Source of the DNA: a virus | Reading direction: 5' to 3' (one strand) | DNA: 64,000 bases | Virus record (IMG/VR): IMGVR_UViG_3300043446_003265 | Coordinates: 1-64,000 of that record | Shown: piece after piece, positions 1 through 64,000 of the stretch | How positions within the stretch are numbered: the first letter of the stretch is position 1 | How the letters are laid out: every line of letters starts with the position of its first letter | Notes under the pieces: generated by a model | The model's database searches: none | Seen by the model: only the letters and a program-made list of their open reading frames with translations | Told to the model about the DNA's origin: nothing | Made by a program: the position numbers and the translations under genes

Positions 1-104
1 TTTTCTAATAAAACACCCATAGTTGAACGACGAGTTCCTTTTAAGCCTTCCATCAGAGCTTCTTTGGCTTCGTCCCAACGGCTTTCTAAGAGTACTTGTG
101 ACAT
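1..104 (-). CDS. 23: Major capsid protein gp23-like, N-terminal fragment
   Basis: Only the first 34 codons are present; the gene runs off the left edge. The ATG is preceded by a good AGGAG ribosome binding site. The call rests mainly on position: in T4-like phages the major capsid gene follows protease gp21 and scaffold gp22, and this gene directly follows both. The visible N-terminus (VLLESRW, then STMGVLLE) resembles the Leu-Glu-rich start of marine T4-like capsid proteins, a region removed by the gp21 protease during head maturation. That cleavage is known for the family and not visible here. Another head protein in this slot cannot be excluded from so few residues. Confidence 0.65.
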   Translation of the reverse strand, partial: MSQVLLESRWDEAKEALMEGLKGTRRSTMGVLLE

Positions 105-137
105 AATTATATTTCTCCTAATTTTGTATGTCTAATT

Positions 138-1247
138 TTAAAGCCCTGCCAAACGCTTAATGTCGATAACATTGTCACGGTGTTGTGACTCATCCTCAAC
201 TTTTGGTTTGATTGCAGCTTTATCCCCAGTCACTTCTTTTACTGATTCATTAATCATTGCCTTTTTAACTGCAGGCTTTCCTGATCCAGTGTTGAGTACT
301 GCTGGTAGATACTTGTCAAAAGCGTTTTGCAGACGTGGTGTCTGTACGCTTTCCAATAAGTTCTTCATTAATCCTGCTTTTTCCTCATTAAGAGTTGAAA
401 GCAATTCTCCCATGATCTTATTACGCTCATTGGATTCTTTAATAATACGAACTTCTTGTTCCTTACTTTCAATTAAGACCTTAGCCTTATTGATTTTTTC
501 GGCGGATTCAGCCAATTGACGATCTTTTTCTTCTAACATACTTAATAATGAACGTGTGTCAGCCTTCTCATTTAGATGAGTTGAACTGTATTCACTTGCG
601 TATGCTTCAAAGATTTTGCGACCAAAATTGTTTTCACGTGCAACTTTGATATCTTCTTTCAATTGACCTAATTCACCCTTGAGGTGATTAGTAACAGCAG
701 AATTTAAACGCTTAGAACTTTCTGTTACAAATTTGTTCTTCAGTAATTCTAATTGTTTGCGTCCTTCAGCAACCAACTTAACCTTTGCTTCAACTACTGC
801 CTGCTTGTCTTGTGCAAATTCTTTAATTTCACGTGCTAAGGCGTGAACAACAAATTGCTCAAGTTTTTGCTGACCTTCTAGTTGTAATTTACGATCATTG
901 CGTAATTCTTTGATTTCTTCTGCTAACTTAGTTACCATAAAATCATTAAACTTACTTGCGTTTTCACGTAATTTAATTTGTGCTTTCACACGGTCTTCGT
1001 TCATTGCTTGTCTTTCGGAATAGAACTCACGTATCTCTTCCTCTAGGTTTGCAGTTACCATTTTGTCAAGGGCTTCCACCATTACATTCTTGTCATGCTC
1101 ATATCTTTGTGCAAATTCTTCGTGTAATTCTGCACGTACTTGCTCACGAGCCTCATTTAATTTAGATTCCCATGCCTCATTAATTGCTTGGCTGGTTTCT
1201 TCATTAATAATTCCGCTCTCAAGTAATGGCTTAATAGCATCAAACAT
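138..1247 (-). CDS. 22: Prohead scaffold core protein gp22-like
   Basis: A 369-residue, Glu/Lys-rich, almost wholly helical protein with long heptad-like stretches from about residue 30 to 300, as expected of the internal scaffold that shapes the T4 prohead and is later digested by gp21. The C-terminal part (LLESVQTPRLQNAFDKYLP, about residues 295-315) is typical of gp22 homologues. It lies between protease gp21 and the capsid gene, the conserved T4 order. It is longer than T4 gp22, which has about 270 residues. The ATG is the first in-frame start and follows the gp21 stop by 14 nt. The scaffold role is inferred from family and position. Confidence 0.85.
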   Translation of the reverse strand: MFDAIKPLLESGIINEETSQAINEAWESKLNEAREQVRAELHEEFAQRYEHDKNVMVEALDKMVTANLEEEIREFYSERQAMNEDRVKAQIKLRENASKFNDFMVTKLAEEIKELRNDRKLQLEGQQKLEQFVVHALAREIKEFAQDKQAVVEAKVKLVAEGRKQLELLKNKFVTESSKRLNSAVTNHLKGELGQLKEDIKVARENNFGRKIFEAYASEYSSTHLNEKADTRSLLSMLEEKDRQLAESAEKINKAKVLIESKEQEVRIIKESNERNKIMGELLSTLNEEKAGLMKNLLESVQTPRLQNAFDKYLPAVLNTGSGKPAVKKAMINESVKEVTGDKAAIKPKVEDESQHRDNVIDIKRLAGL

Positions 1248-1261
1248 GCTGTATTCCCCTA

Positions 1262-1897
1262 TTATAACTTGAGGTCCTTGATAAGACGAACCACTTCGTC
1301 TTTCAGGTATCTCTGTACTTTACTGTCATTTCGTGCATCTTTTGCTATCTCTAATAATTTATGACCATGACGCATGTTCATCATACCTTCATAAATTGCT
1401 TTTGGATAAGCATTTGGTGCACTAGGCTGTGCGACAATATCCACAGTGACTATTTCAAAGTCACTAACCTTACCAGTAGCATCATCAACGTTTCCGCTTC
1501 CTCTACTACTAACACCCAGTTTTACACCACTCTGTAGCATGGTTGATACAAGTTCTCCCATTGGAGTAGGTAATATTTTTAATTTTCCGAAACCATTAGG
1601 ACCGTCCATCCACATATTTGTTATCATGTGACTTACACGGTCTAAATTGATTTTTAAATCGTCAGGATGGTCAACTTCGCCTAAAACACTGTTGCCTTCC
1701 ATAATTTGTTCATTGAGTTGTTCTACTGCAGACTCAATTTGATCGACAGGGTAAACACGCTCATTAGCGTTCTTTACCCCACCTTGAATGAAAATACCCT
1801 TCATGTAAAGAGATTTTTTATTTTCTCCATCACTAATACTTTCAACGACCATGTTAGCACGGTCGAATGTTAAGTTTTCTCTAAGATACAAAGCCAT
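1262..1897 (-). CDS. 21: Prohead core protease gp21
   Basis: A 211-residue serine protease of the herpesvirus-assemblin-like U9 family that matures the T4 prohead by cutting scaffold and capsid proteins. The family's catalytic signatures are visible: His in LGEVDHPDD (His77), and Ser in GVSSRGSG (Ser130/131), followed by the conserved VTVDIVAQPSAP segment (about 155-166). Its length is close to T4 gp21 (212 residues). It stands between the acidic core protein (15 nt upstream) and scaffold gp22 (14 nt downstream), the standard T4 head order. No defect is seen in the visible active-site motifs. Confidence 0.93.
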   Translation of the reverse strand: MALYLRENLTFDRANMVVESISDGENKKSLYMKGIFIQGGVKNANERVYPVDQIESAVEQLNEQIMEGNSVLGEVDHPDDLKINLDRVSHMITNMWMDGPNGFGKLKILPTPMGELVSTMLQSGVKLGVSSRGSGNVDDATGKVSDFEIVTVDIVAQPSAPNAYPKAIYEGMMNMRHGHKLLEIAKDARNDSKVQRYLKDEVVRLIKDLKL

Positions 1898-1912
1898 TTG
1901 CTTTAGAGTTCC

Positions 1913-2773
1913 TTATTTCTTAATGATTTTCTTAACGGACTTCCTAGATTCGGCTACAACACTTTGATTGTTTTGGCCTTCACTACCCTTACCATGTTGT
2001 GGCTTAGGTGCTTTTTCTAGATTCATTCCTTTTTGTGCTGCACGATTTTTCCAGTTATTTGCATCTTTAACATCTTTTGTATCTGGACTTAATAAACCGC
2101 CTTTTGTGCCGCCTGTTGAGCTTTCGCCGCTGAAGTTAACTGGCTTAGCACCTGTTTGTGTAACTTTTGGCTTTGTTAACGTTGGGCTCTTTGTTTGTGA
2201 TCCATCGTCGCCGCCAATCTTACTGTCATACAAACCAGACACTTTTGTTAGTTGTACAGATTCTTCGAGGCTTTCTTCTTCATCGTCCTCTTCTCTTGAC
2301 TCTGATACATCTTCTTCGTCATCTTCCTCTTCATCATCAGCAGATTCCATCATATCTTCATCACCAAAATCTTCATCGCCCATGTCGTCATCCATGTCAC
2401 CCATGTCATCGTCATGACCCATAATTTCTTCGAATTCTGCCATTAATTGATCTAATTTATCTTCTAAATCAACAACACGATCTTCTAGGTCGTCTTCCAT
2501 ACCTTCGTCGCCCATGCCATCTTCGTCATCGATTTCAATGTCAGCAAACTCATCATCTTCTTCTGACATACCTTCTTCATCAGATTCTACGTCTGCTTCG
2601 ATTTCATCTAATAATCCACCTGACATATCTTCTGCCATTGATTCTTCATCCATTATTTCTTCGTAAATCTCTCTGGATTTTTCGACTACTATATCGTGAA
2701 ATAATGCACGTGCTTGTTCTTCATTCTCATTGATAATCAACTCAATGAGTTGTTCAAATTTTCTGTTATCCAT
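1913..2773 (-). CDS. Acidic prohead core protein (gp67/gp68 position)
   Basis: A 286-residue protein. The N-terminus (EQARALFHDIVVEKSREIYE, about residues 16-35) is conserved in prohead core proteins of marine T4-like phages. The middle, about residues 45-170, is an extreme Asp/Glu run with Met and Gly (repeats such as DDMGDMDDDMGDEDF). The C-terminal third is Gly/Ser/Lys-rich and ends in a basic tail (SVKKIIKK). It takes the place of T4 genes 67/68, whose products help form the prohead core. The strong acidity suits an internal protein lost before DNA packaging (inference). An AAGGAG site precedes the ATG and a late-promoter-like element lies about 37 nt upstream. Confidence 0.7.
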   Translation of the reverse strand: MDNRKFEQLIELIINENEEQARALFHDIVVEKSREIYEEIMDEESMAEDMSGGLLDEIEADVESDEEGMSEEDDEFADIEIDDEDGMGDEGMEDDLEDRVVDLEDKLDQLMAEFEEIMGHDDDMGDMDDDMGDEDFGDEDMMESADDEEEDDEEDVSESREEDDEEESLEESVQLTKVSGLYDSKIGGDDGSQTKSPTLTKPKVTQTGAKPVNFSGESSTGGTKGGLLSPDTKDVKDANNWKNRAAQKGMNLEKAPKPQHGKGSEGQNNQSVVAESRKSVKKIIKK

Positions 2774-2809
2774 TATTGAATTCTCCTTTAGAAATGGCTT
2801 TGTAATACT

Positions 2810-2817
2810 TATTTATT
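2810..2817 (-). promoter_or_regulatory. Late-promoter-like AATAAATA
   Basis: On the minus strand this reads AATAAATA, close to the T4 late -10 element TATAAATA. It lies about 37 nt before the acidic core protein ATG at 2773, leaving room for an AAGGAG site. It probably starts the transcript for core protein, gp21, gp22 and gp23. Confidence 0.5.
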
Positions 2818-2827
2818 GGGTATATGT

Positions 2828-2856
2828 AAAAATAGCACAAAATGTGCTATTTTTTT
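2828..2856. terminator. Bidirectional intrinsic terminator
   Basis: Perfect stem AAATAGCAC (2830-2838) with GTGCTATTT (2844-2852) and a 5-nt loop, with an A run on the left and a T run on the right. It can terminate on both strands. On the minus strand it separates the small basic gene (ends 2878) from the core protein gene. Confidence 0.75.
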
Positions 2857-2877
2857 GCGTTTTTTGTAAGAATATAC

Positions 2878-3096
2878 TTATGCAGGTGGTTGGGCTGGAG
2901 GTTTATATTGTTTTCTAACTTTTTCTAAATTTTTTGATTTTTCAAAATTTCTTACATCTAACATTTTTCTTAGTTTTCGTATTTGGCGTAATGTTAGTTT
3001 TGTTTTACGAGTTTCTTTCCAACGAGGTTTACTGTTATCACTTGCTGTATCTTGATAACCAGGCACTGCAGGATTAAACATTTCAAAAAGCTTCAT
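2878..3096 (-). CDS. Small basic head-region protein, function unknown
   Basis: A 72-residue, strongly basic protein (TLRQIRKLRKMLDVR, about residues 35-49, then a Lys/Arg-rich helix and a Pro-rich tail KPPAQPPA). It sits between the portal and the acidic core protein, the zone of T4 genes 67/68, and small basic proteins occur here in marine T4-like phages. One possibility is a core component that pairs with the acidic neighbour, but that is inference. A GAGGT site precedes the ATG, and a CATAAATA late-promoter-like element lies 17 nt upstream. The downstream side ends at a strong terminator. Confidence 0.6.
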   Translation of the reverse strand: MKLFEMFNPAVPGYQDTASDNSKPRWKETRKTKLTLRQIRKLRKMLDVRNFEKSKNLEKVRKQYKPPAQPPA

Positions 3097-3113
3097 TTGG
3101 ATACCTCATCTAT

Positions 3114-3121
3114 TATTTATG
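3114..3121 (-). promoter_or_regulatory. Late-promoter-like CATAAATA (minus)
   Basis: Reads CATAAATA on the minus strand, 17 nt before the ATG of the small basic gene. It is one half of a divergent pair with the plus-strand element at 3130-3137. Confidence 0.45.
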
Positions 3122-3129
3122 AAAATATG

Positions 3130-3137
3130 CATAAATA
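3130..3137 (+). promoter_or_regulatory. Late-promoter-like CATAAATA (plus)
   Basis: Reads CATAAATA on the plus strand, 58 nt before the GIY-YIG endonuclease ATG. A hairpin (TAGTTG 3138-3143 with CAACTA 3164-3169, alternative inner pairing GTTGG/CCAAC) fills the leader before an AAGGAG site. Confidence 0.4.
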
Positions 3138-3195
3138 TAGTTGTAGTTCGCGGTTGGCAGACCCAACTACTCTAACGCTTTAAAGGAGCATCAGC

Positions 3196-3813
3196 ATGAA
3201 TATTTATTCAAAACATAATTACCCTTTTGGATATTATGTATACGCATATCTGAGAAATGATGGGAGTCCATATTACATTGGTAAAGGGAAACATAAAAGA
3301 GCATGGGACAAAAATCATTGTGTATGCATTCCGAAAAATAGTAAAAGAATAGTAATCCTTGAATCTAATTTGACTAATATAGGTGCTTTAGCCCTTGAGA
3401 GAAGATATATCAGATGGTACGGCAGAAAGGATTTAAAAACTGGAATCTTAAGAAACAAAACAGAAGGAGGAGAAGGGCCATCATCAATCGATAGAATAGG
3501 AAATAGAAATCCTATGTTCGGTAAACCACAATCACAACACCAAAAACAAAACCAATCGTCAATAATGTTAGGTGTTCCCAAATCAAACATTACTAAAGAA
3601 AGAATGCGGGAAGCAAAAAGGGGACTTTATTTAGGGTTGACCAATCCTAATGCAGACTTTATAAAGTATAAATTTTTTAATAAAATCAGTGGTGAAATTG
3701 TAATCTGCACTCAATATGATTTTAAAATTAAATATGATTTGGATCAAGGCAATGTAAGCAAGTTAGTATCAGGTAAATATCACTCTACTAAAAATTGGGT
3801 AATAGTTAAATAG
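3196..3813 (+). CDS. Free-standing GIY-YIG homing endonuclease with NUMOD motifs
   Basis: A 205-residue protein. The N-terminus carries a GIY-YIG nuclease core (YVYAYL near residue 14, SPYYIGKGKHKRAW near 24-37). Next is a NUMOD3-type DNA-binding motif (GNRNPMFGKPQS, about 102-113), then helices and a C-terminal helix-turn-helix-like segment (DQGNVSKLVSGK, about 183-194). Such proteins cut a homologous allele lacking the gene and copy themselves in. It lies on the strand opposite to the head genes, between the small basic gene and the portal, and its 3' end overlaps the portal 3' end by 8 nt. Its own AAGGAG site and promoter-like element fit a mobile insertion. No intron boundaries are seen, so it appears free-standing. 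Confidence 0.88.
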   Translation: MNIYSKHNYPFGYYVYAYLRNDGSPYYIGKGKHKRAWDKNHCVCIPKNSKRIVILESNLTNIGALALERRYIRWYGRKDLKTGILRNKTEGGEGPSSIDRIGNRNPMFGKPQSQHQKQNQSSIMLGVPKSNITKERMREAKRGLYLGLTNPNADFIKYKFFNKISGEIVICTQYDFKIKYDLDQGNVSKLVSGKYHSTKNWVIVK

Positions 3814-5581
3814 ACGGAGCCGGAGCCGCTGCTGCAGGAACTCCCCCGCCTGGCATTGCTTGAGGACCGGCTACACCTGGGGCTACTTCAGGCGGAGGCA
3901 TTTGTTCCGAATCCTCCATACCGTCTGCAGTTTCTAAATCTGTATCAATATCCCCTGCACTAATACCTATACTTCGTAAATCACTACCCTTAGCATCATC
4001 GGTAACCTCTGATTCACGTTCTTCTTCCCATAAACGTTCATTTTCTGTAATTTCTTCTTCACTTAATCCTAAGAATCTTTGTAGGGCAAACCGTTTACTT
4101 ATATATGGAAAAGCTTCCATTGTGCTGAATGTGGCTACACGATCTTTATCCAATTCGCTTTGACGATATGCAGCAAAATTTTGCGGCGCATTAAACTTAA
4201 TATCGAATAATCCACTATCAATATTAAACCCTCTCCAGCGAATAAACAATTTAAACTCATCATCTAATTTTTGAGCTATGTAGTTTTGTAATCTTTCACA
4301 ATACTGATTAAATCTAAACTCTTGTATCATAGCAGTACCAACTCGGCCATCATTTAATGGGACTTGTCCATCGTCAGGTCCAGTTGGTAAATAACTACTT
4401 GGTACACGTAAACCACGTGCTAATCTGTTGTTGAAATATTTTAAATCGTCAATTTCGCCTAAGTTTTGTCCGCCCTGCAACATTTCTACAGTACTTCCCC
4501 TGCCGTCTGCAGTGGTCGGAAAGAAATAATCTTCGTTAATACTTAATGGATTATATGTAGCATCTAATACACTAGACCCACCCTGACTAGTTGGTATTCT
4601 GCGTTGGTGAATCTCATTCTTTACTCTATCAACGAACGCCATTGCCATATGACTAGGCATGTTACCTACGTCAATTTTAAATACTCTACGTTCTGGGGCT
4701 CGACTAACACGGTATATTAATATCGCATCCTCAAGTAATTCTTTTTGTTTATATACTTTAAAAATACTCTCTAAAATGCTTTGCCCAAAAGGCCAATATC
4801 TATCCAATCCTTCAGTTAAACTTAGATGAACCACGTGTTTAGCATCTATTGCTGCTTCGTTTTGTCCTAAACTAAATCTACTTCCTGTTGTGCCATACGG
4901 CTCATTTGGTACAGTATAACTGTACGGTGCGCTGTATCCTGCAGTTGGAGGCTGTGCTTGAAAGTCTGTTGTAGTCTTTGCTGCTACCGTTAAATTTTGT
5001 AAATTAACGTTAATATCTTTTACAACATATTGTTCTGGCAACTTACCTTCGCTTTCGTTTACAATAACTTTGCCAACTTTAGTTGCATCTACCCAATATA
5101 ATTTAAAATTTTCTGGATCACGTATAAAGAATTGATCACCGTATTTTATTGTATTACGAAAAATTTTAAAAATACGGTTATCAAAATCATTGAGTTTACA
5201 CCATTGCTGCAGTTGTTTTTTTAATAATTCTACTTCATGAGGAGTCGGATCTTCTTTAAATTCTAAGCTAAAAGGTGTATTATTATGTTCATTCCTCTGT
5301 GTACTAAACTCAGCAATTATGTCTAAACATGCATTGATTTCGGCATCAACATCCATCATTTCGTATTGATTATAACGTTCTATACGATTTGGGTGCCCTG
5401 TGTAAACCTCAGGTAATCTGCTCATATAGTTTTTATAACCAAAAGCGTCATTGTTCCAGCCCCCGGTTTGTTCGTTATTAAAGCCGGGTCCATTCCAAGC
5501 ACCACTATTACTATTATTCCCTGATATAGGACTTAATTGACCAGTGGTATTGATAGTTGAAAAACGTTTTTTATAAGACAT
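3806..5581 (-). CDS. 20: Portal vertex protein gp20
   Basis: A 591-residue T4-type portal, the dodecameric ring through which DNA enters and leaves the head. Conserved gp20 segments are easy to see: the central RYWPFGQSILESIFKVYKQKELLEDAILIYRVSRAPERRVFKIDVG block (given here by its first 20 and last residues: RYWPFGQSILESIFKVYKQK to FKIDVG, about residues 262-305) and RVPSSYLP (about 395-402). The C-terminus ends in a Pro/Ala/Gly-rich tail. T4 gp20 has 524 residues. The ATG has no Shine-Dalgarno sequence; an ACTAAATA late-promoter-like element ends only 6 nt upstream, so the message may be leaderless. Confidence 0.95.
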   Translation of the reverse strand: MSYKKRFSTINTTGQLSPISGNNSNSGAWNGPGFNNEQTGGWNNDAFGYKNYMSRLPEVYTGHPNRIERYNQYEMMDVDAEINACLDIIAEFSTQRNEHNNTPFSLEFKEDPTPHEVELLKKQLQQWCKLNDFDNRIFKIFRNTIKYGDQFFIRDPENFKLYWVDATKVGKVIVNESEGKLPEQYVVKDINVNLQNLTVAAKTTTDFQAQPPTAGYSAPYSYTVPNEPYGTTGSRFSLGQNEAAIDAKHVVHLSLTEGLDRYWPFGQSILESIFKVYKQKELLEDAILIYRVSRAPERRVFKIDVGNMPSHMAMAFVDRVKNEIHQRRIPTSQGGSSVLDATYNPLSINEDYFFPTTADGRGSTVEMLQGGQNLGEIDDLKYFNNRLARGLRVPSSYLPTGPDDGQVPLNDGRVGTAMIQEFRFNQYCERLQNYIAQKLDDEFKLFIRWRGFNIDSGLFDIKFNAPQNFAAYRQSELDKDRVATFSTMEAFPYISKRFALQRFLGLSEEEITENERLWEEERESEVTDDAKGSDLRSIGISAGDIDTDLETADGMEDSEQMPPPEVAPGVAGPQAMPGGGVPAAAAPAPSI

Positions 5582-5587
5582 GATATG

Positions 5588-5595
5588 TATTTAGT
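5588..5595 (-). promoter_or_regulatory. Late-promoter-like ACTAAATA abutting the portal ATG
   Basis: On the minus strand ACTAAATA is followed by 6 nt and then the portal ATG. T4 late promoters start RNA about 5-7 nt after the element, so transcription would begin at or next to the start codon. No Shine-Dalgarno sequence is present. Confidence 0.5.
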
Positions 5596-5596
5596 G

Positions 5597-8158
5597 TTAA
5601 TTGCTCATGTACAGTTTAATATCACTGTAAATGCTGTTACTTTCTAAGATTTTACGATTTAGACTATCGATTTTATCAAGTAAAACCTCTGCTAATTCAT
5701 TTGATTTAGGTATTAAAGGAGTACTAGAACTATTAATTTTTGGTTTAATGATTGATCCACGGGTAGTTGAAAAATCATTCATGTTGCCGGATTGTTTTAA
5801 TTCAATAGGAATAGTGTTTCCTTCCATGCCAACTTTAGCTTCTTTTCCATGCAGCTCAGTCCAACCAGGTCCAAACACTCCACCATCTTTAGCTTTTGGC
5901 ATAACGTGGACTGGATCACTTTCTATTGGATAATGCCTACGCAACCCAAAATCGTCAAGATAACCGTTTCTCTCTAACCAATCAAGTTGATCTTTGTTTA
6001 TATCTACCGCTGAACCAGAACCATGCCCTCCTGGAGTCTTAGATGGAATATACAACCATCCATATTTTTGTGTATAAACTTTAGGATTAGGATTAGTTTC
6101 ATTAGGATATCGTCCTCCTGCTGCTCTCCATTCATTGTACATATCAAGTTGTTCTTCATCACTTCTATAGGAACTTGTTATATTGAGTTTATTACCGGTA
6201 ACTTCAAAATATTTTCTTGCCATTGCCAAAACTTTTTCTTGAAAGTTTGGTTGTACTTTAGTCCAACGTTCTAAATCAGAACCTTTACCATCAATATATG
6301 TCTTAAAGGTTTCACTTCTACGTGTGTCAGCTTTTTCGCTTTCAGTTTTCTTACCTTCAGCTACTTTTTTATTTTTTACTAAATCTTCACGTTTTTTTTG
6401 TAGTTCTTCTGATGTTTGACCAAATTTTTGTTTTTCTTCTTTTTTACTTGTTTGTATATTTTCTTGGTACCTGTTAATATCACGGTCAGTCAAAGCCAAT
6501 TCGCTTGATATTTTTTCTTTTTCGGAAGCAGATTGTGTCTGTGAAATCTTGTTTTTCAATTCTTTTTGTTTAGCCAAAGCTGCCTGTAATTTCTTCTCAT
6601 TTTCTTTTTGAATGTCTGAAAAAACTTTTTGAGCATTAATTTGGCTATCAGTTTCTCTTATAGATTGATCGATATTTTTTATATAATCAGCAATTCTTGA
6701 TGTATCACCTAATGCAATTAGTGACTCATCTATTTTACTAGTATCTTGTCCTAATAACCATGCACCTAACTTAATTGTTCCAATCGCAGTTTGTTTTACT
6801 AAATCTGCTAATCTTCTCATTGCACTGTTAACAGGTTCTTGAATTACTGCAACTAATTTGTCTTTTGCGATACCAACGCTTTGTGATGTTTTAAAATTAG
6901 CAATCTGCACATCTTTTAATTGATCATCGACTTTTTGTCCTGCTTTTTCACCTTTTTGATATGCATTAACTTCGGCTCTAATTGCTTCCTGATTTTGCAT
7001 TTTAATAAGTTTTTCTGCTCCGTTTAACGCTTGCACATTTATTCCTGCTTTTCTTTGAAAATCAGTATTTTGAGCTAGGGCTTTTCGATTTTTTTCTTCA
7101 TATGTTAATGTAGCTTTTGCAATGTTTTGATTAAACTCAAATTGAGTAATTCTTCCTGCATCTAGGTCAGCTTTCCATTGTGTAATTTGACCGCCTGTTT
7201 GTACTAATAGAGCTTCTCCCTCTTTAGTTGTTGCTGTACCAGTAGCTAAAAAGTCACGTACTCCTTTAGCTATTTCTGGACCAAAGAAACTTTGAGCTAT
7301 TACTTCAGCTTCTTGATATTTGTCAGCTAACAACTTACCTTGTTCCGTTTTTCTTAGCAATCTCAATCTCATAGAAAATTGAATATCTCTTGTTTGCTCT
7401 GCAATTCTTGCAGAAACTTCCGTAATATTATCTCCAGTTAACCTTGACAGTGTAACAAGTGATGTAACATATGCTCTACTTTCATCTCTTAATTTTTCTT
7501 CATTTTTTTGATATTTTGTACCTAATAGTTGTGTAGTTGATACATACTCAGCCTGTAGATAAGCCAACTCAGATTGGCTTACTCCCAATCTCATAAACTC
7601 CTCTACAACACCATCACCTGTCCTAGCGATTTTAGCAAATTCACGTGCACCTAAATTTGTTGTGTCTCCTAAATTAGTAAGACCTGTGCCTAGTCTTTCG
7701 TAAGATTTTAACAGTCCTGAGTTATTTTTTGACCAAAATCCTGCTTCATTAGAAATTTTAGTAAAGCCCTCTGCAGTCGTGCCAATCCCTATTCCTAATT
7801 TTTGAACTGCATCAAAAGTTTGCAGTTGGGCATCGTTGCTTTCTAATACTGCATTTACCAATCCTCTAGCTGCTTCAATTGCCCCTAAGACAACTAATCT
7901 TGTACCTGGTAATTTATCTAAGGCAAATAAAGCAGTTCTTTTTAAAAATTTTGCTGAATCATCAACCGTTTTAGTGTACTTTGAAAAACTAACCTCACTT
8001 GACATTAATGCTGAACTTGTTGATTCAACTACATCCTTAAAACTATCAAGAACACTTGCTAATCCCCGTGAGGAATTGCCTACTGAGTTAATTGCAGTAT
8101 TGTAACGTTGTAATGATTTTGTTATTTCTTGTACTGAATCTGATGCATTATCTGCCAT
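5597..8158 (-). CDS. Tape-measure-like tail protein with C-terminal M15 peptidase
   Basis: An 853-residue protein. The N-terminal two thirds are helical and resemble phage tape-measure proteins, with a weakly hydrophobic stretch near 75-105. A Lys/Glu/Gln-rich coiled coil spans about 490-600. Residues about 640-755 form an M15/VanY-type D,D-peptidase: SSYRSDEEQLDMYN (about 660), the zinc ligands His and Asp in GGHGSGSAVDI (about 710) and His in DPVHVM (about 747). It probably sets tail length or fills the tube and cuts peptidoglycan at entry (inference). It is a paralogue of the upstream 710-residue protein: both share SSEVSFxKYxxTV, a following LGT/LGN region and a similar C-terminus. The stop-to-start gap is 3 nt. 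Confidence 0.75.
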   Translation of the reverse strand: MADNASDSVQEITKSLQRYNTAINSVGNSSRGLASVLDSFKDVVESTSSALMSSEVSFSKYTKTVDDSAKFLKRTALFALDKLPGTRLVVLGAIEAARGLVNAVLESNDAQLQTFDAVQKLGIGIGTTAEGFTKISNEAGFWSKNNSGLLKSYERLGTGLTNLGDTTNLGAREFAKIARTGDGVVEEFMRLGVSQSELAYLQAEYVSTTQLLGTKYQKNEEKLRDESRAYVTSLVTLSRLTGDNITEVSARIAEQTRDIQFSMRLRLLRKTEQGKLLADKYQEAEVIAQSFFGPEIAKGVRDFLATGTATTKEGEALLVQTGGQITQWKADLDAGRITQFEFNQNIAKATLTYEEKNRKALAQNTDFQRKAGINVQALNGAEKLIKMQNQEAIRAEVNAYQKGEKAGQKVDDQLKDVQIANFKTSQSVGIAKDKLVAVIQEPVNSAMRRLADLVKQTAIGTIKLGAWLLGQDTSKIDESLIALGDTSRIADYIKNIDQSIRETDSQINAQKVFSDIQKENEKKLQAALAKQKELKNKISQTQSASEKEKISSELALTDRDINRYQENIQTSKKEEKQKFGQTSEELQKKREDLVKNKKVAEGKKTESEKADTRRSETFKTYIDGKGSDLERWTKVQPNFQEKVLAMARKYFEVTGNKLNITSSYRSDEEQLDMYNEWRAAGGRYPNETNPNPKVYTQKYGWLYIPSKTPGGHGSGSAVDINKDQLDWLERNGYLDDFGLRRHYPIESDPVHVMPKAKDGGVFGPGWTELHGKEAKVGMEGNTIPIELKQSGNMNDFSTTRGSIIKPKINSSSTPLIPKSNELAEVLLDKIDSLNRKILESNSIYSDIKLYMSN

Positions 8159-8161
8159 AGT

Positions 8162-10294
8162 TTATCGCCTTAGATACACTAACATGTCACTTTGCAATTG
8201 ATTATTTTTAGTTATGTTATCAAGTAAACTATCCATTTTGCTCGAAACTAAATTAAAAATATTACTTTTATCGTCTGAGCTTTGATTCACACTTAAATTA
8301 TTATTGACTTGATTTACATTATTTGTAACTGAGGAGGCATATCCACGTAATATACCATCTATGTTTTCAGATTCTAATAATGGATTTCTTCGTTTACTAC
8401 TCAACTGACTTGGTAAATTTTTGAAGGATACAGGAATACTTTTGCCATCCGGTAAAGGAACAACTGCTTGTAATTTATCATTTAGCATCTCTGGATAACC
8501 ACTCATAGGTCCAGAACTGATACCAAAATTTAAATTATTAGTAGTCGAAAATGTACCTCCTCCCGATCCTAAACTACTTCCTGAGGATGAACCACCTGTA
8601 GGAGTTATAGGTCTATCACTACCTGTAAGTTTTTTAAGTTGTTTTCTTATACCATCTATTTCTTTTTCCTGCAACTTTATTTGAGCGTCTATATAAGCCT
8701 TTTTAGCGATATCAGCAGGAGCACTTAAGTCTACACCCATTGCCTGCAAATTAGTACTTTTTTCTCTATCCTGATACAACTCAGCAAGTTTGCCCTGTCT
8801 TTCCGTCAGCATTTTACTTAATTCACCTGCGTCCTTAAACATATATGGAAATTCAGGATCAACTACTCCTAAGGTAGTTAATGTTTGCATAAATCCCTGA
8901 GTTAATTTATCAAGACCTTTTAACAAATATTCAAATGCTGGATTAACATATTCAGAAATAAGTTTTACCAAAGTTTGAAATGCAGTTTGAACTTCTAATT
9001 GAGTTTCTATGAGTTTTATTTGTGTTTCTTTAAGTCCACCATCCTGAGGTTTCATCGCTGCTTCTGTTTGACGCTTTACCAAGTCTTCTCTGGTATCGCT
9101 TAACTCTTTTGCGGCACCTCTTGCAGTTTCACTTGTAGCTCCCATGTTTTCAGCAAATTCTTTATTCCTTGCTGCAGTTTCTCCCATGTTCTTTTCAAAG
9201 TTTTCATAAGCCTGTCCATAACGCTTATTAAACTCCGTTATACTAATTTCTCCACTCTTAAATTGTTTTACCCATTTAAATATATCAGAACCTGCTACAC
9301 GTAACATAGCTTTAGCTTCGTCACTTTGAGCAAGACCAGTACTTAATATTTCTCTAAAACCTTTTTGTTTATCTGCGCCAAACTGTGCACCAACTTGAGT
9401 GACTCCACCCATTAGTCTGTCCATTACTTCTTGGCTCTTTGCTCCTGCTTTTTTACCTTCTTGACGCAACATTACATTGAAAGCATAATCTTTTAAATCT
9501 TCTGCTTGTTGTGCTTTAATAGCTTCTGGAGTTTGTCCTGTTAATGCTGCTAACTCCATTAATTGCTTACCGTAATTTAAACTATTTGCACGTAATGTTT
9601 TTAAATCATTTGTTCTTAGAACACCTAATTTAGTTTGATTTTTTATAAAGTCTGCTTGATTCTGTGTAATTTCTTTTTGAGAATAACCTAAACGGATTTG
9701 TTCGGCTCTTTGCTCTTTTGTTATTGTTGTAATATCAAAAAATGTTTTAATTCCTTGACCTGCGGTATTACCTAAATACGTTAAATCATTACCTAAACCG
9801 GTTGTTACTCCAACTAAATCACCAACTTTGTCTCCTAAATAACCTGTATTTTTAGTTAAGTCAAATAGTGCGTCAGCAGTTCCTTCTCCTGCATATCCAA
9901 ATTTAGCAAGAGTATCGTATGCGTTAAGATATTGATCATTCTGTTCAAATACACTTGTTACAAGTTTTCCTACAACATCTGTGACGGCACTCAATGCTTG
10001 ACCCAAAGGACCCATAGTGCTGAAAATAGAACCTAATCCACTTGTGACCTGAGATACTGTATTTGAATATTTTGTAAAACTAACTTCACTTGAGGTAAGT
10101 GAGCGATTAAACGATATTGCCCCAGAATATATTTGTTTAATTCCAAATGAAGTTTTTGAAATGTTTTCGCTAGTCATTCCTAATGACTTACCAACTCTTT
10201 CAAAAACTCCAGCACTGGCCGAACTTTGGAATGCAAGTCTATCTGCTGCTTCTGATAATTTGGCTAATTCTGCTCTTAATGCTGCGTCATCCAA
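8162..10294 (-). CDS. Tape-measure-like tail protein, paralogue without peptidase
   Basis: A 710-residue protein starting at TTG (10294-10292). This start is chosen because GGAGG lies 9 nt upstream and no in-frame ATG is nearby. It is mostly helical, with a Gly/Ser-rich linker (about 555-575) and an Asn-rich region near 650. It aligns by eye with the 853-residue neighbour: TSSEVSFTKYSNTV (about 66-79), an FEQND/LESND segment, IRLGYSQKE against MRLGVSQSE, and a matching C-terminus (SKMDSLLDNI, ending in a short hydrophobic-basic tail). It lacks the M15 domain. One of the pair may be the true tape measure (gp29 role) and the other a second internal or tip protein; the sequence does not decide which. 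Confidence 0.65.
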   Translation of the reverse strand: MDDAALRAELAKLSEAADRLAFQSSASAGVFERVGKSLGMTSENISKTSFGIKQIYSGAISFNRSLTSSEVSFTKYSNTVSQVTSGLGSIFSTMGPLGQALSAVTDVVGKLVTSVFEQNDQYLNAYDTLAKFGYAGEGTADALFDLTKNTGYLGDKVGDLVGVTTGLGNDLTYLGNTAGQGIKTFFDITTITKEQRAEQIRLGYSQKEITQNQADFIKNQTKLGVLRTNDLKTLRANSLNYGKQLMELAALTGQTPEAIKAQQAEDLKDYAFNVMLRQEGKKAGAKSQEVMDRLMGGVTQVGAQFGADKQKGFREILSTGLAQSDEAKAMLRVAGSDIFKWVKQFKSGEISITEFNKRYGQAYENFEKNMGETAARNKEFAENMGATSETARGAAKELSDTREDLVKRQTEAAMKPQDGGLKETQIKLIETQLEVQTAFQTLVKLISEYVNPAFEYLLKGLDKLTQGFMQTLTTLGVVDPEFPYMFKDAGELSKMLTERQGKLAELYQDREKSTNLQAMGVDLSAPADIAKKAYIDAQIKLQEKEIDGIRKQLKKLTGSDRPITPTGGSSSGSSLGSGGGTFSTTNNLNFGISSGPMSGYPEMLNDKLQAVVPLPDGKSIPVSFKNLPSQLSSKRRNPLLESENIDGILRGYASSVTNNVNQVNNNLSVNQSSDDKSNIFNLVSSKMDSLLDNITKNNQLQSDMLVYLRR

Positions 10295-10321
10295 GGAATA
10301 ATTCCTCCGTAAATTATGGAT

Positions 10322-10328
10322 CTAAATA
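10322..10328 (+). promoter_or_regulatory. Late-promoter-like CTAAATA (plus)
   Basis: CTAAATA 46 nt before the gp26-like ATG at 10375, which also has a GGAGA site. A divergent copy lies at 10338-10344 on the other strand. Confidence 0.4.
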
Positions 10329-10337
10329 TCTTGTTAG

Positions 10338-10344
10338 TATTTAG
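10338..10344 (-). promoter_or_regulatory. Late-promoter-like CTAAATA (minus)
   Basis: On the minus strand CTAAATA lies 43 nt before the TTG start of the 710-residue tape-measure-like gene. It probably begins the transcript covering both tape-measure-like genes. Confidence 0.4.
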
Positions 10345-10374
10345 TTATATTAAAATCACACTTTTGGAGAAAGT

Positions 10375-11205
10375 ATGTCAATAGAAAACAACCCGTTAAA
10401 ACAGTATTTCCGTAGACCTAGTATATATTTAAAATTACCTAGTAAGGGATTAGACTATGGCACTGATGTCATAAATTTACCTGAAAACGGAGAATTACCA
10501 ATCTATCCAATGACAGCAATTGATGAGATTACTAGCAAAACTCCTGACAGTCTATATAACGGTACCGCAGTTGCAGAAATAATTAGAAGTTGTGTGCCCG
10601 CTATCAGAGACCCATGGAAAATCAGTAGCACTGATCTCGACGCAATTCTAGTTGCTATCAGAATCGCCACAAATGGTAATGATATGGATATTGAAACTCA
10701 TTGCCCAAAATGTGATGAAGATTTTAAATATGGAATTAATTTATCATTTATTTTAAATAATTTTGTTGCAGGGGATTATTCTAAACCTACAGGTATCGGA
10801 GACTTACAAATAAAATTCAGACCCTTAAATTATAAAGAATTGACTGATAATGCTGTTAGACAGTTTGAAATACAAAGAGCGTTAACTGTCCTTACTGCTA
10901 TGGAAGAAGGACCAGAAAAAGATAAAAAATCAAGCGACTTATTCAAAACTATAGCTTTTAGTACACTAGAAATAATAGCGAGTACTATTGATTCAATATC
11001 CAATAATGAATTTACCGTAACTGAAAAAGCATATATTTTAGATTTTTTACAAAATACTGATAAAAGAATTGCAGAGAAAATAAAAGAAAAGAGTTTAAGT
11101 TTAAGAGAAACAACTCAAATGAAACCTCTAGAAGTAAAATGCTCTGGTTGTGGACATGATTACGAACAAATGTTTACATTGAATGTTAGTGATTTTTTCG
11201 TCTAA
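10375..11205 (+). CDS. 26: gp26-like baseplate hub / tail assembly chaperone (zero-frame product)
   Basis: A 276-residue protein of the T4 baseplate gp26 type. The family core is visible (LPSKGLDYG, about 21-29; CVPAIRDPWKISSTDLDAIL, about 73-92). A four-cysteine zinc ribbon is formed by CPKC (Cys110, Cys113) and CSGC (Cys256, Cys259). T4 gp26 has 208 residues and helps assemble the hub around the tape measure. The gene diverges from the two tape-measure-like genes, as expected for their chaperone. Its last codons contain a slippery T TTT TTC followed by a strong hairpin, and the -1 frame stays open into the next ORF. A longer fusion of about 351 residues is therefore predicted besides this form. 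Confidence 0.85.
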   Translation: MSIENNPLKQYFRRPSIYLKLPSKGLDYGTDVINLPENGELPIYPMTAIDEITSKTPDSLYNGTAVAEIIRSCVPAIRDPWKISSTDLDAILVAIRIATNGNDMDIETHCPKCDEDFKYGINLSFILNNFVAGDYSKPTGIGDLQIKFRPLNYKELTDNAVRQFEIQRALTVLTAMEEGPEKDKKSSDLFKTIAFSTLEIIASTIDSISNNEFTVTEKAYILDFLQNTDKRIAEKIKEKSLSLRETTQMKPLEVKCSGCGHDYEQMFTLNVSDFFV

Positions 11206-11249
11206 GGCTTCTATACCTTGACTCCGAAGGTATTGGGAAGCTGGTAGAC
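11193..11249 (+). promoter_or_regulatory. Putative -1 programmed frameshift site with downstream hairpin
   Basis: The heptamer T TTT TTC (11193-11199) is in the correct phase for tandem -1 slippage, one codon before the stop region of the gp26-like gene. It is followed by a nested stem: 11200-11204 with 11245-11249, 11207-11211 with 11237-11241, and 11213-11219 with 11227-11233, closing a 7-nt loop. After slippage the frame reads RLRLLYLDSEGIGKLVDG and runs without a stop into the ATG of the next ORF. The layout matches the tail-chaperone frameshift of other long-tailed phages. Confidence 0.7.
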
Positions 11250-11252
11250 GGT

Positions 11253-11429
11253 ATGGAAAAGGAGTGTAAAGCTATTAAGAAAAATGCACAAAGAATAGCT
11301 TGGTATATGCGTGGGTCAATCAGTTATACCGATGTATTAAACATGAGTCCATCTGAAATTGCTAGTTGTAATGAAATCATTGAAGAAAATTTAGAAACAA
11401 CAAAGAAAACTAATATTCCATTCTTTTAA
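11253..11429 (+). CDS. WYMRG-type small ORF, likely C-terminal frameshift extension of gp26-like chaperone
   Basis: A 58-codon ORF (ATG to TAA) containing AWYMRGSISYTDVLNMSP (about 16-33) and ending NLETTKKTNIPFF. I recall a similar WYMRG...ETTKK...PFF protein beside gp26 in other marine T4-like phages, where it may stand in for T4 gp51, but I could not check this. No clear Shine-Dalgarno sequence precedes the ATG, which lies just past a strong hairpin, so independent initiation looks poor. The reading frame is open upstream to the slippery site at 11193-11199, so the ORF more likely forms the C-terminus of a gp26 fusion with an 18-residue bridge. It could also be translated by coupling. Confidence 0.7.
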   Translation: MEKECKAIKKNAQRIAWYMRGSISYTDVLNMSPSEIASCNEIIEENLETTKKTNIPFF

Positions 11430-11853
11430 GATGAACTTCGTTCATCTAATTCCTTCGGTATTCACTCACTTCGTTCGTTCATACACTCGGAATTATTATA
11501 CTTAGATATTGCCGATTAGAAGCCATGGTAGTGCTATTCAGCACTACCATTGGTAAGTCACTTGCCATGACCGTCATCCATGTTGTCTATTCCCCACATA
11601 ACTAGCCCTTTCGCTGCTATGTGCTACCGGTTGCTCTGTAAAGTTTATTGGGACTGTAGTGAGATTATTCATCTCAGCAACGCATGTTTCATAATCGCAA
11701 GACAAAGTTAATTATGAACTCATTTAGGGTTCGCTCCATACGATTGCCCTATCGGTATTCCTTAGGATCACTCCTAAGCATACTCCAGATCCGTCGGCAC
11801 AGCACTACCTGTACTTCCTCAAGGAGGACCAACAACTTGGTCGTCTAATTGTG
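11430..11853. other. Structured non-coding region between convergent genes
   Basis: About 420 bases with no convincing ORF but at least seven strong stems: 11429-11447 (8 bp), 11447-11453 with 11489-11495 (7 bp), 11525-11535 with 11540-11550 (11 bp perfect), 11595-11600 with 11618-11623, 11660-11665 with 11671-11676, 11688-11695 with 11711-11718 (8 bp), 11761-11767 with 11772-11778 (7 bp) and 11827-11832 with 11837-11842 (6 bp). On the minus strand one loop is GTGA, a GNRA tetraloop, hinting at minus-strand RNA. The stretch looks richer in G+C than its neighbours. It may be a folded RNA, a decayed intron or a palindrome-ended mobile element; I could not assign a family. Confidence 0.6.
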
Positions 11854-12423
11854 TTAAATTTGAATTGTTAAGATTGAATCGCTTGACGTGGTGTCTGTTG
11901 GTTTGCCTGAGTAAGATTTTATAATATCTTTGTTTTGTGCCATAAATGTTTCAAAATGCATAATATACCAATCACCTACTCTTTTACTTCCATAGAAGAA
12001 AAAGTTATCAGTGATCCAAGTTAATTGGCATTGAACTGCTACAAATCTACCTATACGATTAAACTTCATAAAGAGTATGTTTAAATCGCCAGGATCTGCT
12101 ACTGCAAGTAATTGTTCTAGCCAACTATCAAGTACTTTATGTTCACCATTGAGTAACAAATGGAATGAAAAATCGCTGTAGAACTTACATTCTGCATTAA
12201 ATTTTGGAAAACTTTCGCCGGGTACTATGTCACCCTTAAAGCTACGAATTTGTCCTTCATGCAAAAGTTGGGTGCGATTTTGATTCTTGCCCCCTATGTA
12301 AGCACCAGAACCAGGAGCACGAATAAAACTTTCTCCATACATGTCGCTGAGATATTTAGCGATTTCTCGTTCAAATCCTGATCCTTTAGTTTTTTGTGGT
12401 GAGGGCATGTTGTTACTTATCAT
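11854..12423 (-). CDS. PD-(D/E)XK nuclease, Holliday-junction-resolvase-like
   Basis: A 189-residue protein. Near the N-terminus KGSGFEREIAKYLS (about 13-26) matches the start helix of archaeal Hjc-like resolvases. A conserved Gly-Asp (KGD, Asp65) and the motif ECK (Glu78-x-Lys80) complete a PD-(D/E)XK active site. It lies in a minus-strand recombination group with gp46 and gp47, 4 nt after the HAD gene, so a role in resolving or trimming recombination or replication branches is likely. T4 uses the unrelated gp49 (endonuclease VII) for this step, and no gp49-like gene is seen here. Substrate choice cannot be read from sequence; a different DNA nuclease role is possible. Confidence 0.7.
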   Translation of the reverse strand: MISNNMPSPQKTKGSGFEREIAKYLSDMYGESFIRAPGSGAYIGGKNQNRTQLLHEGQIRSFKGDIVPGESFPKFNAECKFYSDFSFHLLLNGEHKVLDSWLEQLLAVADPGDLNILFMKFNRIGRFVAVQCQLTWITDNFFFYGSKRVGDWYIMHFETFMAQNKDIIKSYSGKPTDTTSSDSILTIQI

Positions 12424-12427
12424 AGTC

Positions 12428-12913
12428 TTAGTCTTGTAGATTTTTTAATGCTTCAATTGTGTCTTTAAAATTTTTATGATGAATACCAATACCGCCAGCA
12501 GCACGCCATTCTTCAATGTTACTGGTTCTATCGTCAATTAGTATGTCGCCTATTACACAATGTACATGTTTGTCCTTACTGAAAGGACCAAAGTGTACAG
12601 GTATATTTGGGAAATGTTTATTCGCCCACATTACTTTATCGTAGAATGACCAATGCATATCATTATTTTTTGGTACTGCAGTCAAGAATATTAAATTGTA
12701 TTTGTTCCAAGCAAACTCACGACAAAAATCCACTAATTCATCTGCATAACTTGTTTTTTCTAAATCTCTATACAATCTTTCGTTATCACGTAACTTAACC
12801 CATTTTTCATCAGGGTAGATACCTTCACTAGGAGGCGCACGTAATACTTCATACGCATACCTATTGAAGTCTGCTACAACTCCATCCATATCTAAATATA
12901 ATGTTGATTTCAT
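12428..12913 (-). CDS. HAD-family 5'(3')-deoxyribonucleotidase-like phosphatase
   Basis: A 161-residue HAD hydrolase. Motif I is YLDMDGVVADF (Asp8 nucleophile, Asp10 acid). Motif II is the Thr in IFLTAVP, and motif III/IV is VIGDILIDDRTSN near residue 125. The small cap and spacing fit the 5'-nucleotidase subgroup that dephosphorylates (deoxy)nucleoside monophosphates, as in other T4-like phages. It would tune nucleotide pools during replication (inference). Its ATG overlaps the gp46 stop in an ATGA, indicating translational coupling. Confidence 0.8.
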   Translation of the reverse strand: MKSTLYLDMDGVVADFNRYAYEVLRAPPSEGIYPDEKWVKLRDNERLYRDLEKTSYADELVDFCREFAWNKYNLIFLTAVPKNNDMHWSFYDKVMWANKHFPNIPVHFGPFSKDKHVHCVIGDILIDDRTSNIEEWRAAGGIGIHHKNFKDTIEALKNLQD

Positions 12914-14670
12914 TCTACGTCCACCGCTGTGTTATATGAGGTAAAACCATTTTCTTTAATCACTTTAAGTACACTAGGTACTCTTCCGGCTAATTCTTCT
13001 CTATGTGATACTAACCAAATACTCTTTTGTCGTCTACGTGACATATCTTTTAATATGGCTATGCTATTCTCGACACCCATAGTATCAAGCCCGCTATCAA
13101 TCAGTTCATCAATAAACAATGTATTAATTGGAATATATAAGTTTTCCCATACATCTCTAAATGCAAAACTTAGCCCTAATATCAATCTATTACGTTCACC
13201 ACGTGATAGATTATCAAAGTCTAACTCACGTCCTAATTCCGTTATCTCTACACTTAAATCATTTAAGAATATTACTTGATGTGGAAGACCAATCTTATCT
13301 AGGTAATGTGTTAATCTAGCATTCAAGTAACTTAAGTTTTGATCAATTATCTTCTTACGGACAAAACTATCTTTGCTTGTTAATAAATCTAATAAAAACT
13401 TCTGATGTTCCATAACTCTTGTGAGTACATTTATACTATTAAAATCTATTGTCTGTAGTGCTTGACTTTCCATATCTAATATTTGTTCTGAATATGGATC
13501 AGTTTCTTCGGATTTATTTCGTATGATAGTTTCAAGATTTGTCATTTTGTTAGCATGTTCGAATGCTTGTTGTTCTGTATCATAAAAGCATTTAGGCATT
13601 ATGCCAACGTCACCTATATCTGTAATTTGTGTGATTAACTCATCTATTTGTCCTGAAGTACTTAAAACTTGCAACGCAGTTTCTTGTAGTTGTTTTTCTT
13701 TACCTGCTAATACTTCCTCATGCTTAGCATCATGCATTTGTTGACCACATGCATAACACTCATGTTTTTTTAATTTTTCAACTTCTAATTTTAATTTTTC
13801 ATAATGCTTGTTTTCTTTTTCTAACGATAACTCAGCACTGGTTAACCATTTTTGTTTTTCTGCTTTTGTCTTAACTTTGTCATTATAAACAGCTAGGTCT
13901 TTATGTGCTTGTAGTTCTGCTGCAATGTCAACATTATGTAACTCTAACCATTGATTCATTAATGCTTCTGTATCAGTTTTATGTTTTTGCTGCCATAGTG
14001 ATTGTCTACGCTTTAATGCTTCGATTTGTTCCTGCACTCTTTTGTTTGCTTCTTCTATAGCTTTTATTTTAAATTCTTCTTGTTGTATACTATCTTTTGA
14101 ATCTTTAATTAATTGTTTAATGGATTCTGCTTTTTCACTTAATAACGTAATACCTAATAGTTGTTCTATAATATTGCGTTGGTCATTCGCTTTCATAGCG
14201 AGAAAAGGTTCACTGTAAGTGTTTAGTGCTACTATATGTTTGAACATATCTAAACTCATGTGAATTACTTTTTCAATAGCTATTTGAGTTTCTTTATTTT
14301 CACCTTGAGCATCATCTTTTGATGTTTGTTCATTATTAGTATAAAATCTTAGTACGTTGGGCTTGCGACCTCGCTCAATTTTGTAGTCAACACCATTGAC
14401 GCTAAATTCAAGTGCGACCATCATACCTTTACCATTTGTACGATTTACTAGATTATCTTTTCTTATGTTATTAATGGGGCTCCCAAACAAGGCATAACAT
14501 AATCCTTGTATTAATGTTGTTTTACCTGTACCATTACGAGCACCATCGCCACCTAAGTCTAAGTTTTCACCCAATATAAGTGTAAGGTCAGTGCGGTCAA
14601 AATTTACTGCTTGTGTGACAGCACCTATGCTTAAAAAGTTTCGTAACGTTATATTTTTTAATTGAATCAT
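12910..14670 (-). CDS. 46: Recombination endonuclease subunit gp46 (Rad50/SbcC-like ATPase)
   Basis: A 586-residue SMC-type ATPase. Walker A is GARNGTGKTT near residues 43-52. Two coiled-coil arms flank a zinc hook CYAC near residue 308. The ABC signature is LSRGERNRLILGL near 490, and Walker B is TLFIDEL near 518. With gp47 it forms the Mre11-Rad50-type complex that resects DNA ends for recombination-dependent replication in T4. Its length is close to T4 gp46 (560). The start overlaps the gp47 stop (ATGA) and its stop overlaps the HAD start, giving a coupled operon gp47-gp46-HAD-nuclease. Confidence 0.95.
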   Translation of the reverse strand: MIQLKNITLRNFLSIGAVTQAVNFDRTDLTLILGENLDLGGDGARNGTGKTTLIQGLCYALFGSPINNIRKDNLVNRTNGKGMMVALEFSVNGVDYKIERGRKPNVLRFYTNNEQTSKDDAQGENKETQIAIEKVIHMSLDMFKHIVALNTYSEPFLAMKANDQRNIIEQLLGITLLSEKAESIKQLIKDSKDSIQQEEFKIKAIEEANKRVQEQIEALKRRQSLWQQKHKTDTEALMNQWLELHNVDIAAELQAHKDLAVYNDKVKTKAEKQKWLTSAELSLEKENKHYEKLKLEVEKLKKHECYACGQQMHDAKHEEVLAGKEKQLQETALQVLSTSGQIDELITQITDIGDVGIMPKCFYDTEQQAFEHANKMTNLETIIRNKSEETDPYSEQILDMESQALQTIDFNSINVLTRVMEHQKFLLDLLTSKDSFVRKKIIDQNLSYLNARLTHYLDKIGLPHQVIFLNDLSVEITELGRELDFDNLSRGERNRLILGLSFAFRDVWENLYIPINTLFIDELIDSGLDTMGVENSIAILKDMSRRRQKSIWLVSHREELAGRVPSVLKVIKENGFTSYNTAVDVE

Positions 14671-15683
14671 ATATTTCTGTAAATGTCTAACAATAACTTT
14701 TTATCATAAAAGTCACTTTCAATAGCACCTATTTGGTCTAATACAATTTGATCAACACTTTCAAATTTTAAATCACCAATAGCAACATCATTAGAAAGTT
14801 GATCAAGTTTCATTGGTATCAATGCCATTTCACGTAAATTATGTTGTGGTATTAATGTTTCACGAATAAAATTTGCTTCTTCATAACTTATATCTATGTC
14901 TAAATGAACTCTTACATGACTATCTTTCAGTAACAGTCCTTCGGGGTTTTCTAATATTTCACTTAGTTTATAAACACGATATTTAGGTTGATTTGGCCAG
15001 CTATGAAATTCAGGTTCGCCGCCATATTCAAGAATCATCATGCCACGGGCATCGTCTCCTGCATCTGCATAATTGTGTGGAAATGCGTTACCTATATACC
15101 AAACATTACGTCTTGATTGACGTTTATGAAAATGTCCTGTAAAAACTTTTTCAAATCCTACCATGTGAGCATCGTTTAACTCACCATGATCAGGCATTTC
15201 TACCATAGCATTCATAAAATAGTTTGGTAATTCAAAATGACCAAATAGATATTTTCCACTTAGTTTTTGTAACTTTTTCCAATCTTCTTGTACGAGCCAT
15301 GGAGCAATTACTACGTCTTGTGTTATATACCAATCATTTATTATTTTAACTTTCGGTAAATGTCTAGCCCACTCAATACTATGAATGTCCCGACGGTCAC
15401 GATAATAAAGATCGTGATTGCCTGGTATAAAATATACTTGATCAAAATTATCATTTAATTTCTCCAAAGCCCTCAATCCAAACTGCATAGTATGAATGTT
15501 GATGCTAGCACGATGGTGATTGTAGTCTCCTAAAAAGAAACAAGTCTCGCACCCTTTACTTTTTGCTTCAGATACAAACCAATCTACAAATTTTTCGCAA
15601 TCTTGATTGTGTTGTAAACTGTTAGATTTTAATCCAAAATGTATATCAGTGAATACTGCTGCTTTATTAAATAAATTTGCCAT
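14667..15683 (-). CDS. 47: Recombination endonuclease subunit gp47 (Mre11/SbcD-like)
   Basis: A 338-residue calcineurin-like metallophosphoesterase matching T4 gp47 (339 residues). Metal-binding motifs appear in order: FTDIHFG (about 12-18), FLGDYNHH (about 50-57), IPGNHD (about 92-97), GHFE (about 148) and FTGHFHKR (about 177-184). It is the nuclease partner of gp46 in DNA end processing. No Shine-Dalgarno sequence stands out before the ATG. A 44-nt gap separates it from gp55 upstream, with no terminator, so the gp55-gp47-gp46 genes probably share a transcript. Confidence 0.95.
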   Translation of the reverse strand: MANLFNKAAVFTDIHFGLKSNSLQHNQDCEKFVDWFVSEAKSKGCETCFFLGDYNHHRASINIHTMQFGLRALEKLNDNFDQVYFIPGNHDLYYRDRRDIHSIEWARHLPKVKIINDWYITQDVVIAPWLVQEDWKKLQKLSGKYLFGHFELPNYFMNAMVEMPDHGELNDAHMVGFEKVFTGHFHKRQSRRNVWYIGNAFPHNYADAGDDARGMMILEYGGEPEFHSWPNQPKYRVYKLSEILENPEGLLLKDSHVRVHLDIDISYEEANFIRETLIPQHNLREMALIPMKLDQLSNDVAIGDLKFESVDQIVLDQIGAIESDFYDKKLLLDIYRNI

Positions 15684-15727
15684 ACGGGTATGATAACAAT
15701 TTTAAAACAGTAAAGCAAACTGATTGG

Positions 15728-16624
15728 CTATTCCTCATAAGTAGAAAAGCCCTCGCTGCTTTGGCGACTCCAACTTGGGTTCAATCCGTTTATTTCAAGT
15801 ATATCATCACGTATATTTTGATTTCGTTTTTCAGAATTTAATACCCTACAAAAACTATTTGTGATAGCGGCTGTGTAGTATGCAAATGGGTTTTGAGATT
15901 TTGCTTCGTTAAATCTCAATCCAACATACGTAAGTTGTAGGATAGCACTGTTACGCATTTCATCGTTGTACGTATACCCACGCCAGTTGAATTTCATAGC
16001 GTATTTTTCGCATAACATGATATACATTCTTGCTAATTTGTCTGTGATGTTTCCGTGATCTTTATTAAAAACTCCATTTTTTATATCACCCGACCAATGA
16101 CTTTTGCCTATACAGTGAAAGGTTTTATTTTCGTCCATACGAAAATGTTGAAATGGTGGGAAGTTGACACGTACATGAACCATGTCATCAACTTCATCTT
16201 TGGTAGTAGGGTCGTCCAAATCAACAAATATATCTTCAGTAGTATCTTCAAATTCAAATATATCTTTTGCTGATTTTTTCTTTTCAACCTTTCTTGGTTG
16301 CTTAGGTGCAACAGGAATATGATCCCAGGTCATGACTCTAAACACCAAATCAGAATTCGAAATTTTCTTAGGATTAACTGTAGTTCCTGTTTCTATGCTT
16401 AGTCTAGCTGCTCTATTTTCTTTTGCTTCTTTTATTATTTTAGGCTTCGCCGCATATTTTAGACTTTCTTCAATACTAGCATGCGGCATATCCACAATAA
16501 AGTCGTATTTGTGATCATTTAGTTTATCCAAATATGTACAATATGAGTTTTTGCTGGCGTGTATTTCTTTTAAAATATCTTTGTTGTTTAAGTAATTTAT
16601 AGGTTTTTTGGGTGTAATGGTCAT
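15728..16624 (-). CDS. 55: gp55-like late-transcription sigma factor
   Basis: A 298-residue protein whose C-terminal half carries the gp55/sigma region 2-like core (KLARMYIMLCEKYAMKFNWR, about 198-217, then PFAYYTAAITNSFCRVLNSE, about 253-272). T4 gp55 has 185 residues and directs host RNA polymerase to late promoters TATAAATA. Here an N-terminal region of about 170 residues is added, with a basic segment (QPRKVEKKKSAKDIF) and an acidic one. The many TAAATA elements in this window are its expected targets. The gene leads the gp47/gp46 block and diverges from the baseplate operon. Confidence 0.8.
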   Translation of the reverse strand: MTITPKKPINYLNNKDILKEIHASKNSYCTYLDKLNDHKYDFIVDMPHASIEESLKYAAKPKIIKEAKENRAARLSIETGTTVNPKKISNSDLVFRVMTWDHIPVAPKQPRKVEKKKSAKDIFEFEDTTEDIFVDLDDPTTKDEVDDMVHVRVNFPPFQHFRMDENKTFHCIGKSHWSGDIKNGVFNKDHGNITDKLARMYIMLCEKYAMKFNWRGYTYNDEMRNSAILQLTYVGLRFNEAKSQNPFAYYTAAITNSFCRVLNSEKRNQNIRDDILEINGLNPSWSRQSSEGFSTYEE

Positions 16625-16712
16625 GTCTTTTATGAGTTAGTTGTTATTATTTTAACAGAGAAGTTGATGATTTTGCAAGGCTTTTTACGAGAAAAGGTAA
16701 AAAACGTCATAT

Positions 16713-16719
16713 TATTTAG
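16713..16719 (-). promoter_or_regulatory. Possible late-promoter-like CTAAATA (minus)
   Basis: CTAAATA on the minus strand about 88 nt before the gp55 ATG, back to back with the baseplate promoter. The long leader makes this weaker than the others; an early promoter for gp55 may exist that I cannot identify. Confidence 0.25.
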
Positions 16720-16720
16720 C

Positions 16721-16728
16721 GATAAATA
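16721..16728 (+). promoter_or_regulatory. Late-promoter-like GATAAATA of the baseplate operon
   Basis: GATAAATA lies 21 nt before the gp48-like ATG, which has an AGAGG site. It matches the T4 late element at seven of eight positions and heads the long plus-strand structural operon. Confidence 0.6.
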
Positions 16729-16749
16729 TTAAAATAAGAGGAAAAATAT

Positions 16750-18117
16750 ATGGCATTTGTCAATGGGTATGATCCAGATAAAGCACAGGCGTACAACGAA
16801 TTACGTCAATCTAGTCCCAATTTAAATAATACTGAATTATTAAATCAGGCTGGTATTTCAAGCACTGAAGCAGGATATTATAGATCCTCACCTATCGGGT
16901 ATTTGGTTGAAAATCCTACTCCAACTAATGTAAACACGACAATTTTTGCTCCCTCTGGAACACTTGTAACTGCAGCTAATTTTCAAATTCCGCAGACTTT
17001 ATCTAGTCCAACCAATACACAACCTTATGTACCAGCAGCAGATAATGGATTTAGGATTCCTGAAGGAGTATACGATCCAACTAGAAGAACAGCAGGACTT
17101 ACTACGGTGGAAGATCAAAAACTTAATGTTTTTGCCAATCCTGTAAATCCTTCAGTGGAACCACAGGGCACAACAATTACTAGTGATTACTACCGACAAA
17201 CTAATTTTAAACAAGCCAACCTTGAGGATCCGGCGTCGGGAGTTAATTTAGGTGGATTAATTTCTACACAAGAGCAATCAGTTCAACGAGAACAGGCTCA
17301 ATTTTTAGCTCAACAGGATTGGAGATTTAGGATAAGTTTAGCACCAGGTTCTACATACCTATACAATGACCCTGAAGCACGTAGTGCATCACATATTTTA
17401 AATCCTTTAAATACGACACAAGGAGTTATATTTCCTTATGTCCCACAAGTTTCAGTTTCATATAATGCCAACTATGAACCAACTGATGTAGCCCATACCA
17501 ATTACAGAATTTATCAGTATAAAAATAGTAATGTAGGCGAAATTAGTATATCTGGAGAATTTACTGCTCAAGACACTTTTGAGGCAAATTATCTTTTAGC
17601 AGTTATACATTTTTTTAAGTCTGTTACAAAAATGTTTTACGGAGGTGATGAAAACCCAATACGTGGAACACCACCGCCATTATGCTATTTGTCTGGTTTT
17701 GGTCAATATCAATTTAACTATCATCCGGTAGCAATAACATCCTTTTCTTACAGTTTACCTAGTGATGTTGATTATATAAAGGCTGGTGTTATAGCAAATA
17801 TGGGAGGCACTAATATTGAAACTCAAACTAATACGCCAAAAAATATTTTAGGAGGCTCATCAATTGGAACTTTGCTATCTTCATTTTTTAGACTAAAAAA
17901 TGCAGGTTTAACACCAGGTGCAAGATCGTCTAGACCAGTGTTCCAAAGGGGAGAGGTCTCTAATCCAACCTATGTACCTACAAAAATACAAATTCAAATA
18001 GGTTGTATACCAATCATATCAAGATTTGCGATGGCAAATGCATTTAGCTTAAAACAATATGCATCCGGTAGATTGAGTGTTGGTTCCAACAAATCAGATA
18101 TAGGAGGTATTTGGTAA
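16750..18117 (+). CDS. 48: Baseplate tail-tube cap protein gp48-like
   Basis: A 455-residue protein. The first 190 residues are Pro/Asn/Thr-rich. The rest matches the gp48/gp54-type tube-cap proteins of marine T4-like phages (WRFRISLAPGSTYLYND, about 197-213; GVIFPYVPQVSVSYNANY, about 230-247; a Pro-rich GTPPPLCYLSGFG loop near 303). T4 gp48 (364 residues) caps the baseplate hub and starts tube polymerisation. A separate gp54 is not seen in the window. Its stop overlaps the gp53 ATG by one base. It has an AGAGG site and opens the late operon. Confidence 0.75.
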   Translation: MAFVNGYDPDKAQAYNELRQSSPNLNNTELLNQAGISSTEAGYYRSSPIGYLVENPTPTNVNTTIFAPSGTLVTAANFQIPQTLSSPTNTQPYVPAADNGFRIPEGVYDPTRRTAGLTTVEDQKLNVFANPVNPSVEPQGTTITSDYYRQTNFKQANLEDPASGVNLGGLISTQEQSVQREQAQFLAQQDWRFRISLAPGSTYLYNDPEARSASHILNPLNTTQGVIFPYVPQVSVSYNANYEPTDVAHTNYRIYQYKNSNVGEISISGEFTAQDTFEANYLLAVIHFFKSVTKMFYGGDENPIRGTPPPLCYLSGFGQYQFNYHPVAITSFSYSLPSDVDYIKAGVIANMGGTNIETQTNTPKNILGGSSIGTLLSSFFRLKNAGLTPGARSSRPVFQRGEVSNPTYVPTKIQIQIGCIPIISRFAMANAFSLKQYASGRLSVGSNKSDIGGIW

Positions 18118-18416
18118 TGCTTTATCCTTCATCAAGTCCTTATCACTTAACAGATATTGTCAATAATCAATTTTTAGATATAATGGTAGATAGACCTTTG
18201 CCTAAAAAAGCTGACGACCTATTTTGGGAAATTACACCTACTTATAATCTACGTCCAGATTTATTAGCATATGATCTGTATGGTAATCCATCATTGTGGT
18301 GGGTGTTTGCTCAAAGAAATCCAAACAGATTACAGGATCCACTTTTTGATTTTGTAACTGGAGTTAAAATTTATTTGCCACAACAAGAAACACTAACAGC
18401 AGTTTACGGTATATAA
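18117..18416 (+). CDS. 53: Baseplate wedge protein gp53
   Basis: 99 residues when started at ATG 18117, which overlaps the gp48 stop (TAATG) and has AGGAGGT upstream; the TTG 6 nt earlier is ignored. Family residues are clear: PLPKKADDLFWEITPTYNLR (about 27-46) and GNPSLWWVFAQRNP (about 56-69). gp53 clamps gp6 and gp25 in the T4 wedge. T4 gp53 has 196 residues, but a domain of about 100 residues is the usual form in cyanophage-like members. Confidence 0.88.
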   Translation: MLYPSSSPYHLTDIVNNQFLDIMVDRPLPKKADDLFWEITPTYNLRPDLLAYDLYGNPSLWWVFAQRNPNRLQDPLFDFVTGVKIYLPQQETLTAVYGI

Positions 18417-18417
18417 A

Positions 18418-20781
18418 ATGGCAGATGAAAATCAAGTATCGGATGATGGATATGCACCAGCTGATGAACCAGTTGGACAAAATCCTATTGTAGTCACTGG
18501 TCAGGCAGATAATGATTATCTACTAGCACTTTATGATGGCAGACCTAAAAATCCACTAACTGAATTTGCTAGCTTCACGTACAAGTTAACATTATATATG
18601 GTAACGTCCGAAGCTTATACAAGATTCATAGAATCTGGTATGACTAATATAGGAAACAATGAAGGTTTTTACACTGTTGCTGAATCAGGTGGAACCCCAT
18701 CTCAGAGTGAAGCTCCAAGGATAAATGAAAATGCAGAATATTTTATAGACGATTTAACTTTTAAGACATTTTGTAATCCTAAAGCAATGGAAGCACCAGT
18801 AAATTCAATTAATTTTGAATTTAAGATATATGAGCCTTTAGGCTTCAGCTTTACTAGCGTATTAAAACAACGAGCTTTGGAAATAGGACAACAAAGTAGC
18901 TTGCCTGGCATACAGGATAATAAAGATAGTGTAAGACAATTTTTTGTTCTCTCTATTAGTTTTTTAGGATATGATGATGCAGGCAATCCATTACAAGAAA
19001 TTATACCAGGACGTGAAACTGGACTCTACTCAAGTACAGGTCAAGGAGCTATTTCAAATAAGATAGGTAGTAATGCAAGTTTCTTTCCTTTAACCATTAC
19101 AGATTTTTCATTTCGCTTAGACGGTAAAAGTACAACATACACTATTAAAGCTTCAGTCACATCAGTACAAGAAGCTATTGGTGTAAAAAGAAATATGATT
19201 CCTGAAGATAGAGAAGTTTCAGGTACAACTGTTGGCGAAGTTTTAGTTGGTAATGAAGATGAAGCAGATAATCCAAACGCTAAAGGTATTGTGCAGGTTT
19301 TAAATGAGCGTGAACAACAATTATTTAATAATGGAAAAGCTAATTACACTAACACATATAATATTGTCATAGATGATAGAATCAAATTTGCAAAGCTAAC
19401 TTCTTCAGAAAGATATGATAAAGAAAAAGCCGTAATGGGAACACCTACTACTAGTAGTCAAATTAGTGGAAAGGATAGTAGAAAAAATTTAACATATAAT
19501 CCTAACACTAGAACTTTAGCAGTAGCAGGTGGAATGACATTAACAAAATTTATTGATAATGTAATATTACAGAGTGAGTATGTAGTTAAAGCATTGGATA
19601 CAATTTACACTGAAGATGAAATTTTAGAAGATAAACCTCAGGAAGGAAATCAAGGTTCTAAAATACTTGATTGGTATTCAATTAATCCAGTAGTAAAACC
19701 TAAAGGATATGATAAAAAAAGAAATGATTATGTGTTTGATATAACCTATTATGTAGCTCCATATAGAATACCCTACGTAAAATCAGTTTTTGTAAATCCT
19801 CAAAATAAATCTGATTATTATGGGCCATATAAAATTTATAATTATTATTTTACAGGATTGAACACAGAGGTCTTAAATTTTGAAACAAGCTATAATTCTC
19901 TGTATTTTTTACCAGGTGGTTCTGATGATCAAAAGGAACAAGAAAACGACGGGATGAGTAATACTCCAATTGTTCCTGGAATTAAAAATGTTTCTATGGA
20001 AACACAAGCATCAAAGGGAGGAATACCTGTTGGTTCAATCAAAACAAATTTATACAGTCCAGGTGATCAAATAAAAGCTAAGTTGCAAATAATGGGAGAT
20101 CCTGATTATTTGATGACATCAATCGGTACTGCTAAAAATGCAAGTACTCCGCGTGAAGCAGCATATGGTGATAACTTAGCCATTAACCCAATGGGCGGAC
20201 AAATTTTCATTGAAATCAATTTTTATGAAGGAGTTGATTACAATATTAATACTGGTTTGATGACAATTAATAAAAATATTACTTTTTATGATACTGATTC
20301 AATACCTCAAAATTCATACAGAAAAAAAGAAAATGTTACAGGTCTTGTATATATGGTATTAAGCGTGGTTAGTTCATTCAGTAAAGGTAGATTTACACAA
20401 GACTTAGATTTAGTTTTATGGAGCGATCCTAATATTAAACCAAAATCTTCAACAAATAGTGAGGGAAGAGAAACTAGCGAAAATCAAGCGGAAAGCTTAG
20501 GTACAAACATATCTGGCTTTGGTAATCAATCATTCCCGATTAATGAATCATTGCAATCAGAGCAGTCAACACCTGCGACATACTGGCAACCTACTCAACG
20601 GTCAGTTGGTACTAGGTTAACAAATGAAAGTGCTAGCCCAGCTACCTCAACAGTAGGAGACAATGTTGCACTAGATAATCTATCCGCCTATAATAGTAGT
20701 GTAGTAGATGATGATTCAATACAATCTGACACGTTAGTAAGAGACTTTATACGAGTAAATCAAGAGGGCCGTGCAGTTTAA
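18418..20781 (+). CDS. Large baseplate structural protein, possible gp27-type hub
   Basis: A 787-residue protein without a clear T4 name. A region around residues 410-500 (SKILDWYSINPVVKPKGYDK, VAPYRIPYVKSVF, YYGPYKIYNYYFTGLNTEVL) resembles cyanophage virion proteins found next to gp5 and could be the hub part that fits gp27, which T4 places beside gp5. That link is inference from position and general look. The C-terminal 110 residues are Ser/Thr/Asn-rich and low-complexity. It follows gp53 by 1 nt and precedes gp5 by 9 nt, so it belongs to the baseplate operon. Confidence 0.55.
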   Translation: MADENQVSDDGYAPADEPVGQNPIVVTGQADNDYLLALYDGRPKNPLTEFASFTYKLTLYMVTSEAYTRFIESGMTNIGNNEGFYTVAESGGTPSQSEAPRINENAEYFIDDLTFKTFCNPKAMEAPVNSINFEFKIYEPLGFSFTSVLKQRALEIGQQSSLPGIQDNKDSVRQFFVLSISFLGYDDAGNPLQEIIPGRETGLYSSTGQGAISNKIGSNASFFPLTITDFSFRLDGKSTTYTIKASVTSVQEAIGVKRNMIPEDREVSGTTVGEVLVGNEDEADNPNAKGIVQVLNEREQQLFNNGKANYTNTYNIVIDDRIKFAKLTSSERYDKEKAVMGTPTTSSQISGKDSRKNLTYNPNTRTLAVAGGMTLTKFIDNVILQSEYVVKALDTIYTEDEILEDKPQEGNQGSKILDWYSINPVVKPKGYDKKRNDYVFDITYYVAPYRIPYVKSVFVNPQNKSDYYGPYKIYNYYFTGLNTEVLNFETSYNSLYFLPGGSDDQKEQENDGMSNTPIVPGIKNVSMETQASKGGIPVGSIKTNLYSPGDQIKAKLQIMGDPDYLMTSIGTAKNASTPREAAYGDNLAINPMGGQIFIEINFYEGVDYNINTGLMTINKNITFYDTDSIPQNSYRKKENVTGLVYMVLSVVSSFSKGRFTQDLDLVLWSDPNIKPKSSTNSEGRETSENQAESLGTNISGFGNQSFPINESLQSEQSTPATYWQPTQRSVGTRLTNESASPATSTVGDNVALDNLSAYNSSVVDDDSIQSDTLVRDFIRVNQEGRAV

Positions 20782-20790
20782 AGGTATAAA

Positions 20791-23676
20791 ATGGATAATA
20801 TAATTAAAACGTCTGGTACTACTGAACAATATAAACCTAATGCAGGCGGATCGATCTCCTATCCCTTCGCTGTTAAGGGGGTAGTAAAACAAAACGTTGA
20901 CACAATTCGTACAGGAAGAATTAAGGTTTATATAGCAGATTTTGGAGCAACTGATCCTAATGATTCAAGTTCATGGGTGACAGTCAGTTATCTCTCTCCT
21001 TTTTATGGTTTTTTACCAGGAGATTATTCTCCAAATAATACAAATAATTCTTCATACGGTACTTTTTTAGAAAATCCACATTCATATGGTTTTTGGGCCA
21101 CATCACCTGATATTGGTTCAGAGGTGGTTTGTTTATTTTTATACGGAAAAAAAGATTTTGGATATTACATTGGCTGTATACCACAACCTGGCGTGACAAC
21201 AATGGTCCCTGCAATAGGATCAACCAATGATGTCATAATGGAAGAGGCTGAAGCATCTAAGTTTGGTGGAGCCACAAGCTTGCCAACTGTAGAAATGAAT
21301 ATTCAGAATAACCAACTATATAATACTCCTACCTTTTACGATCAGGCTAAACCTGTTCATAAAATAGTTGGAGCACAACTTTGGCAACAGGGATTGATAC
21401 GAGATCCTATACGAGGCACAATTACAAGCAGTTCAACTAGAGAAAGTCCATCACAAGTTTTTGGAATATCAACACCTGGTAGACCAATATACAAGGGAGT
21501 GTCAGGTGGTAGTGAAACTGAGTTAGCTAAAAATGTTGATTCATCTTCAACTGAACAAGCCAAACTAGTAGGACGTAAAGGTGGACACACATTAGTTTTT
21601 GACGATGGGGATTTGTTTGGCCAGAATAATTTAGTAAGAATACGTAGTGCAGGTGGTCATCAAATTACGATGAGTGATGATGGGCAAACACTTTTCATTA
21701 TACACAGTAACGGACAAAGTTATATTGAGTTTGGTAAAGAGGGTACCATAGATATTTACGCAACCAATAGTTTTAATTTAAGAACGAAAGGTGATCTTAA
21801 TTTACATGCAGATAACAATATCAACATAAATGCAAAAAAACAATTAAACATTTATGCTGAAGAAATAAATGTTAACAGTGATAAAAATACCAATGTTAGA
21901 GTTGGTGAAAATTTTAGCCAACAAACAGTGAAAAATCACACAGTAAAAGTTGATCAATCAATGAGTTTTTTGTCTAAAAGTAATTCATCGTTTAAAAGCG
22001 ACGCGGTTACATATATAAATGGAAGTAAAATTAATTTGAATACAGGAAGTTCCCCAACTACTCCTGCAGATGTAAAACCTTTGCCAATTGTACAGCATAC
22101 CGATACATTATTTGATTCTACACAAGGTTGGGTACCTGCGCCCTCTAAGTTGCCTAGCATTAATTCACGTGTACCTGCCCACACACCATGGACAGATGCT
22201 AATAAAGGTGTTGATGTAAAAATAGATGAGTCAGCGTCAAGTAATTTACCATCTACTCCACCTGCATCAGTACAAACAACAAATACAACAACATCAAGTG
22301 TTCCAGTTAAAACAACAACACCTTCTATATCATCAACAGTTCCTAACGCAACTTCTGCAAAAGGTAATTTTAACAAAACAACTACGTCAGCGGTTGTGTC
22401 ACAAGCAGCGGTAAATGCAGGAACAGATCCAATTAAAGGTTCTGCATCATTAGCAGGTGGAGGTATTGTCTCAAATAATGGAAGTAAGTCGGCGGTATTA
22501 GGTAAGTTAGGTCATTCTCCAAAACAACTTGAAGATGCCGGTGTTCTTAAGCCTGGCTCAAGTGTAGTTGCAAATAATTTAATACAAAATAATAAATCTT
22601 TAGATCAGGCAATGCCTCCTAATCTGTTTACAGGCAAAGAGGGTATTACAAATGTTAATGACTACAACAAAAGTAGTAAAGCGCAGACAGCTACTCAAGT
22701 AAATTTAATGAATAGTAGCTATAATCAATTACAAGGATCAGGAGTTATTAGAGGTAATGAGAGTCCTACACAAATTGCAGGATTAGTAAACAGTACAGCT
22801 ACATATGGAATAGGTCCAGTTACCTCATATGTAAACGGGGTTTCAGGTTCAAATATTACTCCACTAACTCAGAGTAATAACGGAGCAATTGCTGCATCAA
22901 TATCTTCTGGAAATTATGCTGCGAACATGGCAGAAAAAAATGTAAGTCCAGTGGGGTCGATGGTAGGATCGGTAATTAATTCAGGTGCTGCTATTGGTGC
23001 TGCAATTTTAGGCGGTGCCGCTACTGTTTTTAATGCAATTAAAAATAGTTATACCAAACTGTCTGCAGGCAAACCACAAAATTTAGCTGCCTTAAATGGT
23101 AAAAATACTCAGAATTCAGGCGGTGCAATTGGAGGATTAAAAGGTGGTGACAACGCTATTAGTAATAATGTTAGTTCATCTTATACCGGACAGCAATTTC
23201 CTACTCTAAATAATTCTCAAGTCGCATCAGCGGGACTAGTAAATGCAGCATTAGAATCTGCGCCTGCTGACACTTCATCAACAATAGAAAGTGCTAGTAA
23301 GGCTATAGCATCAAATGGAGCAAGCCCAATTAAAATGCCCACAGCGGCAACAAAAACAGTTGATAGAAGTTCAATTAAATCAGGCACCACAGCAATATAC
23401 AACGACAGCAGAATTGCTTTACCTTACTCAGACAGCGAAGAAAGTAAACCACCAAAAGCCGAAGTTCTTGAACAATATAACGATTTAAGGGCGCAATTAG
23501 ATGTTGCAGTAAACCAAAGACGAGAAAATAAAATAAAATGGAAAGAAGCAGTAACTACACACGGAGGTAATTCATTGCAGGCAACCAATGCGTTACGTGA
23601 TTATAAAGATTCAATTCGTGAGGTTGACAATTTAGAAACAGCAGTAGAATCAGCATACAAAGAATTATATGGTTAA
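20791..23676 (+). CDS. 5: Baseplate hub/spike protein gp5-like without lysozyme domain
   Basis: A 961-residue protein. Residues about 25-135 form the OB-fold typical of gp5/VgrG (FAVKGVVKQNVDTIRTGRIK, DIGSEVVCLFLYGKKDFGYY). Residues about 265-400 give a repetitive beta-helix spike (ITMSDDGQTLFIIHSNGQSY; then DIYATNSFNLRTKGDLNLH with alternating Asn-Ile strands). The rest is Ser/Thr/Asn-rich, with a GKLGHSPKQLEDAGVLKPGS motif near 573 and a helical charged C-terminus. T4 gp5 (575 residues) has a lysozyme domain between OB-fold and spike; none is seen here. Wall cutting may instead come from the M15 domain in the tape-measure-like protein (inference). Confidence 0.82.
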   Translation: MDNIIKTSGTTEQYKPNAGGSISYPFAVKGVVKQNVDTIRTGRIKVYIADFGATDPNDSSSWVTVSYLSPFYGFLPGDYSPNNTNNSSYGTFLENPHSYGFWATSPDIGSEVVCLFLYGKKDFGYYIGCIPQPGVTTMVPAIGSTNDVIMEEAEASKFGGATSLPTVEMNIQNNQLYNTPTFYDQAKPVHKIVGAQLWQQGLIRDPIRGTITSSSTRESPSQVFGISTPGRPIYKGVSGGSETELAKNVDSSSTEQAKLVGRKGGHTLVFDDGDLFGQNNLVRIRSAGGHQITMSDDGQTLFIIHSNGQSYIEFGKEGTIDIYATNSFNLRTKGDLNLHADNNININAKKQLNIYAEEINVNSDKNTNVRVGENFSQQTVKNHTVKVDQSMSFLSKSNSSFKSDAVTYINGSKINLNTGSSPTTPADVKPLPIVQHTDTLFDSTQGWVPAPSKLPSINSRVPAHTPWTDANKGVDVKIDESASSNLPSTPPASVQTTNTTTSSVPVKTTTPSISSTVPNATSAKGNFNKTTTSAVVSQAAVNAGTDPIKGSASLAGGGIVSNNGSKSAVLGKLGHSPKQLEDAGVLKPGSSVVANNLIQNNKSLDQAMPPNLFTGKEGITNVNDYNKSSKAQTATQVNLMNSSYNQLQGSGVIRGNESPTQIAGLVNSTATYGIGPVTSYVNGVSGSNITPLTQSNNGAIAASISSGNYAANMAEKNVSPVGSMVGSVINSGAAIGAAILGGAATVFNAIKNSYTKLSAGKPQNLAALNGKNTQNSGGAIGGLKGGDNAISNNVSSSYTGQQFPTLNNSQVASAGLVNAALESAPADTSSTIESASKAIASNGASPIKMPTAATKTVDRSSIKSGTTAIYNDSRIALPYSDSEESKPPKAEVLEQYNDLRAQLDVAVNQRRENKIKWKEAVTTHGGNSLQATNALRDYKDSIREVDNLETAVESAYKELYG

Positions 23677-23687
23677 GGATTAAAATT

Positions 23688-24143
23688 ATGGTAATTTATA
23701 AAGGCTTTAGTACACTTTTTACAAATGCTCAAAAACCTTCTATTATACCTCCTGGTATAAGCGGAGGACCAGGTTCAGTCGTTGCACCAGTGTTTCCTAG
23801 TAAAAAATTTAGTCTTTACGACGATCAATTAGTAATTGTAGATTTTTTAAATGCATTGAACACTCCGCAAGGACAAAAAGTTGGCAAACCTTCTTATGGC
23901 ACATCTATTTGGACATATATATTTGAACCAAATATCCCTGAAGTGCAAATACAAATAGATAACGAAATACGTAGAATAGCTGCACTTGATCCTAGGATTG
24001 TGTTAGGAACAATTACAACTTATCCGTATGAGAATGGTTTTCTAACGGAAGTTGAAATGGCTGTATCTGCAACAAATCAAGTCCAATTGTTACAACTTAA
24101 TTTTGACAGAGGAAGCGGTCTTGTGTCGTTAAATAACCGTTGA
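23688..24143 (+). CDS. 25: Baseplate wedge protein gp25
   Basis: A 151-residue member of the GPW/gp25 family, which starts sheath assembly on the baseplate. Conserved parts are LVIVDFLNALNTPQGQKVGK (about 48-67), YGTSIWTYIFEP (about 70-81) and NEIRRIAALDPRI (about 92-104). T4 gp25 has 132 residues; here an N-terminal Pro/Gly segment is added. It lies between gp5 and gp6, the usual order in cyanophage-type T4 relatives. The 3' gap holds a GATAAATA element for the next gene. Confidence 0.92.
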   Translation: MVIYKGFSTLFTNAQKPSIIPPGISGGPGSVVAPVFPSKKFSLYDDQLVIVDFLNALNTPQGQKVGKPSYGTSIWTYIFEPNIPEVQIQIDNEIRRIAALDPRIVLGTITTYPYENGFLTEVEMAVSATNQVQLLQLNFDRGSGLVSLNNR

Positions 24144-24164
24144 AAATAGTGGAATTTTAGAATT

Positions 24165-24172
24165 GATAAATA
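24165..24172 (+). promoter_or_regulatory. Late-promoter-like GATAAATA before gp6
   Basis: GATAAATA in the gp25-gp6 gap, 18 nt before the gp6 ATG, with AAGAGAT as a modest ribosome binding site. It would give the gp6-gp7 part of the operon its own start. Confidence 0.55.
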
Positions 24173-24190
24173 TTAAAAAGAGATAAAAGT

Positions 24191-27100
24191 ATGGCTACAA
24201 GTTCAAGACAAGCTACAATTTTTGGTGTAAACGACTGGAAAACAGTCTATAAAACATATAGTCAAGCTAATTTTCAAAGCTATGATTATGAAACTTTACG
24301 TAAAAGTTTTATAGATTACCTTCGTTTATATTATCCTGAAACTTTCAACGATTACGTTGAAAGCAGTGAATTTATAGCCTTGCTTGATGTAATAGCTTTT
24401 ATGGGTCAAGCTGTATCTTTCCGTGATGATTTAAACACACGTGAAAATTTTATCGATACAGCAGAACGCAGAGATAGTGTTATTAAGTTAGCCAATCTAG
24501 TAAATTACAATCCAAAAAGAAACAATACTGCCCAAGGTTTTTTAAAGATAACAAGCATTACAACGTCTGAAAATGTAATAGACATTAATGGGTTGGGATT
24601 AGCTGGAATCCCTATTTTTTGGAATGATCCAGCAAACCCAAATTGGTTAGAACAGTTTAACTCTGTTATAAACGCTGCATTAGTAGATGCTCAGCGAATA
24701 GGTAGACCAGCGAACACACAAGAGATAGCTAATATTAAAACGGAAGAATATACACTGAAAATACCTTCCAGCGTACTCCCTGTTATTCCTTTCAACGCTA
24801 CAGTTGGCGGAGTTACCATGAATTTTGAATGTGTAAGCGCAACGTCAATTGATGAAACATATGTCTATGAAATTCCCCCTAACCCAAAGGGAACGTTTAA
24901 TATACTCTATCGTAACGATAAACTAGGATACGGTAGTACAAATTCAGGATTCTTTTTGTATTTTAAACAAGGATCATTAGTAAATTATGATTTTACCTTA
25001 AACCAACAAATTTCAAATCAAGTTGTACCTATTGGAGAAATTCAAGGGGTAAACAATACTGACACGTGGTTATATAAAATTGACCCAACAACTAACCAAC
25101 TTTTAAATTGGGTCCAGGTTGAAAATTTGTATGCAAATACATATCTGCGTGAACAAAATTCACGCAAAGCTGTATTTTCAGTAACATCAAGATTTAACGA
25201 TCAGGTAAATTATATATTTGGTGACGGAGTTTTTAGTGAAATTCCTGTAGGTTCGTTTAGAGCGTATGTAAGATCAAGTAATGGATTACAATACGTTATT
25301 GATCCAGTTGAACTTACTAATACAACTTTAACTTTTAGTTATGTCAGTAAATTTAATCGAATTGAAACTTTGACATTGACCGTTGAACTTACACAACCAA
25401 TTAACAATGCACAAACTAGAGAATCTATTGCCGACATAAAAGCTAGAGCACCAGTTTATTTTTACTCTCAAAATAGAATGGTGAATGGTGAAGATTACAA
25501 TAATTTCCCATACACTCTATACAGTTCAATTATTAAAACAAAAGCTTTAAATAGAACATCAATTGGTATTTCAAGAAATTTTGATTTATTAGACCCTACA
25601 GGAAAATATTCTAGCACCACTAGTTTTGGTGATGATGGCGCTTTATATTTAAATACAAACGATAAATTTTATGATTTTAATACGAGCGAGGCGTCAGGTT
25701 CAGCAAATAGATTATTCAGTAATCAAATTTTAGAAATCATATCAAATAGAAATTTATATCAATATTATGTTGTTAATGCAAATCGTTATCCAATAAATTT
25801 AGCATCTGGTGACGGCGTAACTACTTGGAATCAAACTAGCTACGATGGGACAGTAGTTACTGGATATTTTAAAAACGCCGGAGGACCAGTAGCAGCAGGT
25901 GTATTCAACGCATATAATTTGAAGTATTGTACTCCGGGTGCCTTAATCAAGTTTGTTGCCCCTTCTGGTTATTATTTTCAAAATGAAAGACTAGTAGCAG
26001 GAGCCCCACCATCAATTAACAATACATTTATGTGGGTAAATGTATTAAATGTAGTTGCAGACGGATTTAACGGCGGTGAAGGAAATTTATATAATGGATT
26101 AGGTCCAGTTAGCCTTAGTAAGTTTGTATCTACAGGAGCTATATTAGATACTATAATTCCAGTTTTTGATAATATTTTGCCAACTCCCATTTTACAGTTG
26201 GTACTTGATTACTTTGAAAATTTACAAAGCTTTTCACTTTACTATGTCAACAATTTACCAGTAAATGTCGATAGATGGTTTGTAGGTAATTACAATAGAC
26301 CAGACGCATTAATTAAATTTGAAAGTTTAGGTAGCGGGGCGTACAGAATTACAAGTAAAGCAATTACATATTATTTTGGTAGCGTAAAAAATACTAGATT
26401 TACTTTTGATTCAGAAAAAATAATATTTGATCCGTTATCAGGAACATTAGCATATGACAAGATCAATGTTTTAAAAACTAATACCACACCTAATTCTTTA
26501 TCTATATTAGGTGAAAACTTTAACTTAAATGTAGTTGGTCAAACTGTTGAAGCAGATGGATATCCAGATGATTATTCAATAGAGGTTAGTAGTTTAGATG
26601 CAAAAAATTCTTCTTTGATTGATAACCCAGATTTTTTTACTACAATTACAGGATACACTTTTGGATCTACAAACACATCATATTTTGTTTTTATAGAAAC
26701 TTTTACAGATATAAATTATTTAACTAAGAACGGCATTACAGAACCAATATTAATTAATTACAATTATCCTAACAAAAATGATGTTGAAGTAGTAAAATAT
26801 GAATATCCAATTGGACAGATTTTTTACGCCTATAGTGAAAACAAATTTTATCAAAGTGTTGCAGATTCAACTGCAGAAAACATTGTAAATTTAGTAGCAG
26901 TAACAAATTATACAGCACTAACAGGAAGACAAAGTATATTTTTTCAATATAATCATTTAAGTAATAATACTACGAGAATTGATCCTGGAACAACTAATAT
27001 AATTGATTTATACATAGTTACGTTAGCTTATTATACCACTTACACTAACTGGTTAAAAGATACAACTGGTACAGTTTCAGAACCAGCCAAACCTACAGTA

Positions 27101-27547
27101 GAGCAATTAACTCAAGAATATAGTAAAGTAAATGACTATAAAATGATGAGCGACACGGTTGTTTTTAACAGTGTAACTTTTAAACCTTTGTTTGGTGTAA
27201 AAGCAGCACCGCAACTACAGGCAACAATAAAGGTTATTAAATCAAGTTTAACAACAGCAAGTGACAGCGAAATACGTGCTGCTGTGTTAACTGCGATGAA
27301 TAATTATTTTAGTATAGATAATTGGGATTTTGGAGACACATTCTTTTTTAGTGAATTGAGTGCATATTTACATACAAATTTAAATGGACTTATAAGTTCA
27401 GCTATTATTGTACCAAAAGACCCTTCACTTACATTTGGTGATTTGTATGAAGTAAGATGTGCCCCATATGAAATATTTGTAAATGGCGCACAGTCAAATG
27501 ACATAGTAATCATAGCAGCAATTACACCAGAACAATTACAACCTTAA
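24191..27547 (+). CDS. 6: Baseplate wedge protein gp6
   Basis: A 1118-residue wedge protein. The N-terminus is diagnostic for gp6 (LRLYYPETFNDYVESSEFIA, about 45-64; RENFIDTAERRDSVIKLANL, about 84-103). The C-terminal third (about 950-1110) holds the J-family-like segment (VVFNSVTFKPLFGVKAAP, then WDFGDTFFFSELSAYLH) that makes gp6 dimers in the inner wedge ring. T4 gp6 has 660 residues; the extra length is in the middle, Asn/Tyr-rich beta-like sequence. It precedes gp7 by 12 nt. Confidence 0.93.
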   Translation: MATSSRQATIFGVNDWKTVYKTYSQANFQSYDYETLRKSFIDYLRLYYPETFNDYVESSEFIALLDVIAFMGQAVSFRDDLNTRENFIDTAERRDSVIKLANLVNYNPKRNNTAQGFLKITSITTSENVIDINGLGLAGIPIFWNDPANPNWLEQFNSVINAALVDAQRIGRPANTQEIANIKTEEYTLKIPSSVLPVIPFNATVGGVTMNFECVSATSIDETYVYEIPPNPKGTFNILYRNDKLGYGSTNSGFFLYFKQGSLVNYDFTLNQQISNQVVPIGEIQGVNNTDTWLYKIDPTTNQLLNWVQVENLYANTYLREQNSRKAVFSVTSRFNDQVNYIFGDGVFSEIPVGSFRAYVRSSNGLQYVIDPVELTNTTLTFSYVSKFNRIETLTLTVELTQPINNAQTRESIADIKARAPVYFYSQNRMVNGEDYNNFPYTLYSSIIKTKALNRTSIGISRNFDLLDPTGKYSSTTSFGDDGALYLNTNDKFYDFNTSEASGSANRLFSNQILEIISNRNLYQYYVVNANRYPINLASGDGVTTWNQTSYDGTVVTGYFKNAGGPVAAGVFNAYNLKYCTPGALIKFVAPSGYYFQNERLVAGAPPSINNTFMWVNVLNVVADGFNGGEGNLYNGLGPVSLSKFVSTGAILDTIIPVFDNILPTPILQLVLDYFENLQSFSLYYVNNLPVNVDRWFVGNYNRPDALIKFESLGSGAYRITSKAITYYFGSVKNTRFTFDSEKIIFDPLSGTLAYDKINVLKTNTTPNSLSILGENFNLNVVGQTVEADGYPDDYSIEVSSLDAKNSSLIDNPDFFTTITGYTFGSTNTSYFVFIETFTDINYLTKNGITEPILINYNYPNKNDVEVVKYEYPIGQIFYAYSENKFYQSVADSTAENIVNLVAVTNYTALTGRQSIFFQYNHLSNNTTRIDPGTTNIIDLYIVTLAYYTTYTNWLKDTTGTVSEPAKPTVEQLTQEYSKVNDYKMMSDTVVFNSVTFKPLFGVKAAPQLQATIKVIKSSLTTASDSEIRAAVLTAMNNYFSIDNWDFGDTFFFSELSAYLHTNLNGLISSAIIVPKDPSLTFGDLYEVRCAPYEIFVNGAQSNDIVIIAAITPEQLQP

Positions 27548-27559
27548 GATGAGAAAAAT

Positions 27560-30500
27560 ATGGTAGCGCAAGTTAGAACAATTGATTTTCTTCCAGAAAT
27601 TTTTAAAACGACTCCTAATGAAAACTTTTTATCCGCCACATTGGATCAACTTGTTCAACAACAAGATTTAGAAAAGCTTCAAGGTTATATTGGCAGAAGA
27701 TTTGAATACGGGTTGACTCCAAACTCTTATTACATACCTGAAATTAATAAAACAAGAACTGATTATCAATTAGAACCTGCAGTTATTTTTAAAAAAAATG
27801 AAACAAACAGAGCATTAGATTTTATTACCTATCCTGAAATGATTGATGCCCTTAAACTACAAGGGGCGCCAGTCACAAATAATTCTTTGTTATTTAATAA
27901 TCAATTTTACAGTTGGGATAGTTTTGCAGATTTGGATAAATTGTCTAACTATAGTCAATATTATTGGTTACCTTTTGGACCAGATGTAATTAATATTGAA
28001 CCATTGCCTATCAATCTAACTTCCTTTTTTGATGTTAAAAGTCAAACTAACGAGTTTTTGTTTATACAAGACAATTTTTCTATTGAAGAATTTAACCCAA
28101 CAATAACATTATTACGTGGTGGAACATATTATTTTAATGTAGATCAAAATTCTAAATTTTGGATACAGACCGCTCCAGGTCTTTCTGGCGTGCTTCCAAA
28201 TAGGCCTAATGTAAGTACAAGAGACATTTTTGGATTAGAAAATAATGGCACCTCAGAAGGGGTGATGATTTTTAATGTACCATATGCAGACGCCCAGCAA
28301 TCTCAAAACTATACAGGAAATGTTAATGTCGATTTAGTTACAACTCAATTTTTTTATAATATACACGGACAAAGACTTAGCCAAATTGGAAATATTGATG
28401 GTGCTACAAATTTATTAGACAAGACATTAATGTTTTATGGTGCTCCGCCATTACAAATTACAGCAGTTGATACCTTTTATGACAACGGAGGTTTTGACGC
28501 AGTTAGCACTAACCCTGTAGGGTTCGATTCAGCTTCTTTTGTAAATGTAAGTCAGTATTTCTTCAAAATAACCTATGAAGAAACAGATGAGCCAGGTGAT
28601 CCAATAATTAATTTAACCCCATTAAATGTAATACCAACAAATACAAATATTACGGTATTAATTGGAAATCAATATATTTTTAAAAAATTTGTAAGATTAC
28701 AAACAGGAGAAATACAAATAATACCTGAAGTCACTGCACCCTTAGATACATTGTATTATCAGGACAGTGAAAATCTTAAAAAGATTGGCGTTATTAAAAT
28801 AGTAGATAGTAATGAAGCCAATTATATAAATGTTGAAACTGATATTTTAAACAAACTAACTTACATCTCACCAAACAACGTTAAATTTACTAATGGATTA
28901 AAAATAAGTTTTTCTGGTGACGTTGTACCTGAGAAATATAAAACGGATCAATATTATGTAGAAGGAGTTGGAACAGGTATTAAATTAATTTCAGCCTCTA
29001 CGTTAGTAACACCAGAATCGTATTCACAAAGTGTTTACAATCCATATGATGCTGCACCATATGATATTGCACCATATTCTGATATAGTTGAATCACCTAT
29101 AACACAAGATTATATCACTATTAACAGAGCAGCCCAAAATTTAAATGCGTGGACTAGAGGTAATAGATGGTTCCACTCACAGGTCATACAAGAAACTATT
29201 AAACATACTAACAGTAAAAATTTACTTAATGTTATTAATAGTAATGAGGCTAGAGCTAAAAGACCAATTATTGAATTTTACCCTAACTTAAAATTATTCA
29301 ATTTAGGCATTCAAGCAAAACCTCCGGTTGATTATTTTGATATAACTGCGACCGACGCATTTACACAAGTAGCCAGTCAATTACAGTATTATCCAGACGG
29401 CTTAAGTTTTGGATTGTTTGATGGTTGTAAGGTTATATTCAGTGCAGACACAGATGTAAATGTTAGAAACAAAATTTATAGAGTAAATTATATTTCCACG
29501 TCGGTTGCTACACAGACATCGACAGTAATAAGTTCTACTAGCGCCTCTACAGACAGACTTACTGTAACAGATTCTACAAGTTTTGTTGTAGGAAGTTTAG
29601 TTTCTTTAAATCAAAACATAGGCAATTTGACAGCATTTACAAAATACTATGTATATGATATACCAAATTCTACATCACTGCGCTTAAGCACAGATCCAAA
29701 TTTGTCTAATTTTATTCAATTAGATAATGCAACCGGCAATGTAGTAATAACTCAATCACCACCTGTAATAACACTTACAAAAATAGCTAACGGAGATGTT
29801 GAAAGTTTTGATCAAACCGTAGTATTGTTAGGTGAAGATAGAAAAGGATATACATATTGGTTTAATGGATCAACTTGGATACAAGGGCAGTTAAAAACAA
29901 CAGTAAATCAACCACCGCTGTTTGATATTTTTGATTCAAATGGATTAAGCTTTGGGGACACAGATTATTACAACAGTAGTAGTTTTATTGGAACTTCACT
30001 ATTTCAATATGCGACAGGTACTGGGAACAATGATCCTATATTAGGATTTCCTTTAAAATATAGTTCAGTAAACAACATAGGTGATATTCAATTTAATGTT
30101 TCATATAACACAGATAAATTTAATTATGTGTTAAATGGAATTCAAACAACACAGGATGTTAATACAGGATACATATATAATTATCAGTCTAAAACCGATT
30201 ATGTGAGAGAACTAGGCTGGCAAACTGCAATTTCAAATAGTATTCAATATCAAGCATTTAATTTTAATTATGACCCAGCAAAGGGCAGTCCAATTTTTAT
30301 TTGCGATGTACCAGCTAAATCCACAGATTCTACTGCATGGCCGGTAGTGCAAGTTTATGTTAGAGATAATATTTTATTTGATACTGAATTTACTTTTGCA
30401 GTGCAAGGAAATACAACGACAATAACTTTAAATTCTACTCCAATATTAGAAACGCCTATACAAATATTAATTTATAGTGATAAGGTAAGCACTACGGGGT

Positions 30501-33500
30501 ATTTTACGATACCAACAAACTTAGAAAACAATATCTTTAATGCGCAAATAGTGAGTCCTAATTTAGGAGACATAAAAAATCATTATTTGAGTATTTGTAC
30601 AAACAGTAAACGTATTGTTGGTCAAATATTTGGTGCAAATAATTACAGAGATTTACCAAACCTAGTAAGATATGGAACAAAAATAATTCAAAATAGTGCT
30701 CCTTTATCATTAACTGGGGCATTCTTAAAAAATGCAAACTTTAATTTAATTGATTCTCTTAACTTTAATTCAGTTGAATATATTAAATATAAAAGTCTAC
30801 TCATAGATGTGGTATCTAAAACACCATATGAAAGCTATCAAATAGCGTCAACTATATTAGATAACGCTATCAATGAAATAACTTCATACAAAACACAAAG
30901 CAATTCATTCTTTTGGTCAGATATGTTACCTAGTAAAGGAGCATATATAACCAATAGGTATTCTTTCAATGCCGATGTAAATCAATCGCAATTTTCTTTA
31001 AGCAAAATATATGATTTTACTTCAGCAAATTATAACTCTGTATTACTTTATCTTTTAAGAAATGTAAATGGAGTGTTAGTTCAGCGACAATTAATTAGGG
31101 ACGTAGATTATATAGTTAGTTCGGATCAACCCTTAGTCAACGTGTATACTGATTTGGTAATTGGAGACGTAATTGTTGTTAATGAATACAATCAAACATA
31201 TGGTAGTTATGTACCAAATACTCCTACAAAATTAGGATTTTATCCAGCAACAATACCTGAAGTTGTTTATGATACTTCTTATGTAAATCCTACTTGGTTT
31301 ATAAAAGGTCACGATGGTTCGTTAACAACATTATACGGTGAATATAAAAATGGATATCTAACAGATTATCGTGACCAAGTAATATTTGAATTTGAGTGCC
31401 GAATTTATAACAATTTAAAAGTAAGTTCTAAAATTCCAATTTCAAGTGATGAGGTTCTACCTGGACAATTTAGAAATACTGACTATAACTATGATGAAAT
31501 TTTACAATTGTACTCAATGTCCTTTTTAAATTGGGTAGGTCAAAATAGAATTGATTATAAATCACAATATTACAGTGCAACAGATGCATACACATATAAC
31601 TATTACCAAGCAACAAATAGATTAGATAATACTTTAGTAAAAAGGGGCAATTGGAAAGGATTATATAACTGGTTTTTTGACACAGTAACTCCAAACTTAA
31701 CTCCTTGGGAAATGATTGGGTACACCAATAAGCCTAAATGGTGGGATAGTTATTATGGATTACCGCCGTATACTAAAAATAACTTAGTATTATGGACTGA
31801 TATGGAAAATGGTTATGATTATAATGACGGAAATCCAATTATAATTGAATCAAGAAAAAGACCAGGACTCTTAAAAGTTTTACCAGTGGACGATTTGGGG
31901 AATTTAGTTGATCCATTAAATTCTGTTATAGGTAACTATGACAACTTGACGTTCCAAACACAATGGAAAGTTGGTGATTGGGGTCCTGCTGAATTTAGTT
32001 ATTTAAAGAGCAGTTCTTGGCCTTACGACTTGGTAAAAATTTTAGCGTTATGTAAACCTGCAAAATTTTATGCGTTGGGAGAAAATTTAGACACCTATAA
32101 ATTTAATGATGAATTTGATCAGTATCTAGTCAATAACAAGTTTAGATTTCAAACTACAGGATCTGTATTATACGGGAGCGGAACAGCACAGCATAGTTAC
32201 ATTAATTGGATAGTGGACTATGTTCAGAGTACAGGAAATTCAGGATATGATATTTTAACAGAATATCTTAACAATTTAGATGTAAGATTGGTTTATCGAT
32301 TGGCAGGATTTAGCGACAAAGAGTTGTTAAAATTTTATGTTGATAAAGGTTCCCCAACGAGCAGAAATAATAGTTTATTAATTCCAGACGAAAGTTATCA
32401 AGTCCTACTACATGAAAATCAACCTTTTGACACGATTGTTTATAGTTCAATTATAATTCAAAAAACTGATACTGGTTATCAAGTATATGGTAATAGTCAA
32501 AATAAAATTTATTTTAAAACATTTGCTCCATTGGTAAATGGAAAGTATGAAACCATAACATCTGGCTCATTGTCAGTTAGAATTTCAAAAAATTCAAGCG
32601 GTAAAGTTGTTATAGTTCCATATAGCACCGAGTTTTCTACACCTCAGGCACTTGCTGAATTTATTAATTCTTATGGTAATTACTTAAGTTCACAAGGCCT
32701 CGAATTTAATCAGGTTGAAAATAACCTCATTCTTAATTGGAATCAAATGATTCAAGAGGTTTTAGCTTGGATTCAAGCAGGTTGGGAAACAGGTTCAATA
32801 TTAAATATAAATCCTTTGGCTAAAAAAATTGTAATTAATAAAGAAAATGCTATTGTTCAACCTCTAACACTACAAGCTCAAAATTATGTATTAAATCAAA
32901 ATTTAATTCCAATACAAATTAAGGATATGTCAATTATTAGAAATGGAGTTGAATTTTCTGCGATTCCTATAAAGGTTGATGATACTATTGCATACTTTAA
33001 TGCTAATTTAAGTAATATCGAACACGCAATTGTTTTTGACAATGTAACATTGTTTAATGATTTAATTTATGATCCAAATACTGGCTTAAGACAATATCGT
33101 ATGTTGTTAAAAGGAGCAAAAACTGCAACTTGGGACGGCACGGTAGATACAAAAGGATTTATTTTAAATCAGGATAATGTTATAGATTGGCAGGCAAATA
33201 CCAAATATACAAAAGGCGTAATAGTAAAATATAAAAATAATTATTATGCTTCAAATGAAATTATTCAGCCAGCAGCCTCCTTTCAACAAAATCTTTGGAC
33301 AAAAGTAGACTATGATTTAATACAAAAAGGATTATTACCTAATGCAAGTAGCAGGGCATATGAGAGTACTTTATATTATAATTCGTACCAAGCAAACTTA
33401 GAAAATGACGCTGATTTATTATCTTTTTCTTTAATTGGATATAGACCAAGAGATTATTTAGCTGCTGCAAATTTGGATGACATATCACAAGTAAATCTTT

Positions 33501-36500
33501 ATAAGACAATGATTGTCGAAAAAGGAAGTAAACAAGCTACTTCTGCAATTCAAAACATTACGTTACAAACTGGTGGTATAAATTATACAACTTATGAAAA
33601 TTGGGCAATCAATATAGGAAATTATGGTGGTGTATTAGATCAAAATTTTATTGAATTTAAACTGGATCAACAAAAATTAAATGGAAATCCTGCTATTGTT
33701 AGTATCATAAAAGATGTTAATGAACCAGGTTCAATGCAAGAAATACCAATTTATGCTTTAAGTAATTACGGACGTGTTCCAAATAATATCAATATACTTC
33801 CACTTTTACCTTCTGGTACATTTAATCAATTACCATCGGCTGGATATGTGAATTTTGAAGATATTAAAACATATTCATTTAAAGTTGCAAATTTAAATCA
33901 AAATGAAGTTTCAATTTACGACATTTATAAAAACGAATATATTTGGATAGCAGATTTCAAAGGTGATTGGAGAATTTACGCCACAACATCTCTTAACGCA
34001 AACATTCCAGTTGCTATAATAAATGTAGTTAATAATTTAAATGATACTTGCACAGTATTTTTTGATAAACCGCATAATTTAGCAGTCAATACTGTGATAA
34101 TGATTTTGAATTATTCAAGCTTTGTAGATGGTTTCTATATTATAGTAAGAATTAGTGATGCAAACTCAGTTGTTATAGATTTAAGTTTGCCATTATCTAT
34201 ATCAAACATTGAGTCAACTGGAATAGTTGCAAAACTACAAAATCAAAGAGTTTCATCACCAAAAGATATTAGTAATTTAAATCTCATTGATACTGAATTT
34301 GTCCTAAGCACAGTATGGGTGGATGAAAACATTAATGGCACATGGGCAGTTTATAGAAAAGGTATCAACTATCAATTATCATCAAGTTTTAACAAGCCAG
34401 TGCCAACTTCATCTTTTGGAAGTAGTGTTGCTTTTGATGCTAAATTAGGTTATTTCTTAGGAGATTCAGGCACTGGAAATGTTTATAGATACAAATATGA
34501 ATCAAACATTAACTTTTGGAATTTAGACGAAACAATTACAATACCATCAAGCCCAACTGGGTTTGGTTCAAGTATGGATAAAAAACAAAACTTTTTAGCC
34601 ATATTAAAATCTGCAACAACCAGCATAGTTTACATTTATGAACTAGTTTCGACTGAAAAAATTGAAGCTGTTGCCCTACAAAATTCATTTAATATAAGCG
34701 GAAGTGGCGCTGCAGATAAAGTAGTGATGAGTGACGATTGTAATTACTTTTTTGTAGGTAGAGGTTCTACAAGACAAGTATTTGTGTATAGAAAAAATTC
34801 AAATTTAACTTTTACAAGTATTGGATATCCATTAACCTCTGCTATATCTGTTAACGGTAATCAATTTAGAGTTTCAGGAGATAGAAGATCATTATTATTA
34901 GAAGGACAAATGGTTAGTTTCTCTAATGTAAATGGATCAACAACCTACAAAATCATCACAGGAGAATTTGACGCAGGTAGTAATTTAACAACCTTTACCA
35001 TAGAAGGTTATTTCTTTGCAGGAGCTAATATAGGCACTACAGTTTACAGAGCCTATTATGACTATACAAATGTTGCAACAATTACCGGCGCAGGGTCAGC
35101 AACAAATTTTGGATCAAACATTTCTACAAATTACAATGGAACACAACTTTTCATAAGTGCGCCTAATCAAGACTTTAATGCTGTTACGGATACAGGAGTT
35201 GTATACATTTACAATAGAGTTAAACAAATATTTGAGTCAAGATTTACCCCCATTCAAACAATTGCTACTAGTTTTGCCTTAGCATGGACACCTACAAATT
35301 CTATAAGTGTATTTTTAAATGGTAATATTTTATCAAGTTCTAATTATACACTATCAACAAATATTTTAACAATTAAAGAACAAATTGTGTTGAAAGCAGG
35401 TGATTTAATATTGGTTGAAGGTAATGATTTTATTTTAAGTCAAACACTCATAGGACACAGCGAAGTTACCAATCCAAGAGTAGGTATACTTTATGGTAAG
35501 GGATTAAGTAATAATAACTTAGGTAATGAATTATTAGTAGGTTCTCCATTTGATATCGTAGATGCAACAGGAACAGAAGGTACAGTCTATAGATATACTA
35601 ATGCAGGTAAAAAGTTTGGCATAATCACTGGTTCTAGTGTTTACAATTTATCAAGTCAAATTAACATTTTAATTAATGGATTTGCGGTGACTTTACCTGC
35701 AACTGGAATTAATAATGCGGTTATTGCAATAAACGAGGCAAATATTCCAAATGTAATAGCATCAAAAACAAATGATAATAAACTTGTAATACAATTAATC
35801 AATCAAAGTTTAAATGTTTTGGAAGATAAACTTAATTTAACAGTATTCGCAGAAGCAAATTTTGCAAGTTTAGGTATAACTTTCTATAAAAAAACACAAA
35901 CTTTACACGATCCTAACATACAAAATAATACTCAATACGGAACATCAATAAAATTTAATGAATTAAATTCCTTTGTTGTGTCTGCTCCTACAAGTAATAG
36001 ATATACTCAAACGACATTTGATTTTACTGATGACGAAGATTATAGCAATGACACTATTTTTGATAATAACTTTACAGTGTTTACTGATGTTGTTGCAGAT
36101 GCAGGATCAGCATATGTATATGACTATTTAGGTGCGTACAACGAAAGTATAGACAATATTGGAAAATTTGTTCTTGGTCAATTAGTCAACGATACAACCA
36201 CAACTTTAGGCAGTGCCCCGTATTATGGAACTAATATTTCGTTTAATAATTACAACATTATAATTGGATCTCCCACATATCTAAGTGGTAGTCAAAATGG
36301 TAGAGTTAATATTTTTAGAAATACTTCTGGAAAACCTAATTGGTATATTTATAGAAACCCCACCAATACTGTAGACATAAACAAACTACATGGAGTTTCA
36401 ATATATAACAATTTAAATAATTTAAACATTGTAAGTTTAGATTATATTGATCCTTTACAAGGAAAATTATTAGGTGTTGTCGCACAAAACTTAGATTACA

Positions 36501-39500
36501 TATCAAGCGTAGACCCTGCAGGATATAATAATAACAATGTAAGGAAATCTGTTTGGGGACAAGAATACGTTGGAAAATTATGGTTCGACACATCTGAAAC
36601 CAAATTTATTGATTATCATCAAAATAACATTTTATATAATAGTAGATACTGGGGAACAGTGTTTCCAGGCAGCACAGTATCAGTCTACACGTGGATAGAA
36701 AGTGACGTTTTACCTATAGATTATACTGGTGTTGGTACTGTTTACGATATTGATGCCTACACAACATTAAACGAAATTGTTGAAAGTGGTACTATAGTAA
36801 CAAGATATTATTATTGGGTTAAAAATATTGGGACCGTTTTATCAAATGCAAAAACACTTGCGGATAATATAGTTTCATCCTACATTTCTAATCCTATTAC
36901 TTCTGGTATAGCTTTTTTAGCACCATTAAAACAAAATGTGTATGCTTTGTATAATGTGTTTGAATATATTAGTGCTACTTTTACAAGTTTGCATTTAGGA
37001 TATAAAACAGATAGTGGGAATGATGTTGCTCACACAGAATTTAAATTGATACGTGATGGGTATGCAGAAGATTTTCTACCTGGACTCCCCACATTGTATA
37101 ATAACCTAGTCACTCCTAATGGTTTATATCAAAAATTATTAGATAGTTTTTCAGGAGTTGATTTGTTAGGACAATCTGTTCCTAACCCATTTTTACCTAG
37201 ATTATTACAAACTGGCACTAATTTGCGACCAAGCCAAAGTTTTTTCTATAACAGATTACGGGCTTTGGAAAATTATGTGCAGTTTGCAAATAATGTAATG
37301 ATTAAGTTTCCTATAACTGAGTTGAAAAATCCTAGCTTCCTTACATTGGGAGGAGTGGCTACAACAGGGTTAAATGCTCCTGCGTTTTTCACACTTTCCG
37401 GAGATGATTTTGACACAAACAATTATTGGGAATATGTAAACTGGTGGGCAGAAGGTTATTCAGATTCAACAAGAACTGATATTGACGTTCCAAAATATTA
37501 CGATTTAGAAAAGTTAAATGCTTTTGAGAATATGATAGTTGGAGTAAATGCTAACAGTAACGGTAAGCGTGAAGTTTATTTATATCAAAATAATAATTGG
37601 AACCGAATCGGACTAGAGCTAGGGACAATTGCAATCAAAAAATCTCTCTATGATTATAGCATTAACGGAATAGGATTTGGGGACAGTTTTTACGATAGCA
37701 CACCTTATGACAGTTTCCCGTCAGTAGAAACCTACAATATCATACGTGGATTAAATGAAGAAGTTTTCACTGATGACCTATTAATTTATAGAAATCAAGG
37801 ACTAATTTTACTATTTCAATATATTATAACCGAAACAGAAGAATTTGGTAACTATTTACCTTGGTTAAACAAAACCTCATTTTTAGATGTAGAACACACT
37901 TTAAGAGAATTAGAGCAAACTAAAAATTTCCAACGTGACAATGAAGATTTTCTTTATGGATATATCAATGAGGTTAAACCATATAGAGTAAAACTTAAAG
38001 AATTTAGTTTAAAATATACAAAGACAAATCTATATGACGGAGATATTTCTGATTTTGATTTACCTGCTCAATGGAATGCAACACTTGATTCTTTTATTAC
38101 TCCTGAACTAGTTTTTAGTGACACGTTGCTAGAATCTCAATATAATTCTTCTGATAAAATATGGCAAGAACCACAGTATAATCAATGGTTTAATAACTAC
38201 GGAGTAAAACTGCAAGGAAAAGAAAATTATTTTATTGGTTTACTGCGTGAATATGTCCCAGTCGCAACAAAAATAATTGTTGTTGATAATGCATTTGGAT
38301 ATCCAACAGTAGGCGTGATTAAAATTGATAATGAATATATAGGTTATAACACAGTTGACAGAGATTTGGGAATATTATCTGGATTAACAAGAGGTGCATT
38401 AGATACTGAAGTTGTAGATCATTTTCCAGGAACAAAAATCTTTATAGATTTGCCTGCCGTAAGTGTTATATATGGTGGTAGAGGATACACAGAACCACCA
38501 AATATTGTAAGTTACGTAAATACAGAAGTTTTTCCTGCTCCTAAAGTACAAGCGTCCCTTAAGGCCCAAATGTCAGCAGGAGAAGTTGTTGCTGTTACTG
38601 TTTTAAATTCAGGTGAAGGATATAAGGTATTACCTGAGTTAATTATTGAACCGTCAATTGAACATAAATTTAATACCTCTGATATAAACTATACAAATTA
38701 TACTATAAACGTTCCATTTAAATTGTTTGAAACAGGAGATTTATTAAAATACAGTAAAGGTAGCAATTTATCAACTATTTTGGGATTAATAGATAATCAA
38801 TATTATTATATAAGATTAATTGAATATGGAACTAAAAAACCTGCAGTTACTATTGCAAATCAAAATAGACCTACTGCTATTGCATTTTACATTTCAAAAA
38901 TTAATGCTTTAACTGATACACATAGATTAATTTTAGTCCAAGGAAGAACTCCAAGTAATAATCATGTGTTAACATTAGGTGCTAGATTGGCTCCAATATC
39001 AAGTAATGCTCCTACAAGACAAATTACTCCTGTATTAAAATTTGACAGAACTAGTTATAGACCTGAGGTTACTGTTTGGGAGCCAAATCAATTTTACATC
39101 TCAACTTATAATAGCATAGGAAATGATGCAAGCTATGCAAGTAAGCTTGCTACTGCAATACCTTTCCCATCTGTTTCAGGAAACGTAAGTCCTGCGGGAG
39201 GATCAGGAGCTTTATTTGATGTATATGCTTGGATTTATGGTAACCAAGACGAGCCACCTGATTTTTATTCAACTGCCAATAACGTTGGTGTGTACACAGC
39301 AATTTTAAATAGTGGAGGATTAAATTATCAAGCAGGAAATGTAATTACGATACCAGGTAATTTATTGGGAGGAACTGCTCCTACAAATAGTTGTACAATA
39401 ACTGTTGTAAGCGTAACCTTAGCCGGATCAATAACACAATTTATTGTTGAAGGTGTTGCTAAACCTGTATTCTTGTCAAGCCTACAAGGGGCCACTGTTC

Positions 39501-42500
39501 CAATATCAGCAGTAACAACAGAATCTGGTACAAATAATGTCATTGTAACATTTAATTACACAAATACTAGTCTAGCAGCTGGATATCTTAATAAGACCAA
39601 ACTTTATTTCTATAAAGTAGCCAGACTTACAACTCCATATATCTATGATAATTCAGGTTCTGGTGGTGCCATTATTTGGGTTACTAGCCCAAGAATCTAT
39701 GGCACAACTGTGTCAAATGAGTATGATATTGACATAAAAGATTTTGGAAATATTTACACTACCGGAGACGTTATAACAATATCAGGAGCACTTTTGGGAG
39801 GCTCTTCACCGGCAAATGATTTAATAATTACTGTTACTTTTGCTTTATCCGGAGCCATAGTTTTTTATAGTTTAAGTGGTATATGTTCCAATGCATTTGA
39901 TGAATATTATACGATACCAATAAGTGCAACAAAATGCCGATTATTTTACGATGCAACGTTAATTAATCCTGTAAAAAATACAGGGGCTACTCCATTCATA
40001 TTTACCGCAGGAGATATTGGTTTTTATCCTGAACCATTCACTATTCCTGCAGCATCATTGGTCACTTATAATAATAAATTGTATAAGTGCATTGTGGCAA
40101 ATAGTGACGCAACTTTTGATTTTACTAAATGGGAGTTATTACAAAGTGATTACCCATTTATAAATGCGTTAGACAGAATTATTGCTTATTACCAACCAAC
40201 TATCAATATGCCTGGTAAACATTTACCATTATTAATGACAGGATTAGAATATCCTAATGGTACTAATTTAGGTAATAAATTTAATGATGATTTTGAATTA
40301 GATGTAATTTTACAAGGACAGCCGTTTTATCCAAAAGAAATTGATATAAAAAGTATAGTATATGACGGGGCCAAATATGTAGCAATTGGTAATGCAGCTA
40401 CGAATGCAACTGTTTTATATAGTATTGATGGTAGAAACTGGACATTTAAAAAAATAAGTGATACACCTATTAATGTGACTAGAATAATTTACTCAGGTTC
40501 TTTTTACGTAATTAGTGCATTGAATGCTAGTGCTCCTCTGCTCATAAGCTATGATGGATTTAACTGGGTAAGTGTAGGTTCATACACAGTTTATGATGAT
40601 GCTCCGTTTGATGTTGCAGGGTTTGATACCCTATCTGTAGAAACTCCTAATGATGAACTATACGATGTTGTGTACTACAATAATAATTACGTAGCTGTTG
40701 GTAATAATGTTTTGAGTAGTATTAATGCAACAAGCTGGGGAACAGGGTATAGTTTTGGCAGTAGATTACCAAACGTTTTAAAATCAGTTGCATATATACC
40801 AGGAGCTGACGCAACCAGTTTCGAAGGATTTATCGCAGTTGGAAATGGAACATCTATTATAGAAGGTCCAGACACTCCTTCACCAGTATTTGCTGACCAA
40901 GCTAGAGTCGTAATAAGTTACGATGGCATAACTTGGACCAATACTAATCAAACATTTGATGTAAATTTTAACACAGTATTTGGTTCAAATACAAAAATTA
41001 TAGCTGCAGGTGATTTTGGTAAAATTTACTGGTCAACCAACGCAAGCAACTGGAATGTAGCTACCATATTAGGACCATCGTTTAATCAACAAATAAATCA
41101 CGGCATTTATGCTCTAAACACCTATATAGTAATTTGTAATAATGGTTACATACTTTATAGCTCAGACGGAGAAACATGGAGTCAAACCTCACAAATAAGT
41201 TCAAATAATTTAAATGAAATTGAATTTGATGGCAATTATTTAATTGCAGTAGGTGAAAACTCAACAATTTTACGTAGTAGCAATGTAATAGATTGGGAAA
41301 ATATTTCTTTCCTAACTGCTAATGAACCTGAATATAACATAAAAGGAGAAACATTCTTATCAGGATATGGACCAGAAGAAATGGTACCAGCATTGATAAC
41401 AGATAATCTTCAGCTTACAGTAAAGACTACACCTGGATCACTTTGGGATCCTACTGTATACGAAAATTTTGGATTTTATGTAAATAGCGGAATATTTGAT
41501 TTAGGTAACTCTACTGCATTTAGTTTTGCTAATTTATCACCATACGCAACACAAATTGCAGTTTATATAATTTCGAATACTAATAATAGAGCAACACGCA
41601 TTTACACTGTTAATCAAGTGCCTACCCCTACAAGTTTAGTTAAAATACAATCAATAGATTGGGTTTTTAAGGTTGTAACATTAACTTCACCATTAAGTCC
41701 TACAGAAAAAATTTATTTTGAAGTCTATAGTTTAGGAGGCGGAAATCAAGAAGTTAAAGGTACATCTGATAATGTTCCTGTTAAGTTTGATGCAAAGAAA
41801 AATGTAAGTTACATAGACACAAATTATCCATATAAAGATGGAGTATATTTATTTCCAGTAGTGTATATTAATGGGGTTAAAAAAATAAACAATGTTGATT
41901 ATAAAATAGAACCAAATAAATCAAATGCAATTACCATTGTTTTTACATCTATTATTAATTTAGCTACTCAGTATGTTAGTTTTGCAATTTACGGCCCTGC
42001 AAACACAATATATCAATATTGTATGCCTGAAACTCAAGTTTTTCAGTACGTAAGTGGACCAAAAACTTTTACATTAACTAACAATATGGGAGGAAACAAT
42101 CCTAACAATGCGGTAGTTGAAATTGATGGAATACGTGCAAGAAATACTATTGACTACACAATTGTTGGAACTACATTAACTGTTATACCATCAATTGCTG
42201 CTAATACAATAGTTAGTGTAACTTCATTTAACGATACTCAAAATCAATTTTTCGTAACGCAAACGTCAACATCTATAAGAGTAACTCCAATTTATTATAT
42301 AAATACTCCTGCTACACCTGTTGTAGTTACAACAGCTACAAATGCTTTTTTCGTAAATCAAGATCAAGTATTAATAGATGGAGTTCAAAATATTACTGAA
42401 ATTAATAATAATATTTTTTATGTAAGAGTTTTGCCAACATATGTTGAGAATGCAGTTACATATTATAGATATGAGCTTTATAGTGATTTTAATCTTTCAG

Positions 42501-43414
42501 TACCTGTAATAGGTAACACTTACGGAACATTCTATTCTAACGGAGTAGGTTCTGGCGGCTTTATTTGGAAATATACAAACACAATTTCAATTAATCAACC
42601 TACACTTGATATTATAGATACAAATAGATTGTTTGTACATATAAATGGTACTAGAGTTACACCTAATAATTTGCGTATAAATCAGCCAAATAATAGATTA
42701 AGTATAATGTCTCCTATTGCACTTGGCAATACAATTATTGTTACTAGTTATATGCCCTCTCCTACTCCAAATGAACTTTGGTATACTTTAACAGTAAACA
42801 AAAATAACGAAATGGTGATTGCTAACAGCAATATTGAAAATCGCACTTGGTTAGTTAGACCAATTTATCCTACTGATACTAAAATCTACGTTGATGATGT
42901 AACTAAATTGGTCGATATAACATCAACGGTTTCTTATGCATCTTATGACATAACAACGCAAAAGATTTACTCCTACTTAAACTACAACATAGTAGATATA
43001 GTTTTGTTAACTGTAAATAATTTAGTAACAGGACTTGAGTTAGCTAAAACCTCATATTATCTTAATACAGTAAATTCTACAACTCAGGTAATTTTCACCT
43101 CAGGTGTAACAGACGGAGATGCTTTAGAATTTGTATTGCGATTTGGTAATACAATAATAATAAACGGCGAAAAAATTAGATTTAAAAATATTAATATTGA
43201 AGATAACACTATAACTAATTTTGTCAGGGGAGCAGAAGGAACTGCGATTCTCCCAACACAGGACAAATATTCATATGTTTTGAGTTTTTCAACAAAAGAT
43301 ATTCTAGATCCGTTTTATTATAACAAAATTTGGAATAGTGATGATTATTCTGCTAATGGTGATCCACTGCAAATTAGCAACACTATACCAGCAAATTTCT
43401 TAAAAAGTGACTAA
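27560..43414 (+). CDS. 7: Giant gp7-like baseplate wedge protein (5284 residues)
   Basis: One uninterrupted ORF of 15.9 kb, a quarter of the window. The N-terminus (TIDFLPEIFKTTPNENFLSA, about 7-26) and a core to about residue 2200 match the gp7-type protein of marine T4-like phages that follows gp6. T4 gp7 has 1032 residues. Added parts by rough position: FG-GAP/integrin-like propeller repeats about 2280-2930 (FGSSVAF, FGSNIST, YGTSIKF, YGTNISF); YGGRGYTEPP-type segments near 3640; two LLGG modules near 3920 and 4065; a BNR/sialidase-like propeller about 4260-4580 (YSIDGRNW, SYDGFNW, SYDGITW, YSSDGETW); and beta-rich modules to the end. The propellers suggest surface-exposed, possibly receptor-contacting parts (inference). 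Confidence 0.8.
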   Translation: MVAQVRTIDFLPEIFKTTPNENFLSATLDQLVQQQDLEKLQGYIGRRFEYGLTPNSYYIPEINKTRTDYQLEPAVIFKKNETNRALDFITYPEMIDALKLQGAPVTNNSLLFNNQFYSWDSFADLDKLSNYSQYYWLPFGPDVINIEPLPINLTSFFDVKSQTNEFLFIQDNFSIEEFNPTITLLRGGTYYFNVDQNSKFWIQTAPGLSGVLPNRPNVSTRDIFGLENNGTSEGVMIFNVPYADAQQSQNYTGNVNVDLVTTQFFYNIHGQRLSQIGNIDGATNLLDKTLMFYGAPPLQITAVDTFYDNGGFDAVSTNPVGFDSASFVNVSQYFFKITYEETDEPGDPIINLTPLNVIPTNTNITVLIGNQYIFKKFVRLQTGEIQIIPEVTAPLDTLYYQDSENLKKIGVIKIVDSNEANYINVETDILNKLTYISPNNVKFTNGLKISFSGDVVPEKYKTDQYYVEGVGTGIKLISASTLVTPESYSQSVYNPYDAAPYDIAPYSDIVESPITQDYITINRAAQNLNAWTRGNRWFHSQVIQETIKHTNSKNLLNVINSNEARAKRPIIEFYPNLKLFNLGIQAKPPVDYFDITATDAFTQVASQLQYYPDGLSFGLFDGCKVIFSADTDVNVRNKIYRVNYISTSVATQTSTVISSTSASTDRLTVTDSTSFVVGSLVSLNQNIGNLTAFTKYYVYDIPNSTSLRLSTDPNLSNFIQLDNATGNVVITQSPPVITLTKIANGDVESFDQTVVLLGEDRKGYTYWFNGSTWIQGQLKTTVNQPPLFDIFDSNGLSFGDTDYYNSSSFIGTSLFQYATGTGNNDPILGFPLKYSSVNNIGDIQFNVSYNTDKFNYVLNGIQTTQDVNTGYIYNYQSKTDYVRELGWQTAISNSIQYQAFNFNYDPAKGSPIFICDVPAKSTDSTAWPVVQVYVRDNILFDTEFTFAVQGNTTTITLNSTPILETPIQILIYSDKVSTTGYFTIPTNLENNIFNAQIVSPNLGDIKNHYLSICTNSKRIVGQIFGANNYRDLPNLVRYGTKIIQNSAPLSLTGAFLKNANFNLIDSLNFNSVEYIKYKSLLIDVVSKTPYESYQIASTILDNAINEITSYKTQSNSFFWSDMLPSKGAYITNRYSFNADVNQSQFSLSKIYDFTSANYNSVLLYLLRNVNGVLVQRQLIRDVDYIVSSDQPLVNVYTDLVIGDVIVVNEYNQTYGSYVPNTPTKLGFYPATIPEVVYDTSYVNPTWFIKGHDGSLTTLYGEYKNGYLTDYRDQVIFEFECRIYNNLKVSSKIPISSDEVLPGQFRNTDYNYDEILQLYSMSFLNWVGQNRIDYKSQYYSATDAYTYNYYQATNRLDNTLVKRGNWKGLYNWFFDTVTPNLTPWEMIGYTNKPKWWDSYYGLPPYTKNNLVLWTDMENGYDYNDGNPIIIESRKRPGLLKVLPVDDLGNLVDPLNSVIGNYDNLTFQTQWKVGDWGPAEFSYLKSSSWPYDLVKILALCKPAKFYALGENLDTYKFNDEFDQYLVNNKFRFQTTGSVLYGSGTAQHSYINWIVDYVQSTGNSGYDILTEYLNNLDVRLVYRLAGFSDKELLKFYVDKGSPTSRNNSLLIPDESYQVLLHENQPFDTIVYSSIIIQKTDTGYQVYGNSQNKIYFKTFAPLVNGKYETITSGSLSVRISKNSSGKVVIVPYSTEFSTPQALAEFINSYGNYLSSQGLEFNQVENNLILNWNQMIQEVLAWIQAGWETGSILNINPLAKKIVINKENAIVQPLTLQAQNYVLNQNLIPIQIKDMSIIRNGVEFSAIPIKVDDTIAYFNANLSNIEHAIVFDNVTLFNDLIYDPNTGLRQYRMLLKGAKTATWDGTVDTKGFILNQDNVIDWQANTKYTKGVIVKYKNNYYASNEIIQPAASFQQNLWTKVDYDLIQKGLLPNASSRAYESTLYYNSYQANLENDADLLSFSLIGYRPRDYLAAANLDDISQVNLYKTMIVEKGSKQATSAIQNITLQTGGINYTTYENWAINIGNYGGVLDQNFIEFKLDQQKLNGNPAIVSIIKDVNEPGSMQEIPIYALSNYGRVPNNINILPLLPSGTFNQLPSAGYVNFEDIKTYSFKVANLNQNEVSIYDIYKNEYIWIADFKGDWRIYATTSLNANIPVAIINVVNNLNDTCTVFFDKPHNLAVNTVIMILNYSSFVDGFYIIVRISDANSVVIDLSLPLSISNIESTGIVAKLQNQRVSSPKDISNLNLIDTEFVLSTVWVDENINGTWAVYRKGINYQLSSSFNKPVPTSSFGSSVAFDAKLGYFLGDSGTGNVYRYKYESNINFWNLDETITIPSSPTGFGSSMDKKQNFLAILKSATTSIVYIYELVSTEKIEAVALQNSFNISGSGAADKVVMSDDCNYFFVGRGSTRQVFVYRKNSNLTFTSIGYPLTSAISVNGNQFRVSGDRRSLLLEGQMVSFSNVNGSTTYKIITGEFDAGSNLTTFTIEGYFFAGANIGTTVYRAYYDYTNVATITGAGSATNFGSNISTNYNGTQLFISAPNQDFNAVTDTGVVYIYNRVKQIFESRFTPIQTIATSFALAWTPTNSISVFLNGNILSSSNYTLSTNILTIKEQIVLKAGDLILVEGNDFILSQTLIGHSEVTNPRVGILYGKGLSNNNLGNELLVGSPFDIVDATGTEGTVYRYTNAGKKFGIITGSSVYNLSSQINILINGFAVTLPATGINNAVIAINEANIPNVIASKTNDNKLVIQLINQSLNVLEDKLNLTVFAEANFASLGITFYKKTQTLHDPNIQNNTQYGTSIKFNELNSFVVSAPTSNRYTQTTFDFTDDEDYSNDTIFDNNFTVFTDVVADAGSAYVYDYLGAYNESIDNIGKFVLGQLVNDTTTTLGSAPYYGTNISFNNYNIIIGSPTYLSGSQNGRVNIFRNTSGKPNWYIYRNPTNTVDINKLHGVSIYNNLNNLNIVSLDYIDPLQGKLLGVVAQNLDYISSVDPAGYNNNNVRKSVWGQEYVGKLWFDTSETKFIDYHQNNILYNSRYWGTVFPGSTVSVYTWIESDVLPIDYTGVGTVYDIDAYTTLNEIVESGTIVTRYYYWVKNIGTVLSNAKTLADNIVSSYISNPITSGIAFLAPLKQNVYALYNVFEYISATFTSLHLGYKTDSGNDVAHTEFKLIRDGYAEDFLPGLPTLYNNLVTPNGLYQKLLDSFSGVDLLGQSVPNPFLPRLLQTGTNLRPSQSFFYNRLRALENYVQFANNVMIKFPITELKNPSFLTLGGVATTGLNAPAFFTLSGDDFDTNNYWEYVNWWAEGYSDSTRTDIDVPKYYDLEKLNAFENMIVGVNANSNGKREVYLYQNNNWNRIGLELGTIAIKKSLYDYSINGIGFGDSFYDSTPYDSFPSVETYNIIRGLNEEVFTDDLLIYRNQGLILLFQYIITETEEFGNYLPWLNKTSFLDVEHTLRELEQTKNFQRDNEDFLYGYINEVKPYRVKLKEFSLKYTKTNLYDGDISDFDLPAQWNATLDSFITPELVFSDTLLESQYNSSDKIWQEPQYNQWFNNYGVKLQGKENYFIGLLREYVPVATKIIVVDNAFGYPTVGVIKIDNEYIGYNTVDRDLGILSGLTRGALDTEVVDHFPGTKIFIDLPAVSVIYGGRGYTEPPNIVSYVNTEVFPAPKVQASLKAQMSAGEVVAVTVLNSGEGYKVLPELIIEPSIEHKFNTSDINYTNYTINVPFKLFETGDLLKYSKGSNLSTILGLIDNQYYYIRLIEYGTKKPAVTIANQNRPTAIAFYISKINALTDTHRLILVQGRTPSNNHVLTLGARLAPISSNAPTRQITPVLKFDRTSYRPEVTVWEPNQFYISTYNSIGNDASYASKLATAIPFPSVSGNVSPAGGSGALFDVYAWIYGNQDEPPDFYSTANNVGVYTAILNSGGLNYQAGNVITIPGNLLGGTAPTNSCTITVVSVTLAGSITQFIVEGVAKPVFLSSLQGATVPISAVTTESGTNNVIVTFNYTNTSLAAGYLNKTKLYFYKVARLTTPYIYDNSGSGGAIIWVTSPRIYGTTVSNEYDIDIKDFGNIYTTGDVITISGALLGGSSPANDLIITVTFALSGAIVFYSLSGICSNAFDEYYTIPISATKCRLFYDATLINPVKNTGATPFIFTAGDIGFYPEPFTIPAASLVTYNNKLYKCIVANSDATFDFTKWELLQSDYPFINALDRIIAYYQPTINMPGKHLPLLMTGLEYPNGTNLGNKFNDDFELDVILQGQPFYPKEIDIKSIVYDGAKYVAIGNAATNATVLYSIDGRNWTFKKISDTPINVTRIIYSGSFYVISALNASAPLLISYDGFNWVSVGSYTVYDDAPFDVAGFDTLSVETPNDELYDVVYYNNNYVAVGNNVLSSINATSWGTGYSFGSRLPNVLKSVAYIPGADATSFEGFIAVGNGTSIIEGPDTPSPVFADQARVVISYDGITWTNTNQTFDVNFNTVFGSNTKIIAAGDFGKIYWSTNASNWNVATILGPSFNQQINHGIYALNTYIVICNNGYILYSSDGETWSQTSQISSNNLNEIEFDGNYLIAVGENSTILRSSNVIDWENISFLTANEPEYNIKGETFLSGYGPEEMVPALITDNLQLTVKTTPGSLWDPTVYENFGFYVNSGIFDLGNSTAFSFANLSPYATQIAVYIISNTNNRATRIYTVNQVPTPTSLVKIQSIDWVFKVVTLTSPLSPTEKIYFEVYSLGGGNQEVKGTSDNVPVKFDAKKNVSYIDTNYPYKDGVYLFPVVYINGVKKINNVDYKIEPNKSNAITIVFTSIINLATQYVSFAIYGPANTIYQYCMPETQVFQYVSGPKTFTLTNNMGGNNPNNAVVEIDGIRARNTIDYTIVGTTLTVIPSIAANTIVSVTSFNDTQNQFFVTQTSTSIRVTPIYYINTPATPVVVTTATNAFFVNQDQVLIDGVQNITEINNNIFYVRVLPTYVENAVTYYRYELYSDFNLSVPVIGNTYGTFYSNGVGSGGFIWKYTNTISINQPTLDIIDTNRLFVHINGTRVTPNNLRINQPNNRLSIMSPIALGNTIIVTSYMPSPTPNELWYTLTVNKNNEMVIANSNIENRTWLVRPIYPTDTKIYVDDVTKLVDITSTVSYASYDITTQKIYSYLNYNIVDIVLLTVNNLVTGLELAKTSYYLNTVNSTTQVIFTSGVTDGDALEFVLRFGNTIIINGEKIRFKNINIEDNTITNFVRGAEGTAILPTQDKYSYVLSFSTKDILDPFYYNKIWNSDDYSANGDPLQISNTIPANFLKSD

Positions 43415-43422
43415 AATTGGAA

Positions 43423-43430
43423 GATAAATA
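43423..43430 (+). promoter_or_regulatory. Late-promoter-like GATAAATA abutting the 48-aa ORF
   Basis: GATAAATA ends 6 nt before ATG 43437. Initiation at the usual T4 late distance would fall on or beside that ATG, giving a leaderless message that then carries the 206-residue gene. Confidence 0.5.
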
Positions 43431-43436
43431 CAAATT

Positions 43437-43583
43437 ATGACTGAAAAAGATCAAATAGAAACAACCAAAGAGAAATCAGAACCAAACCCTGACGAGAACG
43501 CTGGATTTATTTTAAGCTCGGCAATAAAGATTTTTGATCCAAAAACGTCAGAAATACTTGTTCAAAAAAGAGGTGATGATTGA
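43437..43583 (+). CDS. 48-residue virion-operon protein, partial duplicate of its neighbour
   Basis: A short acidic protein (ATG to TGA). Its second half, AIKIFDPKTSEILVQKRGDD (about 29-48), closely parallels the N-terminus of the next protein (FVKISDPNTGEILVDKKNAI). It looks like a duplicated N-terminal segment kept as a separate gene. Its stop overlaps the next ATG (TGATG), so the two are coupled. Short proteins of this kind occur next to the same gene in other marine T4-like phages, as I recall. Function unknown; perhaps an assembly partner or decoy of the neighbour. Confidence 0.65.
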   Translation: MTEKDQIETTKEKSEPNPDENAGFILSSAIKIFDPKTSEILVQKRGDD

Positions 43584-44203
43584 TGTCTACAATAAATTAT
43601 CAATTAAAAATAGAGGGATTTGTCAAAATTTCTGACCCTAACACAGGAGAAATTTTAGTAGACAAAAAGAATGCAATCCATTATGAGAATATGTCAGAAT
43701 CTATTGCGGATACACTTAGTAGCAGAGGGTACGGTGGCATATTTAAAATGGCTTTTGGTAACGGAGGGGCAAGTATTGATAGTACAGGGATTATTACATA
43801 TCTACCCCCAAATACTACAGGACAAAACGCAGCATTATATAACCAAACCTATGAGAAAATCGTTGATGACACAAGTGTATTAAATACAGACCCAGCTAGA
43901 AATAAAATGGTTGTTTCTCATATAATTGGAAAAGTGTATAGCGATATAGTAGTTCAATGCTTACTTGACTACGGTGAGCCTTCTGGTCAGTCAGCGTTTG
44001 ACAATAGCACACAATTAGAATCAACATACACGTTTGACGAAATTGGACTTTTAGCAGATTATGGTACAGACCCTGCTGGAAATGAAACAACGAGACTTTT
44101 GACCCATGTGATATTTCACCCGGTACAAAAAAGTCTTAATAGACAGATTCAAATAGACTATACGGTGCGAATACAAAGTTTAACAAACCTTGTTTCCATC
44201 TAA
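43583..44203 (+). CDS. Conserved virion structural protein of marine T4-like phages
   Basis: 206 residues from ATG 43583, chosen over an earlier TTG because it overlaps the previous stop and has GAGGTGAT upstream. Recognisable conserved parts are KNAIHYENMSESIADTLSSR (about 29-48), FKMAFGNGG (about 55-63), LLDYGEPSGQSAFDN (about 126-140) and THVIFHPVQKSLNRQIQIDY (about 173-192). Homologues sit between gp7/gp8 and fibre genes in cyanophage-type genomes and are virion-associated; the exact place in the particle is unknown to me. No gp8 gene is evident, so it could cover part of that wedge role (speculative). Confidence 0.65.
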   Translation: MSTINYQLKIEGFVKISDPNTGEILVDKKNAIHYENMSESIADTLSSRGYGGIFKMAFGNGGASIDSTGIITYLPPNTTGQNAALYNQTYEKIVDDTSVLNTDPARNKMVVSHIIGKVYSDIVVQCLLDYGEPSGQSAFDNSTQLESTYTFDEIGLLADYGTDPAGNETTRLLTHVIFHPVQKSLNRQIQIDYTVRIQSLTNLVSI

Positions 44204-44211
44204 GATAAATA
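44204..44211 (+). promoter_or_regulatory. Late-promoter-like GATAAATA before the fibre gene
   Basis: GATAAATA 29 nt before ATG 44241, followed by a GGAG site. It probably drives the two fibre-like genes downstream. Confidence 0.55.
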
Positions 44212-44240
44212 CTAAAGTTAAAAAATTGGAGTAAAAACAC

Positions 44241-45434
44241 ATGGCATATACAATTATACGAAGCGACGGTACTGTTTTAACAACTATACAAGACGGTACT
44301 ATCAACACACAAAGCACCTCATTAGGACTTCCAGGAAGGAACAAATCTAATTATGGTCAAGTTTTAGACACAAATTTTGTCAGACAATTAGAAAGTTATG
44401 CCGCAAGTTCACCTCCTCCGAATCCTTTACGAGGTCAATTATGGTTTAACACTAATACAAATGTCTTATGTGTATGCCCAGCTGACGGAACTTTAGTTGC
44501 TAGTAACTGGATCACATTAACTTCAACTACTGCTGCAGGAAATGCTACTCTGTCAAACGTAAATGCGACAGGAAATATAATTGCAAATAATTTTTCATCT
44601 AATGGTGCATTTATAGGTAATTCAGTTTCAGTAGTTACAGCAAATATAACAGGTAATATAACAGCAACAAACGCTAACTTAACTGCGGCACTAATAGGAT
44701 CAGCAAATACAACATCAATTACTACAGGTAGTGGCACAACAGTTGGTACAATTGTTGGTGCATGGTCGGCACAAGGTAATTGGACCATGCAAAATGGTAA
44801 TATTGCATGGACTTCTAATGCATTTGGTATAAAGTGTGACAGGTATATGTATGCGAATGGAGCAACATTTAACCCAGCTGGTACTTACAATAATGGTAAT
44901 GTATTTGATTATTTGACAGGAGCAAATGCAGTTACTCAGTTTACTGGTAATATAGCTCCTAACAAAGTTACAACTACAGAATTAGCCGGCGGCGGAAACA
45001 TAACTGGTATTTGGCAATTAAGTCCTAGCGCAAGATTACAAGCTACATATGCTGACTTAGCAGAAAGATTCGAATCTGATCAACCTTATGATGCAGGTAC
45101 AGTGGTTGAATTAGGTGGCGTTGCCGAAATTACAGCAGTTGTAGACGAATTAAGCAATAATGTGTTTGGTGTTATTAGTACTAGTGCAGCGTATATGATG
45201 AATAGTGCCGCAGGCGATGATAATACACACCCTGCAGTTGCTATCAGTGGTCGTGTGCCAGTTAAGGTGAGAGGTAAAGTGAAAAAAGGTGATCGTCTTG
45301 TAAGCGCAGGTAAAGGTTTTGCAAGAGCAGCAAAAGAAGGAGAAGCCGGATCATTCAATGTAATTGGTAGAAGTTTAACAACGAAAACAACTGAAGGCGT
45401 AGGAGAAGTAACAGCAATCGTAGTAATAAAATAA
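44241..45434 (+). CDS. Tail-fibre-like virion protein with conserved C-terminal chaperone-type domain
   Basis: A 397-residue protein. The N-terminus (IRSDGTVLTTIQDGTINTQS, about 5-24; NPLRGQLWFNT, about 61-71) is shared by virion proteins of marine T4-like phages. The middle is Asn/Thr/Ala-rich repeat sequence typical of trimeric fibres (NITGNITATNANLTAALIG). The C-terminal 130 residues (YADLAERFESDQPYDAGTVV, then VAISGRVPVKVRGKVKKGDR) form a domain common at fibre ends, often involved in trimer folding or self-cleavage. A receptor-contact role is likely but not proven. It has a GGAG site and its own promoter-like element. Confidence 0.75.
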   Translation: MAYTIIRSDGTVLTTIQDGTINTQSTSLGLPGRNKSNYGQVLDTNFVRQLESYAASSPPPNPLRGQLWFNTNTNVLCVCPADGTLVASNWITLTSTTAAGNATLSNVNATGNIIANNFSSNGAFIGNSVSVVTANITGNITATNANLTAALIGSANTTSITTGSGTTVGTIVGAWSAQGNWTMQNGNIAWTSNAFGIKCDRYMYANGATFNPAGTYNNGNVFDYLTGANAVTQFTGNIAPNKVTTTELAGGGNITGIWQLSPSARLQATYADLAERFESDQPYDAGTVVELGGVAEITAVVDELSNNVFGVISTSAAYMMNSAAGDDNTHPAVAISGRVPVKVRGKVKKGDRLVSAGKGFARAAKEGEAGSFNVIGRSLTTKTTEGVGEVTAIVVIK

Positions 45435-45443
45435 GGATTATAT

Positions 45444-46442
45444 ATGACATATCAACAATATGGTAAAATTGATGCCGCAGATTATAATTCTTACGTAGGT
45501 GCCAGTCCTAGTACGGTTGCAAATACGTTAAATGCTGTTATTGGAACAGGAAATGGAAGATCAGGATTAGGTCAAACTCAAGTACCACAAGTTCAGGCTA
45601 ATAATGCACTGTTTCAAATTACGAATGAACAATGGAATCTATTAATTAATAATATTCAAAATGCAGCATCACATCAAGGTAGTACTATAACACCTATTTC
45701 TACAACATCTGATGGTCAACTTATTAGTGCCTACATGACTGCAAGTTTGCCAGCGACCTCTATTTTTGCTAATAATTTAAATACAATTTTTACAAATCGT
45801 AATAACGCAGCAGCACAAGGTTCTAGCTCAACAGATAGTCGATCATATCCAACAGATTGGAATAATGCACTAACGTTTACTCATGCTATTACTTTTTCAT
45901 CAGGAGATAGTGCAAGATATTTTTTTAATGCAGGAGGACAAATTGCATTAAGTTTCTCACATCCTGCTGGCACGAATATGAATAATTTATGGAACACATT
46001 AGCTGCTGCATGTGGGACAATCACAATTAGTGCAGTTAACAGCGGGACTCAAACAATTGCTGGTACAGTATTTAACGGTGTAACAAGAACCGGTGGAAGC
46101 GGTACCCCAACTACAATAGCTTCCAATAATGGTTACTATTCATTTACAAGTACTGACGCAACTATTTTTAGAATGGCTGCTACAGTAGGACCAAGTGGAT
46201 ATCTTTCTAGTTTTATAAATGTTGCAGTAAGAACTAATGGTACACAAGGAACAAATGGGGATGTGGGTAGTATAATTACTATCACAACAACTTGGGATTC
46301 AGTACCAAACGGGGGCAATACTAACTTAGGCAGAACAGGTCCAAACTCTACAACCACTTGTGTTGTAAGGAATCCAAGCTCATCATATTTAACTCCTACT
46401 TGGGGTACAGTTAACATAACAAGCACAGTTCAGGGAAGTTAA
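45444..46442 (+). CDS. Virion structural protein, fibre-associated, function unknown
   Basis: A 332-residue protein rich in Thr, Ser, Asn and Gly, with beta-strand-like sequence. The N-terminus (YNSYVGASPSTVANTLNAVI, about 14-33, then GYGQ-like GRSGLGQTQVPQV) and the segment HAITFSSGDSARYFFNAGGQ (about 147-166) occur in a family of structural proteins encoded beside fibre genes in marine T4-like phages. It follows the fibre gene by 9 nt in the same operon. No enzymatic motif is visible. It could be a fibre tip or baseplate-associated appendage. Confidence 0.6.
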   Translation: MTYQQYGKIDAADYNSYVGASPSTVANTLNAVIGTGNGRSGLGQTQVPQVQANNALFQITNEQWNLLINNIQNAASHQGSTITPISTTSDGQLISAYMTASLPATSIFANNLNTIFTNRNNAAAQGSSSTDSRSYPTDWNNALTFTHAITFSSGDSARYFFNAGGQIALSFSHPAGTNMNNLWNTLAAACGTITISAVNSGTQTIAGTVFNGVTRTGGSGTPTTIASNNGYYSFTSTDATIFRMAATVGPSGYLSSFINVAVRTNGTQGTNGDVGSIITITTTWDSVPNGGNTNLGRTGPNSTTTCVVRNPSSSYLTPTWGTVNITSTVQGS

Positions 46443-46467
46443 ATTTTTTGGTTAAGTTGTCTATATT

Positions 46468-46474
46468 CTAAATA
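46468..46474 (+). promoter_or_regulatory. Late-promoter-like CTAAATA abutting ATG 46480
   Basis: CTAAATA ends 5 nt before ATG 46480, the exact distance at which T4 late RNA would start on the A of the start codon. There is no Shine-Dalgarno sequence. It heads the glycosyltransferase/radical SAM gene run. Confidence 0.5.
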
Positions 46475-46479
46475 ATTTA

Positions 46480-46785
46480 ATGAATATAGACAATTTGATA
46501 ACCGAATCTAAAGCCAAATTTGATCACAATTTGGCTAAACATTATTTAAAAGAAAAATATACAGCAAAACTTATTTTTGCAGATCAAGGTGGATTATGGC
46601 AAGCCACACCTGAATTTTTAAGTTTTCTTTCAACATCCATCTTAAATGAAACTGTTATTTTAGATTTGTATGATAATCCAATTAAGGTTAGCAAAGATCA
46701 ACTCAGTTTAACAGCGTATCAAATTTATCATTCTGTTATGATAGAATGGTATGAAGAATGGTCCTCTCTACAAAATAAAAGATGA
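46480..46785 (+). CDS. Small conserved protein at head of glycosylation operon
   Basis: A 101-residue protein, helical with aromatic residues (KLIFADQGGLWQATPEFLSF, about 30-49). Similar small proteins lie after fibre genes in T4-like marine phages, but I know no function. Its stop overlaps the next gene's ATG (ATGA), so the two are coupled. It appears to be read from a CTAAATA element directly before the ATG. It might be an adaptor for the enzymes downstream; nothing in the sequence shows this. Confidence 0.55.
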   Translation: MNIDNLITESKAKFDHNLAKHYLKEKYTAKLIFADQGGLWQATPEFLSFLSTSILNETVILDLYDNPIKVSKDQLSLTAYQIYHSVMIEWYEEWSSLQNKR

Positions 46786-47543
46786 AGGGCGTTCTTTTAT
46801 TTGCGTTTAATACTGATGAAGTCGATTATATTAAAATGGCTCATTTTACGGCTAAAAAAGTGAATCACTTTTTAAACTTGCCTTGTACACTAATAACTGA
46901 TTCTCAAACAAATTATAATTTTGATAATATAATTTATTTGGAGCGTGACAAATCAAATACAAAAAAAGAAAAGGTATGGTACAACAAAGGTAGGTATAAT
47001 GCTTATTCGCTCACTCCGTATGATGAAACCATAATCTTAGATGTTGACTATGTAATTAATTCTAACAAATTATTAAAAGTTTTTGATTTTTATGAAGATT
47101 ACTGTATACATAACTCCTGTAAGTACCTAATGTATCCTGATGTCTCACAGGAAAAATTAGGTCAGGCTAGTTTTAATACATTATGGGCAACGGTTCTATT
47201 TTTTAAAAAAAGTGACAGAATCAAATTGTTATTTGATTGTGTAAAAATGGTTCAAGATAATTATCAACATTATATTGATTTACATGGCATGTGGTCTGAA
47301 ACATTTAGAAATGATCATGCGTTTGCTATTGCTAATCGTATACTAAACGGACATTTAGAAAATAAAAATAATTTTATACCTTGGAATTTATTACATATTG
47401 GTGAGAATACTTATGTTCAAAAAATTTCTAACACTGAATATAAAATAGTTTTAAAACAAGAAAAGTCCAAATATATTATTGTAAAAGATACAGATTTTCA
47501 CATGCTTAATAAAGACAATTTTTTAGAGATTTTTGATGAATAA
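46782..47543 (+). CDS. GT-A-type glycosyltransferase
   Basis: A 253-residue protein with the order expected of a nucleotide-sugar transferase: an N-terminal beta-alpha region (VLLFAFN, then CTLITDS) and a DxD metal/nucleotide-sugar motif in IILDVDYV (Asp87-x-Asp89). A catalytic-base-like segment near WSETFRNDHAFAIANR (about 167-182) matches glycogenin/GT8-like layouts. It is paralogous to the next gene in layout. The acceptor is unknown; host surface glycan or the phage's own fibres are the likely targets given the fibre genes upstream. Confidence 0.65.
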   Translation: MKGVLLFAFNTDEVDYIKMAHFTAKKVNHFLNLPCTLITDSQTNYNFDNIIYLERDKSNTKKEKVWYNKGRYNAYSLTPYDETIILDVDYVINSNKLLKVFDFYEDYCIHNSCKYLMYPDVSQEKLGQASFNTLWATVLFFKKSDRIKLLFDCVKMVQDNYQHYIDLHGMWSETFRNDHAFAIANRILNGHLENKNNFIPWNLLHIGENTYVQKISNTEYKIVLKQEKSKYIIVKDTDFHMLNKDNFLEIFDE

Positions 47544-48333
47544 AGGTTTTGTAGTAATAGCACAGAATACTAAAAATGTTGATTATATATATTGTGCAGA
47601 AATCTTAGCTAATAGCATTAAAAATGTAATGCCTAATGCTAGTGTAACTTTAGTTACTGATGACGTAGACAACAGCAAATATTTTGATTATACGGTTGCT
47701 TTGCCACACGGTGATTTAGCAAAAGAATCAGATTGGAAGCTAATAAACGACTGGCAAGTATATGAAGCAAGCCCATATGATCACACTATTAAACTAGAGG
47801 CAGATATGTACATGCCTACTAATATTGAGTTTTGGTGGGAAATACTAACACAAAAAGATGTGGTTGTTTGTTCAACTATAAGAGATTTTAGAAATAATGT
47901 ATCAGAAAATTTATTTTATAGAAATTTTATAGTCAATAATAATTTGCCTAATGTCTACAATGCAATAACATATTTTAACAAATCAAATTTTTCTGAAAAG
48001 TTTTTTAAAACGGTTAGGCATTGCTTTGAAAATTGGGAACTTTATAAACCTTTGTTAAAGTGCGATCCAAATCAAGAAGCAACTACGGATTGGGTTTATG
48101 CAATAGCATGTTTAATTCACGGGATAGAAAACACGACATTACCAAACTTTAGATCCTTTAGTATGATTCATATGAAACAATATATAAACGAGTTAATGTC
48201 CGACGATTGGACAAATGAATTAATTTATGAAATAAATCCAAAGTGTTTACGAGTAAACACATACCCACAATTATATCCATTTCATTATCATATTAAAAAC
48301 TTTTCGTGTAAAATATCGAATGAACTTACCTGA
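47536..48333 (+). CDS. GT-A-type glycosyltransferase, second copy
   Basis: 265 residues from ATG 47536 (an in-frame TTG just before is ignored); it overlaps the upstream stop by 8 nt. The layout repeats that of the preceding gene: FVVIAQNTKNVDYIYCAEIL at the start (about 5-24), VTLVTDD, then an acidic Glu-x-Asp motif in IKLEADMYMP (Glu88, Asp90) in place of DxD, and NQEATTDWVYAIACLIHG near the end. Probably a related transferase with another sugar or acceptor. The Glu-for-Asp change may alter metal binding, but ExD variants are known in GT-A enzymes. Confidence 0.6.
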   Translation: MNKGFVVIAQNTKNVDYIYCAEILANSIKNVMPNASVTLVTDDVDNSKYFDYTVALPHGDLAKESDWKLINDWQVYEASPYDHTIKLEADMYMPTNIEFWWEILTQKDVVVCSTIRDFRNNVSENLFYRNFIVNNNLPNVYNAITYFNKSNFSEKFFKTVRHCFENWELYKPLLKCDPNQEATTDWVYAIACLIHGIENTTLPNFRSFSMIHMKQYINELMSDDWTNELIYEINPKCLRVNTYPQLYPFHYHIKNFSCKISNELT

Positions 48334-48607
48334 ATTTAGACTTTATTATAGTGAAACTGGTAGCGTATTATTTTATACCTGCGATAAACCTGAGGGTAAT
48401 TTTATTGTCATTGATTCACAAACTTATTTTGAATCAAGATTTGACATTAAAATTGTAGATAAAAAAATAGTACCCTTATATGACAAAAAATTAATTGCAA
48501 AGTTAATGCCTTCTGTTACAGGAATTAGTTGCTATAATAGTGATATTAGTATAGTATATGATGGAAGCAAATCAAAAAAATGGAGTTTAAAAATACATGA
48601 ACGTTGA
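48320..48607 (+). CDS. 95-residue protein, function unknown
   Basis: No family recognised. Beta-rich sequence (FRLYYSETGSVLFYTCDKPE, about 6-25), then a helix (LIAKLMPSV). Both ends overlap neighbours (14 nt upstream, 11 nt downstream), which places it firmly in the glycosyltransferase operon and argues it is translated. Perhaps a small subunit or partner of the enzymes beside it. Confidence 0.5.
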   Translation: MNLPEFRLYYSETGSVLFYTCDKPEGNFIVIDSQTYFESRFDIKIVDKKIVPLYDKKLIAKLMPSVTGISCYNSDISIVYDGSKSKKWSLKIHER

Positions 48608-49538
48608 AATTGCAGATTTAGACTGCATTTATCTTAGTTATGATGAACCGCAAAAAGAAGAATTTTGGGTTAAAATTAAAAATATGGTGCCTTGGGCACG
48701 TAGAGTTGACGGAGTTAAAGGAAGTGATGCTGCTCATAAAGCTGCAGCAGAAGAAAGTTTTACTGAACGTTTTATATTGATAGATGGTGACAATCTACCT
48801 GACTTTAATTTTTTTAATCTTACACTTAATTTTACTGATAAAGATGAGAGTTACCAAAAAGCACAATATAGATGGAAAGCAAAAAATATAATCAATGGAT
48901 TAACATACGGTAATGGTGGTATAAGTTGTTGGACAAAAGATTATGTTTTTAACATGCGTACTCATGAAGCAAGTGATGGAAATGCAATATCAACAGTAGA
49001 TTTTTGCTTAGATTATTTAAATGGCTCTTATTGGAGTATGCATGACTGTTATAGTACAACATATCCTAACTATACACCTTTTCAAGCTTGGCGTGCTGGA
49101 TTTCGAGAAGGTGTAAAAATGTGTTTGGTAAACGGGATTAAACCTAGTATAGACAAATTTAAACAAAGTGTAGCCACAAGAAATTTAGACAATCTTACAA
49201 TATGGCATAATATAGGCACAGATGTTGAAAATGGTGAATATGCTATATACGGGTCGCGGTATGGCACTTACATGACTATGCTCACTAATTGGGATCATAA
49301 TAATGTGCATTGGTTTGACAATTATCCTGAAATATACGAGGATTTTATGGCCAACAAATATAATGATAAATTCTTAAATGAAATGTCAGAAAGTTTAACA
49401 CGTAAACTTGGTTTGCCAATATCTGTGTTCATACCTGAACAAAGTAAATTTTTTAAACGACACTACAACACAAGTAGACATAATTTAGGGCCATTGGTTA
49501 AAGAAATGGACGTAATAAGAAAATTAGAAGGTTGGTAG
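48597..49538 (+). CDS. Glycosyltransferase-like protein sharing a domain with the repeat protein
   Basis: A 313-residue protein with a GT-A-like beginning (DCIYLSYDEPQKEEFW, about 9-24) and an acidic IDGDN motif (about 62-66) where DxD is expected. The region from about residue 45 to 215 parallels the C-terminal domain of the 732-residue protein: HKAAAEESFTERFILIDG against HEAAKMASTPWYFLING, INGLTYGNGGISCW against VNGLEYGHMAIVAN, FQAWRAGFREGVKMC against WDTWRTAFREVIKLK, and LTIWHNIGTDVENGEYAIYG against LTIWLNTAYGDFAEYAIKG. Both genes therefore descend from one ancestor. Activity and acceptor are not known. Confidence 0.55.
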   Translation: MNVEIADLDCIYLSYDEPQKEEFWVKIKNMVPWARRVDGVKGSDAAHKAAAEESFTERFILIDGDNLPDFNFFNLTLNFTDKDESYQKAQYRWKAKNIINGLTYGNGGISCWTKDYVFNMRTHEASDGNAISTVDFCLDYLNGSYWSMHDCYSTTYPNYTPFQAWRAGFREGVKMCLVNGIKPSIDKFKQSVATRNLDNLTIWHNIGTDVENGEYAIYGSRYGTYMTMLTNWDHNNVHWFDNYPEIYEDFMANKYNDKFLNEMSESLTRKLGLPISVFIPEQSKFFKRHYNTSRHNLGPLVKEMDVIRKLEGW

Positions 49539-49539
49539 A

Positions 49540-50955
49540 ATGAATGATAATTATCAAAAACATTTAGCAAAGGCTGCTGAGGAAATTAACGCAGTGAGTC
49601 CTAGTTTTTGTGTTGCTAAGTGGAAACAAGTTACGATGCATTTACATAATGGACACACTCATAGTTGTCATCACCCAGGAACTCACCTAGTTCCATTAGA
49701 AGAAATTGCAGTAAATCCTTCAGCCCTACACAATACTAAATTCAAAAAAGAATTAAGAAAACAAATGTTAGTTGGAATAAGACCAACTGAATGTGATTAT
49801 TGTTGGAGAGCAGAGGATGCAGGAAACCAATATAGTGACAGAATTTATAAAAGCGCAGATCCTATGTGGGGTTATCCTTTTATTAAAGATATTAGTGACA
49901 AACCTTGGGACGATGATGTTAATCCAAGTTATGTTGAGGTGAGTTTTAGTAGTGTATGTAATTTTAAGTGTAGTTATTGTATGCCTCACATAAGTAGTCA
50001 ATGGATGGAAGAAATTGAAAGACATGGTCCTTATCCAACTACTTCAAATTTTAACAGTTTAGAATGGATTAAAACAAAGAATCAAATACCAATACCAAAC
50101 AATCAGCATAATCCATACATGGATGCGTTTTGGGACTGGTGGCCTAAGATGTATAAAGAACTTTTAGAGTTTAGAATAACAGGCGGAGAACCTATATTAA
50201 GTAAAGATACATTTAAAGTTTTAGATTATATCATTGAAAATCCTAATCCTAAATTATGTTTCAGTATTAACTCTAATTTAAATCCTCCAAAAGAATTGTT
50301 TGATAAACTTATTGAAAAATTAAAGATAATAGATGAAAATAAATGTGTATCGAAACTGCGTATTTTTACAAGTGCAGAGGCACATGGTAAACAAGCAGAA
50401 TATACACGCTTTGGTTTAAATTACAATGATTGGATTAAAAATATTGAAAGGCTTATTACTGAAGTACCCAATGTAGTTTTATCAGTAACTAGCACCTACA
50501 ATATTTTAAGTGTACCATCATTCAAAACATTTTTACAAGATGTGTTAGATATAAGACAAAAGTATAGAGAAATATCAGTTGCTAATCGTAAAATGGTACT
50601 TTCTATTGATATACCCTATTTAAGATTCCCTGCTCATCAACCAGCATTTATAATACCAAAAAATTATGTACATTTTATTGAAGAACAGGTAAAGTTTATG
50701 GAAGACCACAAAGAGATAGGTTTACGAATTCCTTCTCAGGCCTATATGGGATTCTATGACCATGAAATTGATAAATTAAAAAGAGTCTTAACAATCGTAA
50801 ATCACGAGCTTGACAATCCAAATCCTAATTTAAGCATCAATAGACAGGACTTTATAAAGTTTGTAGATGAGCATGATAAAAGACGCGGAACTAATTTTTT
50901 ACAAATATTTCCCGAATTTATTGAATTATATAATGACTGGAAAAATATAAAGTAA
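49540..50955 (+). CDS. Radical SAM enzyme with extra cysteine clusters
   Basis: A 471-residue protein. The radical SAM signature CxxxCxxC is in VCNFKCSYC (Cys140, Cys144, Cys147), followed by the conserved FRITGGEP glycine motif (about 212-219). The N-terminus has further cysteines (Cys24, Cys43 in HSCHH, and CDYC at 85-88) that may bind an auxiliary cluster, as in SPASM/twitch-type enzymes. Such enzymes modify peptides, proteins or sugars by radical chemistry. It starts 1 nt after the glycosyltransferase-like gene and its stop directly abuts the repeat-protein ATG. Substrate unknown; the adjacent aromatic repeat protein or the cassette's glycan are candidates. Confidence 0.8.
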   Translation: MNDNYQKHLAKAAEEINAVSPSFCVAKWKQVTMHLHNGHTHSCHHPGTHLVPLEEIAVNPSALHNTKFKKELRKQMLVGIRPTECDYCWRAEDAGNQYSDRIYKSADPMWGYPFIKDISDKPWDDDVNPSYVEVSFSSVCNFKCSYCMPHISSQWMEEIERHGPYPTTSNFNSLEWIKTKNQIPIPNNQHNPYMDAFWDWWPKMYKELLEFRITGGEPILSKDTFKVLDYIIENPNPKLCFSINSNLNPPKELFDKLIEKLKIIDENKCVSKLRIFTSAEAHGKQAEYTRFGLNYNDWIKNIERLITEVPNVVLSVTSTYNILSVPSFKTFLQDVLDIRQKYREISVANRKMVLSIDIPYLRFPAHQPAFIIPKNYVHFIEEQVKFMEDHKEIGLRIPSQAYMGFYDHEIDKLKRVLTIVNHELDNPNPNLSINRQDFIKFVDEHDKRRGTNFLQIFPEFIELYNDWKNIK

Positions 50956-53154
50956 ATGTTACAAATTACTGACTTAAATGATTTAGAAAGAAGAAAACAG
51001 CTTAATGAATTAGGTTATTGGGAAATACCTGATAATTTAGATACAAGTACGTTCGATTTTACGTGGCGTCCATTCGTTTACGAAAGACCATATATTCATC
51101 AGTTTGGTACACAATGGCAAAAAACGGGAGGACCTCGTTTTATAGTACCTGAAAATGAAGGAATAAAATATCATAGTTTTCAAAACGCAATAAAATTATC
51201 AAATGAAAATGATAGAGGTTGGAGACCTTTAGTGCCCGACGCATCTATAGATTTCAGTTGGCATCCGGATGAAACAGAACCTCCCTACATTTACATATTT
51301 GGTAATCAATGGTATGGTGCTGAAGAAATGCCTACATTTCAATATAGGGTCAAAGGAGCCACAGAAAAAAAATATGTAAATAATTATAAAGCAACACTGT
51401 TACCTAATCTAGATGATAAATGTTGGAAACAATTAATATTCAATGCTTCTATTGATAATATTGATAAAAGTTGGAGACCTAATCCATATGACCCTCCGTA
51501 TATTCACGTGTTTGGTAATCAGTGGTATGATGCTGAGGTAATGCCTACATTTCAATATAGAGTAAAAGGGGCAACAGAAAAAAAATATGTGAATATTATA
51601 AAAGCAACATTACTACCATCCAAAGAAAACTGGATTATTCCAAAAAATATTGATGATAGTAATTTTGATTATAGTTGGTGCCCTAATCCACATGAACCAC
51701 CAATGGAGTATGAATTTGGTACTCAATGGCAAAAGACAGGAGGACCGAAGTTTGTAAAAGGTAATCCGTTAGGAACAAAGTTTGTTAATTTTCAAAAAGT
51801 TACTAGACTACAGGACCCGCAAAATAGATGTTTTAGACCTTTAAAAAATAATATTGAGTTTGACTATAGCTGGCATCCTGATGAAACAGAACCTCCCTAT
51901 ATCTATGTATTTGGTAATCAGTGGTATGATGCTGAGGTAATGCCCACTCTAATTTACAAAGTAAAAGGAGCAACAGAAAAAAAATATATTAATAACATTA
52001 AGGCAAAATTATTACCTGATAAAGAAAACAGAGCATGGCGACTTTTAAAACCAAAATTAATTATTGATTATAGTTGGGTTCCTAATCCTTTCGACCCACC
52101 ATACATTTACGTATTTGGAAATCAATGGTCTTCTAGCAAAGATATGCCTACAGTACACTATAAAGTAAAAGGTGCAACCAATTATAAATTTATGGATGTA
52201 GATATTGTTAAATTGATGCTTGATGAAGTTCCTGTTGAGGATAGCTTATTTGATGCCCTTGTAAATTCAAAAACAGAAACAGATTACATTCAATTAGGAT
52301 TAGGAGAATTAAATCATGTAGAATTTATGCCTAAGCTAGACTCTAATTCGAATATTCATATTATTGATAATACTCATGCAATTGTGCCCAAAGAAGCTAT
52401 ACCTTATCTTTATGACAAATTACAAGATTATCCTTACATAAAATATCACACAGCAGGATATAAAAACAAACCGCTAGACATAATTTTTTTGAGTAACGGT
52501 GAAAAGGGGGCAGAAGAAAATTATGAACATCTCTTAACATTAGCTAAAGGTTTACCTAATAATATAATTGGACTTAAAGATATTAAAGGTCGTGTTGCTA
52601 GTCAACATGAAGCAGCAAAAATGGCATCAACACCGTGGTATTTTCTAATAAACGGAAAATGCAGAGTAAATCCTAATTTTGATTTTAGCTGGCAACCTGA
52701 TCGTATGTGTACAGCACGACATTACATATTTCGGGCCACTAATCCTGTAAATGGATTGGAATACGGACATATGGCAATAGTTGCAAATAATAAAAGATTA
52801 ACTTTAAACACTACAGGTAAAGGACTGGACTTTACATTAGATAGTCCCCATGCTGTGATCGACATAAATTCAGGTATTGGGGTATTTAATACTAGTGAGT
52901 GGGATACTTGGAGAACTGCTTTTAGAGAAGTTATTAAGTTAAAATACAATGTGGAAACACTAAACGACAAAATAAGCAAAGATAGATTAACTATTTGGCT
53001 AAATACTGCTTATGGTGACTTTGCAGAGTATGCTATTAAAGGAGCCAAACATGCAGTCGAATATTATGAATCTGTAAATGGTGACTTTGATAAACTTAAA
53101 TTTACTTATGATTGGGAATGGTTACAGACAAAATTTAATAGTATAAGACCCTAA
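50956..53154 (+). CDS. Aromatic six-repeat protein with C-terminal glycosyltransferase-like domain
   Basis: A 732-residue protein. Six tandem units of about 65-71 residues carry a core DxSWxPxxxxPPYIYxFG(N/T)QW, with the first Trp at 37, 102, 173, 241, 306 and 374. Units 1 and 4 share TQWQKTGGPxF; units 2, 3, 5 and 6 share NQWYxAExMPT and VKGATEKKY. The order is ABB-ABB, so a three-unit block was duplicated. From about 507 a GT-A-like domain follows (LDIIFLSNGEKGAEENYEHL, then WYFLING), homologous to the 313-residue neighbour. No signal peptide. The repeats may bind sugar or act as a substrate or scaffold for the upstream enzymes; this is inference. Confidence 0.6.
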   Translation: MLQITDLNDLERRKQLNELGYWEIPDNLDTSTFDFTWRPFVYERPYIHQFGTQWQKTGGPRFIVPENEGIKYHSFQNAIKLSNENDRGWRPLVPDASIDFSWHPDETEPPYIYIFGNQWYGAEEMPTFQYRVKGATEKKYVNNYKATLLPNLDDKCWKQLIFNASIDNIDKSWRPNPYDPPYIHVFGNQWYDAEVMPTFQYRVKGATEKKYVNIIKATLLPSKENWIIPKNIDDSNFDYSWCPNPHEPPMEYEFGTQWQKTGGPKFVKGNPLGTKFVNFQKVTRLQDPQNRCFRPLKNNIEFDYSWHPDETEPPYIYVFGNQWYDAEVMPTLIYKVKGATEKKYINNIKAKLLPDKENRAWRLLKPKLIIDYSWVPNPFDPPYIYVFGNQWSSSKDMPTVHYKVKGATNYKFMDVDIVKLMLDEVPVEDSLFDALVNSKTETDYIQLGLGELNHVEFMPKLDSNSNIHIIDNTHAIVPKEAIPYLYDKLQDYPYIKYHTAGYKNKPLDIIFLSNGEKGAEENYEHLLTLAKGLPNNIIGLKDIKGRVASQHEAAKMASTPWYFLINGKCRVNPNFDFSWQPDRMCTARHYIFRATNPVNGLEYGHMAIVANNKRLTLNTTGKGLDFTLDSPHAVIDINSGIGVFNTSEWDTWRTAFREVIKLKYNVETLNDKISKDRLTIWLNTAYGDFAEYAIKGAKHAVEYYESVNGDFDKLKFTYDWEWLQTKFNSIRP
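51052..52206 (+). repeat. Six in-frame coding repeats (ABB-ABB)
   Basis: Coding repeats of roughly 195-213 bases within the 732-codon gene. Near-identical DNA persists between units, for example the GGTAATCAGTGGTATGATGC stretch at about 51512 and 51912. This suggests recent exchange between units or strong constraint. Confidence 0.8.
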
Positions 53155-53168
53155 ATGATTGTTTTAGT

Positions 53169-53175
53169 CTAAATA
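53169..53175 (+). promoter_or_regulatory. Late-promoter-like CTAAATA before the mini-gene/tmRNA group
   Basis: CTAAATA 21 nt before ATG 53197. It could drive the two mini-genes and the tmRNA precursor as one transcript ending at the terminator at 53784-53804. Confidence 0.4.
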
Positions 53176-53196
53176 TTAGATTAGAATAATAAAAAA

Positions 53197-53334
53197 ATGG
53201 GAACTGAGCAATTATATTTTATCATCGGGTTTCTTTTGGGCGTTATGCTTATGGGTTGCATCTCAATAGCAATGCTACTTGTGTATCATGAGTGGATAAA
53301 GCCTAAAGATACTAATGAAAATCTTTTTGACTAA
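53197..53334 (+). CDS. 45-residue single-pass membrane protein
   Basis: A short ORF with one strong membrane helix (FIIGFLLGVMLMGCISIAML, about 8-27) and a short charged C-terminus. The N-terminus is likely outside or periplasmic and the Lys-containing tail cytoplasmic (inference). The leader lacks a Shine-Dalgarno sequence. Its stop is one base before the next ATG, suggesting coupling. Function unknown. Confidence 0.5.
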   Translation: MGTEQLYFIIGFLLGVMLMGCISIAMLLVYHEWIKPKDTNENLFD

Positions 53335-53335
53335 T

Positions 53336-53485
53336 ATGATTATTTGTGTTTGTAGAAATATTAAAGAATCAGATTTTAAGACAAAAGAGGAATTAATTCA
53401 GCGTATTTTTGAGCTGGATCATAGGTGTGGGCAATGTCAAGTATATTGTCAACAGCTTAAAGAATTGTTGTATGAAGTTGAATGA
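53336..53485 (+). CDS. BFD-like [2Fe-2S] mini-ferredoxin
   Basis: A 49-residue protein with the cysteine pattern of the bacterioferritin-associated ferredoxin fold: CVC at the N-terminus (Cys4, Cys6) and CGQC near residue 31 (Cys31, Cys34), with an extra Cys38. E. coli Bfd starts in the same way and has its second pair at Cys38/Cys41. Bfd releases iron from bacterioferritin by reduction; BFD-like domains also serve as electron donors or scaffolds elsewhere. The phage copy is only the fold, with no extra domain. It might mobilise host iron or serve the radical SAM enzyme upstream (speculative). The stop lies at the edge of the tmRNA acceptor piece. Confidence 0.65.
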   Translation: MIICVCRNIKESDFKTKEELIQRIFELDHRCGQCQVYCQQLKELLYEVE

Positions 53486-53527
53486 AAGGTGTTCTGGACC
53501 CCGGTTCGACCCCGGGCAGGTCCACCA
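53486..53527 (+). ncRNA. ssrA: tmRNA acceptor piece (3' half) of a permuted two-piece tmRNA
   Basis: Contains a T-arm (stem 53500-53504 with 53512-53516, loop TTCGACC), the acceptor 3' strand CAGGTCC (53517-53523) and encoded ACCA (53524-53527). The matching 5' strand GGGCCTG lies downstream at 53617-53623, not upstream, so the gene is circularly permuted. The 5' end of this piece is approximate. An ordinary tRNA is excluded because no D-arm, anticodon arm or 5' acceptor strand precedes it. Confidence 0.85.
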
Positions 53528-53540
53528 TAAGGAGATTAGA

Positions 53541-53615
53541 ATGTATCAAGTAGGCGAAACAATTGTTTATAGTTTAGCAGCCATAGTGATTGCATTTGCT
53601 ATAATCCTCTTATGA
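53541..53615 (+). CDS. 24-codon membrane-peptide ORF inside the tmRNA spacer
   Basis: ATG to TGA with an ideal AAGGAG 6 nt before the ATG. The product is a short peptide: a polar start (MYQVGETI) and then one hydrophobic helix (SLAAIVIAFAIILL). It fills nearly the whole spacer between the acceptor CCA (ends 53527) and the first base of the coding piece (53617). A longer 68-codon reading of the same frame runs through the tmRNA acceptor piece and is rejected. If real, it is translated from the tmRNA precursor or its excised spacer. Function unknown; small membrane toxin-like or lysis-helper peptides have this look. Confidence 0.45.
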   Translation: MYQVGETIVYSLAAIVIAFAIILL

Positions 53616-53616
53616 T

Positions 53617-53783
53617 GGGCCTGAATTTGGTTTCGACAGGGCAATTAGTAAGGATATGGACAACACAGTAGGCGATGACTGTCAATCAAGCAAAACTATA
53701 ACTGCAAACGCAGCTAACGATGAGGTTTTTGCTCTAGCAGCATGATCTTCGGGGCAACTATGCCTTGTAACCAAAAATAGTTT
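53617..53783 (+). ncRNA. ssrA: tmRNA coding piece (5' half) with proteolysis tag
   Basis: Starts GGGCCTG, which pairs over 7 bp (one G-U) with CAGGTCC of the acceptor piece, followed by the conserved TTTCGAC of the tmRNA D-region. The tag reading frame starts at resume codon GCA 53704 and encodes ANAANDEVFALAA, then TGA (53743-53745). The ALAA end is the standard ClpXP signal. The RNA rescues stalled ribosomes with SmpB, which the host must supply because no smpB is seen here. A terminator follows. The exact 3' end of this piece after processing is uncertain. Confidence 0.88.
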
Positions 53784-53804
53784 AGTGGCCTTAGGGCCAC
53801 TTTT
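53784..53804 (+). terminator. Terminator of the tmRNA transcript
   Basis: Stem GTGGCC (53785-53790) with GGCCAC (53795-53800), a TTAG loop and a T run, directly after the tmRNA coding piece. Confidence 0.8.
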
Positions 53805-53866
53805 AATTTACATTTATCAGTAATGTATTTGTTTAATCAAATTAAAAAATATGAAAATTTAAATTA

Positions 53867-54724
53867 ATGGAAAAATTTTTAATTTGTCAACCAAAAGGCG
53901 GCATTAATGATATGTTTTGTCAAATAGGCAAATGTATATTTTATGCTGAAAAATATGATAGAACTTTAATAATCGATTCTACACTTTCCGACTTACACAC
54001 AGATTTATCCAAGTATTTTACTGTGAATAATTTGTATAAAAATATTAAATTAGATTTAACAAATCAACAAATTGAACAATTTTATTCTGATCCTGAATTT
54101 CCACAGGATTTTCTGTTACGTTCAAATGATTGTTTAGATCCTGTTTGTGCTCCATTTCAATCAAATGTACCGCATAAGTTTTTACTACACAGGTCTTTTG
54201 GTGGAGGCTATTGCTCTTTACACGCTTTACACTATTTTGTTTTGAATAAAGAAATTTCAGAAAAAATAAAATTTAAAAAACAACAATTGGGAAACTATCA
54301 TGCAATTATGATAAGGCATAGAGATTACAACACAGATTATAAAAAAGCATTGAATGATGTTGCTTCTTTAAATTTATCTATACCTTTATTTTTATTTACA
54401 GATAATCACGTAGTGCAAGAATATGCAAAAACACTTAATTTTAAACACTTGATTACTAATGAATCCTTAAATAAGTTTTATGACTTTAATTTACCAATAA
54501 TGTATATGCCAAGAACGGATCCTAAGGTTTCACAGCACGAAATTAATATACAAGTTTTGATGGATTTATTTTTGGCTGCACTATCTGATCACATATATCC
54601 AACTTATTTACTTGGATATATGGGAGACAATCAATTCGCAAATGTGAAAATTAAAAGTGGTTTTATTAACCTTGCCATTGAATTACAAAATAACAAACAA
54701 TTGCTAGAAAATTTGTTAGGTTAA
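53867..54724 (+). CDS. Putative fucosyltransferase-like glycosyltransferase
   Basis: A 285-residue protein. The N-terminus QPKGGINDMFCQIGKCIFYA (about 8-27) resembles the nucleotide-sugar-binding GGL(N/G)D-x-Q-G start of fucosyltransferase-like (GT-B, GT11/O-FucT-type) enzymes. An IMIRHRDYNTDY segment near 152-163 could be the family's basic loop (HxRxxD-like). LFLFTDN near 181-187 matches their second domain. Probably transfers a deoxyhexose to a glycan, but the acceptor is unknown. Its stop is 1 nt from the convergent lipoprotein gene, with no terminator between. Moderate confidence; no search could be run. Confidence 0.5.
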   Translation: MEKFLICQPKGGINDMFCQIGKCIFYAEKYDRTLIIDSTLSDLHTDLSKYFTVNNLYKNIKLDLTNQQIEQFYSDPEFPQDFLLRSNDCLDPVCAPFQSNVPHKFLLHRSFGGGYCSLHALHYFVLNKEISEKIKFKKQQLGNYHAIMIRHRDYNTDYKKALNDVASLNLSIPLFLFTDNHVVQEYAKTLNFKHLITNESLNKFYDFNLPIMYMPRTDPKVSQHEINIQVLMDLFLAALSDHIYPTYLLGYMGDNQFANVKIKSGFINLAIELQNNKQLLENLLG

Positions 54725-54725
54725 A

Positions 54726-54944
54726 TTATTTCCCTTTAAAGCTTGAACACATCATTTCAAATTCTTGTTGTTTAGCAGCGACCTGTCCATAGCTTGCTTT
54801 TGGATTTTTTTGCCTATAGGCTTCTTTTTCTTTTTCAATGCAATTATCATATTGGTTACTACATCCAGACAGTACTGTACCAAGTAACAGTAAATAACCA
54901 AAAAACAAACTATAAGTAAAAACACGGAAAGCTATGTCTTTCAT
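54726..54944 (-). CDS. Small lipoprotein
   Basis: A 72-residue protein with a hydrophobic signal (FFGYLLLLGTVLSGC) ending in a lipobox LSGC, Cys at about residue 28, then a charged helical segment with two more cysteines. It is likely lipidated and anchored in the periplasm or outer membrane. Small phage lipoproteins can be outer spanins or entry blockers; no inner spanin partner is visible nearby, so this stays open. AGGAG lies before the ATG. Last gene of a minus-strand run of small genes. Confidence 0.6.
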   Translation of the reverse strand: MKDIAFRVFTYSLFFGYLLLLGTVLSGCSNQYDNCIEKEKEAYRQKNPKASYGQVAAKQQEFEMMCSSFKGK

Positions 54945-54953
54945 AATTATCTC

Positions 54954-55205
54954 CTAATAAAAAGCCATTGGTTTAAAAGTTTTATCTACTAAATGAGGTC
55001 TGTTAACTTTGTCATTACTACCGACATAATAACTAGAATGTTCGCTTTGATAAATTATTTTAAATCCTGATAAATTTTCTTTGTCTATTATCGGAACAAT
55101 TTCACAAATAGTTTTACCAGTTTGTTCTTCAATATATTTCGTTATTATAGTTTTTACAGTTTTATAATCTAAAGTTGAGTTCATATCAATGATAATATCT
55201 TCCAT
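54954..55205 (-). CDS. 83-residue protein, function unknown
   Basis: An alpha/beta-like small soluble protein (KTVKTIITKYIEEQTGKTIC, about 17-36, then a strand-rich half). No signal peptide, membrane segment or known motif. AGGAT precedes the ATG. It lies between a lipoprotein and a secreted-type small protein with gaps of about 9 nt, so it is probably cotranscribed. Confidence 0.5.
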   Translation of the reverse strand: MEDIIIDMNSTLDYKTVKTIITKYIEEQTGKTICEIVPIIDKENLSGFKIIYQSEHSSYYVGSNDKVNRPHLVDKTFKPMAFY

Positions 55206-55214
55206 TTTGATATC

Positions 55215-55400
55215 CTATAAGTATGATCTGTAACTGCATGAGGTCTTAATTCTATTGTTTTTAAAACTTTGCAAATTATCAAATCTGCCCTTAGCCTCCA
55301 TGCATTCTTCTCTTGTTTGAAATCTTAATTCCATTGATCCTGTAGTTTTTGTATCTATTGGACTGTTTACAAAAATGCTTACAACTAATAATGCCCACAT
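55215..55400 (-). CDS. 61-residue probably secreted protein
   Basis: A hydrophobic N-terminus (MWALLVVSIFVNSP) suggests a signal peptide or membrane anchor. It is followed by a short domain with two cysteines (EECMEAKGRF, about 32-41; Cys56) that could form a disulfide in the periplasm. Its ATG follows the previous stop by 1 nt with AGGAAA overlapping that stop. Function unknown. Confidence 0.5.
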   Translation of the reverse strand: MWALLVVSIFVNSPIDTKTTGSMELRFQTREECMEAKGRFDNLQSFKNNRIKTSCSYRSYL

Positions 55401-55401
55401 A

Positions 55402-56046
55402 TTATTTCCTATATAAGTAGTTTACAAAATTTAACAATAGTTGCCCATGTGTATCACCATGATAATGTTTGCGCATCCAAGTGTAACTATCATACCAGTG
55501 CTTCTCACTTTCTGGATGACAACCAATTAATCCTACATTATCCTGTATAATCGCCATTGGGTCGTTGTTTTTATATACGGCAATAGTTTCAAATTTGCTA
55601 CTATCACCTTCGTAAGAACAACCATCATAAAAATACATACCCATTTCTTGACCTAACCAGTTTACATAGATGTTCTTAGCATGTGGTCGTTTAGTGTCTG
55701 TATTTGGCCGTTTTATATATTGTACTACTCTTACGCTATTAAGTAAACCTAAATAATCCGTATCTGCCCAATATGCACCCATGCATATTCCCAAATACTT
55801 ACCACCTGATGCTACAAAGTTACGAATTCTTTGTCCGTTAGTTCGCATTAAGTATCTAAATGTATCGCTATCCCCTATACCTCCCGGAATTGCTACTATA
55901 TCCACATCATCAAAAAAATCATCCTCAAGCTCATGTTTGGTAAATATTTTGAAACGGTAGTATGGGCTTAGGGCTTTAATAATTCCGTTCCCGCTTTGGA
56001 CCGAACATTTTGGTTGATGTAGAAATAATGCTATTGTTGGGGACAT
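55402..56046 (-). CDS. BPL_N / class I glutamine-amidotransferase-like protein
   Basis: 214 residues from ATG 56046; the longer TTG reading runs back through a terminator and promoter and is rejected. The fold markers are VDIVAIPGGIGDSD (about 49-62), the nucleophile elbow YLGICMGAYWA (Cys about 88) and a His-Glu near the end (LIGCHPESEKHW, about 179-190), as in the DJ-1/PfpI and biotin-protein-ligase N-terminal-like group. No synthetase partner is seen, so its reaction is unknown; hydrolase or amidase activity on a small molecule is possible. A perfect TATAAATA ends 7 nt before the ATG with no Shine-Dalgarno sequence. Confidence 0.65.
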   Translation of the reverse strand: MSPTIALFLHQPKCSVQSGNGIIKALSPYYRFKIFTKHELEDDFFDDVDIVAIPGGIGDSDTFRYLMRTNGQRIRNFVASGGKYLGICMGAYWADTDYLGLLNSVRVVQYIKRPNTDTKRPHAKNIYVNWLGQEMGMYFYDGCSYEGDSSKFETIAVYKNNDPMAIIQDNVGLIGCHPESEKHWYDSYTWMRKHYHGDTHGQLLLNFVNYLYRK

Positions 56047-56053
56047 GATAGAG

Positions 56054-56061
56054 TATTTATA
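56054..56061 (-). promoter_or_regulatory. Consensus T4-type late promoter TATAAATA
   Basis: Exact TATAAATA on the minus strand, 7 nt before ATG 56046 and just downstream of a terminator. This is the only perfect match to the T4 late element noted in the window and the best anchor for the promoter set. Confidence 0.7.
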
Positions 56062-56067
56062 GCCATG

Positions 56068-56085
56068 AAAAAAGCCCAATTGGGC
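56068..56085 (-). terminator. Intrinsic terminator after the GT2 gene
   Basis: GCCCAATTGGGC palindrome followed on the minus strand by six T. It ends the transcript of the LpxH-like/GT2 group and insulates the next late promoter. Confidence 0.8.
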
Positions 56086-56129
56086 ATCTGGTTACGAGTT
56101 CCAGAGACACTCTATGTTTGTGTCCGATT

Positions 56130-56840
56130 TTAACTCCAATATTTTGTATGATCAAGTTTATCCCAATATTTTTTGTTGTTTCGATTCATAAAATTTCTAA
56201 TAAGATACCAACCCATACCAAAATATCCCATCTTTTTAAATCTGCGTGAGTCTTGGCCAAAATAATGATTTATGATTTCAAATTTTTCAGGTTCATATTT
56301 TCTTGATAAAAAGAAATCCTCTGAGGTCGTATACCGCGCATCAAATCCACCGTATTCGTCAAATTTGTCTTTACGAGTTAAAAAGAAAGCACCTACAGCA
56401 AATGGAGAAAAATATTTTAGCATGTCATTGATACAATTAAAAATCATAAAGCTTAATTCTGCTTTCCAATTATCTTCATAGCATCTTATTTTCGCACCAA
56501 GTAAATCAAGCTTTTCTAACTCCATAATAAAAATTGAGTCACGAATAACGTAGTTATCAAAGAATATAACATCTGCATCTAAAAAAAGCAGGTAAGGTGT
56601 TGTAGCTAATTTTGCTCCATTATTTCTCGCAATCGCAACAGGACCGCCTTCAATAATTTCGATATTCAAAAAAGCACGATTATTTTTTATTACTTCTCTA
56701 GTATTATCTGTTGAACAGTCTGCAATAATAACTTTAGTGTCGCCTATTTTTTGTAATCTTAAGGAATGAAGTAAATTACTTATATAATTTTCTTCATTCT
56801 TACATGGAATTATTATAGTAAGTTTTTCGCTTAATTTCAT
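56130..56840 (-). CDS. Family 2 glycosyltransferase
   Basis: A 236-residue GT2 enzyme. It opens with TIIIPCKNEENYISNLLHSL (about 8-27), has the first Asp in IADCSTDNTREV (about 39-50) and the DxD-type motif LFLDADVIFFD (about 89-99), then FEIINHYFGQDSRRFKKMGYF as acceptor region (given as FEIINHYFGQDSRRF, about 191-205). It transfers a sugar from a nucleotide-sugar to an unknown acceptor, possibly lipid- or LPS-linked. The start overlaps the 54-residue ORF stop (ATGA), which in turn overlaps the LpxH-like gene, so three genes form a coupled group. Confidence 0.82.
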   Translation of the reverse strand: MKLSEKLTIIIPCKNEENYISNLLHSLRLQKIGDTKVIIADCSTDNTREVIKNNRAFLNIEIIEGGPVAIARNNGAKLATTPYLLFLDADVIFFDNYVIRDSIFIMELEKLDLLGAKIRCYEDNWKAELSFMIFNCINDMLKYFSPFAVGAFFLTRKDKFDEYGGFDARYTTSEDFFLSRKYEPEKFEIINHYFGQDSRRFKKMGYFGMGWYLIRNFMNRNNKKYWDKLDHTKYWS

Positions 56841-57001
56841 ATTTTTTTAACACACTTTCCTTCAATTTTAAAATTATTAAATTTTAACCAATATGTCATA
56901 CTTTGCAAACTTTGTTCACAAGTTATTTGATCAGTAAATTCAAGAGTTATTCTACCTGGTATGTCTTTTGGATCGCTCAGATGTACTGCTATCAATATCA
57001 T
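56837..57001 (-). CDS. 54-residue protein overlapping two neighbours
   Basis: ATG 57001 to TGA 56837. The first 50 nt lie inside the 3' end of the LpxH-like gene in another frame, and the stop overlaps the GT2 ATG (ATGA). The sequence looks like a real small domain (GRITLEFTDQITCEQSLQSM, about 16-35; ending FKIEGKC). Similar short proteins with a CEQSLQSM-x-YWLKF pattern occur, as I recall, in marine phages. Function unknown. Confidence 0.5.
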   Translation of the reverse strand: MILIAVHLSDPKDIPGRITLEFTDQITCEQSLQSMTYWLKFNNFKIEGKCVKKI

Positions 57002-57761
57002 CAAATACATTATCAGATTCTTGTCTCCATGTAATTATTTCCCAACGACCGTTCGTGTGTTCTACTAAAGCAGTATTACTTTCTACCCAGTCGCCGTCAT
57101 TCATGTAAATTATTCCATCTACATTTTTTATTTCAGCATGATGAATATGCCCACATATCACACCATCATAACCTTTTTTCTTACAATAGGCAGCAAGATT
57201 CTTTTCAAATTGAAATATAAAATCCACTGCTTTTTTTACCCGGCGTTTAAGATAGTGACTGAGACTAAAATAACCAAAGCCCATTCTATGTAAGATGCTA
57301 TTGATTCTAGTATTGCAAGATAAAACGGCGTCATATGCTTTGTCTCCCAAAATTGCTAGCCAAGGTGCTAGTCTTGTTATACCATCGAATAAATCTCCAT
57401 GAACAACTAGATAATGCTTACCATCAATACCTATATGTTCAATTTGATTATGCATTTCTACCATACCAAAATTTAAATTGTATTGTAGAAAAGGTCTTAA
57501 AAACTCATCATGATTGCCTATTACATAAACTACTCTTGTGTTTCTTTTAGCATGACCTAAAATTCTGCGTACCACATTTGTGTGACTTTGTTTCCAACGC
57601 CATTTATTTTGTTTTATTTTCCACGCATCAATTATGTCGCCTACAAGATATAAAGTGTCACATGTTTGATTTTTTAAAAAATTGTTTAGAGCTTCAGCCT
57701 TACAATCTTTAGTTCCTAAATGTACATCAGATATAAAAATAGTGCGATAATGTGTTTTCAT
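56952..57761 (-). CDS. LpxH-like metallophosphoesterase
   Basis: 269 residues from ATG 57761; an earlier GTG start lies inside a terminator and is rejected. Metal motifs in order: FISDVHLG (about 8-15), LVGDIIDAW (about 39-47), IGNHDEF (about 79-85), VVHGDLFDG (about 119-127) and ICGHIHHAE (about 204-212). This pattern fits UDP-2,3-diacylglucosamine hydrolase (LpxH/YbbF-like) enzymes of lipid A synthesis, though related phosphatases share it. It may alter the host lipid A/LPS pathway during infection. No Shine-Dalgarno sequence; CTAAATA ends 5 nt before the ATG. Confidence 0.7.
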   Translation of the reverse strand: MKTHYRTIFISDVHLGTKDCKAEALNNFLKNQTCDTLYLVGDIIDAWKIKQNKWRWKQSHTNVVRRILGHAKRNTRVVYVIGNHDEFLRPFLQYNLNFGMVEMHNQIEHIGIDGKHYLVVHGDLFDGITRLAPWLAILGDKAYDAVLSCNTRINSILHRMGFGYFSLSHYLKRRVKKAVDFIFQFEKNLAAYCKKKGYDGVICGHIHHAEIKNVDGIIYMNDGDWVESNTALVEHTNGRWEIITWRQESDNVFDDIDSSTSERSKRHTR

Positions 57762-57766
57762 ATTAA

Positions 57767-57773
57767 TATTTAG
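57767..57773 (-). promoter_or_regulatory. Late-promoter-like CTAAATA abutting ATG 57761
   Basis: On the minus strand CTAAATA, then 5 nt, then the LpxH-like ATG, without a Shine-Dalgarno sequence. A start at the T4 late distance would coincide with the start codon. Confidence 0.5.
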
Positions 57774-57806
57774 AATATATTGTATGACAATACCATTACA
57801 AACCAC

Positions 57807-57835
57807 AAAAAAAGGCACTTAAGTGCCTTTTTTTT
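57807..57835. terminator. Strong bidirectional terminator after the phosphate operon
   Basis: Palindrome AAAGGCACTT/AAGTGCCTTT (57811-57830) with an A run on one side and a T run on the other. On the minus strand it ends the pstS-porin transcript. Confidence 0.85.
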
Positions 57836-57848
57836 GAAAGTTTTTTAT

Positions 57849-59255
57849 TTAAAAACTTAATTGACTTCTAAACATAACTGCTTTATCGCCAGTCACACGA
57901 CTTCCGGAACTTCCTACTAAACTGTCAAACTTTGTGTCTACATAGTTTAACATGAAGCGTAAATTGTCTGTACAGAACCAAGTGACTCCATAGGTCATAG
58001 CAGTGGCACGATTAGATTTGCCAGCAACTACAGCAATATCACTAGCATCAAACTCACTCATACGGACACCAACTTGCCATGCACCGCGGCCACCCTTATC
58101 AGTTGGATTATTAGGTTTGATCCAATTGAAGATACCGTCTTTATAGTTGTGACTTTCACCTGTCAAGTTATACAAAGCTTGTACATAGTATCCATTTATT
58201 TTCTGATCTTTACCTGTAGTAGGATCATAATTAAATTGGAACTGTTCACCCTGTAACTTCAATCCATTATATGCAAAAGCCGCTTCAAGACCTTGGCGTG
58301 TTCTTGTAGTAGCACCACTTAACGCTGGACCTGTGAACCAGGCTGATTGACTGCGTGATTCTGTTCTACCACTTGCTGGTGTAACACCGCCTTTAATCTC
58401 ACCTGTACTATATGCTGCACCTAAGTGTAACACATAAGCTTTACTACCTTGTAATTCAGCAATGTTAGTTACAACACGACCGATATAGTCAAAGCCGTCG
58501 TTAGCTGCATCTTTGTTACCACGACCACGACTTATTGCTACTTGATAGAGTAAACCAGGCTTAGGTATTCCATGAATCATAAAGCCTGTTTCTTTTGCAG
58601 GAATAAATTCTCCTTCGGTTTGTCCAATAAGACTACGCTCCATAAAATCTATATTATTTGAACTTGTTAACTGTTCTAAACTAAATGGCATTTTAAATAA
58701 CCCAAACTGAAATTGCATTTCAGGATTGGCAGCATAGTTTACCCACATTTCATCAGCAGTTGTCGTAGTTGCACTAGAACCAGCATCATTACCAAAGTTG
58801 GCGAGTAATTGATACTTGAAGTCTTTAGCAAACTGACCACGAACACCAAATCTAGCACGACGAACTTCAGCTACATTTTGATACGAATCTGTGGTTTGAC
58901 CTGCACCATAAGTGGGGTCGTACTGACGATAGTCCATATGTAGTCTACCCGTAAGGTTGAGAGTGTTGTTCCCATCCTTAGATTTAAGTCCGATTCCGTT
59001 TTCTGATACAGATCCGTCGTTGATTCTTGCGATTCTGTATTTGTTGTTGTCGCTGACATCTTTATCTATCCTTTGATCAGAAAATTTTTTGTTTTCTGCT
59101 TTATCTTCATATTCTTTGACTTTAACATCATACTCTGTCTGTGTCAAAATGCCTTTATCCTTTAAAATTTTTAAAGTGTCTAGATATTCATCAGCATATG
59201 CGGGAATACTAAAAGCTAATGCAAGGCTTAATGCTATTTTTGTAAAAGTTTTCAT
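57849..59255 (-). CDS. Phosphate-selective porin (OprO/OprP family)
   Basis: A 468-residue outer-membrane porin. It has a signal peptide (LALAFSIPAYA, cleavage about residue 21) and a short periplasmic helical part (LDTLKILKDKGILTQTEYDV, about 25-44). A 16-strand-type barrel pattern follows from about 90 (RLHMDYRQYD, VRRARFGVRGQFAKDFKYQL), and the last residue is the Phe required for outer-membrane insertion. Porin_O_P members take up phosphate under starvation. It starts 10 nt after pstS in the same operon, behind a PHO box. A Gram-negative host is implied. Porins are unusual phage cargo and could also alter receptor display. Confidence 0.88.
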   Translation of the reverse strand: MKTFTKIALSLALAFSIPAYADEYLDTLKILKDKGILTQTEYDVKVKEYEDKAENKKFSDQRIDKDVSDNNKYRIARINDGSVSENGIGLKSKDGNNTLNLTGRLHMDYRQYDPTYGAGQTTDSYQNVAEVRRARFGVRGQFAKDFKYQLLANFGNDAGSSATTTTADEMWVNYAANPEMQFQFGLFKMPFSLEQLTSSNNIDFMERSLIGQTEGEFIPAKETGFMIHGIPKPGLLYQVAISRGRGNKDAANDGFDYIGRVVTNIAELQGSKAYVLHLGAAYSTGEIKGGVTPASGRTESRSQSAWFTGPALSGATTRTRQGLEAAFAYNGLKLQGEQFQFNYDPTTGKDQKINGYYVQALYNLTGESHNYKDGIFNWIKPNNPTDKGGRGAWQVGVRMSEFDASDIAVVAGKSNRATAMTYGVTWFCTDNLRFMLNYVDTKFDSLVGSSGSRVTGDKAVMFRSQLSF

Positions 59256-59265
59256 TTAATTTTCC

Positions 59266-60291
59266 TTATTTCCAAATTGCGTTACCATCGGGACCACGGA
59301 AGTCTTTCTTCCAATTTTCCTGAACAAGCTTAATTACATCTTGTGGCATATGTACATATTCTAATTCAGATGCCATTTGACTGCCGTTCTTGTAACTCCA
59401 ATCAAAGAATTTGAGAACTGCACGACCTGTTAATGCATCTGCTTGTTGCTTATGCATTAAGATGAAACTAGCACCTGTTGCTGGCCAAGTATCTTTTCCA
59501 TTTTGCCATGTTAGTAACAAATACATTCCTGGAGCATTAACCCAATCTGCATTTGCTGTTGCTGCCTTAAATGTACTATCATCTGGTTGTACAAAATTAC
59601 CGTCACGATTCTTTAATTGTGTATGTGCAATTTTATTTCTTTTAGCAAATGCATATTCTACATAACCAAAACTACCCTTAATGCGTTGTACTTGTGCTGC
59701 AACACCTTCATTACCTTTACCACCTACACCAACTGGCCATTTAACAGCAGTACCTTCGCCTACTATCTTTTGAAAGTCTGCATTAGCTTTGCTTAGAAAG
59801 TTTGTCCAAATGAATGTAGTGCCTGAACCATCTGCACGATGAATAACTGTGATATTTAATGCAGGTAAATTTACACCTGAATTAATTTCGGCAATAGCTT
59901 TATCATTCCATTTAGTAATTTTACCTAAATGTATATTTGCAATTATTTCTGGTGTCAACTTTAATTGACCAGGTTGTATGCCATCTAAATTAACAACTGG
60001 TACTACACCGCCAATAATTGCTGGAAATTGAACAAGACCTTCTTTATCTAATTCTTCTTTCTTTAATGGCATGTCGCTTGCACCAAAGTCAACTGTCTTT
60101 GCTTTGATTTGACGAATGCCGCCGCCACTACCGATACTTTGATAGTTTAAGCCGATTCCAGTTTGTGCTTTATAGGCTTCCGCCCATTTAGCGTAGATTG
60201 GAAATGGGAATGTAGCTCCAGCGCCAGTAAATTCTGCTGCTGTTGCTATACCTGCTACTGCAAAAGATAAAACTGCAAATAGTTTTTTCAT
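59266..60291 (-). CDS. pstS: Periplasmic phosphate-binding protein PstS
   Basis: 341 residues from ATG 60291, which has AGGAG 8-9 nt upstream; the longer TTG reading is rejected. Signal peptide MKKLFAVLSFAVAGIATAA. Phosphate-site motifs are intact: GAGATFPFPIYAKW (about 23-36), IGSGGGI (about 52-58), DFGASD (about 67-72) and HRADGSGTTF (about 147-156). Length and sequence are close to E. coli PstS. It feeds the host PstCAB transporter, which is not encoded here. With the downstream porin it forms a two-step phosphate import module behind a PHO box. Confidence 0.95.
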   Translation of the reverse strand: MKKLFAVLSFAVAGIATAAEFTGAGATFPFPIYAKWAEAYKAQTGIGLNYQSIGSGGGIRQIKAKTVDFGASDMPLKKEELDKEGLVQFPAIIGGVVPVVNLDGIQPGQLKLTPEIIANIHLGKITKWNDKAIAEINSGVNLPALNITVIHRADGSGTTFIWTNFLSKANADFQKIVGEGTAVKWPVGVGGKGNEGVAAQVQRIKGSFGYVEYAFAKRNKIAHTQLKNRDGNFVQPDDSTFKAATANADWVNAPGMYLLLTWQNGKDTWPATGASFILMHKQQADALTGRAVLKFFDWSYKNGSQMASELEYVHMPQDVIKLVQENWKKDFRGPDGNAIWK

Positions 60292-60335
60292 AGTGTGTGT
60301 CTCCTTTTTAAGAAAATTTATATTTTGCAATAAAT

Positions 60336-60369
60336 ATTTAATGGCCGTAGTATGACAATTCTGTTACAA
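60336..60369 (-). promoter_or_regulatory. PHO box and promoter for pstS-porin
   Basis: On the minus strand 60369-60352 reads TTGTAAC-AGAA-TTGTCAT: two 7-nt half-sites with a 4-nt spacer, as in the PhoB consensus CTGTCAT-n4-CTGTCAT. A -10-like TTAAAT (60341-60336) begins 10 nt downstream, the canonical PhoB-activated spacing. Host PhoB is therefore the likely activator. Confidence 0.75.
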
Positions 60370-60395
60370 AACCGCAATTTTACAAAAAATATTTT

Positions 60396-60650
60396 ATGGA
60401 ACTTAAAGTAGCATTGGACTGGCAAACCATAAGTGCTAGCCTACGGAAACAACTTGCAAGCATGAATTATAACCCTGATCTCAAACAAATGCTTAACAAC
60501 ATTGAGAGTATGGTCACTGAATTAAGCAAAAGCGAAGTTGTAGCCAGGCAAACTAAACGCACTTATCATTTAACAAGCCAGATTGAAAAGATTAATAAAG
60601 CAATTAACCATTTAGAAAAATTAATTCTTATAGCTAAGGTAATGGATTAA
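60396..60650 (+). CDS. 84-residue helical protein, function unknown
   Basis: A small, wholly helical protein, divergent from pstS (LDWQTISASLRKQLASMNYN, about 7-26; TSQIEKINKAINHLEKLILI near the end, probably a short coiled coil). No Shine-Dalgarno sequence and no family recognised. Its 3' end overlaps the convergent tail-fibre assembly gene by 17 nt. The PHO box region lies upstream but points the other way. Confidence 0.5.
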   Translation: MELKVALDWQTISASLRKQLASMNYNPDLKQMLNNIESMVTELSKSEVVARQTKRTYHLTSQIEKINKAINHLEKLILIAKVMD

Positions 60651-61140
60651 CAGGCCAAATTACATTATCTAATGTTGTATATTGGTTAGTAATATCTCTT
60701 AGTTGTTGTCTATAAGTTAATAAATTTGTGAATTGGCTTTCACTTAAAGTAGGACTCATGCCTAATAATTTTTCTTCGGTATGTCTTGATACTAACCAAT
60801 CAGTAGAATTCAAACGCATATTACGTTCATCTGTCAATGTCCACACATCATAAACTGTGTTAGCTGCATCTTCATTGATGGCATCTTTTACTTTACTCCA
60901 ATTATTTAGAAGCCATTGTATCTCATCACTGTGTTCTGTATGAGTTTGTTTCCCGTCTGTATAAACTACTGTGTAAATATTTCTGCTTGGCTCTAAACTT
61001 ATTGCAGATATTCCTGTTTTATAGGGAAATTTTGTTAAATTAAAAAAAGCCTCAACCGATGAAAACGCATGTTCAACATCTTCAATTCTTGCAGAAAAAC
61101 TTTGATTATCATAATCTAATGATATAAAATCATGTGCCAT
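60634..61140 (-). CDS. Tail-fibre assembly chaperone-like protein
   Basis: 168 residues from ATG 61140 with AAAGGAT upstream (an earlier TTG is ignored). The C-terminus (SESQFTNLLTYRQQLRDITN, then NVIWPVNPLP) matches the small phage tail assembly chaperone (Phage_tail_APC-like) domain, where YRQxLRD and a final WP..P are typical. The N-terminal part is of unknown fold. It follows the collar-domain fibre gene by 4 nt, so it probably helps fold or attach that fibre. Confidence 0.7.
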   Translation of the reverse strand: MAHDFISLDYDNQSFSARIEDVEHAFSSVEAFFNLTKFPYKTGISAISLEPSRNIYTVVYTDGKQTHTEHSDEIQWLLNNWSKVKDAINEDAANTVYDVWTLTDERNMRLNSTDWLVSRHTEEKLLGMSPTLSESQFTNLLTYRQQLRDITNQYTTLDNVIWPVNPLP

Positions 61141-61144
61141 TTTT

Positions 61145-62293
61145 TTATCCTTTGTATTGTATAAATGCAATTTTTATAGTGCCAGGGTCATAATTCACAC
61201 TCGATAAATTTGGAGTAACTGTATGACTATGGCTAACTGTATTTGTGCCGTGAGGGACACTGGCTAAGGTAGCTGGAGTTGCCCCTATGATGCCAGAACC
61301 TATATGGCTGTGATTCCATATATTTGTTGTTGTGCTTCCATTAACCCCAATGTCATTATTAGTACCGGTAGATGTATTCCAAGCTGCTTGACTGCCAAAT
61401 CCCACAAAAAAATCTACCATATTTATTGTTCCGTTGCTACCATCACACACATACCAACCAGCCGGTAAACTTGCTAGAGAACCATTGTACATTAAAATAG
61501 AATCTAAGCCTAAGTAAGATTCAAAACTATTACCCCAAGCACTTAGCAATTTAGTTAAAATTGAGTTTGCTACAATGTTTAATGTTATATTGTGATTGTG
61601 CGTAAGTGAAGTAACATAAGGAAAATTAGTACCTACTACTGTAGCAGGATTAAATGGAAAATTTGTATCGATGTGACTATGTGTACCACTTACTGCTGTA
61701 GTACGGATATTAGTTATTGTAGTCCCTGTGCCAGTTGTATTATTACTCACACCACCTCTGATAGGTTGATTTTCTGCTCCTAATAAAGAAAATAAACTTC
61801 CCGGAGAATTCTGTGAAAAAACAATACTATTAGGGGGCAATCTTTTAGTAGGTGCTAGGCATTCAATAATGATGTATGTAGAATATGCAGCAGGAGTAGG
61901 AACCTCTATTGTCGATAAATTTAAACTTGTAACTGTATGAATGTGTGATCCTGCAGTGCCTAAATTAAACCAACCGCCTGGAAAAGCAGTGCCAGAAGGA
62001 TTAAAAGCAGGTCCAAATGACACTTGGGTCGGAAAGTGAGAGCCACTTGTGCCTAAAGTAACATTTAGTGTCCCTGACATACTGGGAGATGTAGTTGTTG
62101 CGATTTGCCCTTGAGTTGCAGTACCACGTAAAAATAATCCATCTGCAATGTTATATCTTTGCCATCCTGGTATTCCTGTAAAAGCTTGATTATAAAATAC
62201 TAAAGCACCAACTGGAATATCAGGTGGAGGTACAGGACTAGGGGGCTGAAAAGCAAATGTTGTGAATGGTGAAGCCGTCGACATTCTTGGCAT
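61145..62293 (-). CDS. Tail-collar-type receptor-binding fibre protein with HxH motifs
   Basis: 382 residues from ATG 62293, 2 nt after the upstream stop; an earlier TTG is ignored. It contains repeats of the phage collar fold (IPVGALVFYNQAFTGIPGWQ; LFLRGTA; YIIIECLAP) and a series of His-x-His pairs (SHIHT, THSHI, THNHN, NHSHI, SHSHT). In T4 gp12 such histidines bind metal in the receptor-binding head. It is therefore a likely adhesin tip. The downstream gene is its probable chaperone and the upstream gene its probable shaft. Confidence 0.72.
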   Translation of the reverse strand: MPRMSTASPFTTFAFQPPSPVPPPDIPVGALVFYNQAFTGIPGWQRYNIADGLFLRGTATQGQIATTTSPSMSGTLNVTLGTSGSHFPTQVSFGPAFNPSGTAFPGGWFNLGTAGSHIHTVTSLNLSTIEVPTPAAYSTYIIIECLAPTKRLPPNSIVFSQNSPGSLFSLLGAENQPIRGGVSNNTTGTGTTITNIRTTAVSGTHSHIDTNFPFNPATVVGTNFPYVTSLTHNHNITLNIVANSILTKLLSAWGNSFESYLGLDSILMYNGSLASLPAGWYVCDGSNGTINMVDFFVGFGSQAAWNTSTGTNNDIGVNGSTTTNIWNHSHIGSGIIGATPATLASVPHGTNTVSHSHTVTPNLSSVNYDPGTIKIAFIQYKG

Positions 62294-62295
62294 AT

Positions 62296-64000
62296 TTAAC
62301 CGCCGTAAGTTGTTAATTGTCCTAACACTGTCCAATTAGATGTTGTTCGTATTAAAGTAAAACCAACAACATCAACTGCATTAGCCGTCCCTACAGGTAT
62401 TACATTGCCTAACCAATTGATAGATTGAAACAATCCATCAATTTGAAATTGATTTGCAATATAAGCACTCACGCCTTGTTGAATAATTATTGGCACAACA
62501 ATTGTCCTATTTGCTGTAGTTGGTACGTTTGTTAAGTTGACAGTAAAATTATTTGCAACGTTTGCATGATAAAATATTGCACCAGTTTGAAAATTATGAG
62601 TTACAGTACCTGAAGCATTTACTTTTTGATTTAATACATCTGTTGTTTGTTGAAAAGTTGCAATATTTGAAAAATTTGTTACATTTAAATTGGTTGTTCC
62701 TACTACAGATAATGCACTTGTTGTAGTTATATTCCCAGTTGAAACATTAGCAGCGGTTAAATTGCCACCAACGCTAAGTGTACCGGTAACATTCCCACCT
62801 GTTGATGTAACTATAAGTTGAGTTATACCATTTGCAGATATGCGCACGTTCGCATTGGCTTGTACTATTACATTACTATTACCGTTTATAATTTGTGTAT
62901 TAGCCGGTACACTTACATTACTTAAAAATCCACCGTCGCCGCTAAAGAAGTTAGCTACAGCTAAATTACCTAAGTTAGCATTTCCAACTCTAATATTGCC
63001 GGTAACATTAGCAGTTGACGTAACTGTTACATTTGTAAAAATTGCACTGTTCGGAACGTTTGCTCCTATATTCCCATTTAAAGCACCAAAGAAATTCGCA
63101 TACACATTAGGAGCATTTATATTACCGTTCACCGTCAGCGATAGTAAATTACCAACGCTAGTTATATTAGGTTGACTTGTAGTTGTAAGTGTTCCTGCTA
63201 TGAACGTTGTGTTTATATTTGATGCATTTGCTGTACCATTTTTTGTAACACTAAACATTGTAGTATTACCTACACGTAAGTCCACTAGTAAACTGTCAAT
63301 ATTACTATTATTATCAGTAATATTTTGCCTGATACCTGTAAATAACTGATTTACATTATTCCAAATTTGATTAAATTGAACTGGACTTGAAGAATTTAAA
63401 GCACCTGTACTTACTATTAAATTGCTTAAATTGCCTACACTAGTTATATTTGGTTGCGCATTTATCGTTACTCGACCAGCAAAGTTTGAAATATTAGCTG
63501 TGTTAGCTAAATTAACAATATTCGCAAATGATGCAAAATTCGCATTGGCAACTTGACTTACATTTGCACCATTGATGTTTGATAATCTGTTACCGCTTCC
63601 TTGAAAGAAGTTAGCAACAACTAAATTTCCTAAGCTTGCATTACCTGCGGTTACGTTTCCTGCAATAGTTACTGCATTGCTTACTGAACTAAATGTGAAA
63701 CCATTTGTTGCACCTAACACACCATCATTATTAAAAAGTATATGTGTATTGCTACCTGGCAAATTTATATTACCTGTAACGTTTCCTGTTATATTACCTA
63801 CAAAATAATTTGCAGTTACAGTATTTCCTAATGTAGCATTACCTGAATTTATATTTCCTGCTACACTTAAGCTGGTTAATGTACCAACACTTGTTATATT
63901 GGATTGATTAGCATCAACAACAGTGTTGGATGTTGCAGCATGAGTGGCTGCTGTTGCAGTTTGTGCATTACCTGCGTTGTCTGAATAAAATGCATTAGCT
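62296..64000 (-). CDS. Long tail-fibre shaft protein, 5' end beyond window
   Basis: The frame is open from the right window edge to TAA 62296, giving at least 567 residues; the start lies outside. A shorter TTG start at 63762 is not needed. The sequence is a long run of Gly-Asn-x repeats of fibre shafts (SVGTLTSLSVAGNI, SVGNLSNLIV, SVGNLLSLTVNGNI, NVTAGNASLGNLVVANFF), with PGSNTHILFNNDGVLGATNG as an interruption and a C-terminal globular part (RTIVVPIIIQQG, then IRTTSNWTVLGQL). Direct coding repeats (for example AANFF blocks) may recombine. It is followed by the collar fibre and its chaperone. Confidence 0.72.
   Translation of the reverse strand, partial: ANAFYSDNAGNAQTATAATHAATSNTVVDANQSNITSVGTLTSLSVAGNINSGNATLGNTVTANYFVGNITGNVTGNINLPGSNTHILFNNDGVLGATNGFTFSSVSNAVTIAGNVTAGNASLGNLVVANFFQGSGNRLSNINGANVSQVANANFASFANIVNLANTANISNFAGRVTINAQPNITSVGNLSNLIVSTGALNSSSPVQFNQIWNNVNQLFTGIRQNITDNNSNIDSLLVDLRVGNTTMFSVTKNGTANASNINTTFIAGTLTTTSQPNITSVGNLLSLTVNGNINAPNVYANFFGALNGNIGANVPNSAIFTNVTVTSTANVTGNIRVGNANLGNLAVANFFSGDGGFLSNVSVPANTQIINGNSNVIVQANANVRISANGITQLIVTSTGGNVTGTLSVGGNLTAANVSTGNITTTSALSVVGTTNLNVTNFSNIATFQQTTDVLNQKVNASGTVTHNFQTGAIFYHANVANNFTVNLTNVPTTANRTIVVPIIIQQGVSAYIANQFQIDGLFQSINWLGNVIPVGTANAVDVVGFTLIRTTSNWTVLGQLTTYGG

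Follow-up and report, generated by a model that had tools for sequence, protein, structure and literature searches.

An uncultured T4-like phage very probably makes two proteins from one tail assembly chaperone (TAC) gene, the longer of them through a −1 slip on the heptamer T_TTT_TTC that is aided by a hairpin. The gene was studied in a window of 64,000 nucleotides, positions 1–64,000 of the virus record IMGVR_UViG_3300043446_003265. Its zero frame (10375–11205, plus strand; GGAG 5′ of the ATG) encodes a T4 gp26-type protein of 276 aa, and an extension of 76 codons lies in the −1 frame (11199–11429, plus strand; RLRLLYLDSEG...TNIPFF and a stop). The zero-frame protein (TAC-N) and the joint product (TAC-NC) are best read as the short and long tail assembly chaperones, with 276 and 351 aa, respectively. 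We infer the occurrence of slippage, its efficiency and the chaperone role from the comparisons presented below.

The heptamer occupies 11193–11199 on the plus strand and lies in phase just 5′ of the gp26-like stop, as described in an earlier note on this DNA. Read from 10375, the zero frame ends GAT(11191) TTT(11194) TTC(11197) GTC TAA(11203), with a single codon separating T_TTT_TTC from the stop. The −1 frame, likewise described there as open up to 11429, has no stop from 11193 to 11426 and closes at 11427–11429 after the 76 codons. Because the −1 codons directly 5′ of the heptamer are the stops TAG TGA, a slip on the heptamer is the sole join of the two frames; the same −1 stops stand directly before the heptamer in many relatives too. 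The window holds 222 in-frame X_XXY_YYN heptamers, spread over 38 ORFs, and T_TTT_TTC is the only one with a −1 frame of at least 50 codons beyond the stop (73 codons; runner-up, 21). Phe codons in the window are TTT:TTC = 679:118, yet the slip site reads TTTTTC, whereas Phe-Phe codon pairs elsewhere are for the most part TTTTTT or TTCTTT.

Relatives were collected from viral contigs (49 loci with 33–92% identity, 47 of them complete across the junction) and from named phages, giving a conservation set of 67 loci, the window included, with 54 distinct extensions and protein identity down to ~25%. An in-frame T TTT TT(C/T) followed by an open −1 extension was found in 67 of the 67 loci examined, a count that conveys breadth and not significance, because the loci do not represent independent events. 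The heptamer is TTTTTTC in 65 of the 67 and TTTTTTT in two (CM1 and XacN1), and the extension is 58–81 codons long. Among the phages that keep this arrangement are 19 named isolates, including RaK2, 121Q, GAP32, CBB, PA5oct, Atu_ph07, Phosso, SCTP-2, Munch, XacN1, Sf-FS3, phiAS5 and IC12. Among cyanophage-type gp26 genes, surveyed separately, 72 of 73 loci have the heptamer. Several relatives carry their zero-frame stop as much as 30 nt farther downstream, with the heptamer and the −1 extension in place; as the stop shifts while these two stay, it is the heptamer, not the stop, that is held. The in-phase X_XXY_YYZ heptamer is conserved beyond codon bias, and its presence together with the extension in all 67 loci gives good support to the −1 programmed frameshift proposed in the earlier note.

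From the heptamer on, the extension shows conservation at the protein level. With the 76-aa extension as the query, tblastn matched Atu_ph07 (E = 7e-9) and Phosso (E = 8e-8) over the full length, including the bridge, and residues R1, L4 and L5 are invariant in an alignment of 31 extensions. All three lie upstream of the only candidate ATG in the window, at codon 19. By a crude Nei–Gojobori count, dN/dS was 0.34 for the bridge (codons 1–18), 0.36 for the rest of the extension and 0.42 for the 3′ end of gp26. Synonymous divergence was lower in the bridge (0.57 versus 0.76), as expected under RNA structure. The poor start site ascribed to the 58-codon ORF (ATG 11253) was evident from the lack of a Shine–Dalgarno-like motif upstream; 3 of the 54 extensions have such a motif before their first ATG, and then just AAGG. 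The extension was modeled as a small helical domain (pLDDT 83). Searches with it returned chance-level matches only in Pfam and nothing informative in PHROGs, and Foldseek against BFVD gave as the best match a 72-aa uncharacterized phage protein (E = 7e-3), with the Moogle 'Tape measure chaperone' at E = 1.6 only.

A nested hairpin at 11200–11249 on the plus strand, a probable frameshift stimulator, follows the heptamer directly, and its best-conserved stem, of 7 bp, begins 6 nt past it. Folding bore out this element of the earlier note, giving 19 pairs in nested stems and, for the 73-nt stretch 11193–11265, a ΔG of −25 kcal/mol (z = −3.1). In a second assay, synonymous codons were randomized from the codon pool of each locus and compared with the natural 53 nt 3′ of the heptamer. 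The window locus gave z = −6.6. Of 30 distinct window-clade loci, 27 folded more stably in natural than in randomized form (mean z over the 30, −4.2), while a control stretch within the same extension gave z = −0.3. The window structure paired 76.8% of cells over 30 sequences compared to 40–50% for slid versions, and its covariation was 0.224, a value that in the slid versions never exceeded 0.119. Columns 19–45 and 24–38 show double changes, for example from CG to UA. These results support selection on the stem in the window clade. The remaining 22 loci, outside the clade, had a mean z of −0.7, and the comparison suggests that the stem was absent from the ancestral mechanism. The hairpin was rejected as a family-wide feature, as it is missing in most relatives outside the clade; its absence from the RaK2/121Q group indicates that it is not needed across the family. 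Of the heptamer and stem whose conservation the earlier note had proposed to test, the heptamer is kept in all 67 loci and the stem mainly in the window clade. Rfam searches of 10300–12000 returned no real RNA family. Downstream of the chaperone gene lies an intergenic stretch of 424 nt (11430–11853) that opens with a GATGAAC-TTC-GTTCATC hairpin and likewise matches no Rfam family.

TAC-N matched PF12322 (T4_baseplate) with E = 4e-20 and 72.8 bits (cut-off, 24.5) and phrog_150 (baseplate hub) with E = 5e-21. The best viral structural match of its AlphaFold model (pLDDT 86) was 'Baseplate hub assembly protein, T4-like' (TM 0.90). Sequence-profile comparison with the PDB found no relative, Foldseek with TAC-N found no significant match there, and a plasmid collection contained no gp26-type match; the VIA-align comparison with the HK97 TAC (2ob9_B) was within noise (Z 5.9; r.m.s.d. 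6.5 over 86 residues). Sixteen records with the frameshift gene, among them five possibly incomplete virus contigs, each carry a single PF12322 copy, compared to two in T4 (gp26 and gp51); in SCTP-2, PF12322 was not detected at the sensitivity used. None of these phages combines the two designs, the short and long forms being supplied in the 16 records by a single frameshift gene and in T4 by a pair of PF12322 genes.

By hhalign, gp26 matched gp51 at 99.4%, the cyanophage fusion matched gp51 at 99.4% over the full length (E = 3e-21), the window fusion matched the cyanophage fusion at 97.6% (E = 4e-12) and the window extension matched the gp51 C terminus at 89%. The gp51 profile also matched the cyanophage and phiAS5 extensions at gp51 positions 185–252. 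Because the direct profile match between window-clade and cyanophage extensions is weak (2.8%), the link between them is carried by the full-length fusions and gp51. The profile comparisons identify T4 gp51 as a natural single-frame counterpart of the long product and gp26 as one of the short product. The single fused ORF that the earlier note had envisaged in relatives thus exists, as T4 gp51 and its relatives consist of a gp26-like domain and a C-terminal extension in one frame. Pseudomonas phage Cygsa01 (L075, 4290–4482) is a third arrangement, in which coupling has naturally replaced frameshifting: it has no standard heptamer (ATT TTC), and its extension is an ORF coupled through TAATG.

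Vladimirov, Gautam and Davidson (Virology 2022, 566:9–15) reportedly identified the TAC genes of T4-like phages; their abstract is said to describe frameshifting as conserved in several T4-like groups and T4 as using genes 26 and 51. In the passages that refer to this work, the PRFect paper describes some T4-like phages as having a short gene and a fused long gene with no frameshifting (PMC10885494), and this work is the source given in the phage Adele paper for T4-like TAC-N genes with poly-T −1 signals (PMC12846349). A 2016 review lists T4 as an exception to the conserved frameshift (PMC5009743). Going by the citing papers, the earlier remark that such a pair was not known to be described for T4-like phages is outdated: short and long T4-like TACs were published in 2022, frameshift-made chaperones in T4 relatives have been known since then, and the window locus is a well-supported further case.

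The T4-like TACs (gp26/gp51) share with the window gene PF12322 and the pairing of a short form with a C-terminally extended long form, and those of T4-like groups have, per the citing papers, a poly-T −1 site as in the window. T4 uses two genes (26 and 51) and no frameshift, whereas the window phage uses one frameshift gene; the latter also differs in its uncultured lineage, its clade-specific hairpin and the two paralogous tape-measure-like genes alongside. The hairpin is the main detail added to the known systems and the duplicated tape-measure-like genes beside the chaperone gene are another, both of them minor. The TAC of Pseudomonas phage Adele and the Vandenendeviridae (PMC12846349) resembles that of the window as a myophage TAC in which a poly-T −1 site is conserved and the ORF downstream is misannotated; its motif is GTTTTT instead of T_TTT_TTC. 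Lambda gpG/gpGT (Xu et al. 2004) comprises a short chaperone and a minority −1 product with a C-terminal domain, as proposed for the window, and both systems adjoin tape measure or tape-measure-like genes. The lambda genes are co-directional with the tape measure gene and just upstream of it, whereas the tape-measure-like genes of the window are divergent, on the other strand. Because of this placement, the window pair is taken to work like G/GT without being of the lambda type. Read in this way, the G/GT-like pair of the earlier note is well supported.

Other explanations were weighed against hairpin-aided frameshifting. It is very improbable that the downstream ORF yields a small protein of its own, through initiation at ATG 11253 or coupled re-initiation, with no fusion. 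Many close relatives do have an ATG at the 11253 position, public records annotate the ORF as a gene of its own, and Cygsa01 combines a coupled ORF with the loss of the standard heptamer. However, 11253 is without a Shine–Dalgarno motif, the codons 5′ of it are conserved as protein, and the extension lacks any ATG in four distant loci (L046, L047, PAC2 and PA5oct); a separate protein would also leave the invariant heptamer and the codon-independent hairpin unexplained. The 58-codon WYMRG ORF, which the earlier note treated as a short partner in its own right, is instead read as the C-terminal part of the frameshift product. Transcriptional slippage, by RNA polymerase rather than the ribosome, appears marginally less probable still. 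It could draw on the run of six T, which grows to seven in CM1 and XacN1, but six T are short for efficient bacterial transcriptional slippage, the run is held as in-frame T6C in 65 of 67 loci, as a tandem −1 tRNA slip needs, and the hairpin spacing is typical of ribosomal stimulators. That an ordinary single gene was split by misreading or misassembly of the T run can practically be dismissed: homopolymers are error-prone and single-frame fusions of the gp51 type are known, but the identical split, with its stop kept, recurs in all 67 loci from independent assemblies and isolates, which rules out the error that the earlier note had considered.

The function of the products is a separate matter. 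It is unlikely, though less so than the preceding alternatives, that the frameshift is real and yields structural baseplate-hub proteins instead of tape-measure assembly chaperones. PF12322 and phrog_150 are named for the baseplate (hub), and genetics cited in PMC3004832 place T4 gp26 in the hub. In the same review, however, gp26 and gp51 appear among the chaperones of hub assembly, and gp51 is described as absent from the particle (PMC3004832); a short/long frameshift design is a hallmark of TACs, and Vladimirov et al. 2022 call these proteins TACs, according to the citing papers.

Under the favored frameshift reading, most ribosomes would stop at 11203 and release TAC-N (276 aa). A minority would slip by −1 on T_TTT_TTC through a tandem tRNA-Phe shift (UUU UUC to UUU UUU), helped by the hairpin, and produce TAC-NC, in which 275 TAC-N residues are followed by 76 from the −1 frame (10375–11199 joined to 11199–11429; 351 aa). 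If the pair behaves like lambda gpG/gpGT, TAC-N would coat or hold the tape measure, the TAC-C part encoded by the extension would recruit tail tube subunits, and TAC-N and TAC-NC would both leave before the tail is completed. Points against this scheme are that the chaperone gene is divergent from the tape-measure-like genes and not upstream of them, that the RaK2/121Q group lacks the hairpin and that the resemblance to the HK97 TAC stays within noise.

Those genes encode structural proteins A (853 aa, 5597–8158) and B (710 aa, 8162–10294), both on the minus strand. They are paralogs (E = 6e-37; 29.6% identity over A46–450), and A carries a VanY/M15-like peptidase domain, with residues 630–751 matching phrog_2649 endolysin (E = 7e-6) and, weakly, Pfam VanY. 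B holds the position of the 'virion structural protein' of RaK2, 121Q, GAP32 and PA5oct, phages that have a single structural protein where the window has A and B; in the RaK2 record, that protein is annotated as similar to tape measure protein. Of the two divergent tape-measure-like genes pointed out in the earlier note, the pairing and orientation were confirmed, and their role as tape measures is putative. Both tandem paralogous genes are present in the close relatives (L001–L009). Between the portal and gp26 genes, one ORF is found in G001, G002, G004 and G005 and two in G003.

Additional features were noted elsewhere in the window. An ORF adjoining the portal gene (3196–3813, plus strand) has a homing-endonuclease-type match (phrog_314, E = 3e-8). 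A single ORF of 5,284 codons (27560–43414, plus strand) takes up about a quarter of the window, with only a sub-threshold Pfam match to CBM_5_12. The phage also encodes a permuted tmRNA (53415–53836, plus strand; Rfam beta_tmRNA, E = 7e-37; ARAGORN tag ANAANDEVFALAA), which suggests a betaproteobacterial host.

Frameshift-made chaperones would thus be widespread among jumbo and uncultured T4-like phages, accounting for the ORFs 3′ of gp26 that are recurrently misannotated as 'hypothetical' or 'baseplate hub assembly catalyst'. Frameshift, coupled ORF and duplicated genes form a clean comparative set for how the short:long ratio is set, and the clade-specific hairpin is a testable case in which a stimulator was gained or lost while the slippery site stayed fixed. 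A more speculative idea, and one we consider rather doubtful, is that one chaperone pair serves two paralogous tape measures, one with a peptidoglycan-peptidase domain, at an efficiency tuned by the hairpin that distant relatives lack. If this were true, tails in this phage clade would be assembled around two distinct rulers.
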